Below are positions 1-64,000 of a stretch of DNA of 64,000 bases, piece by piece. Each line of letters starts with the position of its first letter. The first letter of the stretch is position 1. Position numbers and translations under genes: made by a program. The notes under the pieces were generated by a model, which saw only the letters and a list, made by a program, of their open reading frames with translations, was not told the DNA's origin and did no database searches. The stretch is from Thelephora terrestris (lineage: Eukaryota > Basidiomycota > Agaricomycetes > Thelephorales > Thelephoraceae). The stretch spans positions 186,001 through 250,000 of the forward strand of contig WIUZ02000023.1 of the NCBI GenBank assembly GCA_015956445.1, given 5' to 3'.

Positions 1-580
1 ATCCAGAAGGGGTGAGACGAGGGACTGTACGGTGGGTTGTGATTGTTCGATAAGCGGGGAGGCCATGAGAGCAGCAGAGCGCGTAGAGAAGTTTTGGGCC
101 ACCAAGGGACTTGGCAAGGAAGGTGACATCGAGTTCACGTTTGGAGTAGTTGCTGCGGGCAGTGTAAAAGCCATTGATGGCCTGTTCGACATGCATGATG
201 ATGGCAGACACGCTGCAGCCACGTTTGAGTGAAACTCCAAGAATGCATTTGAGTCGCTTGACATCATTTGATGCAAGGATCTTGAGTAAACACTGGTAGT
301 CGTTTACATTACATTAGCTTGTGAAAAGTTTGTGGGATAATGCTACGTTCTGCAGGAGGTATTAGTGCGAGAAATTCGTGTCTCAGTCATTCTAATCAAG
401 TACCTTTAAACGGGCTTCATCTAGCATTTTCCTAAGATTTTTTGGAATGGCAGCAAGTTGGAAAAATGTGAGAAGGTGATGCGGGGTGTGAGGTGCGGCA
501 TTATGTGCGCGTTTCTCAATTGTCTTGAAAGTGTCACGCTGCAGGATCCAGGAACAGCTATTACAAGCATGCCCGTAACC
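1..580 (-). pseudogene. 3' part of a repeat-associated gene split by the KDZ transposon
   Basis: Read on the minus strand from 580 down to the window edge, this holds two coding stretches. One (583-392) contains GYGHACNSCSWILQRD and an Ala/Leu-rich segment ending in KMLDEARLKVL. The other (about 300-1) reads NDVKRLKCILGV, then LAKSLGGPKLLYALCCSHGLP. The LGG-x-LLYAL-x-x-x-x-GLP pattern is typical of a conserved, uncharacterised protein repeated in mushroom genomes (recalled, not searched). The stretch continues the gene whose 5' half lies at 12981-12217 beyond the KDZ element. The two halves are one base out of frame at the junction, so either a small indel or an unseen splice is involved. The gene runs off the window. 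Function unknown. Confidence 0.6.
574..580. repeat. Target-site duplication of the KDZ element, left copy
   Basis: CGTAACC directly precedes the left inverted repeat and is repeated exactly at 12217-12223 after the right one. A perfect 7-bp duplication on both sides fixes the element borders. Confidence 0.85.
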
Positions 581-1873
581 CAACTGTCCTTATGATTTTA
601 GTATTACTAATTACGAGTTTCTTCGAACACGAGTAATAAGAACTCCCATATGAAGAGTAAAAAGACTCCTGCTGCCCTCCCTTGGCTGAGGACGAGTTTT
701 ACTACTCCCTACAGCCGGGTATGGTTGATGGGTGGTTCCCACAAGGGGTTCCCATTCGGGCAGGCGGGTTTTTGGCTGATTGGCAATAACCCTCGGCTGA
801 TCTGGTGCTCCCAGGTGTTGCAACCGTGTGAATTGTCCATCACACGGCAACCCCTCGTTTCCCCTCGCTTCCCTTGCCCTCCCTCCCATCAAAACAACCT
901 CCCCTGGCCGTTGCAACCGTGCGAATTCTCATGACGTGGCAGCCTCGTCGGCTATCCTCCCTTCCCCTTTGTCGGCTATTCTGCCTTTCCCCCTCGTCAG
1001 CTATCCTCCCTTCCCCTTTGTCGGCTATTCTGCCTTCCCCCTTTGTCGGCTATCCTGCTGTTACCCCTTGTCGGCTTTTCCCTCTCATCGGCTATTCCCA
1101 GCTTTTACCCTCCCTCAGCTTTTCCCCCTCGTCGGCTATTCCCCTGCTCGGCTATTCCCAGCATTTCTACCTCCTCGGCTATTCCGCTCCCCGGCAATTA
1201 CATTCCCGGATACCATCCTGGGTCCCCTTCAATATTTACATTTTATAGTGTATTTATGTATGTTGTAAATACATTATATAACAAATATACGGGGTTTTTT
1301 ATGCAACAGAAATTTTATTCGGCAAAAAAACACGAAATACATATATAATATATATATCTAAATAGCGCAAGGTAAACGCAGTTCATCCCGCTAAAAACTA
1401 TTCAGTTCCGTGCTGAATTGAACCGTCCAGACCCCAGCAAAGTTGATCACACGGTTCGGGAGATCCCGCTGAAGAAGTGGGATCATTTCCTTTTTGGATG
1501 GCTTGGTGGGGGGATTTTGCGGGTTGCGGGCAGGTTGCAGGCTCCCGGGTTCTGGACGACACACGTGTATTTATTTTTAGTGCTAAATTTCGACAATGTG
1601 GGACACCCTCTCCGTGGCCTTCCAAACCTCACCTTTCTAAAAATAGACGTTGCAAGCGCCCGAAGAAAACGAGTGAGATTTCACAAGTCCTAAGCGCTCG
1701 TAGGGCAAAAGCACAACTTACCCAAGTGCGGCGCTTATTAGATATTTTCCCACGTTTGCTCATCCGGCCGGTGTCAAGTCAAGAACAAGAAGATTTCATT
1801 CAGACCTCTACCGGAGGTCGTGGTACTCAAGAAATAGTAAACAGGCAATTGTGGTAGTAGGTAATGTAGTGCG
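581..1873 (+). repeat. Left terminal inverted repeat of the KDZ element
   Basis: About 1293 bp matching 12216-11080 in inverse orientation, with near-identity over most of its length. The length difference from the right arm (1137 bp) lies mainly in a variable block of short tandem units at about 944-1200. The inner end is marked by the last shared bases, ATGTAGTGCG. Open frames inside both arms are mirror copies of each other and are not regarded as genes. Confidence 0.88.
944..1200. repeat. Subterminal minisatellite in the left KDZ inverted repeat
   Basis: Irregular tandem units of roughly 15-30 bp built on TCGGCTATYC followed by C/T-rich sequence, about ten copies. The same motif, fewer copies and inverted, fills 11757-11950 in the other arm. 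Such subterminal repeats are often transposase-binding sites; that role is inferred. Confidence 0.8.
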
Positions 1874-1877
1874 TATA

Positions 1878-4233
1878 TTAATTCAGGGTCTCCAAAAGCT
1901 TACGACTCGGCTTGGACTGGCGCTTTCCAGTTGAACGCGCCTGCCACGTTGCCGCTGCCACTGCAGAGACAGACTTCTCAGCTAGGGTCGAGGGAGGACC
2001 CAAAGCAACGTCTGGTGGGGTAGGGGATGGAATAGCCTCCAAAAGCTGTTTAAGCACCCAGTGAATGTTGTCCACTGCCTCGTCAAATCTGCCTCAATCA
2101 TCTGCAGAATTGAGGGAGGCAGCCCACCAGGCGGTTGACAAGACCACTAAAAACAAGCCGCTCTGACCACGAGCAGTTAGCTTTCCCCAAGACACGTGAT
2201 CACCATTCTCCTTCGGAAGCGGCCAACCTTTGCCTTGACACCACAATGGTTGGCAAGCTGTCCACCATGCGATCCAACGCTTGCTGTATGCACTGATATC
2301 GGCAACCCACGGGATGTGCTTGTCATTGTATGACCGTGCTTTCATCCACATGCTGACTTCAACTGGTCGGGTCTCAACTGGGAGGCGGACAGCGGACTGG
2401 ATTCAGATTCAGCGCAGCACCGGGGGAGAGGAGAAGTGTACTTACCCCTTGTGGAGTTGGCAGCTGCTCGAGACGGAGGTAGCTTTTGATCATATTCGTC
2501 CAGCCCTCCCCACCTGGGACTTTCTCCAAATACTCAACGGCGGATGAGGTGATGAACTTCGACAGCCCGTCGAAGGAGGCAAAGACCTTTGGTGGAACAG
2601 GGTTGGCGGCAGTTTGGTTGGCGTTGCTGGGAGTTGTGATCGTGTTGGAAGTGGGTAGAAGGGAAGGGGTTGGGGAAGCATTGTCCATCTGTTGCGAGGC
2701 GACGGGTGAGCCGGGAGATGGCGAGGCTCGATCCTGCTCCTCAGGGTTGGGAGCAGGCAACGACAGGGAGGGGTGGTCATTCTCAGGTGAGCTAGGTGGG
2801 GATTGATGGGAGTCGTTCAAAGGTGTGCTTGAAGAATGATCGTGGGTCCCCTCAGCAGCCAGTGGGAGAGGGGTGTCGCCTGCGGGACCAGGAATCTGGG
2901 GAACGGCAGTCACTTCCGGAGTGGTGGTCGTGTTGATGGAAGCAGGCTGTTCATCACCAGTGGATTCTTCGGCGGCAGGTTCTTTGAGGGCAGAAGGTTC
3001 TTTGATGGCAACGGACTCTTCTTGATTGGACTCCTCGGTAACGGTGGGGTCAGAAATGTCCAAACGGGGTGGGACCGCATTCATGACATGGGTCGAGTAC
3101 CCACTACGCCTCGAAATCTCCTCCTCGGCTAGTGGACCGTCAGCAAGATGTTCCCTCTTGAGGAAAGACTACTAACAGTACGTGGTACGCAGCCAGTGGA
3201 CAAAATTGTCATGGAGTGTCTGATATCCTTCCCAGGCCTTCGAAAACGGTAGGTTGGCGGTCCTTGATCGCCCGGTAACATATCTACAATGGTGGTTAGC
3301 GTTGTCAAAGGCAAAGCAACGGCATGACTTACAGGTGCGTACCAATCTTCCCATCATGAGTGGGGATAGGCCCGCTAACGAGGAGGATAGCTTTCATCCC
3401 TGTGGTCCTCTCAACCTCCTCTAGCGCAACTTGAAGAGTGCTGGGAAGACCGTTCATGATGCTGTCGGTCATGTTAGTTAATAGGGTCACGCGAAGATAG
3501 AAAGAACTTTACCTTTGAATATACTGATTCTGGGCCATCAGTTTGTCTTCTCCCTCGGCCAGACATGCTTCCCATGGACGCAGAGCGAGATTAATCCGGG
3601 TTTGTGTCTCCTTGTCAATCCAAGCTTGAAGCTCAAGTTTCTCTTCCACAGTGAGTAGTGAGACCTTCTGTCGCATGACCCCGTTGTGGAAGAGCATCCG
3701 GTTGTTAAAGTCGGCGGCTTGGAGCATGAATGGTGTCAGCTGCTGGACAACGTCTGGTGATTTGCGGCACTTCCATAAGTCGTCGACCTCCTTGCGTAGT
3801 GGCGACTCCTCTGGGCGAGAGAATCGAACGGAGTAAGCCTGATGTAGTTGCAGGGGGAGGGGCCTCCGGCTGTTTTTCCCAGATAAGTCGAGGACAGGCT
3901 TGGGCTTAGAGGGGGTAGGGTTGCGCTTGCGTGCATTTTTGAACCAATCAGAGATTTGCTGACGCGGGAAAGTTAGCACAGGTCGTGCTCAGATGACACA
4001 GATTCACTTACACGTTCCCTACGACTGTAAGCAACTGCCTCAGCAGCAGCTGGGGTCCGGTTGTCCATGAAGTTGCTCTGGAGCACCGGCGGTGGCCATA
4101 GTTTCGCGAAATCACGTGCGACAGATGCGTAGAATTGCTTGAGGCCGTTGCCGGCTTTTTCGGCATCGAGTCCGGGTAGGCGCTGTTCAAGGTATTCGAG
4201 CTGTTCAGGCGTTGACCAGGTCCCGCGACCCAT
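1878..4233 (-). pseudogene. Conserved mushroom transposon-associated protein with a WFKNARKR motif; one in-frame TGA
   Basis: Six exons fit one frame: 4233-4012, 3958-3513, 3461-3333, 3283-3177, 3128-2446 and 2372-1878 (694 codons), all with GT/AG borders. The start is the ATG before GRGTWSTPEQLEYLEQRL. Exon 2 opens with QQISDWFKNARKR, which resembles the recognition-helix pattern WFxNxR of homeodomains, but the rest does not support a homeobox call. A long Ser/Pro/Glu-rich middle follows, then a Trp-rich C-terminal block (KRWIAWWTACQPLW). A TGA at 2096-2094 interrupts the last exon; the same frame continues for 72 codons with VDNIHWVLKQLLEAI. The architecture matches a large uncharacterised family next to mushroom transposons (recalled). 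Its role in transposition is unknown. It is divergent from the other two genes of the element. Confidence 0.72.
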
Positions 4234-4288
4234 GAGGTGGAAGGAAAGACAAGGGGAGATGCAAGAAGCGTAGTAGGGATCCCAGCTC

Positions 4289-4392
4289 AGAGGTGGAAGA
4301 GATGAGGACGAAGGGAAGAGGACGAAGGGATGAGGATGAAGGGAAGAGGACAAAGGAAAGAGGATGAAGGGAAGAGGACAAAGGAAAGAGGG
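4289..4392. repeat. GA-rich minisatellite upstream of the minus-strand KDZ gene
   Basis: Alternating units based on GAAGAGGAYRAAGGGA, roughly 15-17 bp, six or more copies, just upstream of the start at 4233. It would lie in the 5' leader or promoter. Confidence 0.8.
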
Positions 4393-4570
4393 AAATAAGA
4401 GGGAATGCTGGCCCACCAGCAAGTGACATCAAACGTGTGGTCGATCCACGCCTAATAGTGCTTCTCGTGGATCGTATGTAATACTTACCATCAATTGATG
4501 GGCTTCTGAATCTCATCGTTGAGGTCCGTTGCTGGTTGACAGATCGTTTCTCTTGTGCTCTTCTCCCCTC

Positions 4571-5873
4571 ATGGACACAGATGAAGCATTGGCCCGAGCA
4601 CTCGATGAAGTCCTCTCCCTCTCTGGTGGGGACCCCAGGAAAGGTAAATACTTCCGTTGGCCTCTCTTTTTGGAAAAAATTAACAGTCCTGCCTGGAGCA
4701 ATGGATGCGCTGAACGCAAGGTGAGTCGGTTTTCTTGCTGTTGGATACCCACCCACTGACCCCACACTCACCCAGGGTCACTGCTCATGTGAATTGAGGC
4801 ACTTCCTCTGAAGTCTCCTCTCCCGCGACTCCGAGACGTTCGCCACGGAAGGTTACCTTGACAGTTTCAACAGTCACCTCCCCTACAACCACGTGTCGTT
4901 CGCTGGGGAAGGTTTCCTCGACAGTTTCAACGGTCACCTCCCCTACAACCACGTCTCGTTCACTGGAAGATGTTTCCCCATCAATTTTGACTGTCATCTC
5001 CCCCACAAGTCATTCGCTGGAAAAGGTATCCTCGCGGGGGAAGATTGGCCCTGTACCTGCTAACGCTCGCAGTCCGTCCAAGGTTTCATTCACGCCCAAG
5101 AAGTCCGAAAAACCAAGGCTCAACCCCGAGTAAGATGTCCCCCCCCCCCAACGTCAACCGCTTTGCTCACCCGGTGTTCCCACTCAGCCCCGATTTGGTC
5201 CTGCTGCCTGATGTCACGTTGGTGTTCTGTGTCGCTTCCACCCAATCCCCGCAGCTTCCCATCGCTTACGACAACTTGTCACATCCGACTTGAATGGAAC
5301 TATTCCCTGATGTCGAAGACGACATCTTCTACACTTCCCCCTCGGCAACGTCACATCACCTACCCCCATCAGGACCTCGAGTAGAAGACCATGCACCCAC
5401 CACGCTGCACCCCGTCCTGGCTGAGATTCAGCATGATGAGTCAAAACTGCCGCTTTCCGGTATGTTTCTCGCCACTACGGTCACCGTGACCTATGCTAAC
5501 TAGTTTCCATTCCAGATTTCATAGGACTAAAGCGCGTAATCGAGGCTAACCCATATTACCTCAGAGAACCCTACCACATCAATGTACGAAACTCACAGGG
5601 ATCCCTTAAAAACCGGAGGATGAAGAGACCTCCTCCAGGCTCCCCCACCCCCGAAAAATGGTTTGCTGTCGCCAGAGGTTCAGAACTTGGTGTGTTTCTT
5701 GACTGGTAAGTGGTCCGATCGCCTTGTTCCTAACTGGCCTGCTGATACCCCATAGGCTGGTCGTCAACCCTCTCGTCACCGGCAAGAGTCGTTCCAACTT
5801 CAAAAGCTTCCGGGACGAATACGTTTGGCTCCAGGCGTGCCTTCTTAGAGGGACCTTAGAATTAATCAATTGA
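4571..5873 (+). pseudogene. Protein with a C-terminal RNase H1 N-terminal/viroplasmin-like domain; two in-frame TGAs
   Basis: Exons 4571-4643, 4687-4720, 4776-5129, 5188-5459, 5516-5705 and 5756-5873 join in one frame of 347 codons. The N-terminus is short and acidic (MDTDEALARALDEV). The middle is a tandem 21-residue Ser/Thr repeat, then a Pro-rich linker. The last two exons read KWFAVARGSELGVFLDW and, after the splice, end in a conserved aromatic/Lys block with SFRDEYVWLQAC. This is the pattern of the small RNase H1 N-terminal (caulimovirus viroplasmin) fold: Y/F-A-V-A-x-G ... G-V-F ... W ... K-x-F-x-x-x-x-x-A, which binds RNA:DNA hybrid or dsRNA in RNase H1. TGA codons at 4795-4797 and 5291-5293 break the frame. 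Downstream partner of the transposase inside the KDZ element; its role there is unknown. Confidence 0.68.
4828..5025 (+). repeat. 63-bp coding tandem repeat
   Basis: About three units of 63 bp, each encoding roughly S-L-G-K-V-S-S-T-V-S-T-V-T-S-P-T-T-T, inside the viroplasmin-domain gene. The multiple-of-three period keeps the frame. Confidence 0.8.
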
Positions 5874-6842
5874 TCGCTTTTGCCCGTTTCTGCCCTGCCG
5901 CCTATTTACTTCACGTCGCTACTTCTTTGTAATGACGTTTAAGGCCGCTAACAATATAAACTGCCCCTCACCCATTGAAGCCGAGAGAATTCTTGGTATC
6001 AAAATTGAGCATCAATACCGGCCAACTAAGCCAACAAAATCAAGTATACCACGAGACCAAGGTAGATAGTCAGTTCACTTTGGTGTATAAATTGTTTTTA
6101 TTCTAGATATGTAACGAAATTCTCGTCTATCCGTGGCTGGACGAGGCTGATGCTGTTAACCGACTTCCCCTATCCAGACAATGTACTTGCAAAAGTGAAA
6201 TACGTGCTGAGGTGCATCCAAGGGTGATTTTTAAATTAATATTTATGATTGTACCATCCTCATGTGAATTATTGAAACCTCAGTAATTATCCTTAGATTA
6301 ATATACGTGAGGTAGAGTGAGGTAGATACTGTAGTCGCACGACGCACATTGCAGCGTTGTGGATTCACGCGATTGTTTGACGCCGGTAGTGATTGAACAT
6401 CTTGATATTCTACCAGGCACACTCACAGTCTTGTGCATACAGCATAGAGTATTACATGTAAGGAACAGGTATGTCTGCATACAGCCCAGCTACTTCTACC
6501 ATCGTGGACATCAACTGATTGTTGATTATTGATTATTGATAATCGATACGAGTTTCTCGGTCGAGTCTTGGTCGAGTCTGCCCTGCGCATCCATATTCAT
6601 GATGTAAAAATCGACTACTTTCCCTTATTGTATTATTGTATCGTTATTCACTAAGACACATTTAGAAGCGTGCAATTTTTTTATTACATCTGCAAACATG
6701 TGCTTGATAAGAAGCTGGAGAATTCGAGGGTGCAGAGCCCATGCGCTGAACCCAAAAGCGGCGCTTGGTCGCTCTTATTACAATCGCTCAACTCGCATCT
6801 TCCTCCTCCCATCCCGCTTGCTCACTCCCTCCATTCTGGTCA
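5874..6842. other. Spacer inside the KDZ element
   Basis: AT-rich stretch between the viroplasmin-domain gene and the transposase, with no coherent coding frame or recognised site. It includes a short repeat of TTGATTATTGA at about 6521-6545. The promoter of the transposase gene must lie in its right part. Confidence 0.6.
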
Positions 6843-9800
6843 ATGGCGCCCAGAGCCAAACGCAAACGCGTCCATACTGAGTTCCGCATCAACCTCCCTG
6901 TAGAAACGGCCTCTATCGTTACGTGTGTTGAGGTCACTCGCACCAATCGCAAACGGATCCTCACCAAGTCTACCAATGTCTCCATCCCCGTTGCCTCCAG
7001 CCCTTCCTCCCAGCTCCCCTCTTCCTCCTTAACAACTCCAGAACCTGAACCGAGCATTCTCGATGACGCCGACCCCGTTACAAAGAAGGCACGAAAGGGT
7101 CCCAGCCACTCCGTCTCAGTATGACTTTCCCCAGTCTTCCCCCTCCTTCCTCCCCAACACATAACACCCCTTTTTCATAGACGGCTCTCGAACAGTGGAT
7201 GGAATACAGAGAGGAGTTCGCTGACGAACTCTTGAGGCATGAAGGCCTGGGGGCTCATCTTAACCCTCCCTCTTGCGAAACATGTGGCACGAGTGACGCG
7301 CCATATCGTTGTCCAGATTGCTTTTCAGCCGGGTTCTCTTGCAGAGACTGTCTTGTTCTTAAGCACTCCAACCTCCCCCTCCACAGAATCCAGGTATGTT
7401 CTGTGTCGCTCGCCGTGCTTCTACGACTAACTCCACTCACAGCAATGGGAAGGCAATTTCTTCATCAAAACATCACTTTTTGACCTCGGCGCTTCCTACC
7501 AACTCAGGCATGACATTGACGACACGTGTCTCCTTCCTTCCGACTACATCGACCTTGTACTCTTTGATACCTCAGGGGTACATACTGTGCGGGTCACCTT
7601 TTGCTTCTGTAACCCCAACGGTGCATGATCCTGCAATCGCCGTGTTCAGCTTCTTCGTGCCCGGTGGTTCCCGGCCTCTTGGTCACGCCCCGGTACCGCC
7701 TTCACCTTTCGTCTTCTCGATTTCCTCCACAAACTCCAAACCCGGAGCAAAATCAATCTGTATGATTTCCATGCTTCTCTCGCGTCAATAACGAACTCGG
7801 CTGGACTGCGTCCCCCCATGGTATGTCTTCTTCTTCTCTTCTTACCCCACAAAGCGCCTCACCACTGGCTACAATAGTATCGCTATAATGAACTAGCCTT
7901 GGTCCTGAGAATTTGGGTGTACCTGCGACAGGCCCGTCGTGGAGGAGGCTCCCACATTTCTGGTATTTTCGAAGCACTGGCTCCAGGGTCGTTGGCCGTG
8001 GAATGTCCCACCTGTCCCAACCCCAGAAAAAATCTTGTGTCTCCACAAGTAGACAGGTAGCTGCTGTAATTTTCGCTGTATGACGAAACCCTGAATTAAC
8101 ATGTTGTAAGTTGGTTGAACACGCTTTATCTTTCCATGGACGCCAACTTCAAGTTGAAGCAGACACTGGGTCCAGAGTAGAATAGGTTTTGGGGGATTAT
8201 TCTAAACAATATTCTGAATATAATTAAAATAGTAAATGTATTATTTTCAAAACAGATTCTGCCCACATTCAAGGAATATGCAAATGCAAATGAACTCTCA
8301 GCAGAGTTGGCTCTGGGCATCAGATTTGAATAAAATAATCCTAGGATATGGCTAGAATATGTTTAAAATAAGACATGTTTATTATTCTGATTATATTCTG
8401 AATATTATTTAGAATAATCCCCAGAAACCTATTCTATCCTGGACCCAGTGAGAAGGACCGAGGGTTTTCTGACCCACCACTCTCGAACGGACTCTCGTTT
8501 ATGGTCCCAAATGGAAATCTGCAGGAGCACCTCGCCCACTGCTCAGTGAAGAAACTGACGACAGAGGTTTGTTTTCATCATCCCTCTCCTTCACTGACGC
8601 TGATTCTTGCCAATTAGATCAATACCTGTGGTTCCAATTTCAATGCGGTCAGCCAGGCTTACACGAAGAATGCAAGGGGATATGCGGTCACAGGTGTTGG
8701 GGCTGTTGACTGTGCTCGGCATGGGTTCAAGCGACCAAATGGCATCGTTGATCTCCAGAAGGGCGAACGGTACGTCCTCCATTCAATCATTCTCATTGAG
8801 TGCCTGTTCTGATTGATATGATAGCTATTCAAATATGGACTTCGCGCTTCTATCAACACTGATCCTGTCATTGAATGCCGGGATCTCCCGAGTCTTGATA
8901 TCGTACGACATCGGTTCCCAGTGGCACAAGAACATCCAGAACCGCATCAATGCCTATGCCGCCTTCCCTCCCCTCCAACTATCAGGTCTTGAATACTGGA
9001 GGGTTGTCGTCCCCAAGTTCCATATCTCCGGCCACGGAGCCGAGTGTCAAGCCCTTTTTAACCTTTCTTATACAAAGTGGGCTGGACGGATGGACGGCAA
9101 GCGGATCGAGAGCGGGTGGGCTCAGTCTACCAGCATGGCAACCTGGACCCGGGAGAGCGGTCCAAATGCTCGTCGCAACATCCTTGACGACCACTGGAAT
9201 GCTTTCAATTGGTTGAAACTCCTGGAACTTCGTGTGTCCTGTCCACCTTTCCTTTGATGACACACTCTCTAACGCTTTCCCCTAGGTACCTCCTTGGAAA
9301 AGAACCTTCGACGGTCACTTGCTTGGAGCAGATCCCAGCGAGAGGTTGCAAACCTTGTTTCTCAGAGCTACTCACCCAAAACTGTTGATGTGTGGCGCAA
9401 GATGCGAGACGAGTTTGACCTTGACCAATCCAAGCCTAACCCATACAAGGAAGTTGAAAACCGTTCGTCGCTCCCCTTTGACAGACACTTTCTCTACTGA
9501 TCTATTACCAGGCACCACTATGAAACAGCTAAAGCTAGCACTATTGAAAGAGGAGGTGGCAGAGTTAACAGAGCACGGGCCGTCCCCACACAAGGTTTCG
9601 GCGGGAGCATTCTTTGACAAGGCCATCATGATCGAGAACCGTCGGTAAGCACCACCCTCCCCCCTCTCTCCGCTACGCGCACTAACCAATTAACATAGAC
9701 GCACACTTGCGGCGAGAGAGAAGGCGAAGATTACCACTGCTCATGCCAATGCCGAAGCTCAGGGACTTCGCAACTTGCTGTCAAAGGACCTCCTTGAACT

Positions 9801-11058
9801 GCGGAAGTCTCAGCAGATCTACATGCCTGGCCTAGGTCCTCTTCCTGAAGGCGAGGATGAGTTGGACGAATCAATCAAGCTACAGCTTCCATCTGAGCTA
9901 TCCGAAGACGAGCGAGCCGCATGGTGTCTCCCGGGTATCCCCAGCCTCGAGTTCCGTTTTCGGTACGCGCAAGCCGACGATAGCCTCTCCCAGATACGCC
10001 GCCTTTGCCGGTTGCTGCAGAACGTCCAGGACCAGAATGCTAAGCACCCAAGCCAGACCCAACGAAGCATCAGTCGTAGTAAGGGCATATTCGATGGACT
10101 TGCAAGTAGGGTTCGCCGCGCTGCGAAGCAGTACCGCCATTCCCGTCGGGCAATGATGGCTCTCGATCCCTCTGAGCAGCTCAGTCCCGCATGGAAGGAC
10201 CGTTTTTGAGAACTGGAGGACGCCGATCTTCGGGGACCAGGCCGCGAGTCTTACGAGAAGTCAGAGGGGAAGTTCCAGCCATCCTGGATTTGGATGGTTC
10301 CACAATCTGCTGGCAACGCCTCAAATGATGGGACTTGCGGAACTCACCTGAACAACGCAACCCCTGGTCCCCCCTCCACCGCTTCGGATGACCCGACAAC
10401 GGCTGACGCGATCCCCAGTCCTCCCTCTACCCCCGCAGAGGATCTGGAAGTTGTCAACTCCATGCGTGTTCATTGGTCAAAGTGTCAGGCACGAGCAGAG
10501 CGATACAAAGAAGAGGTTGCGCTGACAGTCGAGGAAATGGGACGCACTCTTCGCTACTTTGAGTGGAAGAAATCACAGTGGCTCTCTCTGCAATCCTGTT
10601 GGGAGCAGACAGATTCTCCTCCCCCCGTCGACATTCAACGTGGGCTGCATGCATATGCCTGTTGCCAGGCACACATCTACGAGGTGTTGATCACATCCTT
10701 TGTCGGCTGGTGGCAAAAACTCCTTGTTCCCCACAACCTTGGCTCTGAGTGGCTCCATCTTATTCCTATTGTTGTTGACCCTCTTTCCCTCGGACCGTCT
10801 CGTGGCCATTCTCAGCAAACAGCGAAACCTGGCCTCGTCCTGGCCAGTGACCCGTCCAATCAACCAGATTGCCCACCTCCCTCATTCCTTGCCACCCCGC
10901 CCTCGTTCCTTTCCACCCCGCCCGGCACTGATATGGGGATTGATCCGCCCGTGGAGGAAGACGACGATGGTGGCATTGACAGTGATGGCATTGACGATGC
11001 TGATGATGACGACGACTACGTCAGTGACGAATGGGAGGGATCTGATTTTGAGGACTGA
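6843..11058 (+). pseudogene. KDZ-family transposase with N-terminal CxC2-like cysteine cluster; two TGAs and a MITE insertion
   Basis: Eleven coding segments fit: 6843-7118, 7181-7393, 7443-7820, 7878-8056, 8111-8163, 8454-8566 (after the MITE), 8618-8769, 8825-9231, 9286-9462, 9512-9644 and 9699-11058; about 1147 codons. The N-terminus is basic (APRAKRKR). Exon 2 has the cysteine cluster CETCGTSDAPYRCPDC...CRDC. Core KDZ blocks follow: RRVQLLRARWFP, VECPTCPNPRKNL, MDANFKLKQ, DLQKGERYSNMD, SYDIGSQWHKN, FHISGHGAECQ and KRIESGWAQ, the last carrying the expected acidic residue. The C-terminus is acidic and Asp-rich. TGA codons interrupt exon 3 (7626-7628) and exon 11 (10207-10209), and both frames continue with family-typical sequence. 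Expected role: nuclear cut-and-paste transposase of the host element; this copy should not make full-length protein without readthrough. Confidence 0.88.
8164..8450. mobile_element. 287-bp CACTG-ended MITE inside the KDZ transposase
   Basis: The element starts CACTGGGTCCAG and ends CTGGACCCAGTG. Inverted ends are imperfect but extend about 55-60 bp and include an AGAATAGGTTT block and AATATTCTGAATAT-like stretches. It is flanked by AGA on both sides (8161-8163 and 8451-8453). Deleting the element plus one AGA gives a continuous, family-like transposase frame across the MDANFKLK block, which supports the 3-bp duplication. CACT-type ends with 3-bp duplications are the signature of CACTA/EnSpm elements, so this is probably a non-autonomous member. 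No coding capacity. Confidence 0.85.
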
Positions 11059-11079
11059 CTAGCAGGATATGACCCTTCG

Positions 11080-12216
11080 CGCACTACATTACCTACTACC
11101 ACAATTGCCTGTTTACTATTTCTTGAGTACCACGACCTCCGGTAGAGGTCTGAATGAAATCTTCTTGTTCTTGACTTGACACCGGCCGGATGAGCAAACG
11201 TGGGAAAATATCTAATAAGCGCCGCACTTGGGTAAGTTGTGCTTTTGCCCTACGAGCGCTTAGGACTTGTGAAATCTCACTCGTTTTCTTCGGGCGCTTG
11301 CAACGTCTATTTTTAGAAAGGTGAGGTTTGGAAGGCCACGGAGAGGGTGTCCCACATTGTCGAAATTTAGCACTAAAAATAAATACACGTGTGTCGTCCA
11401 GAACCCGGGAGCCTGCAACCTGCCCGCAACCCACAAAATCCCCCCACCAAGCCATCCAAAAAGGAAATGATCCCACTTCTTCAGCGGGATCTCCCGAACC
11501 GTGTGATCAACTTTGCTGGGGTCTGGACGGTTCAATTCAGCACGGAACTGAATAGTTTTTAGCGGGATGAACTGCGTTTACCTTGCGCTATTTAGATATA
11601 TATATATTATATATGTATTTCGTGTTTTTTTGCCGAATAAAATTTCTGTTGCATAAAAAACCCCGTATATTTGTTATATAATGTATTTACAACATACATA
11701 AATACACTATAAAATGTAAATATTGAAGGGGACCCAGGATGGTATCCGGGAATGTAATTGCCGGGGAGCGGAATAGCCGAGGAGGTAGAAATGCTGGGAA
11801 TAGCCGATGAGGGGGAAAAGCTGAGGGAGGGGAAAAGCTGGGAATAGCCGACGAGAGGGAAAAGCCGACAAGGGGTAACAGCAGGATAGCCGACGAAGGG
11901 GGAAGGCAGAATAGCCGACGAAGGGGAAGGGAGGATAGCCGACGAGGCTGCCGCGTCATGAGAATTCGCACGGTTGCAACACCTGGGAGCACCAGATCAG
12001 CCGAGGATTATTGCTGATCAGCCAAAAACCCGCCTGCCCGAATGGGAACCCCTCGTGGGAACCACCCATCAACCATACCCGGCTGTAGGGAGTAGTAAAA
12101 CTCGTCCTCAGCCAAGGGAGGGCAGCAGGAGTCTTTTTACTCTTCATATGGGAGTTCTTATTACTCGTGTTCAAAAAAACTCGTAATTAGTAATACTAAA
12201 ATCATAAGGACAGTTG
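11080..12216 (-). repeat. Right terminal inverted repeat of the KDZ element
   Basis: Inverse copy of 581-1873, about 1137 bp, with a shorter TCGGCTATTC-type minisatellite at 11757-11950. Confidence 0.88.
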
Positions 12217-12981
12217 CGTAACCGCCAGGGCCGACGGCCCCGCGCAGTCCTTCGAACGTAAACGGAGGTGTGAAGGAGGAAGAAATTCGATGATATCCCA
12301 TGGGTGCTTCACGAATGAGTGACTGGGGAAAGGGTATGTCTCCCAGATTGTTCCAGGCGTCCACTGAACCACAATGCCACAGCACATACCGGGCGCCATT
12401 TGGTGAGACTGTGGTGAATAAAGAGTTATCGTTGGTGGTGAGAGGTCATCCGATGGCGGGTTGATCAAGATCGCAGGGTTTGTGTTGTTGGGGAGCGGGA
12501 CAGAATTTGCCTGGATGGGAGTGGGCGGGTTGTTATCACTACCTGATCCGGGGTCGAAGAGTCCTGGTTGGAAAAGAGAAGTGGGAGAAGACGTTGGACT
12601 AGGAGTAGGGGAGAGAGAGGCGTGGAGATGTCTTCCAATGATAAGAGGAGAAAGTGATGTAAATTGATGGATTCCATTGGGCACCGTGGCCATCGAGACA
12701 GCAACCGGGAGTGAAATCGCTCGTTCTGGTTGCCTGGTAGTGGATCTGATGCGTTTTTTTTGACAAGCCTCGACGTGCAAGTTGTATGCGTGGAGTGAGC
12801 CGTGTGTGCCAAGCCCGATGACTTTTGAACAGACCTCACAAGGGCGGCCCTGTCCCATCACACCATCTCGCCGTAGCTTTGGAATGACAGGATAGGGTAC
12901 AAGGGAGGGAATAGTGTTGGCGAAAGAAAAATCAGGTACTGCTGGGAAGCTGTTGGAAGGATGAGCTGGGTTGGAAGACAT
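12217..12981 (-). pseudogene. 5' part of a repeat-associated gene interrupted by the KDZ transposon
   Basis: Starting at the ATG at 12981, this frame encodes about 255 residues up to the KDZ border. Near residue 45 it has CEVCSKVIGLGTHGSLHAY followed by NLHVEAC, a Cys/His arrangement (CxxC...H...H...C) that may bind zinc. A Ser/Pro-rich stretch follows, then a conserved block with WTPGTIWETYPFPSH and LRLRSKDCAG. The rest of the gene lies at 580-1 on the same strand, beyond the element, and the 7-bp duplication falls in the coding sequence. Uncharacterised family repeated in mushroom genomes (recalled). The split makes this copy non-functional. Confidence 0.65.
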
Positions 12982-13469
12982 TGTGGAGTATGCGTGGGCA
13001 AACCTGAGCTATTTATGTGAATTCTGTCTACAGCGCACATTACCCAATCCACCTGGGAGGGCCGCATGAGGTTGTCAAGCGAAAGCACGAATGTTTACGC
13101 AGAGTGGTGATGAGATGGTGAGGGGAAAGAGGGCAAGAACCATCCTTCCGTTTTAGGTAACCCGCATTTGACTCTTTGGCCTGGAACCATGAATCACGCT
13201 GTGTTGTAATGTAGGAATAAAACATTCTTTGCGATCTTAACTACAACTTCCTGCCTGGAACCTTCGCCTCAAAGTGTACTGGGCCTTCCGTAGCCACTAC
13301 CCCTGCGTTTCTTGTTCGATCAACCACATCAGCAAATTGGGAAAAGTCCGACAATCGAATATATAGCCCTATGAAAGTGGTAGGGTAAGCTATAGCCTTA
13401 TAACGCATTACATAGAACGGCGCTAAGGTCACCCGGGAAGCTTGTAATGGCTTACAACACATTACAGCC
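12982..13469. other. Spacer without recognised gene
   Basis: Upstream region of the minus-strand gene starting at 12981 and of the plus-strand gene starting near 13516. No convincing coding frame and no clear repeat were seen. Confidence 0.5.
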
Positions 13470-13516
13470 CTTTGCATAAAAACGTGAACACTGAGTTTTC
13501 GCGTCTTTTCTCGATA
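13470..13516 (+). promoter_or_regulatory. 5' leader shared with the minus strand at 17546-17488
   Basis: CTTTGCATAAAAACGTGAAC, followed by a TTTT/CTTTTCTCGAT segment just before ATG 13516, is closely matched on the minus strand at 17546-17488. Outward similarity fades quickly. It may be a promoter/leader common to two related genes, or a short inverted repeat bounding the block. Confidence 0.5.
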
Positions 13517-16229
13517 TGGTAAGTCTCGGAGGCAATGATCAGTGGGGTGGTCACGTCACGCGCTCCGCCAATTTCCCTCCTCCGAGTGACCGAGGCCGCC
13601 TCTCCTGGTCCTCATTCGTGGTCCGCGGTTCATAGAGAACTCAGCAGGCTCTCATCAATAGGTTATAAGGTATGTTCTATATGTTATTTAGCCCCATTTC
13701 CTCCAACGAATTCACCTGTAAGGACCGGTCGCAGTTGTCACATCGCCCGCACTCCGCGGATCTTGGGACAATATCCGCTATGCCCCTTCCCTCTCAAGCC
13801 GCAGGAGACACACTTTTCTTGACCCGCCTTCACGGACAAAGTCCCGATAAGTCTCTATTTGACTATGGACCACTCCAACCTCGCCGTTTTCAAGGTACGA
13901 CATGTCGCAAAGCTGTCCATCCGGACCTTGATTTTCCCCTCTCAGTCCGCATGAGCTATTTTTTAGTATGTTTTTCAGTGTTTCTGGAGCTCAACTGACC
14001 ACAACATCGCCGTTTTCCAGGTACCCGCGTGTCTGGTAACTAGTTGCCAAGGTTGCGGGTGCACGGCATACATCCCATTGGTGTGGCAGCCCAAAGATGC
14101 TTTGTTCTCTGACGAAATAACTCAAGATGGTCAAATGGTGAGTCTGTATAAAGCTTGAGTTCAAGAACAACGAACCTACATCTCTTTTCCCCCTCGAGGG
14201 ATTCCACTTAGTTCGTCTAACTGGTACGATGTACCGCAGTGATAGGACCTCGGCGCAGCATTGGGCATCAAGAGATCTCCGTCCTGGTTCTGCATTTCAC
14301 GAACTTGTTGTCCTCCCAATGTTTCTCCCTGCCGCTGCTTGACCTTATGAAATGCCTGGAATGCACTCAGACACCAGTGCTCAGGATGATTTCTCCTTCA
14401 CGCAGCCTGCATTGCACGGTACGCAGTTGGATGATGGTATGATTACCCCCCCTCCTCTTGATTATCTCTGGTTCATATTGTTCTGATTTAGGTGCCACTC
14501 AAGGCAAGCTAACTTCCAGCTCTAGTGATCATGTTCCAGCATGTACGACAACCACTCTGCCCAATCCTGCACACCCTGTGGTTACTGGCGACCCATCTAC
14601 GACAACTGAAATGTCTACTGCACCTGCTCCTCATTTGCGCACCAGATTTATTGAGCTGATACTTGTCCCCTCACAACCGCTCCAAGGGAACCCACCTGAT
14701 ATTAGCCGCCACCCTGTGCTGGCAACACCCACTCAAACAAACCCTCAATCCCAGGACGCCATCAACGGACAAGGTGCATTATATACAAACCACTTCATTG
14801 TACCTTACATCTAACGGATTTGCCCAGCATTATCTTTTCCATTGACGGTCACAAAGTACTTCATGGAGAAGGGCCCCGGAAAGGGTACTATGAAGCGAGA
14901 GAACATCACTCTCATGTGTGCCGGTTCATTTCCCATTTCGTCAGATACTTTTACTCGCACGGATATGGTCAACTAGATTTATCGGCAATTCGGGATCCAT
15001 CATGACTTCGTCGTTGGGATCCAAGCTGGTCCCCCATTCAAGGCTTGGTTCACTGGCATGGAGTAGGTTTCTCAAACTCTCACCTCGTCTCACCTGTATC
15101 TCATGTGACTTTCCTAGCGGTGGAAAAGAGAAGGCCCCCACTATTGAATCAGACACAAATTGGACTGAGTTTCAGAGAAGGCTTCTCGAAGGAAGACGAA
15201 AGGAAAAAACTGTGTTTGCGTCAATCGATATTGATGTCCTAACCCCCTAAAAGCACCACCTCCATGCCTATGTGCGTATATTCCATCCATGTTTCGGTCT
15301 ACGTCACCCTCATCCCCATTCTGGGACCGCTAGTCAGAGCCGTTTGAGGATGCTATTCCTACAACGTCACAGGTATGCACACTTTTAGTTCAACAGGTGT
15401 CTCGCTAATGCTGCACAGGCACCTCAGGTCACCAACTATCCGCCAGAGTCGCGTGTGCTTGCAGAGATTGGACAACAAATTAGGTCTAGGTGGCTTTGTT
15501 CTTTGCATGGAACTTGTTATATTTCCTCCGAATCCGAACACGTTGTGCTCCATAGGCACAGATTGAAACAGTGGGCAACAAGGATTGTAAGTTTTCCATC
15601 ACACCTTCGTGATATTTGCTTAAATTCCTCCACAGCTGGCTTCGAGAGGTACTCTCACCACCAAGGACTCCCCTCCGCTTGATCTACTTGCAGAGTGGGG
15701 TGTCGACACTGCCTCCGTTGTTGAAACTACCTCTGCTGTTGCCACTCCGACCACTTCGAAACCCCGTGGACGGAACGGTCCCCACCCCGCAATTCCCATT
15801 CCAGCACTAATTCCCGTTCCAAGCCCTTCTCCCTCTTCGGCTACGGAATCCATGCTCACTCTTATGGTTGCATCAAACACTATGATGATGAACCATATGG
15901 TGCAGAATGGGCTTAATTCAGGCCTAGGGAACCAACTTTCTCCGGGTCTCAAACGACCCTTATCACCGCTTCCCGATGTTTGTGGGGAGCTTAAACTCTT
16001 CATGAATTCGTTCGGTGAGTTCTACAGGCTGTCCAATGGAGTGGTCGAAGCCGCTTTCACAGCACTGCAAGACAAGGGGTATTCCACGTTCGTTCTGGGG
16101 GATAAGGATTTGGATATCAAACGGATTGGGGAATTGACTGGCCTCAGCGAGGGTGTAGTTTTAGGGCTTCGGCAGTTTGCTGGTGATTGGGTTGAGAGGA
16201 AGCAAGCCAAGCGTGGTCGTTATAACTAA
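13516..16229 (+). pseudogene. Multi-exon repeat-associated protein (cysteine motif, C-terminal helical domain); internal stops
   Basis: Clear exons include 14021-14137 (CLVTSCQGCGCTAYIPLVW), 14199-14436 (LVRLTGTMYRSDRTSAQHWA), 14512 onward, an exon near 14826-15060 (PLTVTKYFMEKGPGKGTMKR) and 15431-15580 (CSLHGTCYISSESEHVVLHR). The last exon, about 15636-16229, ends in a helical domain (CGELKLFMNSFGEFYRLSNG, then LTGLSEGVVLGLRQFAGDW). The first exons around 13516-13930 are less certain. In-frame stops at 14340-14342 (TGA) and 14974-14976 (TAG) suggest decay. The block order resembles an uncharacterised mushroom family often found near RecQ-like helicase genes (recalled), as here. Function unknown. 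Confidence 0.55.
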
Positions 16230-16349
16230 ATTTGTATACTTGCCTTTTTCTTGGAACACGGTGTTTCAATTTCTTGGCTTGGTTTTCAAAAAATTGTATG
16301 ATTAGTGTTTAATACTTGAATCGATGTTACAGAAGGGAGCAGTCAAAAA

Positions 16350-17392
16350 CTATGGTATATAACCACAGTCACTGAACCATCCTAACATGATCTCTGGTGT
16401 GATCTCATGAATTGCCTGGTGAACTAACATGGGAAGTTGATTAGGATCATTGTAGAGAAACTCGTGCCTCCGCAACCACGCTTTGATGAAAGAGAAAGCC
16501 TCTTCAATTGGATTAAGATCTGGAGAGTATGCAGGGAGGTAAACAAGCCGGGCACCTGATGCAAAAAATGAGTAATTCTAAGCTTCTCTGATTCACCGAG
16601 TACATACCACATTCATCCTCAATCAATTTCCGTATCTCCTCATCGTGGTGGATGGAGCAGTTATCCATCACAACAACACTGTGTCTGCCTGGGAAGGGAT
16701 TCAATTGAGGAGCCTCCGCAACTCAGTATCTCGCCCAGTATATCAAGGTAAAGACCCACTATGTCCTCGTCGATAAACCGGATGAAACGTTCCTTGTTGA
16801 CTGATCCCTCAAATATCTCCAAGGCCAGCATGCCGTGGGACGTCAGCGCAGGGAGGATTGTGTGGCGAACCCCTCGTAGAAACGTGGACCTCTCAACTGC
16901 CGGAGTACCTGCCGGGGACCAGCCGTTTGCTCGTCGCACTGTGTGGTTGTCCACCGCACTCTCGTCTAAGAACACAAACACCTCCGGGCCTGTATATTGG
17001 GCCATATCGAGCTCCCATAACATCCGAACGTCTTCGTTGCGCTCGCTCGCCTCCCGTGATAACGCCTTCCGGGTCAAACCCATGCGGGAAAGTGTCCGAC
17101 TGACAGTTGCCAGCGAAACCTGGACCCCACGGATAGTGGCAAGCTTGCATTGAATTTCATCGAGGTAGGCGGATGGTTGAGCGTGTATGACTTCGCGTAC
17201 AAAGGATAAATCACTGTCTTTGAGGAGACGTTGTCGCCTGGAGCCTTGGCCAGGAAGTTTCTGACGACACGAGACAACATTGTGAACGAGCCTGAGCGAT
17301 ACATCGAGTAGTTCCGCAACCTCTCGCATGGGCATATCACCCGAGGAGTAGAGGCTGATAACCCTTCCCTTCAGGTCGTCGGAGATGGTCAT
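16350..17392 (-). pseudogene. Tc1/mariner-type DDE transposase, frameshifted
   Basis: Two exons, 17392-16608 and 16555-16350. The N-terminus has a helix-turn-helix of the Tc1/mariner kind (DDLKGRVISLYSSGDMPMRE, then LLDVSLRLVHNVV). Catalytic blocks are visible: VFLDESAVDNHT (first Asp), SVVVMDNCSIHHDEEI (second Asp) and YLPAYSPDLNPIEEAF (terminal acidic residue). The total length is one base more than a multiple of three. Near 16722 the frame ending in GEIL must shift by one base to continue as NPFPGRHSVVVMDNC, so this copy is disrupted. The C-terminus ends normally (DCGYIP). Terminal inverted repeats could not be identified convincingly. Confidence 0.82.
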
Positions 17393-17546
17393 TGGGGAAC
17401 GTGGAACGGCCGTGCTCTGCGGCCTCCCTCACGGTGACAAGCGTCACATACTGACAGTGCCGTTCGGCACAAACTACTAAATCGGGCATAGTGGAGATCG
17501 AGAAAGAAAGGAAAAAATCGACGTGTTCACTTTTTTATGCAAAGAG
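17393..17546 (-). other. Start of a paralogous gene or leader upstream of the Tc1-like transposase
   Basis: On the minus strand an ATG at 17489 opens MPDLVVCAERHCQYVTLV, followed by REAAEHGRSTFPNDH. It overlaps the transposase start in another frame. The preceding DNA matches the leader at 13470-13516, and the peptide is loosely similar to the first frame there (RVTEAASPGPHSW). This may be the 5' remnant of a second copy of the 13.5-16.2 kb gene. Weakly supported. Confidence 0.35.
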
Positions 17547-18593
17547 CTATATAACGGGTTAGGCTGGGACTGATGTCTAGCTCTTTGGTGGGGGTCTGTA
17601 ATCGGCAACGGCCGAAGCCTAATTGTTGATATCCGCGGCTGGGTCTGAACCGGGACAGCGGAAAGTTCAGCCTTAGGACAAAAAGAGCTGGGGCGTAATT
17701 GCGACTGGCTTGCGGATCAACGTCGTTGGATCACGCCGGGTTGAACATTCTTGCGCGAGCTCCCCCATTGCCAGCACCTCGCATCTTGTTGCTCTCCGTT
17801 GATGTTCAAGTGCCTCTCCCTCTATAAACCTGCCTTCCAACCCTTCCTTCCTCAAGAACCAAGCGAAGGGGCTTCGTAGGGGTGCTGTACACCATGTTGC
17901 TGGGAATATAGCTGGCTTGAGGATTGTACTTTCAATGTGAGTATTCCAGTTGGCCGCTCTTGGTCGGAATTTTGAGCTCTGACTCACGTCTTGCTGGCTT
18001 TGTACCATATCTTACACAGAGAACCATGTGGCTATGGATAATAATAATTTCAAACCACAGCTCATTCACAACGAGTCACGGCATCAAGACCTTGAAGGTT
18101 GAAGGGGCCTCTCATGAGGGTCAAATGTCGTCGCTCTGCTGTACCGACGCGCGTTGCCCCGACTTACTGCCCCTACCATCGCTCCGCCAAAACCCTTGTA
18201 ATCTCCCGCGTCAAAAGCTATCCCACTCGCTCCACCTTTGCCGCCTCAAATACGGCGTTCGTTTTCGAGCTCTCGAACGAGATGCCAACCTGGGCCGGGT
18301 CATGGGATAAGGATCTGGGCTCACAGACACTACAAAATGTCATAGGTACCAGGACAAAGTGGAAAGGTCGTGATTTACCCCTTCAGACTTCGCCTCCACG
18401 TTTGGGTTCGCTACAGCATTCTTTTCTCCGAACGAGCTTTTGTGCCAACGCGCGGCTTGCACATAGTGGGATTTGTTCTCTGTACATGACCTCGATGTGA
18501 TCGAAACATGATTTTCAACCTCTTCCCCTCTGCGACCATCTAGTGTTCCCCCCTATCCTGCATTATCACCAATATCTTGAACTCAAGCCTGCC
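17547..18593. other. Spacer upstream of the helicase
   Basis: Contains an open stretch at 18099-18500 (a Cys/His-containing start, RVKCRRSAVPTRVAPTYCPY) that could be a 5' exon of the helicase gene or of an unrelated fragment, but no splice chain to 18594 could be supported. The rest shows no recognised feature. Confidence 0.4.
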
Positions 18594-20388
18594 ATGGGAC
18601 CCCACAACCATATCAGCCTCACAGCTAACATGTTGTCCATTCTCGCTAAGAGCCTTGGATATCCCGAACTTCAGGATTAGCAGGTCACCCTGACCCAGGA
18701 AATTATTGATGGGAAGGATGTTGTATTCACAGCAGGGACTGGTTGTGGAAAGACGACACTGTTATATGCGCCACTTCTTGCGTTCCGCCTTCAAGACACA
18801 ACGGCGATTGGGTTAAGCATCACCCCAACAAAAGCTTTGGGCCGTGATCAGGTACATTGCTGCTCGATTTACTGGTGATTGACTGAGACCATTTTAGGAA
18901 CATTCTGCGCGGTCAAAAGGAATCCCGGCTATTGCCATTGATGAAGACACTGCTAGCCATGCCTCGCACAATGAACACCGAGACTTGGTCAAAGAAGTGA
19001 TGGGTGGGAAGTATGGACTAGTGATCGTCTCGCCGGAGATGCTGACGAGTGAACGCCTGAAACCGCTGCTTGCCGATCCGAAATTCCGCAACCACCTCCG
19101 CATTGTATTTGTCGATGAGTGCCATTTGGTCGAGGAACAAGGAGCCGATTTTCGCCTGTGTTACAAGGAGATTGGGCGAATTCGTCACCGTCTACCTTCC
19201 TCTGTCCCTTGGGTTGCAGTCAGCGCGACACTTCCTGTTGGCAAGACCTTTGACCGGGTTATGGCCTCCCTTGGGTTTAACCCAGGCTGCTATGTCCACA
19301 CTCATCTCCCCATCGACAATCCCCACGTCTGCTACATCCCGCGGTTCTTCCAGTACCCCGTCTCTGCCAACACATTCCTCGACATTTCCTGGCTCATACC
19401 ATCTGCTGCCACATCTGCCACCGACATCACAAAGTCTCTCATCTTCTGCAACACCATAAACCTTGGCACCCGCGTATACAGCTTCCTCAAACGTCTCCTT
19501 CCACAGTCCCTCTCACCCAAAGAAATCATCCTCCCATATCATTCTCTGATCTCAGATCAAGGCCGTCTACGTGCGATGGAGAGATTCCGAACTGGGACCA
19601 CCCAAATTATTGTTGCGAGTGACTGTTTTACATGGGGTGTTGATGTTTCCGACATCCGGCAGGTGATTGTGTTTGACGTGCCTTCTTCATTTTCAAAGCT
19701 TGTTCAACAGATGGGACGAGCCGGTCGGGACAAGAAGCCAGCAACTGCTATCACCTATGCCTCACGGTGGGTCAGAGACGTCGTTGAGGACTCGAAAGGG
19801 CTTAAGGGTCAGAAAGCTGCTGATCTGAAACACCGGGAAAGCATGTGTCAACTCCTTCGAACCTGGTTCAACCCACCTGAGGATTCCTGTCCTTGTGACG
19901 TCTTCTGCCGTTGTTTCGGTGATGACTTGTTTCATCCCCCAAACTGTTGTATCAAGCACAGCAATGTCTTGCCAGACCTGGAACCAGAACCATCCAGGGT
20001 TGAGGCCTTCACTGCCAAGCATCCAAAGGACCCAGTGCTTCGTTCTGACAGGACTCATGCTCCCTTCACTGGCCTACTTCAGGAGGCCGCCTCTGACATG
20101 ATTTCTGCATGGACGCGAAGGACTTGGGACCGGGTCCGTGAGCCAAATTCCCTCCTTCCCCCAACATCTTTTCTCTCACAGGAGCTCCAGGACCGGTTAT
20201 GCAAGTACCTCCATCTCATGACCACTGTCGAAAATCTATCCTCTGTGCTTGTTCACTGGCCTCAATTCAAACAATACAAAACACGGCTCTTCTTATTTTG
20301 TCAAATAACACTGGAGGGTTTGAAGAAAATAAAGAAGGAGATGGAGGAGAAACAGAAGCTGAAGGAATCCCAACTTCTCAAGATTTGA
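18594..20388 (+). pseudogene. RecQ-like DEAD/DEAH-box helicase of the repeat-associated type; one in-frame TAG
   Basis: Exons 18594-18851 and 18898-20388 (583 codons). Motif I is TAGTGCGKTTLLYAP, the Walker B motif is VFVDECHLVEEQG, motif III is SATLP, and motifs V/VI are SDCFTWGVDVSD and QQMGRAGRD; this is the RecQ/SF2 order. A cysteine cluster follows the helicase core (CPCDVFCRC...CC), where RecQ proteins carry a zinc-binding subdomain. The C-terminus is short, helical and Lys/Glu-rich. A TAG at 18678-18680 lies in the Q-motif region (GYPELQD-stop-QVTLTQEII), one C-to-T change from CAG. Truncated RecQ-like helicases are common repeats in mushrooms and, as telomere-linked helicases, in fungal subtelomeres. 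ATP-dependent DNA unwinding is expected of intact relatives. Confidence 0.8.
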
Positions 20389-20978
20389 CTCCCACCTACC
20401 CTTACACCTGCCACACAACCTGTCTCAAGGAATGAACTGGAGGGAGATAGTTTGGAAGATGGAGAGCCCCCAAGGAAGAGGAGGTGTGGGAGCCAGGGAA
20501 ATTCATATGATATCAAGTGAGATATACAACCTTGTACATTTATTAGGGTTGCCCTAGGCTATCTTCAGTATTTATGCCGGTTTGCTGTAAAAAAGTAAGG
20601 AATGTATGAGGTAATTTTTATACAGAATGGGCCAGAGCATTCATGATGAAGCTCAAATAGGTTCTTGGAGATCTGGGATGCCTTGACCCATGGACAAAAA
20701 AATGCTGAAGGTGCTTTGGAATGGAAGCAATAATGAGGGTCCAGGATAGTTATGATAAAGTACAAGCTGAGACATGTGTTTTTTATTAGTGAGTCACTGC
20801 TATCAGAGCACACTGGGTCATGTGCATCAAACTCTGTAAATTACTTACAGTCTAGCCACAAAGCTTTTGGTGTCTGAAAGGGCTAAGATGGCAGTCAAGG
20901 AGGACGGGTCCTTGGTTTAGAGGTGCAAGCCTCTAGGGAATCTGTGGGAGGAAAGTGAACAGTGAGAGCAAAAGTTGG
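20389..20978. other. Spacer without recognised gene
   Basis: AT-rich sequence downstream of the helicase up to the F1 insertion. It contains GGGTCCAGGATAG near 20741, matching an end segment of the MITE at 8164-8450, but no second end was found. Confidence 0.45.
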
Positions 20979-20983
20979 GAAAT

Positions 20984-23900
20984 TGTCAGGAACATGGTAT
21001 TTTTAAACTTTTTATAACACGCTCTTTCTTCGAACTCTTCTTACCACTTCTTATGTTTGAATGCTTCACACTCCTTATCCTTCACACCAATCATTCAAAA
21101 CACACAAAACGCGCATACATTCACGGCAATACGGAACAACATGGCTATACTAATGCTTATACAACGTCCTCAAAAGTCGACTCTATCTACGGCAGGCCTC
21201 ATGGTCATCAACCTTCCATCCCGGAGATCGTAGTGCTGGCCCCTCCTTGCTAGGACCTCCCCGAACATGGCGTCACCATCTTCGGCACTCAGCTGAACAA
21301 CCAGTTCAAGCCGATAGGAAGAGATGCCTTCGAGCGGACCGATCAGCCTCCCAGATGTCACCGAACTGCTGAACACCTGGTCCCACATCTCCATCACCGG
21401 GTGACTGCTCGACAGTACTGTCAACGTAGTCGGCAAGCGACCCTCCGTCTCCCTCATCAGACCCCTGGGTGGGATCCTGTATTGCGAGTCGATGCTGGTG
21501 GCAAAGCTGGATCTCCGACTCGACCTGTCGGTAGGGACGGTTGACCCGATAGCGGAACTCTCGTCTCCCACCTCGATCAGACTGGTCACCATCCGACTCA
21601 ACTGGACGCGGGTAAGGGTTAGCCGATGGAGCCATGCGATGAGCAACACGGCGTCGAGAGCATGTACAACGCTGCCCTGTTGTCACCAGACGTACCTCAA
21701 TGGCCCTCGGAACATCTTCGGCCCGATCAACTTCCATGACCTCGTCCTCGATCTTGACCAGCTGACTGATCGGCTGCAACGGGCAGCGCCGACAGTTTTC
21801 CTTGTCGGACTCTGCCAACGTAGATGCTGGAGCCGGAGTCGGAACGGGAACCGCGTTCTCGATCGGAGGCGTCGCATAGGACAACGGGTTAGGAGATGGG
21901 AGTACCACCTCGTCGGCGTACTCCAGCTCGAACGGAACATCGGCGGTCCCCTGACCAACCAATTTGGGACCCTCCTTGCAGTTGCAGGTTTTGTCCTGCA
22001 AGGACTCGACCTGCGCTGTCAACACAGCCACCACGTTCTCGAGTTCTTCGGTCTAGGAAATGTCAGCTTCCATCATTCTAAGCAAATGATGAAAGCGGCA
22101 TTACCTTGTCATCCCTCCTGGCCAATGCCCCCTTAATGTTGTTATCCCTAACCTTCAACCCTGCGATCAACTCCTGATGGTTGGCGACCATTGCCTCCAA
22201 CGCCTCATTCGTTCCCTGTTGGAAGGCTGCCAAGGTCTCCTTCATATGAAGACCCTCCGCTGATAGACGAAGGACATCGGCCTTCGCCTCTTTCACTTCG
22301 CGCTCCAATCGTTCAACCTAGGCAGTCTGATTAGTCGAGAGTCATACTCGAATATTCAGACAGAAAACCTACCCGGCTTTCTCCTTCCCGAACGAGCGAC
22401 CACAAGAGACTAGTGGAAGCGGTGGCATGGCGGACGGCCCGAGGAACGGTAGCTCCGTGCTCCAATAGGTCCTGATCGTAGATTCCCCTCTGCAGGGTGT
22501 ACCAGAGCTCCTTCTTAATCGGATGCTCCAACTCCCCGAACCTACCCCTCATCTGGAAGGCTACCTTCTCGGCGATGATCGTACGGACCCAGAGCTCATC
22601 GTCCCAGGTCAACCCCATCAAATGAGGCATTGTCTCCCTGAGACGTTCGGCATCCACTTCAGTGACGACCTCCAAGATCTAGAAGCCGTTAGCTGGACAT
22701 CAACGCCCAAAAGAACGTAACCTCTACCTAGAGGAAGGCATTAGTGCTAGCACACAAAGCTCTAGGTCTCCCCCATACCTGGTCATCCGTGGTATAGGGA
22801 GTCCCGGCCGCACAGGCATAGGTCTTGCGGTTGGCGGCACGATGGTCGATACGGGAGATGGTAGAAATGCCGTTGGCAACTTTGTAGGTATGGTTGTTGG
22901 GGAAGGACATGTTTTGGTAAGATGATGGGGAAGTTGCTGGTGTTGCTGATCAAGGATGGCTCCAAGAAGACGTCCTTCTTATAGCCTAGATCGGTGATCC
23001 TTCACGTGACCTACCTCGACGAACCTCATTGGTCCGGGTCACATCAACTTCCGCCCCTGTACCATCATCGTTGGCTTACTACATCAAGCTGACACCTCGG
23101 CCCGCGGGACGGCCTTGGAAGAACTTTGTTCCGGAACGCCTAGAACGCGTGCGCACTAAAAATAGGTCTCAAGACCCTAATGACCCCTTTATGACATCAC
23201 GAACCCCTTTTACGACCCCTCATGACTTCACGATTACGATCTACCCTGGACCCTGATCACACACGTGGACAGTCACATCACAGTCTCCTAACCGGAGGAA
23301 GGAATCGCCGTTATTCGAAAGGAGTGCCTTAGACTCCTTTTGTTTTAGCCCAGCGAATGTGGAGTAGCCGTTAGCGTGAAACGCCGGCGAATCTGTAATC
23401 CCTCATGTCCCATGAGTCTAGGCCCGACCTCCTCATGTTCGGACGTACGTTGAGGTTGCCACTAGTCCGTGATGCTGTTACCGCCTACAGACAACAAGGG
23501 ATGTTTGCATGGCTCTACTCCCGAATCCGCTGGTACAACTATGTAAAGGGAGATTGCCACCTGACCCTTGGGTGTGATCCCCAGGTACGAACTTTCATGA
23601 CCCCTATGCCCCTCTTTCTTTTAGGACTAGTGTTATCTTTACCCCTATGTTTCATGCGGACATTCCTTATCTTTTATGCAATCCTTCACACGCTAGTAAG
23701 GCCCTTTGTCCTTTATTCTCCCACACGTCATATTTGCTTGCTTCCCTTACTTAGCGTTCTCACACTCCTTATCTCCCTTTGTTCTGGACTTGATAAGGGT
23801 ATATTAGGGTATTGACGTCATGGCCACTCCTTTAGTATAAGTAGCAACTGTGGCTGTATCGTAGTACCTTAGTTTTGTTACCTCAGGAAATCCTCTGCCC

Positions 23901-24289
23901 TTCTCAGCCCAGTTGCAGTTAAGGCCAAGTCAGAGTTTCTTGTTTGATCCAAGACATCCCCCATCTGCTCTCCCTCCCGCTCTGCGCGTCAACTGCGCCT
24001 CGTAACTATAGACTCCCCGCAGTCATATTAGAACACCTCGAGCGTCCAGTCGATCAACTGGTGGAGTCATCAATCCTGTTGTAGGGATCTACCCTTGTTT
24101 GTTAAACCGAACGAAGTACGGTTTAGGTTGGGTTTCCCTTTAGGATTTCGACCTGACTTGCAGTGACCTCGGACAACCTACTGGAAGAATAGAGACGTGA
24201 TCGTTCTCTCATAAGCTAGTCGGACTAGTGAGTACTCTGCGGAGTCGGCTCAGTGAACTGGTAGTTGTTGGGGTAGAGTGGCCCTGACA
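20984..24289 (-). mobile_element. F1 copy 1: gene-bearing LTR-like element
   Basis: Read on the minus strand, it starts TGTCAGGGCCACTC (24289) and ends CCTGACA (20984), 3306 bp. Both sides carry GAAAT (20979-20983 and 24290-24294), a 5-bp duplication. TG...CA ends with short inverted termini and 5-bp duplications are diagnostic of LTR retroelement integration, yet no reverse transcriptase, integrase, PBS or paired LTR accompanies it. It carries one four-exon gene (22910-21306). A conserved promoter-like TATA (AGTATAAGTAG near 23836) points outward, opposite to the gene. Confidence 0.8.
21306..22910 (-). CDS. F1 coiled-coil protein, copy 1
   Basis: Exons 22910-22779, 22678-22373, 22317-22105 and 22052-21306 (132, 306, 213 and 747 nt; 465 residues). 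These lengths are identical to copy 2 at 61163-62764. The N-terminus is MSFPNNHTYKVANGISTISR. Exon 2 carries a conserved acidic/aromatic block (HLMGLTWDDELWVRTIIAEK). Exons 3-4 form a long coiled coil (ERLEREVKEAKADVLRLSAE ... TEELENVVAVLTAQVESLQ). The C-terminal third is Ser/Pro/Arg-rich and low complexity. No signal peptide, membrane segment or catalytic motif was seen. The coiled coil could fit a Gag-like structural protein, but nothing proves that. A second frame over the last exon is also open in both copies, so the exact C-terminus is uncertain. Confidence 0.72.
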
Positions 24290-24294
24290 GAAAT

Positions 24295-25153
24295 GAGTGG
24301 GAGAACAAGGCGGAAGACAATAGGAAAACCAGAGAACGAAACTACCAAGAACCAACCAAGGGGGACATTGGGAAGCGTCAGGAAAACAAAGACCAAGAGC
24401 GGGAAACCAGTGGAACATGGGAGACCAGGAGGACAGTGAGAATTAGGGTGAGACGACAAAGGAACTGAAGGGAGGACTGTAGCGACGTTGCTAGGCCTCA
24501 AGAGAGAGAGGAGAAGTGGGAAAGAGAGAGGGGAGAGTGCTACTGATTGATTTGTGAGGTCTATCGAATACAGGAGCTTTATATACAGTGCTGGGGATTA
24601 TGAGAATGAAAGAACCAAAAGGCAATGAACCAAAATGATGTCAAAAGACCTAATGACACTTCTATGACATAGGAGGGACAAGGGATCAAAGGAAACAATG
24701 AAGGAAAGGACTGGAGTTAAAAAATGAATTACAAGGGGGGTTTAAAGTCGAGAGCAGGGCGATTGGAATGCAGGAAATGGAGATAGGGAAATGAAAACTG
24801 AGGGTAAAAGTTGTGGTGAAGGATTGGGAAACAGTCCGCTGGTGGTTGGGATGTGATTGGGAGGGAATATGAGGGAAACAAAGTCTGAGGGAAGCTGTCT
24901 ACTGGAAAACACAGGTTGCAGGTTGTGGGTCAAGAGGGGTAGTGTTGGGAGGTTGCAAAAAGGAGTAAAAGAAGAGGGAAGTGTGGTGAAGTGGAGGGAC
25001 AGGCAAGTCCTTGTTGGGACAGTTGAGAATGCTGTGGGATTTTTTTTCCCCAGACCTCATGCAGCAGTTGTTGATGGTTGGGAGAAGGCCACAATTCCGG
25101 ATACCATCTGAAATATGGTCATAACACCACTCACCTGCCATCATGACTCAGCG
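24295..25153. other. Spacer between F1 copy 1 and F2 copy A
   Basis: Purine-rich, non-coding stretch. Before the F1 insertion it was continuous with the sequence left of 20979. No gene, structured repeat or RNA was recognised. Confidence 0.5.
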
Positions 25154-25429
25154 TGAAGTGTCACGAACGCGTGACATAGTGACCAAAATCTCACAAATAG
25201 TTCAAGACATTGGTCTTATTCGTAGTAAAGATAATACAAAGAGGACTAATAAAAACTACAGACTCAGACAAGGACAAACGGGTCTACGTCGCAAGCACAT
25301 TCCTGAGCAAAAGGACAACGATGAGCGAAATGATGAGGGTTGTAAATACTCTCGGGACAATACGAATATGCCCGCGACACCGGATCCTGCCAACACTCCC
25401 TGCACCCCAACACATCATGATACAAGCTA

Positions 25430-26167
25430 TCATTCATCTCGCGTCGCACGTCCGACAAGGCTCCGCTCACTAATGCGAACCCATAACGGTCTTGGAGACC
25501 CGCCACTTCCACTTTCAGCTTCATCCGAACCTGACGTGACTTGTCGGAGGGACGACAACGTTGTCCAGAACGAGTCATCGGACTCTTGCGGTTCTTCTTC
25601 TTCTGGGACCTCTCCACCATCTGGCGAACTGGGGCAGGACTCCAGGGAGGGGAGGGAGGGAGAGGAACACCCTGATCCTGGCGGTGGCGAAGGGACGACT
25701 GGGGACTTGCAAGGGGGGTCGGTGCAATAAGTCCTGTGACACTGGTGTCCGAAATATCGGAAGAGAGATGCCTGGAAAGGTCCCCAATGTTCCAAAGCAA
25801 AGTGAGAGAAGTCATCATTCAAACTATTCATGATAACGTACATGAGGTCCACCCGCTTCTCCAACTTCACAATCCGATCCTCCCTCTCCCTCTCCATAGC
25901 ATCCAATAGACGGACGGCTCCAGGGTGTTGAGCCCGGACCACAGGCCCGGAAAGTCGGGGGTCTTCATACCCAGCTTGCTCCCAGAACTCGGCAGGGGCG
26001 TTATGAGCAGTAAGGAAATTAATGGCAACCTGGTTGTCATGGGCGATGTTGGCGGGAGAGTCATATAGATGTTGCTCCACGTCGTAAGGAGCAGCCGTCT
26101 CGAAGGACGGGGTGAAGGGGGTAGCGGCGGCGTTGAGCACGGCGTTGTTGGCAGCGAAAGCAGACAT
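25430..26167 (-). CDS. F2 protein 1 (acidic, Pro/Ser-rich tail), copy A
   Basis: Starts MSAFAANNAVLNAAATPFTP at 26167, chosen because copy B starts at the same codon; 245 residues. The N-terminal two-thirds contain VEQHLYDSPANIAHDNQVAI, EFWEQAGYEDPRLS and a helical segment (LEKRVDLMYVIMNSLNDDF). The tail is rich in Pro, Ser and Glu. In copy B the frame stops after TDPP, before the tail, so the N-terminal ~151 residues are the conserved part. A TATA-like TATTTAA at 26265-26259 precedes it. No known domain was recognised. Confidence 0.66.
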   Translation of the reverse strand: MSAFAANNAVLNAAATPFTPSFETAAPYDVEQHLYDSPANIAHDNQVAINFLTAHNAPAEFWEQAGYEDPRLSGPVVRAQHPGAVRLLDAMEREREDRIVKLEKRVDLMYVIMNSLNDDFSHFALEHWGPFQASLFRYFGHQCHRTYCTDPPCKSPVVPSPPPGSGCSSPSLPSLESCPSSPDGGEVPEEEEPQESDDSFWTTLSSLRQVTSGSDEAESGSGGSPRPLWVRISERSLVGRATRDE

Positions 26168-26254
26168 AGTAGTAATGGATATTGAGGAGACGGTGGTACT
26201 GGTGTTTGGTGGGAGTGGAAAAGAGACGATGAGGGGAACGACCATTAATCCCCC

Positions 26255-26680
26255 TGACTTAAATACACCCTGGCTCAAGAGGGAACCGAAAAGGGAAAAC
26301 AATAACCTATTATCCATTAAAGTCTCAATTAGGATAAACGAACCCTCAGCCCCAATCGTGATCCCATCAAAACCGAGAAATCCCCATCAGTCTTCTATTG
26401 CCACCATGAAACGAGAGAAATCCCCATTGATCGCAGGAAATCCCCATCACGCTTCTATTGCCACCATTGATCCAGAGAAATCCCCATCGAACACGAGAAA
26501 TCCCTGAATGCTTCCATCAACTCGTGCCCCTATTGTTTCCGTATGAATAATTACTATCTATCGTCCTAAGTCCCCTCATTCTGACTCATCTACCCTACCC
26601 TAAACTACGCACAGACCATGTTGACTCTTGTTTGACTCGTTGTAGAGTAATGACTCCTGTAGAGGATTGGGTATATAAGG
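26255..26680. promoter_or_regulatory. Divergent promoter region of F2 copy A
   Basis: TATTTAA on the minus strand (26265-26259) serves the left gene, and GTATATAAGG on the plus strand (26671-26680) serves the right gene. Between them are several imperfect copies of GAGAAATCCCCATC, spaced about 20-60 bp (26375-26505). The same layout, including the GAAATCCCCATC repeats, is present in copy B (40636-40780). Confidence 0.7.
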
Positions 26681-26824
26681 AAGAGTGCTCGCTCCTCCTT
26701 TTTCCCCATTCTCAATCTCTTCTGTACCTCTCTACCCACAACTCGAATATAAAAGTAAGCTGGGGAATTCTCCTCACGCCTTACCTTTTCTAACCCATCT
26801 CAGCAGGAATCCTCCTGCTAGTGT

Positions 26825-27448
26825 ATGTTCAGCGCTCCCAATCCTTTCCCCTCTACAAGTCCAGTCCAACGACCAGTCGTTCCTGACGCCAGGAGATCTA
26901 TCTGGGAGTATAAACTCATCAGGAGTCTTCAAGTAAACCGAACCGTCGGTTTACTCACCCATTTTCCTTACTACCGACCCTTTGCAGCTCTCGACGCCGG
27001 AGTCACAACTCCCCCATTTCTCCTAGGAGCAGATCATCAATTCCTTTGGAATTCGGATCTCACTGAGAGCGTCCTTGCGACCGTCTACTTCAGTATCAGC
27101 CCGGCCTTTTATTTTCCTTCTCCACGGGTCCATCTTACCACTAACATCCATACCCATTCCCCCGCTATCATTGTCCTTTGGTGGGAAATCCCAACTGAAT
27201 TACCTTATTCGGTTATAGAATACCTCGTCAACTTCGAACGTCTTAGCGACCAAGACTTCGAACCCTTTGTGCAGCAACTCAATCAGTTCTGCCAGGACTA
27301 CCACTCACCCGTTCACCCTTATCAGACAGAATCACCTCTCTCTCTGGATATTCCTCCTCCCCTCGTCTCCACACCCGGAACCCCCTTCAAAACCAGACCC
27401 GACACTCCTCACCCTTCCGCTAATCCTCTAGCGCTCCACAAACAGTAA
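26825..27448 (+). CDS. F2 protein 2, copy A (207 aa)
   Basis: A single open frame, MFSAPNPFPSTSPVQRPV..., 207 residues, with a copy-B homologue of equal length (41100-41723) that is clearly similar throughout. It has a central conserved block (GLLTHFPYYRPFAALDAGVT; HQFLWNSDLTESVLATVYF), a hydrophobic strand with IVLWWEIPTELPYS, and a Pro-rich C-terminus ending HKQ. A TATA box sits about 150 bp upstream. A GTAAGC...CTCAG pair in the leader (about 26755-26812) may be a 5' intron. Family unknown to me. The overall pattern is faintly like the small accessory proteins of the gypsy element at 56-58.6 kb, which is too weak to claim homology. Confidence 0.72.
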   Translation: MFSAPNPFPSTSPVQRPVVPDARRSIWEYKLIRSLQVNRTVGLLTHFPYYRPFAALDAGVTTPPFLLGADHQFLWNSDLTESVLATVYFSISPAFYFPSPRVHLTTNIHTHSPAIIVLWWEIPTELPYSVIEYLVNFERLSDQDFEPFVQQLNQFCQDYHSPVHPYQTESPLSLDIPPPLVSTPGTPFKTRPDTPHPSANPLALHKQ

Positions 27449-27640
27449 GCAGGCCTACAACCCTGACATGAAGCCTGTTCACTTACACAATCCTTCTGCA
27501 ACTCCCATCAGACTCCCAAAGATATCTCAACCTCCTACCAACTAGGTGTTCAAAAGGTAGAGAAAAACAGCAAGTGTGAGTCTGGGAAATTGGTGAAAAA
27601 TGCGGCAAAAAATCCAGGGTCATGACCATATCTCTATTTG

Positions 27641-27905
27641 GGGTCCTAACCTAACCTAACCTGACCTAACCTGACCTAACCTGACCTAACCCTAACCTAA
27701 CCTGACCTAACCTGACCTAACCCTAACCTAACCTAACCTAACCTAACCTAAACCTAACCTAACCTAAACCTAACCCAACCTAAACCTAACCTAACCTTAA
27801 CCTAAACCTGACATAACCAAAACTCACCTAACCTAGTCTGCCCCAAACCTAAACCTAAACCCAGCCCAACTCGACCCAAATTCAACCTAACCTGAACCTA
27901 ACCTA
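27641..27905 (+). repeat. Degenerate CCTAA (TTAGG-type) tandem array 1
   Basis: Array of CCTAA/CCTGA/CCTAAA units introduced by TATTTGGGGTCCTAACC. It resembles telomeric sequence, but the unit is mainly five bases and degenerate. Confidence 0.85.
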
Positions 27906-28705
27906 GATAAGAGGCAAGGGCTGGAACAAAGGGAATCTGCAACAAGTGCCAAGAATGATCACAAAGAGGGGACTGAGGTGATTGATAGGGTTCGGAGGAC
28001 AATAGAACCTGATTGTACGAGGGTATGAGTTGCCCACTGAACTGCTACTATCCGGGTGGAGTCGGGACATGACCAGAATAGCAGAAGTGGGGGTGAGGGG
28101 TCGCCGGTTGTGCAGAGGTCAGGAAGGGGAGAGAAGCCAGACAGAGGAGAGGGAACCACGGTAGGTCGCATCGTTGTTGGGACGAGAAGGAAGAACTCCA
28201 TACTAGCAAACTCCTGCTAGACAATGACGATGGGCTAGGGGGCTATTGGAACTATGGGGCTAGTGGAATCGATGTCAGAGCGAGGAGCTGGAGGTTTTCG
28301 ATGATCAGGTCGTTCAGGCAGAAGGGTGAAGAGGTGTGAAGAGGCCCAGGGGTTTCTTGTTCGTTCAACTAGCTAGTACAGGGTATTTATAGGTAAAGAC
28401 GGTGCGATCTACACGAAAGAGATGGGGAAAGTAGTGAACAAATGGAGAAACGGTGGGAGAATAAGAACAGGTAGATAGAAGGGGATAAATGAGAGTCCGA
28501 TGCAGGGTAGGGAGACAAATGGTTCATTGGGAGGCCGGAATGAGGCTGGGACAGGTCTTACCGAGAGGATGGAGCAATCGTGAGAAACAGAACCGAAAGG
28601 GGAAGTCTACGGGTTCGAAATCAAAAGATTGTAACCGGGCGGGAGAGTGGGAGCAGTTAAAGATGATTGGCGAGCGAGAGGGAACAAGTCGACACATGTC
28701 TAGAC
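27906..28705. other. Spacer between the first array and the inverted duplication
   Basis: No coherent gene. Mixed GA-rich sequence with scattered short frames that have no recognisable protein features. Confidence 0.5.
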
Positions 28706-28927
28706 TGAAGGGAACCGGACCGGGGGAGGGGACACGTCATCTCGACGAGATAAGGGATCGGGAGACATCGGCCGATCGCAACATCACGTGCTGTTCGGGG
28801 AGGATGGCCACAGAGGCAGAAACAGCGTGCGATGACGCACATCGAAGGGATCGCGGGAATGGTTCGATGACGCACGTCGAATGGATCGCGGGAATGGTTC
28901 GATGATCGGAATGTCAAGTGGGCGTGA
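28706..28927 (+). repeat. Left arm of an inverted duplication
   Basis: Matches 29838-29634 in inverse orientation, roughly 80 percent by eye. Shared segments include GATAAGGGAYCGGGAGACAT, GATCGCAACRTCACGTGC and TCGGGGAGGATGG. Most differences are C/T or G/A. The arms are separated by CCTAA-type arrays. Confidence 0.75.
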
Positions 28928-29084
28928 CCCCCTGTGACCGATCGAGGGGTCGTCGGTTCGTGTAGGGGGGGGGGTTCGTCGAGATAGACGTGGTAGGAGC
29001 TGAGACTGGAGCTTGAGTCAAAGCTCGCGCGAATAGACGGCGGGTCACCACGCCCCCGTGTTTTGAACAGTAAGGGCTCTATTC

Positions 29085-29550
29085 ACCCTACCTAACCTAA
29101 CCTAACTTGACCTGACCTAACCTAAACCTACTTTATTTGGGGTCCTAAACTAACCTAACCTAAACCAACCTAACCTGACCCAACCTGAAATAACCTAAAC
29201 CTACTCTATCTGGGGTCCTAACCTAACCTAACCTAAACCTACTTTATTTGGGATCCTAACCTAACCCAACCTGACCCAACCTGACCTAACCCAACCTAAA
29301 CCCAATCCAACCTAAACCCAACTTCACCTAAACCCAACTTCACCTAAACTGCCAAATCCAACCTAACCTAGCCCTAACCCTAACCTAACCTAACCTAACC
29401 TAACCTAACCTAACCTAACCTAACCTAACCCAACCTAACCTAACCTAACCCAACCCAACCTAACCCAACCCAACCTAACCCAACCCAACCTAACCCAACC
29501 CAACCTAACCCAACCCAACCTAACCCAACCCAACCTAACCCAACCCAAGC
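29085..29550 (+). repeat. Degenerate CCTAA/CCCAA tandem array 2
   Basis: Long array of CCTAA and CCCAA pentamers with a higher-order unit of about 75 bp in its left half, each starting CCTACTYTATYTGGGGTCC. The right half alternates CCTAA and CCCAA regularly. Confidence 0.88.
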
Positions 29551-29633
29551 ACCAATCTCAGTTCCTCCCCCGTCTATCTCGCTAACCCCCCCACCTACGT
29601 GAACTGACGACCCCTCAATCAGTCACAGGAGTG

Positions 29634-29838
29634 TCACACTCGCTTGACGTTCTGATCACCGAACCATTCCCACAATCCCATCGACGTACATCACCACACG
29701 CTATCTCTGCCTCCCTGACCATCCTCCCCGAATGGCACGTGACGTTGCGATCAGCTGATGTCTCCCGGTCCCTTATCTTGGCCCAATGATGCATCCCCTC
29801 CTCCGGTCCGGTTCCACTCCATCTCACACCTCTGAGGT
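29634..29838 (-). repeat. Right arm of the inverted duplication
   Basis: Inverse copy of 28706-28927. It lies between the CCTAA-strand arrays on its left and the TTAGG-strand arrays on its right, so array orientation flips with the arm. Confidence 0.75.
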
Positions 29839-30056
29839 TAGGTTAGGTTAGGTTAGGTTAGGTGAGGTGAGGTTAGGTTAGGTTAGGTTAGGTTAGGTGA
29901 GGTTAGGTTAGGTTAGGTGAGGTTAGTTTAGGTGAGGTGAGGTGAGGTTAGGTTAGGTTAGGACCCCAGATAGAGTAGGTTCAGCTTATTTCAGGAGGTC
30001 AGGTTAGGTCAGGTTGGGTTGGGTTGGGTTGGGTTGGGTTAAGTTAGGTTTGTTGA
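29834..30056 (-). repeat. Degenerate TTAGG tandem array 3 (opposite orientation)
   Basis: GGTTA/GGTGA/GGTTG units, with GGACCCCAGATAGAGTAGG, the reverse complement of the header seen in the left arrays. A short further piece with the header GGACCCCAAATAG lies at 30402-30445. Confidence 0.87.
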
Positions 30057-30401
30057 ACCGAAGGTCTGTGCCCGGCAACGGGTCAACCGGCTCTACCGCT
30101 TCGTGCGAGAGCCGATGCCGGAGAGCGCTGAATAAGCGACCCGAAGGGACGGTGTCACATCAGTGACCCGATCAATCGGTATAACGCGCGCGTGCCTTAA
30201 GCCGCCTCACGGACCATGCATCAGTCACACTGTATAGATGTGACGATAATAGAGTAGATAGTATATATACCCCTCATGTGTCCATAGATCAATCAATCGC
30301 TTCTCTCTCTCTCTCCCCCACTAGCAACTATAAGATCCTCCCTTTCAGGTAAGACTTAGAGTACCCATGTAGTAGTATAGGATTATACTCTACCTGCTCA
30401 A
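30057..30401 (+). other. LTR- or promoter-like fragment between TTAGG arrays
   Basis: Contains TAGTATATATACCCC near 30260 (TATA-like), followed by a CT-rich leader and GGTAAGAC near 30349. It resembles the promoter part of an LTR, but no borders could be set. Confidence 0.35.
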
Positions 30402-30445
30402 CAAGGTTAGGTTGGGTTAGGTTAGGTTAGGACCCCAAATAGCTC

Positions 30446-31261
30446 TCTCACCCATTTTTCCTTGTGCCTCTATCTTGACTCTCTCTCTCTGCTTTGTCTC
30501 ACCACTCATGCTTCTTGCCATGTTTTGAACTCTTCCCAACAACTTCCTTACCTTGCAAGACTTTCCGCAGCATCTTGGGACAGACAGATTCTGTCTCAGT
30601 GGCCATATAGACTACAACATCCCAATCAGTACCCAACCCTTCACTTGCTCAGAAACCTGCTTGCTTGAGTCTTAGACTTTGAGACTCCCAACCACACCAG
30701 GTTTTCAGCCGGTTCACCAGATCTTCCTGTGATCAAAGTATTTGGCACACGTTCATTCCCAGCAATGCAGTATTTCTGGTGTGATTTTTCCTCAGTTAGG
30801 GTCAGAGGGACTTTTGCTGAAGATTGTTGAACACAAGTGAAATGTTTGGCCACAGAAATTTGGTCACAGCGACAGCAGGGGTAGGCGTCTCGGAGGCGGA
30901 GATGATTGATGGGTCAGAAGACAGTTCAGGGGTGTCAATGAAGGAGAATGGGGTTGAGGCCACCATCTGCAATTCAGATTTAAAGTTAAAATCATAATTA
31001 CAGGATTACACATTGGGTTTAGGGGCTATAGATATTTTGGTTGGAGATATTGGTTCAAGGCCAGCATGTTACTCTGATATCAAAGCTTACATGTTTATGG
31101 TACATCATCTACCTTGCTTACCTATTGTAGCCAATAATATAAAATGGCAACCAGGATCATGGAACCGATTTATTTGTGGCTATGTTCAGAAAAATTAAAC
31201 ACTGAGGAATAAGCACAAAGTCATGTTGATCAATGCTAGGTAAAAACTCTGAAGTTTTCTA
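30446..31261. other. Spacer downstream of the DUF6589-type gene
   Basis: CT-rich then AT-rich sequence. No supported coding exon. May include the 3' UTR of the minus-strand gene ending at 31262. Confidence 0.45.
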
Positions 31262-31933
31262 TCAGAAGCTAGAGCCTGCACCAGCACCAAGATATTCCCG
31301 GAGATATCCAGGAATTGGATCATCCTCCCCCCTATCTCCCCTGAGCTCCCCATCAAGAGTCTCCTCATGGTCATCATCTACTAGATCATCCAAGCTTAGG
31401 GACTTTTTGATTTGTTCCCCATTTCTCAACTTTTCCATACCAATTTGGAATATATCTGTGGCTTTGAAGGGTTGAGTGCGACCAGGATGGAAGGTAAACA
31501 CATCATCCTGTTTATGGCGTGCGGCAAGTGTGAGGATGTCTGCAACCTTGCTTGGCTTATGATGGTAGCCAGTTGAGGCTGAGATACCAAGGACATGCTC
31601 AAGTATGGTACGGAGGGATGAGAATCCTGTGATGTTGAGGGCAACATTTTGGAGAAAGGGGGAGTCAAAAGCAGAGCTCCTGCTGTTGAAGAACACCTTT
31701 ATCCAAAAGTTGAGATGCTCCTGGAGAAGGTCTACCTCATACCACTGGCCTGCCTTTCCTGTGAGGTTGACAAGCCAGTTGTTGAGAATTGCCTCACGTT
31801 GCTTGTCATTGAAGACGTGGATGAACATTGCTGCAAGTGCAAGAAGCTCTTTGCCATAGTTGGATGCCCTGGTTCCCCAGAATGAAAATCGCATGAGCTG
31901 AGGATGATATTAGTTACCATCCAATTTGTAAGT

Positions 31934-34866
31934 TGTCAGGGCCACTCTTCGCCCTTCAGGTACCAGTGCTGTTGGTGAGTCGCAACTCCAACCAACAAGA
32001 AACAATGGGGCAAAGGGGGAACGACTTCCCTATATCCACCCAAAGTCTACGTGGTCCAAAACGCGATGGACGAGCGTTCTCCGGTAGGTTGTCCGAATTC
32101 ACAGCAGGAGTGCCGAGCCTCTATCAGGTAAATCCCTATCGTCTTCTGAGGGCAGATACAGGAGCCCGAGGATGGCGCCTCAAACTGATGACTTGATCCA
32201 AAGAGCAGTGCGGAACTCGATGTCGTGTCCGAGCTCGCTTCAAACACCGGTTAAGGATCAAGACTGAGTGAGAGAGGAGAGCGAACGGTTCAAGGAGTTA
32301 CTCGATAAGTTCTTCAGTGGCCTACAGCAAATACACCGATGCTGCAAGGAGAAGAGGACTTCCCGAGATATCAAAGATGGGGAGTCCTCAGCTACTCTAC
32401 TGGTACTTATATAGGAGAGTGGCCGGGACATAGATAACCCTATCTAATAATAACTCGGAGCAAAGAAGGGCCGAGAGTAAGCACGAACAGTAAGCGGCCC
32501 GGAGTATAGAATTGAAATGATAAGGGAATGACTAATGGGTCAGGGTTCGTGAGAGAATAAGAAAGGGGTCATGACGTCGTGTGGGAAAGGAATGACAAAG
32601 GATAATATCACATGCAAGGACGAACCAATGAGAGGACGATGCGTGAGCACGTTCGATCGGGACAACAAAAGACCGAGTGGGGCTTGAATGTTGAGGGCGA
32701 ATGTATGAGGAGTCTGGACCGGTGAAACGATGGGCCGAGCCAATGGCGAATAGGGCGCGAGCGCTGTCGAGGGTCGAATAAAGCGTAGTGCGAACCGGCC
32801 ATTGGATCCATCAAACTCCCTTCTTCCCAAGTCAACAATCCCACCAACCAATTACTCATCCATTATGCCCATGATCTCTGATCGTGTCTTCCGTGCTGAG
32901 AACAGCACCGCTACCATCGAGTCCGCGGATCCTCGTTCCGTACAGAACAAGAGCTACTTTCTTCCGAACGCTAATGTGGCGTACCCCAGTTATCGCGAGG
33001 TGCGACGTCACGTGTCGCCGTTTGCTGGCAACAACTGACATCGCATCGTAGATCTTCGCGGTTGCCGCCAAGGTGGATGCCCGACAACTGGAGGCGACGA
33101 TAGCCAAGCCTCCCAACTACTTGACCATAGACGACGAGCTGTGGTACCACAACTTGATCGACCACAAGTTACAAGAGTCTATGCGCGGGGTCACGTTTGA
33201 CACCGAGTTGCGTATGCCATGGGAGACTCCGGTGGCGTCATCGTTATGGGGTCTTCTGAAGATGGGCATCTACGATCTGGGAAACGGCGAAGGAAGGTGG
33301 CCAGGGGCGACTCGCTCGCAGCACTATACAGCAGCCGTTGGTCACCGTCTCTGGTTCCTTTTGAGGACAGAACAGAAAGCGGTGAGTCGGTCTGTGCATC
33401 CCGCTTGTGGGATAACACTGACAGGCTTGTAGAATGAGCGGCTGAAGCGTGAGGTGAAGGAAGCGAAAGATGATGCCCGTAGGATGTACTCGGAAGCGTT
33501 GGACATGAAGAAGACGCTGGTCCTGATGAACGATACGCTTCGCGTCACGTTTGAAAGCGAGATGCTGGCGATGCGTGAAGAGCACAATCGGTTGGTCGAG
33601 TCCTTGAAGGAACGGGATGACACCATCCAACGGGACCTGATCGAGGTCGACCGACGGCTCAACCGTCATAGAAGGGCTCTGAATGAGCTCGACACCAAGG
33701 TCGGTGCGACTTCTCCTGGTCTTTGTCCAAGAGAGCTCACGCCATCCCTAGGTTGATACGTTGGACGACGCTTTGCCATTGTTGGGTGCTCGGGTCGAAT
33801 CGATGAGCGAGCGGTTGTGTCACTGCCGCACTCGTTCGGTAGCTGCGGTTCGCGACGAGTCCGAGGACGAGTCAATACCAGATCGGATGGCTTCTCCCAT
33901 AGGTGGGATGTCGGTTGACATATTTGGCTTGTCCACTGACATCTCTTCTTAGCTTCCGATGGGTCGTACCGCACACCTGCGCATACTGATGGCGGGGAGG
34001 AGGTCGTTCGCGAGACGTCTGAGGAGACGGCCGTGAACCCGGTCAGCAGTTCTCCCGAGTTGGAGTACGCGGGGGAGAACGAAGTGGCTGTTCCGGTTCC
34101 GCCTCCGTCGATCTCACTGGTGCGTGGGCAACGTTCTATCCGTGCTCGTCGTTGGGTTCCTTATCGCGGGGCACTTCGTCCAGCGCACCGCATGCGTCCC
34201 AGTAATCCCAACGTTGTCCGCCAGGGTGGAGATATTGAATCCACCGTCCTATTCCGATGCGACGATGCTACAGTGTCGTGTGGATCGCGGCGAGCTGATT
34301 CCGGTGGAGTCCGTCGACGTGAACGGCTTAACCGACCTTACGCTCTTGTCGGTCCAGCGTGCAGCGGAGGCCGTTCGCCTGGTGGCTCAACTGACCGAGA
34401 GAGTGGAGGGTTGGTCAGTCCAGAGGACTCTGGATCAGACTATGGTCGATTCAGCGAGGAACCGCCTTCGCGCCGAGGTTCAGTTGGCCGTCGCTCATCG
34501 TCTGGAGGAAGCTCGGGTCGTCGAGATGGTCGACGAGGAAGTCGACGAGAATGCCTCGGAGGGGACGGAGGAGGAGGTTGCCAGTGCTGAGGAGTACTGG
34601 CAGACTAGGTCTTGACGACCATGGGTTGTACGCCTTAGTCCTCGTCCATAGAGTCTGGGTGGATTCAGCTTCGTCGGTTTGGTAGTCTCGTGTCTTCGCC
34701 GCGCGCCTTGTGTAATATCATCAGTGTCCTGGTCTGTGTTCCTTGATGACGTGTGAGTCGTGATAAAGGAAATGATAAGATAAGAAAGGGGTATGGGTAA
34801 GGAAAGTGGGCGCAAGTTGGGTGTAAAAAATGGTTCAAAAAGGGAATAAAATTCAGCACGCTGACA
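31934..34866 (+). mobile_element. F1 copy 3 (diverged): gene-bearing LTR-like element inside an intron
   Basis: Starts TGTCAGGGCCACTC and ends CACGCTGACA, 2933 bp, with TAAGT on both sides (31929-31933 and 34867-34871). Internal DNA differs strongly from copies 1 and 2, but the termini, gene position and protein family are the same. A conserved outward TATA (CTATATAAGTACC on the minus strand, near 32412) matches the one in copies 1 and 2. The target is the 47-nt intron of the DUF6589-type gene, opposite to that gene's direction. Confidence 0.82.
32865..34590 (+). CDS. F1 coiled-coil protein, diverged copy 3
   Basis: Five exons fit: 32865-32999, 33052-33381, 33433-33699, 33752-33902 and 33953-34590 (506 residues). 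The order is the same as in copies 1 and 2: short N-terminal exon, conserved acidic/aromatic exon (NYLTIDDELWYHNLIDHKL), coiled coil (NERLKREVKEAKDDARRMYS ... LVESLKERDDTIQRDL), then a Ser/Pro/Arg-rich tail containing SSSPELEYAGENEVAVPVP, paralogous to FELEYADEVVLPSPNP in copies 1 and 2. Sequence is much diverged, yet no stop interrupts the frame, which suggests past selection on the protein. A fourth intron is present here but not in copies 1 and 2. C-terminal frame choice is less certain. Confidence 0.68.
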
Positions 34867-37800
34867 TAAGTGTAGCTCTCACCTTGATGATCTCCAGAAC
34901 TCGCCCAGTGTCACCCTCAACAATTGCATGACACAGTTCATAATACCACAGTGAGTCCCTCATCCTCAATGTGAGGTTTGCCATCTGCCTATCACCATTC
35001 CAACTAAACTTCTCTACTCCTTCATGCTGGGGTTCCATCTGACTCCCTGGCTGTCCATAGACTTCCACTGGTCGATTAATGTCTCCCAAAGCAGCATTGT
35101 GAGCACCTGTAGTCATGTACCTGAGGTAGACCTTTTGTGCTAGGTCTGAAAGGTGGTTGAAGGAGATTGGGGAAAAATTTTGGTTCAGGAGGACCTCCAA
35201 TTCATCCAGAATATTTGGAGCACTTTGGCCCTCCCTGGCTGTATTGAGAGTGTTCCCCTCTGAATGTAGAACAGCACTGTTTATTGTGAGTAAAATCCAC
35301 TATATTATCTATGGATAAGGTCCTTACCGTAATGCACCAAGACAAAGGGCTTCAAATGTGTCAAATATGAAGTCACTATGACTGTAGAAGTCACATTTCT
35401 TTGGATTTATATTTTTTCTGCGCAATGTTTCACAGTCAGCCTGAAGCCCACAGAGCAGCTTGCCTGTCATCCCTGGCCAGTGAGCATGGAAGATAGTGCG
35501 AAGGACAGCCCACTTCATGTGCCACAGTTGAACCCAGGGCAGGGCCCATGAGTACCTGTCATAAGTAGTGACATCAGTCGTGGTGTAGGCCTTGAGCTTT
35601 TTGATCCTATCAACAGTAAGGAGATCTCCAGCCACAGGTACCAGGAGTTCATCAAAATCCTCCTTCTCAAGGCCGAGCTGAGATGCGATATCCATCAGGA
35701 CTGCTTGTGCTCCAGAGGTTGTTGATTCGTCAATATCTGATGTCTCGAGTGGATAATACTGCGACTTGCGGAGCCGGAGGGGATGCTTTTTGAGGTCCTC
35801 GGAGAACCTCTTCTGAACTGTGGGGGCAAAGTTTTTGAGGCATGGAATAAACTTGACCCAGATTGAAAGGAGTGTTGCCTCGCCAATTCCCTTTATGTGT
35901 TCATGATCAATATCCTTCTCGAGGTCCTCAAAAGTTAACCTGGAGCGGAGGTGTAGTCGGCTTGCAAGTTCGGTGGGATCCATAGCGCCTTCTGGAACAT
36001 CTTCCATAGCTAACACTGTCGCTGCTGTGCCAGTATGCATTCTGTTCTTATTTGCAACTGATTGGTTCCATGCGACATAGTTCCGTTGTATATTGTCATA
36101 GATCCAGATAACCAAGACTTCTTTCTTCCAGATCCTGCTCCCAAGTCCTTTGAGAGACTCACGGACTGAGGCACCAAGTTTGTGGAGTTTGTTGCTGACT
36201 GTGGAGTATGCGACAGAAATCCCAAAGCGTGAGAGAAGTCGGTATATGAAGCGGTTGGTGTTGCAGGAGAAAAGGACGACACCCATGACTTGTGGCAGGA
36301 GGGCAACAGACTTGTTCCGTAGATAGAGTAGGAGAGAGAGAGCAACAACTGTACCCTGCTTTGGCTTGAGCATCAACCCTGATAGTATATGCAGTCACAT
36401 ACCTGCCAGGGGTCCCTTCCTTCCTCTTTTATCTCCATTGAGCCCCTCCGGCCCTGATTGACAGCAATGGTGGAAAGTATTGACCAAATGACAGGTGCGT
36501 TCTTTACAGCATGGGCCTGCTGGGAGTCAAGAGAGAGTTGTAACAGTGAGTCCCAGGACCAGGTCCTTGCACCATGGAAGAGGGAGTTTTTATCCATTAA
36601 GGCATTGGCTTCTCTATCGATTTCCTCAAGGACAATTGGTAGGGCAAACCGCAAGAGGACCCCATGGCCAACAGGGGTGTGCTGAAGTTCTTTGGAGTAG
36701 TCACCTGCAAAGAAAATGGGATCAATGGCATAGGAACCAAAAGATAGAAAGATACCTGGTGAGATGGCTATGTCTGGGCTGATGCAGTAGTCTGGAATAA
36801 GGCCATCCCTATTCACATCCTTCTCTGTCATGTTTGCAGCAATCCCATCGAGAACCGGCTTCACAGAGCCCCACTCCAAAAATGTCCTGAGAGTCTGGGT
36901 GACACTTTGGTGTGGTCCATCAGTAGCACTACCCTGGCCTTTGGGAAACTCGATGACGAGTTGCTTCATGAAATCAGGAAATGATCTGAACCCGACAGAT
37001 TTTATGTGCTGCATGCAACTTGCAAGCTTTTCTGCTAGTGTTTTGTGGCCTGATTTTGCAGACATGACGATACAGCAACAAGACAGAGATGAAGAAGGTT
37101 CTGATTGCAGTATGAGAGGCAGCATGGAAGAGAGTTTGAGCATCACTGACCAAAAGCGACGGAGACTTGGTGGTTTGCAACGAACCAGCCACAGTTTCCT
37201 ATTTGGGAAACTGGAAGAGAACTGAGAACACGGGCTCCCAATGGGCAGAATCTTACACAACACATGCAAGAAGTAACAGTACTGGCATTAGACATCCCCT
37301 AAAGGGATGCACGTGCAAGAAGGAGGGGGCAGCTGAGCTCCTAGCTACCCTGCACCCCTTGTGACCGACCACCGTGAACCACCTAGAATGCCTCCGAGTC
37401 TCAACAGCAACCCTGGCACCAACTCAATTATAGTTATCCCTGCTACCCACCCAGAACAGCTCCCTGTGGTATCTGTGCTCCCATAAGATGCCGAGAACCT
37501 TGTACTTTGTTGTCATGTGAAGTACTCACTTGGAGCGCAGGACCATAGCAAGGTTCACCCAAGCCGAACTCGAGGATGACATGGAACAGAGAAGGAGGTG
37601 ACCATCTCTGTATCTCGTGGGCGAAGGAGGTGGATAATCTTCAAAGCAGCAAGGTTCCCAGGCGAGGGAGGTGGACCTTTCTAATCTGTCTGGAGGTAAT
37701 GGTGTCTGGGTTCCACTGGCCACCGAGGGCAAGATATTAGAGGTTGGGCATGTTGTCGAAGCTGTCGTAGAAGAGGTTTATATCCCTGGACCAATGTGCA

Positions 37801-38103
37801 TTGGAATAGTGCCACCATTCGAGCCGAGCCAAACCATCGAATTGGGGACATGCGGCTCGGAAGTTCCAGCGGAGTCCATCGTCCTAGCGCTCTGGTCCGG
37901 TTTCGACATGAGGGCATGCGGCCAGGATTTCAATCGTCTCGTTGATTGTAGACCTGACGGTCAGACCGAATGGTGATACCACTCTGCGGATGTAGACACC
38001 CTTGCCGTCGTCTAGCAGGTAGCCGAGCAACGACTTGTCATCAGTGAGAGAGATGCTGTCAATCCCGGGTGATTTCACTGCTGGATTCCAATATCTGGAG
38101 ACG

Positions 38104-38295
38104 ACAAGCCCAGCGTGCGATGGGGTGAAGGGAAATGGCGATGGCATGGGGCGAACGTGGCGGAATGCGACACGTAAGTGACAACTAAGGCAACCGTCAC
38201 CCTGTCACAAGGGAAAAGACGCTGAAACAAGAAGGACGTGGCGGTTTTGGCTTGGAGCGAAGCCGTTTGGTATTGCATGTGGGTAGGCGTAGTTG
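38104..38295 (+). repeat. Dispersed direct repeat, copy 1
   Basis: Shares AGCCCAGCGTGCGATG, AAGGCAACYGTCACCCTGTC and GAAACAAGAAGGA with 38691-38857 in the same orientation, about 590 bp apart. Border type and origin unclear. Confidence 0.7.
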
Positions 38296-39060
38296 TTGGT
38301 TCAGGAGTGACTGAATCGCAAACGATGGTGAGCGATGAGGATATTGAAAAGTTAGTGATGGGTTCCAGAAGTGTCCCAGAGGAATAGACAATGGTCCACA
38401 CCTAGAGTTCCCTCGTCCAGCAGATCATCCATCACCCTTCACAGTTGGCTCCCTATCTCCTGCTCCCATGACAATAATCCTCTTTCTCGTTTCCGAATTA
38501 CTGAACCGCGCACTTCGCATGTGGCAACGACTGTCAGCGCGGGCTTGGGATGGGATGGGATGACAAGAGATCAGATTCGGGACATTAGCATAGAGGTAAA
38601 CAATCAATGCATACCAAGTGGGTCATCTAAAGGTAAAAAAGACAAAGCTAAGTGGTCTCATGTACCACAGCCATAGAAGGTGGAGGGCAAGCCCAGCGTG
38701 CGATGTGGCACGGACATGGTGGAACGCAACAGGTCGGTCACAACCAAGGCAACTGTCACCCTGTCACGAGGGAAAACGCGCCGAAACAAGAAGGATGCGG
38801 CGGTTTCGGCTTGAAGCGAAGCCGTTAGGCATCACATGTAGGTAGGCGTTGTTTGAGGGAGGCTCTTAGTACCGTCTCTGTATCTTTTGTCCAAGTGGTC
38901 GGAACGGGACAAGGAACGGGGGCTCGATGCACGATTATTTGATTATTTGCAACCGATCGAGATATCATCGGGAATTTTACCATACACGGTACGGGAGCCT
39001 CAGAACCGTAACCCGAAACTGTGGCATTACAGACCCCCACCCAAACGCTAGACATCAGTC

Positions 39061-39144
39061 CCAGCCTCAATTCAGAGGCGTCGCCCCCCTAGGTACCGTC
39101 CCCTTGCAAACCGTTCCTCCTCCGCCTCTGAATTCGAGGCTGGA
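39061..39144. repeat. Inverted repeat with a 20-bp stem
   Basis: CCAGCCTCAATTCAGAGGCG at the left and CGCCTCTGAATTCGAGGCTG at the right are reverse complements except for one extra base, with about 40 bp between them. It could form a hairpin or be the ends of a tiny element. Confidence 0.7.
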
Positions 39145-39982
39145 TTCCAGCCTAATAACGGGTTACAAGCACTGTAGGAAAGGATTAGGTCGGCTTTCGA
39201 CCAAACTTAGGTCACTCACCTGTATTTCGACCAAATTTTGGTTGGTTTCGGGTATTTTGATTTCTGATTACATCTGCCAAATTTGGCTCAACCAAACTTT
39301 GGTCGATTTGAGCGATTTGAATTGCGCGTGTTACCGAAATGGCCCATTTGGGTTCGGAGTTCAGGTCCGCTTTGACCCGCTGCCCTACTTGAACATCGGT
39401 GGGGAAAAAAATTCTAAGTCAACGTCTCTCTTTTGTCACGAACGCGTGACATAGTAGCCAAGATCACACAAATAATCCAAGACATTGGTCTTATTCGTAG
39501 TAATAATAGTACAAGGGAGGCTAACAAGAACTACAAACTCAGACAAGAACAAACGGATCTACATCGCACGCACAGTCCTGGGCAAACGGGCAACGGTGAG
39601 CGAAGTGGTGAGGGTTATGTACACTCTCAGAACAATACAAATACGCCCGCGTTACCGGATCCTGCCAACACTCCCTACACCCAACACATCATGATACAGG
39701 CTATCATGCATCTCCCGCTTCACGTCCGACAAGGCCGCGCTCACTAATGCGAACCCATACCGGTCTTGGAGACCCGCCACCTCCACCTTCAGCTTCATCC
39801 GAACTTGCCATGACTTGTCGGAGGGACGACAGCGTTGACCAGAACGACTCATTGGATTCTTGCGGGTCTTCTTCCTCTGGGACCTCTCCACCATCTGGCG
39901 AACTGGGGCAGGACTCCAGGGAGGGGATGGAGGGAGAGGAATGCCCTGATCCTGGCGGTGGCGAAGGGATGACTGGGGACTT

Positions 39983-40441
39983 TCAAGGGGGGTCGGTGCA
40001 ATAAGTCCCGTGACATTGGTGTCCGAAATATCTGAAGAGAGATGCCTGGAAAGGTCCCCAATGTTCCAAAGCAAAATGAGAGAAGTCATCATTCAAACTA
40101 TTCATGATGACGTACATGAGGTCCACGCGTTTCTCCAGCTTCGCAATCCTATCTTCCCTCTCCCTCTCCATGGCGTCCAACAAAAGGACGGCTCCAGGGT
40201 GAGCAGCTTGAACACGAGGCCTAGAAAGCCTGGGATCTTCGTACCCAGCTTGTTCCCAGAATTCGGCGGGAGCGTTGTGGGCGGTGAGGAAGTCCACGGC
40301 AACCTGGTTGTCATGGGCAATGTTGGCGGGGGAGTCATATAGATGTTGCTCCACGTTGTAGGGAGCATCCGTCTCGAAGGACGGAGTAAAGGGGGTGGCG
40401 GCAGCATTGAGCACGACATTGTTGGCAACGAAAGCAGACAT
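39983..40441 (-). CDS. F2 protein 1, copy B (shortened)
   Basis: Starts MSAFVANNVVLNAAATPFTP at 40441 and ends after YCTDPP, 152 residues. The same frame stays open beyond the TGA, with a tail like that of copy A, so the stop is a one-base change (TGC to TGA). Conservation up to this point is high, including VEQHLYDSPANIAHDNQVAV. Confidence 0.62.
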   Translation of the reverse strand: MSAFVANNVVLNAAATPFTPSFETDAPYNVEQHLYDSPANIAHDNQVAVDFLTAHNAPAEFWEQAGYEDPRLSRPRVQAAHPGAVLLLDAMEREREDRIAKLEKRVDLMYVIMNSLNDDFSHFALEHWGPFQASLFRYFGHQCHGTYCTDPP

Positions 40442-41099
40442 AGTAGTGGTGATGCTTGGTGAAGAAGGTGGTAGTGGTGATTGTGGGAGTGGAAAAGAGA
40501 CGATGAGGGGAACGATCACTAATCCTCCCTGACTTAAATACATCCTGACTCAAAGAAAACCGAAAGGGGAAAACAATAACCCATTATCCATCAACATCCT
40601 CATTAGGATAAACGAACCCTCGACCCCAATCGCGATCCCATCAATCCAGAGAAATCCCCATCGATCATGGGAAATCCCCATCCGTCCTCTACTGCCACCG
40701 TGAATCGAGAGAAATCCCCACCGATCATGGGAAATCTCCATCAGTCTTCTATTACCACCATCGATCGTGAGAAATCCCCATTATGCTCCTAATGACTCCT
40801 TTACTATTGTTCCCCTATCTCATTTCGTCATTTGTCGCGTAAAAGTCCCACTCCCCTGACTCGTCCGACCTACCCTAAACTACGCACAGACCATGTTGAT
40901 TCCTGTTTGACTCGTTGTAAAATAATGACTCCTGTAGAGGATTGGGTATATAAGGAAGAGCGTTCGCTCCTTTCTTTTCCCCATTCTCAATCTCTTCTGT
41001 ACTCGCCTACCCACAACCTGAATACAAGTAAGCTGAGGAATTCTCCTCACATCTTACCCCTTTTCTGACTCATTTCAGCAGGAATCCTCCTGCCAGTGT

Positions 41100-41723
41100 A
41101 TGTTCAGCGCGCCCAACCCTTTCCCCTCCACTAGCCCGATTACTCGCCCCAATATCCCTGACGCCAGGAGATCTATCTGGGAGTATAAACTCATCAGAAG
41201 CCTCCAAGTAAATTGTACCAACGGTTTACTAACTCATTTCCCTTACTATCGCCCGTTCGCTGCCCTCGACGCAGGAGTCACCACCCCTCCCTTCCTTCTA
41301 GGTGCAGACCATCAGTTCCTTTGGAACTCGGACCTCACTGAGAGCGTCCTAGCTACCGTCTATTTTAGCGTTAGCCCCGCCTTCTACTTCCCCTCTCCCA
41401 AAGTTCATCTAACCACCAACGTTCATACCCATTGTCCTGCTCTCATCGTCCTTTGGTGGGATATTCCAACTGAACTACCTTACTCTATTACAGAATACCT
41501 CGTTCACTTCGAACAACTCAGCGGTCAAGACTTCGAACCGTTCGTCCAGCAGTTAAGCCAGTTTTGTCAAGACTATCACTCGCCCGTCCATCCTTATCAA
41601 ACAGAGTCACCGCTCTTGCTTGATATTCCCCCTCCTCTCGTCTCTACACCCGGAACCCCCTTCGAAACTAGGCCCGACACCCCTCATCCCTCCGCTAATC
41701 CTCTAGCGCCCCACAAACAGTAA
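41100..41723 (+). CDS. F2 protein 2, copy B (207 aa)
   Basis: Uninterrupted 207-residue frame, equal in length to copy A and similar throughout, with many differences at third codon positions (for example in the HQFLWNSDLTESVLATVYFS segment). That pattern suggests purifying selection before or between insertions. TATA (GTATATAAGG) lies at about 40946-40955. No known domain recognised. Confidence 0.74.
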   Translation: MFSAPNPFPSTSPITRPNIPDARRSIWEYKLIRSLQVNCTNGLLTHFPYYRPFAALDAGVTTPPFLLGADHQFLWNSDLTESVLATVYFSVSPAFYFPSPKVHLTTNVHTHCPALIVLWWDIPTELPYSITEYLVHFEQLSGQDFEPFVQQLSQFCQDYHSPVHPYQTESPLLLDIPPPLVSTPGTPFETRPDTPHPSANPLAPHKQ

Positions 41724-41782
41724 GCAGGCCCACAACCCTGACATCTTTCTTTCCCTTAATCACCACCTCCAGCAACGGACGC

Positions 41783-43202
41783 TGTCGGACATGAGAACAA
41801 CCATGTCATTATTTATGATAATTCACCACAACAAGATTAGATTAGATAAGATAACAGTCTTATCAGATAAGATTAGATTAGATAAGGACAAGAAACTCAT
41901 GGAAAGTTACAGAAAGTTACAGAAAGTTCAGGAACATCCTAGAATACGCCGGAACATCCTGGAACTTGCCGGAATGTTCTAGAAGGTGACGGAACGTCAC
42001 ACCCCATGTGACACCGGTCACGCTTTTGTGACATTTTGTCACGCTTGTGACGTCTGTCACTCCATTAATTACCATAGAATACAGTAGAAGGCCATAGAAC
42101 GTTCTAGAATAATCTCACATGAAAAAGTATATAAAGAACTCACCCCCAGTTCTAAGGAAAGGCAACTCACCCATAACCTTTTACCCCTCTCTCTCTCTAC
42201 CCAACAGCTGTTGGCCACTGGCCAGTAGTTGTCCCCTCTATCCCCTCTTCTCTCTATAACCCACCCTCTTTTACTCTACCCCTTTTCACCAAGACCCCTA
42301 CTTTGCCTCACCTCCTTAGGCCTGAGTGGTTGAGTGATTTTCAGTAATCACATACCATTTTGAGCCCCACCTCTGTGTGAATAAGTTCTAAGTTTGGACT
42401 TCTGAATAAGCTTAGTACACTTGACTCTGTGACGTAGCAATATCCTTATCTCTGTTAGTGCTGAAGGCAGACCCTTCAGGCAGAGAGTATTCTACCTCAG
42501 ACTAGTGACTGACTAGGTGACAGACAGATTTAGTAATAGTACCACATTGGTATCCGACGTATCAGTATCTCAGACATATCAAGAAGTTTATCTTATCAAG
42601 ACAGGTCCTCAAGTTTCAGCAGTATCAAGTTATCAGACGTATCTCAGCAGCATTTGGACGTACCTCAGCAGTATATTGACAGATCATCAAAACTACTCAG
42701 ACATATCAGCACAGCCTCAGAAGTATTAGCACAGCCACCCCCTTAACACAGCCACAGCACAGCCACTTACACAACCACAGTGCACAGCATTCTACACAGC
42801 CTTCTTCACAGCCTCATACACAGCCTCGATCGTATCAGTTTCACACATCATTATCTCCATTCCCGATCATCAGCATAGATCAGAAACTCCATTCTTATCA
42901 AGATCAGCAACCCCCTTTACATTCTTACCAGGTGTTTGGACCAGGGAATATACGTGCAGTAGTGATAAAGGTTACTGAACCCCTCTGAACACATCTGAAG
43001 GACCTACAACCTCCTTCAGCGAACTCATCAGGACAAGGAGCCGGAAAGTACGAAACCCCGCCCACCCTGTGGAGTTGATAGTCGGGATAACTGACTTCTC
43101 AACCAGCCTACTTAGTTGTTAACGCTTAGCTTCTAAGTAAACCAAGAAGGACTAGTAAGAGTTCTTATAGACCTCTTCACTACAACCTCAGAAAACTCGA
43201 CA
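41783..43202 (+). repeat. 5' LTR of the large gypsy element (1420 bp)
   Basis: Starts TGTCG and ends CGACA. Bases 1-1131 recur at 58655-59785. A TATA box (TATATAAAG, 42128-42136) and a CT-rich stretch follow the U3-like part. Dense short repeats (CAGAAAGTTA, TCAGAYRTATC, CACAGCC) fill the rest. The small open frames inside are not regarded as genes. Confidence 0.85.
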
Positions 43203-43204
43203 TC

Positions 43205-43221
43205 TGGAGCCCACGGCGAGG
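43205..43221 (+). other. Putative primer-binding site
   Basis: TGGAGCCCACGGCGAGG lies two bases after the LTR end. It starts with TGG, complementary to a tRNA CCA end. The priming tRNA was not identified. Confidence 0.55.
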
Positions 43222-43309
43222 GGCTTCAATAAAACACCATCTTATCACCACAAACACCATTCCCACCATCACACCTTCATCACCCTCCATCTCCTCTACA
43301 TCAACCAAC

Positions 43310-46300
43310 ATGACTTATATCTCAGATACAGAAAACGAACAACATCCCTTCAATGGAGTTGAAGACCTCCTTACTCAATCAAATTCCTACTTGGAATTAC
43401 CAGCCCCCAACAAATCACGTGCACCAGAAACCTTCACAGGAGCCGCCAATACCTTGGAGCCCTTCTTGGAGAATTATAACCACCTATGCAACCGCTATGA
43501 CGTCACCTCATCAAAGGAAAAGTACCAAGGACTCATTCGATACTGTAGCCCTGGAATCGCTAACCTGCTGCGAACTTGGCCTTCCCATGCCAAAAGGGAC
43601 TATGGAACTCTATTGGTTGAGCTCGATTACTTCTTTGGGGACAAGCAAGGATCCCTGAATGTGGGAAAAATTGAAGCCTTCACTACCAAATGGAGAAAAC
43701 GTCGAATGGACACCCTTGACAGATTCAAGAAATATCAAATCAAATTCCATCAGTTGGTAGGACGTGCCAGAGAAATGAGGAAGATCTCCACTAGAGATGT
43801 CAATAGATATTTCTGGGAAGGATTGAATGCCTCTTTCAGGCGACAAGTTGAAGCCCAGATGAGGATGGTCACGCCTCACTTAGATGTGACAGTGCCATTC
43901 AGCATTGCAGACATAGTAGAAGGAGCTGATTCAGTCCTTAACCCTTATAGGTTTGATAAGCACCTGGCAACTAAAGGCGGATACCAGTCCTCTGAAGAAG
44001 AAGAGTCAGACCAAGAGGAATCCACTAAGCCATTTAAGCTCTCAGGATATAACTCAGAAGACGAATCAGATGATGAACCAAAGCCTCTTATCCAACACAA
44101 GTCACCCCTGACTCCACCTAAATCTCCTCCTAAGTTACCCACAAAGACCAAGAAGCACAAAGGAAGGCAGGATGAAGACTTCAACCAGCTAGTGGATGAC
44201 CTGAGTAACCTCAAGATTGATGACCCCAAGTACTGGGTCAAATATGTACACTTTGCTCAGCAGTACCCACATCTCCAGAATTACGTAGAACCTCCTCCTA
44301 ACCGAAACTCAGCAAGACCAAATCAACCTAGAAGACCATTCCAGAGGGATCTACCACCTCATCAGAACTTTGGCAACCAACAATTCACCAACCCCCAGTC
44401 ACGACAAGGACCAAATCCCTCCTATCGACCACCTTTCAATCCATCACCCCAGAGAATGTCTCAACCCCCTCCTCAAAGTTTCTCTATGGCAACAGGCCCC
44501 AACGCAATCGGACAGAACTACACCTGTTTTGGTTGTGGACAGCAAGGTCACCACATTAGGGCATGTGAGGAAATAAACAAATTGGTAAAAGCTGGGAAGA
44601 TAGTAAAGGACCCAACGTCAGGACGGTTACAGTGGCCTGACAACTCAAGAATCTACCGAGCACCTAATGAGACATGGATACAAGCTATTACTAAACATGT
44701 TGCAGCTGAAGTCCATTATGCTGAAGCCTTGCCATACAACCCTACTTTGGAAACTGCATGTAACTACATAGGAGTGGATAGGTATGAAGACGATGCTGAT
44801 ACTGATGAACAAGAAGCGGAATTAGGATGGACCTCTGGGGAGGTAGAACACTGTCAAGCTTTTGGTGTTGAAAGGACCACCCAAATCAGCAAGGAACACA
44901 GGAAGAAGGTACAGCAAGTCTTACCTAGCCGACCCCAAGGGATGGAGAAGCTCCCCAGGAGCAGGGAAGCAAAGAGTCCTGGTAGGCCACAGCACCCAAT
45001 CAAGAATCACGTCAATCTTAACAGCAACCAGACGGGGAACATCCGGTCTGCCTCTAACCCCAACAAGGGCGTAATTAAAGGTAAAACGGACAACCAGTTG
45101 CTTCCAATGGAGGTTGACCAGGAGGTCACTGCAAAGCCTACTAACTACAATAGGAAGGACTCGGCGCATTTGGAGCAAACCAATGGTCCCAAAGTCACTA
45201 ATCCCAGGACTACCAAGAAGCCAGACAGTTCAGCAATTGCCACTAAAATACTAAACACCAACATTACCCTAACTGTACAGGAAGCAATCGATGCTGCGCC
45301 TTCTTTGCGACGAGGCCTTGTGAGCGCAATGAAACAAGGGCATGAGGTCTCTGTCCCAATGCAGCAGAAAATTGGCCTCCTCGCCGAGGTGATTGAGAAG
45401 GAGGAACAGCAACCATTTCAAGCTGTAGTCCAGGAACAATCAGAAGATGAAGAAGACTATGATCAAGAAGATGAAACAGACCTTGTGGAGCCTACAGTAA
45501 CAGTGCCCAGGGATGGATTGATCAAGATACCAGTCAATGTGGCAGGGACTATGATGACTGGAGTCTTTGACAGTGGATCCCAACTCAACATTGTTAATCA
45601 AAGGTTAATAGAAGCAGCAGGCATACCTTGGTCCAACGCCGAGGAACACAGGATTCCGATGATGTCAGTTGACGGAAATCTCTCCCAATGTGCAGGAATG
45701 ATACCTTGTGCAGAGATGACAATGAAGACTACAAAAGGAAGAGTTATGGCACCCGGAAATCTCTACGTAAAGAAGAATGCAGGATTTCAGCTACTGCTTG
45801 GAAGAGAATGGGGTGTTGACCATAAAGCCACTTGGATAGAAGATGGTAGGAATTCTCATCTGAGAATTATTACCAATAAAGGTTGGCGAAAAATTAGACC
45901 CCTTCCCTCTACATATGGATCTCGGGACAATGAAGAAGACAACAGGAATTTTAGGTATCAATCAAAGGATTATCAAGCAAGAGTATATGCAGTAGGAGGA
46001 AATAAAGAAATTGAAGAAGGCGAGATACCGGACAGCGAGGAAGAAGAAGGAAGCCTCGTGATCGGAAGTAATATGGCCGACGTCGAAACGGAAGCCCTGG
46101 AGGAAAGAGAAAATGATTTTATTTACTCACCAGTAACGATCGCGAGAGAAGACCCACCGACGCCCGCGCAACGACGCGAAGCGCTAGTGCTTGATGAAGA
46201 CGACAGAAGAAGCGAGACAGACGATGAAATCGGACGGATCGGGACGGAAGAAGATCTACGGAAGCCGGAGGAAACACGCGCGGAAAAGGAGACGGAAGAA

Positions 46301-47218
46301 TATTCGGATGAGGATATAAATGGATGGTCGAACGAAAATATTATTAGTTCGGACCTATACGAAACTTATATTAAAATGGTCCGGAAAGGAGCTTCCGACG
46401 AGGAATGGAACGCGCTGTGCGAACTCGAACGAAAGAAGGCCGCGTGCGACCAGAAGCCGTGGACAAGGCTATGTAGTGAAGACTTGGAGAATGAAGACAG
46501 GGCCGCAAAAAACGACCCTGCCCCACACGAAGCCGAACTATCTACGCGACCCCACCCGGAAAGCCCTCAACCCTCTCAAACTCTCGCTACCCCTGAACCA
46601 GATCCGCCCTCAACCCTACCAACCTCCAGGAAGCGAAGATGGAGCCTGAAGGAAGAAGATCAGTCCACCATCGCCAAGGTAACGCGAATGCGACGGACAA
46701 GAAAACTTACAGAAAAGGCCCAAGGAGACGAGTTCCGAAGGTACTTGCAAACGTTCGAGCGGCAGGATCAGAAGCAGGTCAAAGGCCGTAAACGACCAGT
46801 GGTTGTGGAAGCCTGTGCATTTGCGACGGAAGCAGTACCAGGTAACCGGCATGCAGACCTAGATAGCGCAGACAATGAGTTGGAAAATGAGTGGGAAAGA
46901 GAATTCAATAAGACCGCACTTACCAATGTGGAGAAAATTCTAGAACCGAGCAGAATGGACATGGATGGGTCAGACGACCTGGAATCTAGCCCGAATAGCC
47001 CTGGTGGGCCAGACGAAGAAGACGACGAAAGGTCTAATCAACAAAAAATTACCGATCACGGAAACACAAAAACGACATATCCGAACTTACTGACACAAGA
47101 AACGTATGGAGACCGATGGGAATGGAAAGAGATGGGTCAAACGACCCAGGATCCAGTCCGAATAACCTCGAAGGACCCAGCATTGACGAAGAAGAAAGTT
47201 CTGTGGAATCCAGGTTAA
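43310..47218 (+). CDS. Gag with zinc knuckle and aspartic protease, gypsy element (1302 aa)
   Basis: Residues ~37-210 form a retrotransposon Gag core (PETFTGAANTLEPFLENYNH; FWEGLNASFRRQVEAQM). A Pro/Gln-rich linker follows, then one zinc knuckle, CFGCGQQGHHIRAC (~residue 406). A retropepsin-like protease follows near residue 753 (GVFDSGSQLNIVNQRL, later LLLGREWGVDH). After it comes a long acidic, low-complexity extension. The frame ends in a tandem repeat (DGSDDLESSPNS ... TDHG) that continues in the -1 frame in the next ORF. Gag and protease in one ORF separate from pol is known in fungi, but the acidic extension is unusually long. Expected role: particle formation and polyprotein cleavage in the cytoplasm. 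Confidence 0.87.
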   Translation: MTYISDTENEQHPFNGVEDLLTQSNSYLELPAPNKSRAPETFTGAANTLEPFLENYNHLCNRYDVTSSKEKYQGLIRYCSPGIANLLRTWPSHAKRDYGTLLVELDYFFGDKQGSLNVGKIEAFTTKWRKRRMDTLDRFKKYQIKFHQLVGRAREMRKISTRDVNRYFWEGLNASFRRQVEAQMRMVTPHLDVTVPFSIADIVEGADSVLNPYRFDKHLATKGGYQSSEEEESDQEESTKPFKLSGYNSEDESDDEPKPLIQHKSPLTPPKSPPKLPTKTKKHKGRQDEDFNQLVDDLSNLKIDDPKYWVKYVHFAQQYPHLQNYVEPPPNRNSARPNQPRRPFQRDLPPHQNFGNQQFTNPQSRQGPNPSYRPPFNPSPQRMSQPPPQSFSMATGPNAIGQNYTCFGCGQQGHHIRACEEINKLVKAGKIVKDPTSGRLQWPDNSRIYRAPNETWIQAITKHVAAEVHYAEALPYNPTLETACNYIGVDRYEDDADTDEQEAELGWTSGEVEHCQAFGVERTTQISKEHRKKVQQVLPSRPQGMEKLPRSREAKSPGRPQHPIKNHVNLNSNQTGNIRSASNPNKGVIKGKTDNQLLPMEVDQEVTAKPTNYNRKDSAHLEQTNGPKVTNPRTTKKPDSSAIATKILNTNITLTVQEAIDAAPSLRRGLVSAMKQGHEVSVPMQQKIGLLAEVIEKEEQQPFQAVVQEQSEDEEDYDQEDETDLVEPTVTVPRDGLIKIPVNVAGTMMTGVFDSGSQLNIVNQRLIEAAGIPWSNAEEHRIPMMSVDGNLSQCAGMIPCAEMTMKTTKGRVMAPGNLYVKKNAGFQLLLGREWGVDHKATWIEDGRNSHLRIITNKGWRKIRPLPSTYGSRDNEEDNRNFRYQSKDYQARVYAVGGNKEIEEGEIPDSEEEEGSLVIGSNMADVETEALEERENDFIYSPVTIAREDPPTPAQRREALVLDEDDRRSETDDEIGRIGTEEDLRKPEETRAEKETEEYSDEDINGWSNENIISSDLYETYIKMVRKGASDEEWNALCELERKKAACDQKPWTRLCSEDLENEDRAAKNDPAPHEAELSTRPHPESPQPSQTLATPEPDPPSTLPTSRKRRWSLKEEDQSTIAKVTRMRRTRKLTEKAQGDEFRRYLQTFERQDQKQVKGRKRPVVVEACAFATEAVPGNRHADLDSADNELENEWEREFNKTALTNVEKILEPSRMDMDGSDDLESSPNSPGGPDEEDDERSNQQKITDHGNTKTTYPNLLTQETYGDRWEWKEMGQTTQDPVRITSKDPALTKKKVLWNPG

Positions 47219-47420
47219 CCGATCACGGAAAACATGAAGAAAACATATCAGAACTTACCATGCAATACGGGAAACTTGAGACAATTCAAGAAGAATGGAA
47301 CAGGTCAGACGACCCAGGATCCAGGCCAAATAGATTTGAGGAATCAAGCACGGACGAAGAAGACGAGAATGAAGAACAGTGGTTACCCGATCACGGAAAA
47401 CACAGGTCCAACATATCGAG
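46950..47420 (+). repeat. ~160-bp coding tandem repeat spanning the ORF1/ORF2 junction
   Basis: Three diverged copies (about 46958-47090, 47125-47270 and 47305-47420) encode SDDxxSSPN...TDHG-K...ISEL-like peptides. Copy 1 starts in the ORF1 frame. At CACGGAAACACA (about 47058-47069) it lacks one A relative to the matching CACGGAAAACATG of copy 2, and beyond that the homologous peptide (NDISEL) appears in the ORF2 frame. Confidence 0.75.
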
Positions 47421-49728
47421 ACTTTTCCCGAGAAGATACACATCAGCAGAAAACAACGGCCCTAACGACAAATACAAACGGCCCACCCTGGATAAAGGAA
47501 AAGTAGCGCACGAACCCGTAGAAGAATGGGAACCTTACCAAGCAGGGACGAAAGAAGATAACAAGAAGCCAAGAAGGCGCCAGGCACCGAATGACACAAC
47601 GTTCGGAACCGGCAGTCAATCATTACCCGGAGGTAACCATGCCGTGTATGGGGAACAATACCGACAAGACCCGCGGGAAGCTGGATTGGACATTCTGCGC
47701 GAATATCCGGATGCGTTTAATTACGATCCAGACAATAACAACATAGAACAAACATACGTACCGGAACCGTCGGAACCTGCAGTGCCGAAAAAGCGGATAA
47801 GGGTCTTCGGCTCAGAATTCAAGAGCAAAACACCCGAGGACAACGAAGTAATGTGGAATGTAATGGAGCAGGATGAGTTGGAAGGAGTGCTAGATGAATT
47901 GAGTAGGGACCCGATGGTCGCGAATGAAGAAATAAGAACTTACACAATCAGTAAATCGGATGACGGAACAATCGAAGTCCGACGCGGGCTACCTGCGAAG
48001 AATGGAGGTAACGGGCCCTCAACCCAGGATCCAGAGAAATCTAACCAAGGAAAGGAGGATAAAGAAGTCAGTGACACCAACGAGGAAACGAAGAAAGCAG
48101 AAGAAGAAACACTTACCGAATTAGGAAGTGACCCACAGACTTCCGATCACGCGTCTGAGTCTGAGGTCCACATGGGACGGAAAAAGGGCTCGGAAACGAG
48201 CACAACCGGTGGAGACCCTGTAGAAACCTTTGTACACCTGGAAAAGGATAGGACCACCCAGGAAATAAAATTATTAGGAGCACCAGAAGGTATAAAAGAG
48301 GTCGAACGCACCTTGGACAAAATATCACCAAAACTCAAAGATCAACCCCAAGATTCAGCCAAGACGGAGCCCACCTCGAATGGTGAGTGTTGTTGTGGTT
48401 GTAGGAAGTGTCCTGCAGCTAACAATCCTCAACAGCAGTCCCGAAACGACCCTCGAAGGGTAGTCAGCCTAGTCCGACCAAGTCTGAACCACGACTTACC
48501 AGGGCAAGGCGACCACCAAATGGAAGAGGTAATGGACGTCGAAATCCCATCTCCAGAAAACCAAGTTCCCGGACTGTTAGCGGCGGCCCACCTCGTCCAG
48601 TTAGAAGAGAGTATGTTACCCCCCGGAGATCACTCGTTCTTCGCGTTCGGCGCAACGCTACTAGGAGGCGAAGGCCCCTCCCAATATGTACGCCAGGGAC
48701 AAGCCTATGTCCGCCTTTACGCCTCAAGCTCGGCCAACCTCAATGAACCGCCGAGGCCACCGCCAACGTCCCGCGTAGCTAACGCGCATGTCCAAGTCTT
48801 CGCGTCAAATGCGCCAGCCGGACCGGAGCCCCAAGAAAACTTAGCAGTTCCCCGCAATACCCCCTTTCACGATCAGTCCGTTACCCACAATGTTATCTTA
48901 CCTGATTCAGCGCCGCCGTACAGGTTCCCGAGCGTACCAGTCGAGGACAAAGCCGATGAACCGATGACCGTGGACAGCGTCCTAGACAAGTTACGAGACG
49001 TCGAAGGAAGTGTCGACCCCACAAAGAAGTCCATCAAAGAAGCTCCCGATCTGGGGAAATTGAGTAAGCGATCAACTGGTATATCCCAAAATCGCGAGAT
49101 AACGAAAAATGACTTAGCTTTGGGAGAGCCCGAGCCACCTTTGCCCAATCAGAACGAAAAGACCACCTCGGATGTCCACGTAGCAAGGTCGTTTGCGGCC
49201 GGAATAATCCAGGCAAGTGACATGTCTAAAAATCCAGAAAACCGACATATGAGTACATTGAATCCGCAGGTCGATATCGAAGAACCCGGAAACCCACCTA
49301 TTGCAGTTCTAGATCCCTCTATGGATCTCGCCCCAGATTCTCCACCAATGCTATACTACCCGGACGACATCGAAACCGACGAACTCTCCGAAGATCACGA
49401 GAAACTGCCGGACGCCAAGGATCACCAAGCAGAACTCAAGGCATGGTCAAGATTGTACCCTGCTACCTTTGATTCCCCGCCCGAGGAACCGCCCTCGTCA
49501 CCCGTAGAAAACGAGCAGGCTCTGGAGCGAATTCAAGCAAATCTAAGTTTTTTAGCACCATACCTCGAACGCCTCCAGAACCGGAAGAATCGCCGTGAAG
49601 TCCTCGAGTGCCTAGGCGAACTCGGACTCCTCCAGTTGACGTACGAGATGACAAAGGACAACCTGGAGGGAGTTCAGCAAAAACGCGAATACTGGGGAGG
49701 AGAAATAGGGAAAGTTCTGTTCAACTGA
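47116..49728 (+). CDS. Gag-extension ORF2 of the gypsy element (870 aa)
   Basis: Acidic, low-complexity protein overlapping ORF1 by 103 nt in the -1 frame. It starts inside the shared tandem repeat. The middle has Pro/Ser/Glu-rich stretches and a small cysteine cluster (GECCCGCRKC, near residue 424). The C-terminus is helical (ALERIQANLSFLAPYLERLQ). It ends at a TGA (49726-49728), and the same frame stays open to 50610. No enzyme motif was seen. Best read as the second part of one very large Gag-like polyprotein, or a separate protein made by frameshifting. The ATG at 47116 is simply the first in this frame and may not be used. Confidence 0.6.
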   Translation: MGMERDGSNDPGSSPNNLEGPSIDEEESSVESRLTDHGKHEENISELTMQYGKLETIQEEWNRSDDPGSRPNRFEESSTDEEDENEEQWLPDHGKHRSNISRLFPRRYTSAENNGPNDKYKRPTLDKGKVAHEPVEEWEPYQAGTKEDNKKPRRRQAPNDTTFGTGSQSLPGGNHAVYGEQYRQDPREAGLDILREYPDAFNYDPDNNNIEQTYVPEPSEPAVPKKRIRVFGSEFKSKTPEDNEVMWNVMEQDELEGVLDELSRDPMVANEEIRTYTISKSDDGTIEVRRGLPAKNGGNGPSTQDPEKSNQGKEDKEVSDTNEETKKAEEETLTELGSDPQTSDHASESEVHMGRKKGSETSTTGGDPVETFVHLEKDRTTQEIKLLGAPEGIKEVERTLDKISPKLKDQPQDSAKTEPTSNGECCCGCRKCPAANNPQQQSRNDPRRVVSLVRPSLNHDLPGQGDHQMEEVMDVEIPSPENQVPGLLAAAHLVQLEESMLPPGDHSFFAFGATLLGGEGPSQYVRQGQAYVRLYASSSANLNEPPRPPPTSRVANAHVQVFASNAPAGPEPQENLAVPRNTPFHDQSVTHNVILPDSAPPYRFPSVPVEDKADEPMTVDSVLDKLRDVEGSVDPTKKSIKEAPDLGKLSKRSTGISQNREITKNDLALGEPEPPLPNQNEKTTSDVHVARSFAAGIIQASDMSKNPENRHMSTLNPQVDIEEPGNPPIAVLDPSMDLAPDSPPMLYYPDDIETDELSEDHEKLPDAKDHQAELKAWSRLYPATFDSPPEEPPSSPVENEQALERIQANLSFLAPYLERLQNRKNRREVLECLGELGLLQLTYEMTKDNLEGVQQKREYWGGEIGKVLFN

Positions 49729-50610
49729 AGGGAACACATCGCAACTTACCTTGAAGCGAAGCGCCGTGAAGAAGCCCTGAAACCGGCCACGTCCGACCCC
49801 CTGATCAAGGAAGAATCACCCGAAGTACTCTCGAAAACTCTGGGTAATCATTTTGCCGAGATTACGTCTAACGTACCAAAGGTTCAGCAAATCGCGCCCG
49901 CACCCGGACCCGGATTTGACGACCTTGAGGACGTCAAGCAGCAGATTGTGGTACTCGAAGAAAGAATTGAGGGAACGACAAGCGATTTAACGACCCGGTT
50001 GAGGGAGCTCGAAAATCAGGTATACACAGACGGATGTTTACTCACCGAACTCAACTGGAAGTCGAACGAGTTGAAGAAGCAGGAGAACAGAGTCCGGGCC
50101 GATAAGAAGAGGTCCTGGAAGAACAATCCGAGGGCAAACCACCGCTATGAGACCCGGTCCGTAACTGCGAACTCAAACGAAAGAGCAAACGAGGTACGGA
50201 AGCAGCTGTCACAATTGACAGATCAGATCAGAGCGCTCGAAGTCAAAGTCGAGACCCTGCGCGTCGAATTGAGATCTGTCAAAGATAAGCTCGATCAAGT
50301 TCTGGCGCTAGAATTCGAAGTCAAGAAGCTCGCCAAAACCGTTGAGGATCAGCGCAAGGCTCAAGGCGACATGAACAGTGTCCTAATGTCAGAGATCGCG
50401 TCCCTCAAGTTCGCCATCGGACCCAGCGTAGAACACCAACTCAAGCAACACGGCCTCGAAATTACCGCCCTCACCACTCGTTACCAGCAACTCTATCAAG
50501 TCGCCCTTCACCTTCTTTACCCGGACAACGCCGCCAACTCGAACGCAAGCTACGCCACCCATGCAAACCACCCTTCCTATGTTAACAATAAATCCGTCGG
50601 CGTTTTCTAA
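49729..50610 (+). CDS. Coiled-coil C-terminal part of the gypsy Gag extension
   Basis: In the same frame as ORF2 after its TGA: 293 residues from REHIATYLEAKRREEALKP to NKSVGVF. The first internal ATG is 49948. Strong heptad pattern from about 49930 to 50480 (QQIVVLEERIEGTTSDLTTR; LTDQIRALEVKVETLRVELR). Either it is read through from ORF2, or expressed from 49948, or it is a decayed tail. The coiled coil would suit multimerisation. Confidence 0.6.
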   Translation, partial: REHIATYLEAKRREEALKPATSDPLIKEESPEVLSKTLGNHFAEITSNVPKVQQIAPAPGPGFDDLEDVKQQIVVLEERIEGTTSDLTTRLRELENQVYTDGCLLTELNWKSNELKKQENRVRADKKRSWKNNPRANHRYETRSVTANSNERANEVRKQLSQLTDQIRALEVKVETLRVELRSVKDKLDQVLALEFEVKKLAKTVEDQRKAQGDMNSVLMSEIASLKFAIGPSVEHQLKQHGLEITALTTRYQQLYQVALHLLYPDNAANSNASYATHANHPSYVNNKSVGVF

Positions 50611-52159
50611 AGTAAGAACGAACTCGTAATCTCCCAGCCCCCTCTCTGACGTTTTCATTATCGCGCGCGCCATCAAAACACTTATTCTAATCTCAGTCAC
50701 CCGGATCGGATTCGGTCAAACCTTTGATCCGAACTCCGGTTCCTGAACCCGTCTTCCGCTGGTAAGCGAAAAGTCTTTCACTCCGCTCCCCACATCCCTC
50801 ACCTTTCTCCTTCCTGCCCTCCACTATCTCTCTCTTCCCCCCTCGGAACCTGGCGAACCGACTGGCCGTCCAACTCTGCATCGTTTGCTGCCCTCCGCTC
50901 GACCTCACGTTCGCTCGTTTATTCCCGGTACCCACCTCGCGTCGACCGTGTCACGCCTCAAACGCACCTTGCCTCTCGTCCTTCAACACCTCCGCCTTTA
51001 CCCCTGTTGCCCTCAAAACTCTCTTTCCTCAATCTACGGATCCCGACCTACAATTTCCGACCCTTTTCACGCCAAACGGCCGCCTCCAACAGCAGCAATC
51101 CCTCTCTCCTTTCTCTCTCTCTCATCTTTGCCTACTCCCCTTCCCTTTCTCTCTCCTCCCTCTCTAAGCTCGCCGCTTCGCGCAAATCGGCACCCTCTCA
51201 GTCCCAGGTCTCCCCAACATCTTGAAGTCTAGCAAAAATTTGGAGGGACAATGGGTTTCTGCTGAGTAGATCTTGCCTGTTTTCTATACCCTCTCCCTTT
51301 CTCTCTCTCGTCCCTCACCCTGTTTCAAATTGCCTCTCGCGTATATTCTGACGTCTATTACTTTCCTCCTAGCCTCGTCCTGACAAGCAGCGAGCCTCTC
51401 CCCTTTCCCCGGACTCACTAACCTCCGCGACGTCAAGACTCGTTGCCTCTCAAGACCTCCTTCCTCTCTCTCGACCAGCCGAGTTCTGCGAACTCGCGCC
51501 TCAAGACCGTCTCCTCCGCCCTCTTCCTTCCATCGACCCCACCTTATCTTCTCACCGCCCGTATACGCCGCCCACTCTTTCCATATACCTCGAGCGTTCA
51601 CTTCCCTCCCGACTTTATTTTTCCTTCCCACCTACTTCCCCACTCCCACTTCCGGTCTCAAGCGTCCCTGCCGGACCTTTTTTTTTTGGATTGATAGTTT
51701 ACTTGCTATCTACCCGTACCCAATCAGAGACTTTAGTTAGTTCCCTCTAACTTCGCCTGATCAGTGAACAGCCCCGCAATTCGTTGGTAAGTTTTTCTCC
51801 TCTGAAAAACTTGCGAACCGGTGAACTTTGTCTTCAAAAAGTTCCCCGCGGTTGTGCGTCGTCTGGTAACTCCACTCCGAAAAAAGTTCCCCGCGGCCTC
51901 GTTCTTATTCCTCCCCATTTTTTTTCCTCGATCTCGATTTTTCCGCCTTCTCCCTGGCATATTCTTTCCCTCAATCAATTTTTTCCCACGACTGCTACAC
52001 CCTCCGATCAACTCGCCGTTTCCTCAATTTCTGTTTAAATTCGCTTGTTCTCTCCCTCAATTAAATTAGACTACATCCCTCCCACCCACCCTTTATTTTC
52101 CCTCCCCCCCCTGCGCTTTATATCTTTTTTTTTTCTTCTCTTTCTTTTTTTTCCGTTCA
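50611..52159 (+). other. CT-rich leader between the gag region and pol
   Basis: About 1.5 kb of pyrimidine-rich DNA with no supported gene. It includes AAAAGTTCCCCGCGG twice (around 51838-51852 and 51883-51897), a motif also found directly before the 3' LTR (58638-58653). It separates pol from gag by far more than frameshifting could bridge, so pol needs its own RNA (splicing or an internal promoter) or internal initiation. Confidence 0.6.
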
Positions 52160-52213
52160 TTGTGGGTACCTGTTGGTACAGGTGATTTTATAGAAAAAAT
52201 TATTAGAGTCACC

Positions 52214-55200
52214 ATGACCCACAAGTTCGCAAAACCAGTACTTCCCAGAAAGAAGGTATGGGTCAAACCTATATCTTCTCTACCAATTATCCCTTCAATA
52301 AATATTCCCTCCGACTTCCCATTGCAATTAGCCCAGGACATGAGTTCTGGTGAAGATGACTCTAACCCAGACTTTGAAGATAGCCTACCTGACCTACTAA
52401 CTCAGGAAGATGATTCTGACCTGGAATCTGATCCACCCTCCGACTACCATCAAAAACCCTGTGCTGTCTTCAAATACAAGAAGGTCAGCCAGAAAGTCCG
52501 ACCAGTTGCCATACAGATCCCAGAACACCAAAAACCTCAACGACAAATCCCAGGTAATCCCCTACAAAACCTCCCTATCCTACCCCATCATCCCTCAAAC
52601 TTTATCCCTACCACCAAGATCACCGCTGAACGAATGGATGAACTAGCCATAGACAAGCACGATGAATTGTGGCCTGAGGAACGGAAGCTACTACAACAGG
52701 TCCTCTGCCTAAACGAAAGAAGCATTGCTTTTGATGAAAGTGAAAGAGGAACCTTCCGTAATGACTATTTCTCAGACTACGTAATTCCGACTATTGAACA
52801 TGAACCCTGGATTGAGAAGAACATCCCTCTAGCCCAAAGCAAATATGACCAGATTATTAGCCTTCTCAAGGAAAAGGTTAAGGCTGGAGTGTATGAAAGA
52901 GCTCACACAGTCTACAGATCCAGATGGTTTTCAGTTCTGAAGAAGGATGGCAGTTTACGTCTTGTTCATGACCTCCAACGCCTTAATGGAATAACCATCA
53001 GAGATTCAGCAGTTCCTCCTATTATAGAAGAATTCGTGGAAGCCTATGCCGGACGAAGTGTTTATACTGTCCTAGACATGTATTGGGGTTTCCATGCAAG
53101 AGTATTGGATGTCCACAGTAGAGACTTGACCGCTTTCCACACCCCTTTAGGATCTTTCAGATTAACCTCATTACCCATGGGATATGTCAATGCTCCGGCG
53201 GAATTCCAAGCTTGTATGATGTTCATTCTACAAGACGAAATTCCAGACAAAGCAGGTGTATTCATTGACGACATTCCAATCAAAGGACCACCAACCAAGT
53301 ACCAAGGACCTGATGGTAAGGAAGAAACCATCCCAGAGAACCCAGGAATCAGACGATATATATGGGAACACCTTAATGACGTTAACAGAATCCTTCATAG
53401 GATAGGAGAAGCAGGTGGAACCATTTCAGCCAAGAAGATGCAGCTTTGCCAAGCCGAAGTAGAAATTGTTGGACACAAGTGCAGTGCCAAGGGACGTCAA
53501 CCAGTAGACAACCGTACCAAGAAAATTGAATCCTGGCCAGTACCTATTAACCTAAAGGAGGTTAGAGGATTCCTTGGTCTATGTGGAACTGTCCGGATTT
53601 GGATAGAAAATTTCAGCCTAATTGCCAAACCTTTGGTACATCTGTCCCGAAAAGGAGTAGATTTCACTTGGGGACCAGAACAGCAAGAAGCTTTTGATTG
53701 TCTCAAGAAAGAAGTATCCAAGGCCCCAGCGCTACGATCAATTGACTATACCAGTGACAAGCCAATCATATTATCTGTAGACACCAGCGAATACGGAATT
53801 GGAATGATACTTTCCCAGGAAGATGAAAACGGACGACGTGCTCCAGCCAGATATGGATCTATTCCTTTAACAGGATATAGTCTAAAGTATGGACAGTCAA
53901 AGTTAGAACTCTATGGATTATTCCGTGCCCTCCACAGATATAGAGCCCATATATCTGGTGTCAAGAATTTGATTGTGGAAGTTGACGCTTCAAGTATACG
54001 AGGAATGTTAGCACACCCAGACACCCTGCCAGCGGTATTGAACCGATGGATAAATGGAATCCAGCAGTTTACCTTCAAGCTAGTACATGTTCCAGCTCAC
54101 AGACACAAGGGACCAGACGCTTTATCTAGGAGAAGACATGCCACAGATGAAGAAGATGACGACCCTGAATCAGATGCAGAAGAATGGATCGACAGTTTGG
54201 TACTAGCAAGTGAAGTCCACAACCCTCCTCAAACATCAAGACCCTCCTTCATAACCCCTATACCCTCCTTTTCCCCAGCTCACACCCTTCCCCTCCCCAA
54301 CTTAGGTGATAACACCTTCCTAGACGACAATATGAAATACTCGTATGCAGTTGCCACCACCCATCAATACTCCAACCAGGACCTTGACAACATTCTCAGG
54401 TACCTAGTCACCAAGGAAACGCCCAAGTTCAGAACAACCAAGCAAAAGAAGTTGTTCCTCAGCAAAGCCAGACCTTTCTACCTGAAAGGGGCCCATATGT
54501 ACAAGCAACGTCCAGGAAAACCTCCTCAAGTAGTAATCTTCTCAGCAGAACGACAGAAGGAAATTCTATGGGAAGCTCATGAAGACATAGCCCATCACGG
54601 AGTCTGGGCAGTGGAGCAACACCTTACACTACGATATTACTGGCCTGGTATGAAAGATCAGATCAAGGAACACGTACGCAGTTGTCACACCTGTCAAATC
54701 AGAAGTACCAAGAAGATGCACATCCCAGTCACAATTTCCCACCCCCCAAGCCTGTTCAGTAAAGTACATGTGGACGTTATGAGCATGCCTCACGCAAAAG
54801 GAAAACGATGGCTCATCAGTTGTAGGGATGACCTTTCCGGAGTCACAGAATGCAAAGCTATAGCAAGAGATAAGGCCAAAGTCATGGCTCGCTTTTTCCT
54901 CAAGAAGATTATCCTCCGTTATGGGATAGTTCAGGAAGTAGTAACAGACAATGGACCCTCATTTGGGAAGGAATTCTCTGATCTTCTCCAGAAGTATGGA
55001 ATCCGTCACATCAAAATTTCTCCCTATAACTCCCAAGCCAATGGAGCAGTAGAACGTGGACACTATAACATCCGTGAAGCCCTAGTAAAGTTATGCAAAG
55101 GAGACCTATCCAAATGGCCTCTCTTTGTTCAAGCAGCTAACTATGCTGATCGAATCACGGTTCGAAAAGCGACAGGATATAGCCCATACTACTTGTTACA

Positions 55201-55759
55201 CGGAGTCCATCCCTTGTTACCAGGAGACCTCACTGATGCCACGTTTCTAGTAACAGACTTCAAACCAGGAATGACCAGAGATGAACTAGTACAAGCCAGA
55301 GCACGTCAGCTCTTAAGACTCCCAGAAGACATGGCTAGAGCACGCAGAATTCTTAAAAAGTCTAGATTCCAATCAAAGAAGGCTTATGAGAAGAAGTTCG
55401 CTAGACGAATAAGGAAAAAGTCGTATCAGTCAGATGACTTGGTCCTAGTACACAACAATCGGATTGAGAATAGTGTGTCTATCGAAAGGAAGACAGCCGA
55501 CAGATACATGGGACCATACCGCATTGGGAGACAAACCCAAGGAGGATCATACGTCCTTGAAGAAATGGATGGCAGTGAACTATTGGACCACGTAGCTGCC
55601 TATAGATTGATCCCTTATGTACAAAGACAAAACCTAGACCAATGGGCAGATCGGATTATGGAAGATAACGGAAACGACAGTGATATCTCCCAGGAACCAT
55701 CAGATGACAGTAACCAGGAAGCAACCCAAGACTCTGATTCGGATTCATCTGCTCATTAG
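52214..55759 (+). CDS. Pol of the gypsy element: reverse transcriptase, RNase H, integrase
   Basis: The first ATG of the open frame is 52214 (MTHKFAKPVLPRKK); the frame itself is open from further upstream. RT blocks: SRWFSVLKKDGSLRLVHDLQ, LTSLPMGYVNAPAEFQ and VFIDDIPIKG, with FIDD as the catalytic box (Y/F-x-D-D). RNase H: SVDTSEYGIGMILSQED, KLELYGLFRALH, VEVDASSIRGM. Integrase: zinc-binding H-H-C-C (HEDIAHHG ... CHTCQ), then catalytic Asp in HVDVMSMPHAKGKRW, VTDNGPSFGKEF and Glu in SQANGAVERGHYNIREAL. A GPYRIG block follows, and the C-terminus is acidic. Protease is absent here and lies in ORF1. The frame is intact, so the enzyme may be active: cytoplasmic cDNA synthesis and nuclear integration. 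Confidence 0.93.
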   Translation: MTHKFAKPVLPRKKVWVKPISSLPIIPSINIPSDFPLQLAQDMSSGEDDSNPDFEDSLPDLLTQEDDSDLESDPPSDYHQKPCAVFKYKKVSQKVRPVAIQIPEHQKPQRQIPGNPLQNLPILPHHPSNFIPTTKITAERMDELAIDKHDELWPEERKLLQQVLCLNERSIAFDESERGTFRNDYFSDYVIPTIEHEPWIEKNIPLAQSKYDQIISLLKEKVKAGVYERAHTVYRSRWFSVLKKDGSLRLVHDLQRLNGITIRDSAVPPIIEEFVEAYAGRSVYTVLDMYWGFHARVLDVHSRDLTAFHTPLGSFRLTSLPMGYVNAPAEFQACMMFILQDEIPDKAGVFIDDIPIKGPPTKYQGPDGKEETIPENPGIRRYIWEHLNDVNRILHRIGEAGGTISAKKMQLCQAEVEIVGHKCSAKGRQPVDNRTKKIESWPVPINLKEVRGFLGLCGTVRIWIENFSLIAKPLVHLSRKGVDFTWGPEQQEAFDCLKKEVSKAPALRSIDYTSDKPIILSVDTSEYGIGMILSQEDENGRRAPARYGSIPLTGYSLKYGQSKLELYGLFRALHRYRAHISGVKNLIVEVDASSIRGMLAHPDTLPAVLNRWINGIQQFTFKLVHVPAHRHKGPDALSRRRHATDEEDDDPESDAEEWIDSLVLASEVHNPPQTSRPSFITPIPSFSPAHTLPLPNLGDNTFLDDNMKYSYAVATTHQYSNQDLDNILRYLVTKETPKFRTTKQKKLFLSKARPFYLKGAHMYKQRPGKPPQVVIFSAERQKEILWEAHEDIAHHGVWAVEQHLTLRYYWPGMKDQIKEHVRSCHTCQIRSTKKMHIPVTISHPPSLFSKVHVDVMSMPHAKGKRWLISCRDDLSGVTECKAIARDKAKVMARFFLKKIILRYGIVQEVVTDNGPSFGKEFSDLLQKYGIRHIKISPYNSQANGAVERGHYNIREALVKLCKGDLSKWPLFVQAANYADRITVRKATGYSPYYLLHGVHPLLPGDLTDATFLVTDFKPGMTRDELVQARARQLLRLPEDMARARRILKKSRFQSKKAYEKKFARRIRKKSYQSDDLVLVHNNRIENSVSIERKTADRYMGPYRIGRQTQGGSYVLEEMDGSELLDHVAAYRLIPYVQRQNLDQWADRIMEDNGNDSDISQEPSDDSNQEATQDSDSDSSAH

Positions 55760-56093
55760 AATCACTTTTCCCTCCTTCTCCAAGATTCGTTACCCTATGC
55801 TCAATGCAAACACCTTACACGAAATTCCCTCCACCAAACACATGAAGATAGGCCAACGTATGCCCAACAGAAGAACACCATCAAAGAAACGTATGGAATT
55901 ATGTCAAAAGTTATGACATTCAGTCTAATCTAAATGGAGTAATCACCGCCCGATCACCGAACCTTATCAAAAACACGGAGCGCTCAGACTGCAACATAGA
56001 GCTCCGGACGGCGAACTCAAAACTCCAGTTCACCTCCTCTCCTTTCACCTTCACCAACTCTCGTCAACACATAGTCGTGTTGGCACTCTCGCG

Positions 56094-56104
56094 TATATTA
56101 AAAG
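56094..56104 (+). promoter_or_regulatory. TATA-like box before the accessory genes
   Basis: TATATTAAAAG lies about 120 bp upstream of the first accessory start (56219), consistent with a separate transcript. Not tested. Confidence 0.4.
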
Positions 56105-56218
56105 CTACAATTCCATTGGTACGTTACCAAACATTCCAGTCATTACCCCCTCATTCAACCTCCGTCGTTTCAACAGACAAACAAACCCTCCTTCCCCCAC
56201 TTCAAGTTTTTTCCTACC

Positions 56219-56506
56219 ATGTCCACCAAGACCCTCCGTCGTTCCCAATCAATCCTTGCTTTTCCCACCAAAGCCGACTTCCAAACGGAAAAGGAACTCC
56301 TCAAACACTATTACGAGAATAAGGACGCCCGCCTCGCCCTACTCCAGGCTGTCCGACAAGAGCAAGGCAACACGGAGGCCATCGTTTATTTTAGACACCA
56401 TCTCCTCCATTATCCTATCACAATCTACCCCAATACGTCCGAAGACTATATAGAGGAACTATTCGAATACCAGCTGTCTATACTTGACCCGTGGTCATAC
56501 ATCTAG
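56219..56506 (+). CDS. Accessory protein A1 of the gypsy element (95 aa)
   Basis: Starts MSTKTLRRSQSILAFPTKAD. It shares a core pattern with A2-A4: a helix with N-K/Q-x-A-R (ENKDARLALLQAVRQ), a hydrophobic strand ending in His (AIVYFRHHLLHYPITIYP), then S-E/D-x-(Y/F)-I-E-x-(L/I)-(F/I) (TSEDYIEELFEYQL). No intron. Lies between pol and the 3' LTR, same strand. Function unknown; no transmembrane segment or signal peptide. Confidence 0.68.
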   Translation: MSTKTLRRSQSILAFPTKADFQTEKELLKHYYENKDARLALLQAVRQEQGNTEAIVYFRHHLLHYPITIYPNTSEDYIEELFEYQLSILDPWSYI

Positions 56507-56767
56507 ATGTATAGTCGGTAACCCTCCTCTATCTAGATACAAAACTGCTCCTCCATTAAATCTATGCGTATATCCCACCATGTTAACGCCATCAAAAGAA
56601 CGATCAAATTAAAATGGAGGAACGATGAGTTGTCATCATGATGACTCAATATATCGGCCAACCACGAACGCCACGTCACAACGAAACAACCTCTCACAAC
56701 TTTCGTCTTTGTGGCCGCCTTTCATATTCCAACTCAGCGCACCCAGAAAACCTACACATCGGAAATC

Positions 56768-57203
56768 ATGGGAGTAAAATTGGTTTACTACGTTCAAGAT
56801 CCCAAAACACATCAATGGGAACTAGCGTAAGCTCTACGCTATGCACAACTTTTTAACACTCTGACCTCAAATCGGCCCCAGTATCAACCCTACCCCGCCA
56901 AGCTCAGACGAGTACCACCGATATGACACTGTACCTCTCATCGATTACATGGGACAGGGCTGGAAGACTGACGTCGAAGCCCTGGAATACTTAAAGACCA
57001 AGAAGAGCGCCCGAAAACTGATCTCACGTCAAGCTTGGACTTACATGTATCAAGGAGCAGGAGTAATGTACATCGTCCACCCCCTTTTCGAGGTACCCCT
57101 AGTCCTTGGCCCCCATGACAGCGAGGAAAGTATATTACGCAAGGTTACTATACGGCTGGATACTTTAAAGAGGGTAGCAGACAAGTACTCTGGGAACGTT
57201 TAA
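56768..57203 (+). CDS. Accessory protein A2 of the gypsy element (126 aa, one intron)
   Basis: Exons 56768-56826 and 56882-57203, with a 55-nt GTAAGC...CCCCAG intron. N-terminus MGVKLVYYVQDPKTHQWELA, then LIDYMGQGWKTDVEALEYLK, the core helix KKSARKLISRQAW, strand MYIVHPLFEVPLVLGP and HDSEESILRKVTIRL. It is clearly paralogous to A3 (the N-terminal xxDPxTxQW and D-Y-M-G-x-x-W blocks and the same intron position), which supports both gene models. Function unknown. Confidence 0.75.
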
Positions 57204-57606
57204 TTACCCTATGTACGGTATTCCCTACCTTGCCACCCCTATGTTTACGACGCCCCATTATTCCCTTCCCCTTCGTTCGTTCAACCAAGGAATAAACGAA
57301 CTTTTCATCATTCATACATTTCATCATCTCATCATGGGACTTCCGATGATGACACCCTTCTCCAGTTCACCAAGGCATCAAACTTTATTTTAGTATATCA
57401 CAATGTTTCGATCGAGACCCTGGTGCCTCCTTCTTTTCGGCACCGGATCATTACTTATTACGTATATGGCTCCCTTCTTCCCCACGTTTAATATTTGTCA
57501 TTCGCATTGCTTCACCAGCGTGTTCCTCTCGCTTTCCTTTCTCTTTCTCCCTTCCCCTAGTTCTTATCCCCCCCCCAGAACACTGCTTACTCTACGGTGT
57601 ACCCTC

Positions 57607-58027
57607 ATGGACACGCAACACTGCTTTATTTTAGACCCCTGCACCCGCCAATGGAAAAGCACGTACGCTCGTTTTCTTACGTATTTTTTATCAAGATTTT
57701 TGACACGCGCTCAGCCTTTCCTGGGAAACGCCCTGGAAGGTACACCACCACCCCTATTTCTACGAAGAAATCCTTGTAGTCGACTACATGGGATTAAACT
57801 GGGCAACCCCCAAAGACGTCCTCGAATACCTCCAGCAAAACCAGAGCGCCAGACGCCTCCTCCGAAGAATATCTGAAGACGTCCTGCTCACAGGATGGGA
57901 CACTACCTACATTGTCCACCCCCTCCTTAACCCACCATTATGCCTCAATACTTACCTCAGCGACGACGAGTTCATAGAATTAATTAATAATAGGCTAGCC
58001 ACCGAACAACGAGTCCGCGCTGGTTAG
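57607..58027 (+). CDS. Accessory protein A3 of the gypsy element (122 aa, one intron)
   Basis: Exons 57607-57662 and 57715-58027, with a 52-nt GTACGC...CTCAG intron. N-terminus MDTQHCFILDPCTRQWKST, then VVDYMGLNWATPKDVLEYLQ, core helix NQSARRLLRRIS, strand TTYIVHPLLNPPLCLNTYLS and DDEFIELINNRLA. The intron falls at the equivalent position and phase to that in A2, showing that A2 and A3 arose by duplication after intron gain. Function unknown. Confidence 0.75.
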
Positions 58028-58260
58028 GAATCATGCACATGTACTTCGCCTCACCTAACCCACCATGTTGATGACGTCGTGAGAAAAAGCTCACCCAAAT
58101 AAGGAAAGACGGACACACCAACTGTTATAACCAAAATCGGCGTCTCAACATGATTGGACCCACAGACACAAACAAATTGACGTGATGGCAACCGAGTCTG
58201 CCAGCACATCGCCTTCAAACAGCAAAACCATCTCACTATCACATCCCACCTCTCTTCCAC

Positions 58261-58581
58261 ATGCAAATCATCCACTACCACGTAAATCCACAAGGACTAG
58301 ATACGTATTGGACAACCGCCCTCGAGCTCTACTGCTATCTATATACCAACAAAAGCGAACGCACCCGTTTACGAACAATGGTCGACCAGTTAGGAAACCA
58401 CAATAACCGAATATTCATCATTCATCATCGCTGCGCTCCCTGGACCATATGCCTTGTGATGGGACAAACCGACGAGTCATTTGTACAGCACATTGAATGT
58501 CTCCTCCAAGGCGTGGGATTTGTAATCCCCCAAGACTATTCCATTCAAGGTATTTCAGCCACTTTATGTGCATTATCATAA
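58261..58581 (+). CDS. Accessory protein A4 of the gypsy element (106 aa)
   Basis: Starts MQIIHYHVNPQGLDTYWTTA, echoing the aromatic N-terminus of A2 and A3. Core: LYTNKSERTRLRTMVDQLG, strand NRIFIIHHRCAPWTICLVMG and TDESFVQHIECLLQG. Intronless. It ends 73 bp before the 3' LTR. Most diverged of the A2-A4 set, but the same order of elements is visible. Function unknown. Confidence 0.68.
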   Translation: MQIIHYHVNPQGLDTYWTTALELYCYLYTNKSERTRLRTMVDQLGNHNNRIFIIHHRCAPWTICLVMGQTDESFVQHIECLLQGVGFVIPQDYSIQGISATLCALS

Positions 58582-58654
58582 ATAAAGTCAGTATTGTTCT
58601 AGACTAGTTGGGATAATTGCGATCAGGGACGATCGTTTAAAAGTTCCCCGCGGA

Positions 58655-59785
58655 TGTCGGACATGAGAACAACCATGTCATTATTTATGATAATTCACCA
58701 CAACAAGATTAGATTAGATAAGATAACAGTCTTATCAGATAAGATTAGATTAGATAAGGACAAGAAACTCATGGAAAGTTACAGAAAGTTACAGAAAGTT
58801 CAGGAACATCCTAGAATACGCCGGAACATCCTGGAACTTGCCGGAATGTTCTAGAAGGTGACGGAACGTCACACCCCATGTGACACCGGTCACGCTTTTG
58901 TGACATTTTGTCACGCTTGTGACGTCTGTCACTCCATTAATTACCATAGAATACAGTAGAAGGCCATAGAACGTTCTAGAATAATCTCACATGAAAAAGT
59001 ATATAAAGAACTCACCCCCAGTTCTAAGGAAAGGCAACTCACCCATAACCTTTTACCCCTCTCTCTCTCTACCCAACAGCTGTTGGCCACTGGCCAGTAG
59101 TTGTCCCCTCTATCCCCTCTTCTCTCTATAACCCACCCTCTTTTACTCTACCCCTTTTCACCAAGACCCCTACTTTGCCTCACCTCCTTAGGCCTGAGTG
59201 GTTGAGTGATTTTCAGTAATCACATACCATTTTGAGCCCCACCTCTGTGTGAATAAGTTCTAAGTTTGGACTTCTGAATAAGCTTAGTACACTTGACTCT
59301 GTGACGTAGCAATATCCTTATCTCTGTTAGTGCTGAAGGCAGACCCTTCAGGCAGAGAGTATTCTACCTCAGACTAGTGACTGACTAGGTGACAGACAGA
59401 TTTAGTAATAGTACCACATTGGTATCCGACGTATCAGTATCTCAGACATATCAAGAAGTTTATCTTATCAAGACAGGTCCTCAAGTTTCAGCAGTATCAA
59501 GTTATCAGACGTATCTCAGCAGCATTTGGACGTACCTCAGCAGTATATTGACAGATCATCAAAACTACTCAGACATATCAGCACAGCCTCAGAAGTATTA
59601 GCACAGCCACCCCCTTAACACAGCCACAGCACAGCCACTTACACAACCACAGTGCACAGCATTCTACACAGCCTTCTTCACAGCCTCATACACAGCCTCG
59701 ATCGTATCAGTTTCACACATCATTATCTCCATTCCCGATCATCAGCATAGATCAGAAACTCCATTCTTATCAAGATCAGCAACCC
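58655..59785 (+). repeat. 3' LTR of the gypsy element, truncated
   Basis: Equals 41783-42913 with no length difference; every stretch compared was identical. The last ~289 bp of the LTR are missing because F1 copy 2 starts at 59786. No purine tract stands directly before the LTR; the preceding bases are AAAGTTCCCCGCGGA. Confidence 0.85.
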
Positions 59786-62700
59786 TGTCAGGGCCACTCT
59801 ACCCTAACAACTACCAGTGCACTGAGCCGACTCCGCAGAGTACTCACTAGTCCAACTAGTTTGTGAGAGAACGATCACGTCTCTATTCTTCCGGTAGGTT
59901 GTCCGAGGTCACTACAAGTCAGGTCGAAATCCTAAAGAGAAACCCAACCTAAACCGTACTTCGTTCGGTTTAACAAGCAAGGGTTTATCCCTACAACAGG
60001 ATTGATGACTCCACCAGTTGATCGACTGGACGCTCGAGGTGTTCTAATATGACTGCTGGGAGTCTATAGTTACGAGGCGCAGTTGACGCGCAGAGCGGGA
60101 GGGAGAGCAGATGGGGGTGTCTTGGATCAAACAAGAAACTCTGACTTGTCCTTAACTGCAACTGGGCTGAGAAGGGCAGAGGATTTCCTGAGGTAACAAA
60201 ACTAAGGTACTACGATACAGCCACAGTTGCTACTTATACTAAAGGAGTGGCCATGACGTCAATACCCTAATATACCCTTATCAAGCCAGAACAAAGGGAG
60301 ATAAGGAGTGTGAGAACGCTAAGTAAGGGAAGCGAACAAAGGTGACGCGTGGGAGAATAAAAGACAAAGGGCCTTACTAGCGTGTGAAGGATTGCATAAA
60401 AGATAAGAAATGTCCGCATGAAACATAGGGGTAAAGATAACACTAGTCCAAATGGAAATAGGAGCATGGGGTCGTGAAAGTTCGTACCTGGGGATCTCAC
60501 CCAAGGGCCAGGTGTCAATCTCCCTTTACATGGCCTCTGCCAGCTGGATTCGGGAGTAGAGACATTCAACATCCCTTGTTGTCTGTAGGCGGTAACAGCA
60601 TCACAGACAAGTGGCAACCTCAACGTACGTCCGAACATGAGGAGGTCGGGCCTAGACTCATGGGACATGAGGGATTACAGATTCGCCGGCGTTTCACGCT
60701 AACGGCTACTCCACATGCGCTGGGCTAACCAGAAGGATCCTAAGGCGATACTTCCGAATAACGGCGAGTCCTTCCTCCGGTTAGGAGACTGTGATGTGAC
60801 TGTCCACGTGTGTGATCAGGGTCCAGGGTTGTTCGTAATCGTAAAGTCATGAGGGGTCGTAAAAAGGGGTTCGTGATGTCATAAAGGAGTCATCAGGGTC
60901 TTGAGACCTAATTTTAGTGCGCGCGCGTTCTAGGCGTTCCGGAACGAAGTTCTTCCAAGGCCGTCCCGCGGGCCGAGGTGTCAGCTTGATGTAGTAAGCC
61001 AACGATGATGGTACAGGGGCGGAAGTTGATGTGACCCGGACCAATGAGGTTCGTCGAGGTAGGTCACGTGAAGGATCACCGATCTAGGCTATAAGAAGGA
61101 CGTCTTCTTGGAGCCATCCTTGATCAGCAACACCAGCAACTTCCCCATTATCTTACCAAAACATGTCCTTCCCCAACAACCATACCTACAAAGTCGCCAA
61201 TGGTATCTCCACCATCTCTCGCATCGATCGTCGTGCCGCCGCTCGCAAGTCTTACGCCTGTGCGGCTGGGACTCCCTATACCACGGATGACCAGGTATGG
61301 GGGAGAGCTAGAGCTTTCTGTGCTAGCACTAACGCTTCCTCTAGGTAGAGGAACGTTCTTTTGGGCGTTGATGTCCAGCTAACGGCTTCTAGATCTTGGA
61401 GGTCGTCACGGAGGTGGACGCCGAACGTCTCAGGGAGACGATGCCTCATTTGATGGGGTTGACCTGGGACGATGAGCTCTGGGTCCGCACGATTATCGCT
61501 GAGAAGGTAGCCTTCCGAATGAGGGGTAGGTTCGGGGAGCTGGAGCATCCGGTCAAGAAGGAGCTCTGGTACACCCTGCAGAGGGGAATCTACGATCAGG
61601 ACCTATTGGAGCATGGAGCAACCGTTCCTCGAGCCGTCCGCCAGGCCACTGTTGCCACGTCATTGTTATGGTCGCTCGTTCGGGAGGGGGAGAGCAAGGT
61701 AGGTTCTCCGTTTGAATATTCGAGTATGACTCTCGATTAATCAAACTGCCTAGGTTGAGCGTTTGGAGCGCGAGGTGAAGGAGGCGAAAGCAGACGTCCT
61801 TCGTCTATCAGCCGAGGGTCTTCAATTGAAGGAGACCTTGGCCGCCTTCCAACAGGGGACAAACGAGGCGTTAGAGGCAATGGTCGCCAACCATCAAGAG
61901 TTGATCGCCGGGTTGAAGGTTAGGGATAACAACATTAAGGGGGCGTTGGCTAGAAGGGATGAAAAGGTAATGCCGCTTTCATCATTGCTTAAAATGATGG
62001 AAGCTGACATTTCCTAGACTGAAGAACTCGAGAACGTAGTGGCAGTATTGACGGCGCAGGTCGAGTCCTTGCAGGACAAGACCTGTAACTGCAAGGAGGG
62101 TCCCAAATTGGTTGGTCAGGGGACCGCCGATGTTCCATTCGAGCTGGAGTACGCCGACGAGGTGGTACTCCCATCGCCTAATCCATCGTCTTATGCGACG
62201 CCTCCGATCGAGAACGCGGTTCCCGTTCCGACACCAGGTCCGGCTTCCACCTTGGCCGCTTCCGACAAGGAGAACTGTGGGCGCTGCGTCTTGCAGCCGA
62301 TCCATCAGTTGGTGAAGATCGAGGATGAGGTCATGGAGGTTGACCGAGCTGAAGATGCTCCGAGGGTCGCCGAGGTACGTCCGGTGACTAAGGGGCAACG
62401 TTGCAAGCGCTCTCGACGCCGTCCTGCTCATTGCATGGTTCCGTCGGCTAATCCCTATCCTCGACCAGTTGAGTCGGATGGTGACCAGTCTGGTCGAGGT
62501 GGAGGACGAGAGTTCCGCCATCGGGTCCACCGTCCCTACCGACAGGTCGAGTCGGAGATCCAGCTTCGCCACCAGCTACGACTCGCAAGACAGGATCCCA
62601 CCCAGGGGTCCGACGAGGGAGACGGAGGGTCGCTTGCCGACTACGTCGATAGTGCTGTCGAGCAGTCACCCAGTGATGGCGATGTGGGACCAGGTGTTCC

Positions 62701-63049
62701 AGAGTTCAGTGACATCTGGGAGGCTGATCGGTCCGCTCGAAGGAGTCTCTTCCTATCGGCTTGAACTAATCGTTCAGCTGAGTGCCGAAGATGGCGACGC
62801 CATGTTCGGGGAGGTTCTTGCCAGGAGGGGCCAGCACTACGATCTCCGGGATGGACGTTTGGTGACCTTCAGGCCTGCCGTAGATAGAGTCGACTTTTGA
62901 TGGGGTTAGGATAGCACTTGTATAGCTCGTTGTGGCTTCGCGGGGAATAGTACGCGCGTGTGTGTGTTTCGAATGATCAGCTGTGGTGGTCCATATCGTT
63001 AATTTCAACCTGATAAGTGGGTGATACAGTTGTTTCATACAGCCTGACA
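59786..63049 (+). mobile_element. F1 copy 2: gene-bearing LTR-like element
   Basis: Starts TGTCAGGGCCACTC and ends CAGCCTGACA, 3264 bp, close to copy 1 and in inverse orientation to it. No target duplication: the left flank is the broken LTR (AACCC) and the right flank is GCATG. So either the LTR remainder was deleted after insertion or the junction arose by recombination between elements. Confidence 0.78.
61163..62764 (+). CDS. F1 coiled-coil protein, copy 2
   Basis: Exons 61163-61294, 61393-61698, 61754-61966 and 62018-62764 (465 residues), exactly the exon lengths of copy 1. A TATA-like CTATAAGAAGG at about 61088 precedes it by 75 bp. Blocks as in copy 1: MSFPNNHTYKVANGISTISR, HLMGLTWDDELWVRTIIAEK, coiled coil, FELEYADEVVLPSPNP. 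Differences from copy 1 are mostly conservative or synonymous, and no stop is present. Function unknown. Confidence 0.74.
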
Positions 63050-64000
63050 GCATGCTGTGGGCATTTTTGTAACGTTCACCTCAAGCACCCAGAATCCAGG
63101 TTGAAAATTAGGTTTCCAAATTGGGCCAATCCCATGAGGCCATATTTGGGTTGTTCCCTATGGCTGCCAGCGGCGCTCCGCAGCCTTTCCCTCTGTAAAT
63201 AATGATTATTTTACCAAATATATCGATTTTTTCCGCCAATACTGGGCCCTGCGTTGCCATTCCCAACGTGAGCGACGGTAGCAACCGTGCGAAACGAGAG
63301 CTTCGACCGTGATGGCGCGCGGGCATCCCGCGATCAGCAAAGAACCTGGCGTCCCGGGTTCTGAGCTCGCGATGGGGCCCTCCCGCAAATTCCTGCGTAG
63401 GGAATGGCCCTCCCTCCCCCCTCCCTCCCCCCTAGGCCAGCTTCTCGCGTTCGAGGATGCGTCGCGACTGTGGGAACTTTATCCCGCATTGCGATTGGTC
63501 CGCATCCACCCGATTACTCTGATCCTCATCCTACACGCTGCAGCCACATTGCCTAATCCCACCTCTCTCTCTTCCCCTCCCCTCGCAACGTACGCAGCTA
63601 CTCTTTTCGGTCTGTCCGTCCCGCCGCTCTGCTTTGCGATGACGTGGCACCCGTACCGCTCGTTTCTCAGCCGAGCGGATGATCCGGCCTCCAGATTAGG
63701 TGGGTAATCTGTCTTCCCTCCTGGATATTTTTCACTTATCGGGTTCCCCTTGGGTAGACGCCCCTCACTCGACGACAGCGGGTGTTTCTTGTGCAGTGCT
63801 TCTGATTGGCCAATGTCTGTTGCTCCGATCCCATCCTTCGCGCCGTTGTGAAGTTGGCAATCCCTTTTCCCTCTCACTCAGCATATTCCCAGCATGTTAT
63901 GCGATGGGCAACGGTCCTCCCCCTATCCTCGCGCGTGCCTCATGGATCCCCTCCGCCTATTGGTCGACGAAACTTGGTTCATCGTCCCGGCCCGCTTCTC
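63050..64000. other. Right-end spacer without recognised gene
   Basis: GC-richer than the rest, with a few open frames but no family-like motifs or plausible splice chain. May be the edge of another element or a gene continuing beyond the window. Confidence 0.45.

Follow-up and report, generated by a model that had tools for sequence, protein, structure and literature searches.

Thelephora terrestris is host to a giant Ty3/gypsy retrotransposon of about 18 kb that carries four small sense-strand genes between pol and its 3' LTR. These genes, A1 to A4, occupy 56219-58581 of the window (a stretch of 64,000 nucleotides, C16:186001-250000), where the original prediction had placed them. Sequence and model comparisons identify them as paralogues, codon comparisons indicate that they are under selection, the predicted introns of two of them are conserved, and the array is retained at loci from which pol is missing. 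In the genome (40.6 Mb in 60 contigs), a search with A4 gave 30 matches at 29 loci, of which 15 belong to copies of the window's own type (one, on C43, in two pieces) and 14 to a related family (39-43% identity). Each of the 29 has an element LTR downstream or, no more than about 6 kb away, the pol of one or other family; one of them, L018 at C1:160 kb, is a decayed remnant. In both sets of loci the frames lie between pol and the 3' LTR and are kept as coding frames in most copies.

The element spans 41783 to at least 59785 on the forward strand. Its 5' LTR (41783-43202, TGTCGG...CGACA) is assigned a full length of 1420 bp because in other copies the 3' LTR matches as far as 43202. The first 1131 bp of it are identical to 58655-59785, which is all that the window holds of the 3' LTR; the repeat is cut at 59785 and the remaining 289 bp were not found in the 1.6 kb at and beyond the window end. 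The primer-binding site TGGAGCCCACGGCGAGGG (43205-43222, forward strand) is the complement of a tRNA gene's 3' end with CCA added. By eye this gene (L034 1427-1514) reads as Lys(UUU) with an intron, and the ARAGORN output for it is 'tRNA-Stop tta'. The 14-base pattern of the site occurs at 33 places in the genome, and one of the eight places scanned is a tRNA gene. A tRNA-Lys primer is also used by lentiviruses. The LTR pair and primer-binding site are accompanied by a 4-bp target duplication, CCGA, seen for the C56 copy only. The pol gene (52214-55759, forward strand) matches Pfam RVT_1, RT_RNaseH, RT_RNaseH_2, Integrase_H2C2 and rve, and its domain order of reverse transcriptase, RNase H and integrase is that of Ty3/gypsy elements (Metaviridae).

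Upstream of pol, the ORF1 region (43310-50610, forward strand) consists of two overlapping frames. The first (43310-47215) reads by eye as a Gag with a CCHC knuckle and a protease with DSGSQ, and has no Pfam match. The second (47038-50607) is a coiled-coil extension that is interrupted in the window copy by a TGA at 49726 and is open over 1199 codons at C1:4565485 and 1163 codons at C56. The similar lengths in these two window-type copies suggest that the frame overlap is normal for the type, with a possible frameshift site at the overlap. The pol-less C23 copy has a single open ORF1 frame of 2397 codons, and the frame that holds the ORF1 tail ranges from 293 to 1549 codons in window-type copies and reaches 2653 in the related family. 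ORF1 and pol are separated by a pyrimidine-rich spacer (50611-52213, forward strand). It contains two copies of AAAAGTTCCCCGCGG (51837-51851 and 51882-51896), and a third lies directly 5' of the 3' LTR (58639-58653). Its core, GTTCCCCGCGG, is present in 23 of the 31 loci fetched, and AAAAGTTCCCCGCGG may serve as a second start of plus-strand synthesis or as a packaging signal. A block before the pol start (52099-52185) is partly conserved: one copy of the related family (L021) and a pol-less copy (L016) match it at 82-83%. It combines a tract of pyrimidines with a CAG and an inverted repeat, ACCTGT-TGGT-ACAGGT, recognized by eye. At the other end, about 62 bp adjoining the 3' LTR (58599-58662, forward strand) are 92-97% identical between both element families, against about 76% for the nearest other DNA that matches between them (58198-58340).

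Several other repeats and frames were seen in the window. An inverted pair, 59785-62977 and 21090-24290, is 91.9% identical, and one arm starts where the 3' LTR is cut. A direct pair, 25159-27469 and 39434-41744, is 83.9% identical, and its second copy stops 39 bp before the 5' LTR. A second inverted pair, 581-1873 and 11080-12216, is 93-97% identical, and 27625-30050 is densely filled with copies of a short repeat in both direct and inverted orientation. Of two further frames, one is a DUF6589 frame (35327-36376, reverse strand, E 9e-52) and the other a frame for a helicase C-terminal domain (18985-20385, forward strand).

All four accessory genes are read on the forward strand. A1 (56219-56506, 95 aa) and A4 (58261-58581, 106 aa) are intronless. 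A2 (56768-57203, 126 aa) is joined from exons 56768-56826 and 56882-57203 across a predicted phase-2 intron of 55 nt (56827-56881), and A3 (57607-58027, 122 aa) from exons 57607-57662 and 57715-58027 across a predicted phase-2 intron of 52 nt (57663-57714). The two introns do share position and phase as had been proposed. The array had also been called a tandem family of small intron-bearing genes, which is borne out for the tandem family, found in two element families and under purifying selection, but not for introns outside A2 and A3. Splicing is needed to read through both of these frames, and an NCBI protein (BJ322DRAFT_1103921, P0018) equals the spliced A2 product with one difference in 126 residues. 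The predicted intron is kept in all 14 A2 and all 14 A3 copies, with a displaced A2 acceptor in the broken L009, and the A2/3-type gene of the related family has the same phase-2 intron at eight of eight fetched loci, where two acceptors are possible. Not one of these 36 intron copies has been lost. Three other NCBI models (P0022, P0023 and P0024) fuse A1 or a variant A1 to A2 just 5' of the A2 start; they are provisionally treated as annotation artefacts because they use three different donors. Comparison of the upstream regions for shared 9-mers yielded scattered matches only, and a motif scan placed bZIP-like sites 5' of A2 and A4 and none 5' of pol or A3, so no common promoter is claimed.

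The paralogy of A1 to A4 is apparent in pairwise, profile and structural comparisons. BLASTP connects A1 with A3 (4e-4), A3 with A4 (8e-5) and A1 with A4 (6e-3), and tblastn connects A3 with the A2 exon (38% over 85 aa, 3e-15). Comparison of profiles from three separately aligned groups gave P values of 4e-13 for A1 against A2/3, 2e-6 for A1 against A4 and 5e-6 for A2/3 against A4; the significant similarity on which the original prediction depended is thus present. AlphaFold models of A4 (pLDDT 84, pTM 0.75) and of the exon-2 part of A3 (pLDDT 88, pTM 0.75) have one common helix-helix-strand-strand-helix core and depict a soluble alpha/beta protein. Their agreement is not fully independent, because the input alignments mixed all groups. 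The similarity is beyond chance. The motifs by which the genes were first grouped (a helix with N-K-x-A-R, a hydrophobic strand ending near His/Pro, and S/D-E-x-F-I-x-x-I) need correction: an alignment of 31 sequences has one invariant residue, a His around the first strand of the core, besides one T and one R that are nearly invariant. None of the 31 members matched a Pfam family at E ≤ 0.001; the best match was RRM_PARP14_3 (E 0.0058), and where a cut-off was printed the score was 17.1 bits against a gathering cut-off of 24. PDB and fold comparison of the accessory proteins returned no match. The PD-(D/E)XK nuclease superfamily was compared as a candidate; its catalytic D...(D/E)xK motif is absent, and the 31 aligned members share an invariant His and no acidic triad.

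A tree of 20 rows splits off A1, A2/3 and A4 by one branch each (support 84/84, 82/71 and 100/99, of which only the last is strong). These branches suggest that the three paralogues are most likely older than the split of the two element families. The ancestral set was thus most likely three genes (A1, A2/3 and A4), and A2 and A3 most likely arose by a later duplication in the window's lineage. The original prediction of a four-gene family therefore describes the window and needs correction for the ancestor. The related family, with pol 72-79% identical among the candidates scored, retains three orthologous genes: an A1-type gene, an A2/3-type gene with the same intron and an A4-type gene. The pol search scored 39 of 227 candidates and another candidate listing 40 of 146, and counts from both are lower bounds. 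In a more distant family (pol 41-43% identical, at least four loci), no accessory copy follows pol within 4.5-5 kb, so A1 to A4 are not required for gypsy transposition in general. T. terrestris is the only named organism among the matches of the protein searches.

Most sister copies keep the frames: all four are open at 9 of the 15 window-type loci. Four of these nine have pol (the window, both C59 loci and C2:1518k) and five do not (C23, C3, C2:472k, C56 and C1:4509k). C60 has a rearranged set whose frames appear open, and in each of the other five loci at least one gene is interrupted by a stop or frameshift. Purifying selection on A1 to A4 is clear as judged from codon comparisons. Pooled dN/dS among window-type copies is 0.42 for A1 (9 copies; codon-bootstrap 95% range 0.23-0.71), 0.11 for A2 exon 2 (13 copies; 0.03-0.24), 0.27 for A3 exon 2 (13 copies; 0.14-0.53) and 0.32 for A4 (12 copies; 0.22-0.46), while the other two frames give 0.73-2.05. 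These values omit broken or misaligned sequences (L009 for all genes, L015 for A3 and L013 for A4) and keep L006, L007 and L015, which have in-frame stops, with the stop codon skipped. Variable columns number 68, 43 and 118 at the three codon positions, a third-position excess with p 5e-9. In an alignment of the window with seven copies (the window-type loci minus broken, interrupted or A1-variant copies), the 1359 coding nt are free of gap columns, and the 107 intron nt contain 8 columns with a gap or insertion. Accessory alleles are shuffled between copies, to judge from synonymous divergence. The A4 alleles are visibly mosaic, and L004 and L005 differ from the window by a dS of 0.014 in A3 and 0.40-0.42 in A4, while L006 has the reverse pattern (0.22 in A3, 0.03 in A4).

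Pol was detected at seven of the 15 window-type loci (C16, two on C59, two on C2, C7 and C43), uninterrupted in three and broken or partial in four. The other eight loci have no detected pol and have kept the accessory array. The interval from gag to A1 was covered completely for five of these (C23, C60, C5 and two on C1) and in part for C56, C3 and C2:472k. In C56, C5 and the two C1 loci, pol is gone between 52237 and 55819 with an identical junction, and all four have a variant A1 that at its start resembles the A1 of the related family. The deletion is thought not to be a reverse-transcribed splice product, the junction being without GT-AG by eye. In C23, C3, C2:472k and C60 there is no pol match upstream of the array. 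C23, C3 and C2:472k have an additional A3-like remnant 5' of A1, the ORF1 tail of C23, C3 and C60 is only 48% identical, and A1 to A4 are about 97% identical in C23 and C3. Pieces of ORF1 lie upstream of the accessory genes at seven of the eight pol-less loci; none was found in the part of the interval read at C2:472k. At C56 the two LTRs agree at 1366 of 1366 positions and all four accessory genes are open. The identical LTRs and the CCGA duplication indicate a recent move of this pol-less element, for which Pol was presumably provided in trans.

We propose that A1 to A4 are element-encoded accessory proteins of this lineage, which would have arisen within it as tandem duplicates of a single small, soluble domain with the helix-helix-strand-strand-helix core. 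Short mRNAs probably encode them, those of A2 and A3 being spliced, while the genomic RNA that is reverse transcribed would retain both introns. Splicing of the copied RNA should remove introns from a retrotransposon. Since none of the 36 has been lost, the copied RNA evidently escapes splicing. In retroviruses, unspliced RNA is secured by viral RNA structure or by an element-encoded factor. Unspliced copied RNA and the persistence of the array in the absence of pol make a role at the RNA/Gag stage our first choice: the proteins would keep genomic RNA unspliced, export it or package it with Gag, acting mainly on the RNA that encodes them, as do Rev, Rec and CERV. Taken as a whole, this account, with its duplication, predicted splicing and RNA/Gag-stage role, is put forward as somewhat short of an even chance. 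Several observations weigh against the RNA/Gag role. The proteins have no known RNA-binding fold and are not strongly basic (pI 5.4-7.9), the distant loci have no such genes in the stretch after pol, and 6 of the 15 loci are without a full open set of the window type. The array at pol-less loci may partly reflect recent common descent and recombination with pol-bearing copies, as the mosaic A4 alleles illustrate. The ORF1-tail frame varies over the 293-1549 codons given above, so that an intact partner Gag is not established for each pol-less copy.

A different function would be to counter fungal genome defence, such as RNA silencing, methylation or another restriction factor, with duplication and allele shuffling tracking the host. 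Vif-type and VANC-type accessory proteins counter host defence. Evolution far faster than that of pol and a variable gene number make such a role nearly as likely as one at the RNA/Gag stage. Between the families, pol is 72-79% identical, against 39-43% for A4, 29-31% for A3 and its counterpart and 27-29% for A1, and copies differ in gene number, order and alleles (the A2/A3 duplication, the A1 variant and the A4 haplotypes). However, the dN/dS values, all below 0.5, give no sign of positive selection, pol-less copies need not keep an antagonist that acts in trans, and no known fold was matched. On balance we consider defence antagonism a serious candidate that is nonetheless unlikely to be the answer.

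The accessory proteins could instead be particle components that play a minor structural part beside the very large Gag. The ORF1 pieces found 5' of the array at seven of eight pol-less loci and the 2397-codon frame of C23 would fit this. The ORF1 tail has changed (48% identity in C23, C3 and C60) beside nearly unchanged A1 to A4 (about 97% in C23 and C3), which argues against tight co-evolution, and we hold this reading improbable. It is more doubtful still, and in our judgement very improbable, that the array consists of captured host genes or chance open frames. Introns of host type and the lack of known relatives invite this view, yet all 29 A4 loci are tied to an element LTR or to pol of the two families, and neither Pfam nor protein searches gave a host gene family. 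Capture was rejected because no host copy was seen, and chance frames were ruled out by the dN/dS values, the profile-profile similarity and the third-position excess (p 5e-9). Env genes or env remnants are suggested by the position between pol and the 3' LTR only, and we give them next to no credence, since A1 to A4 (95-126 aa, below fusion-glycoprotein size, with soluble A4 and A3 models) contain no transmembrane segment (best 19-residue Kyte-Doolittle mean 1.41) and are thus not a retroviral or errantiviral Env.

The array has parallels in several known systems. Complex retroviruses carry several small genes near the 3' end (the Rev/Tat/Vif class), some with an intron. The array resembles these in position, size and introns; it differs in that A1 to A4 are mutually paralogous and have no visible relation to them in sequence or fold, and any likeness in function would be by analogy. 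LTR elements are usually described with two ORFs, gag and pol, and the relevant passages of a survey of fungal LTR elements describe gag, pol and, in some elements, extra inserted domains, with no such family mentioned there (PMC3248453). The Cer1 element of Caenorhabditis elegans encodes CERV, which is translated from a spliced mRNA and is required for export of the genomic RNA (PMC10309623). Cer1 thus also combines an extra protein and a spliced mRNA (predicted for the present element) with a genomic RNA that must remain unspliced. CERV as described there is large, with three structured domains, whereas A1 to A4 form a tandem family of 95-126 aa for which an export role is drawn from analogy. 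Bdelloid rotifer ORF3s, which include enzymes and a fusion protein, likewise occupy the env position and are exchanged between elements as modules, as far as that account goes (PMC5408684), but the present genes are duplicates of an orphan domain. Plant LTR retrotransposons can likewise carry further ORFs in the stretch from pol to the 3' LTR, and one antisense case is recorded in the fungal gypsy element Boty of Botrytis (PMC7264820). The ORFs treated in that source are Env-like sense or antisense frames, in contrast to the three or four sense paralogues with conserved introns and no membrane segment found here. The claim of novelty in the original prediction is therefore to be narrowed: extra ORFs 3' of pol were known, and what appears new is a fungal element with a sense-strand family of tandem paralogues, some with introns, for which no precedent was found among the matches listed and in the open-licence literature, a result that is not proof. 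The pol-less loci that retain the accessory array, one of them recently moved, are new here.

It is conceivable, although we hold it unlikely, that the lineage has independently evolved a regulatory layer like that of complex retroviruses, in which duplicated small proteins of an unmatched fold, some of them from spliced mRNAs, would prevent splicing of the genomic RNA and deliver it to Gag in cis; Gag and the array would then be indispensable even to derivatives that discard pol. The finding itself is of a fungal LTR element in which selection maintains three to four duplicated accessory genes, whose introns survive retrotransposition, and of non-autonomous copies that have lost pol and kept the array. 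It makes a role for accessory proteins without Env, and the escape of an intron-bearing genomic RNA from splicing, testable in an ectomycorrhizal fungus.
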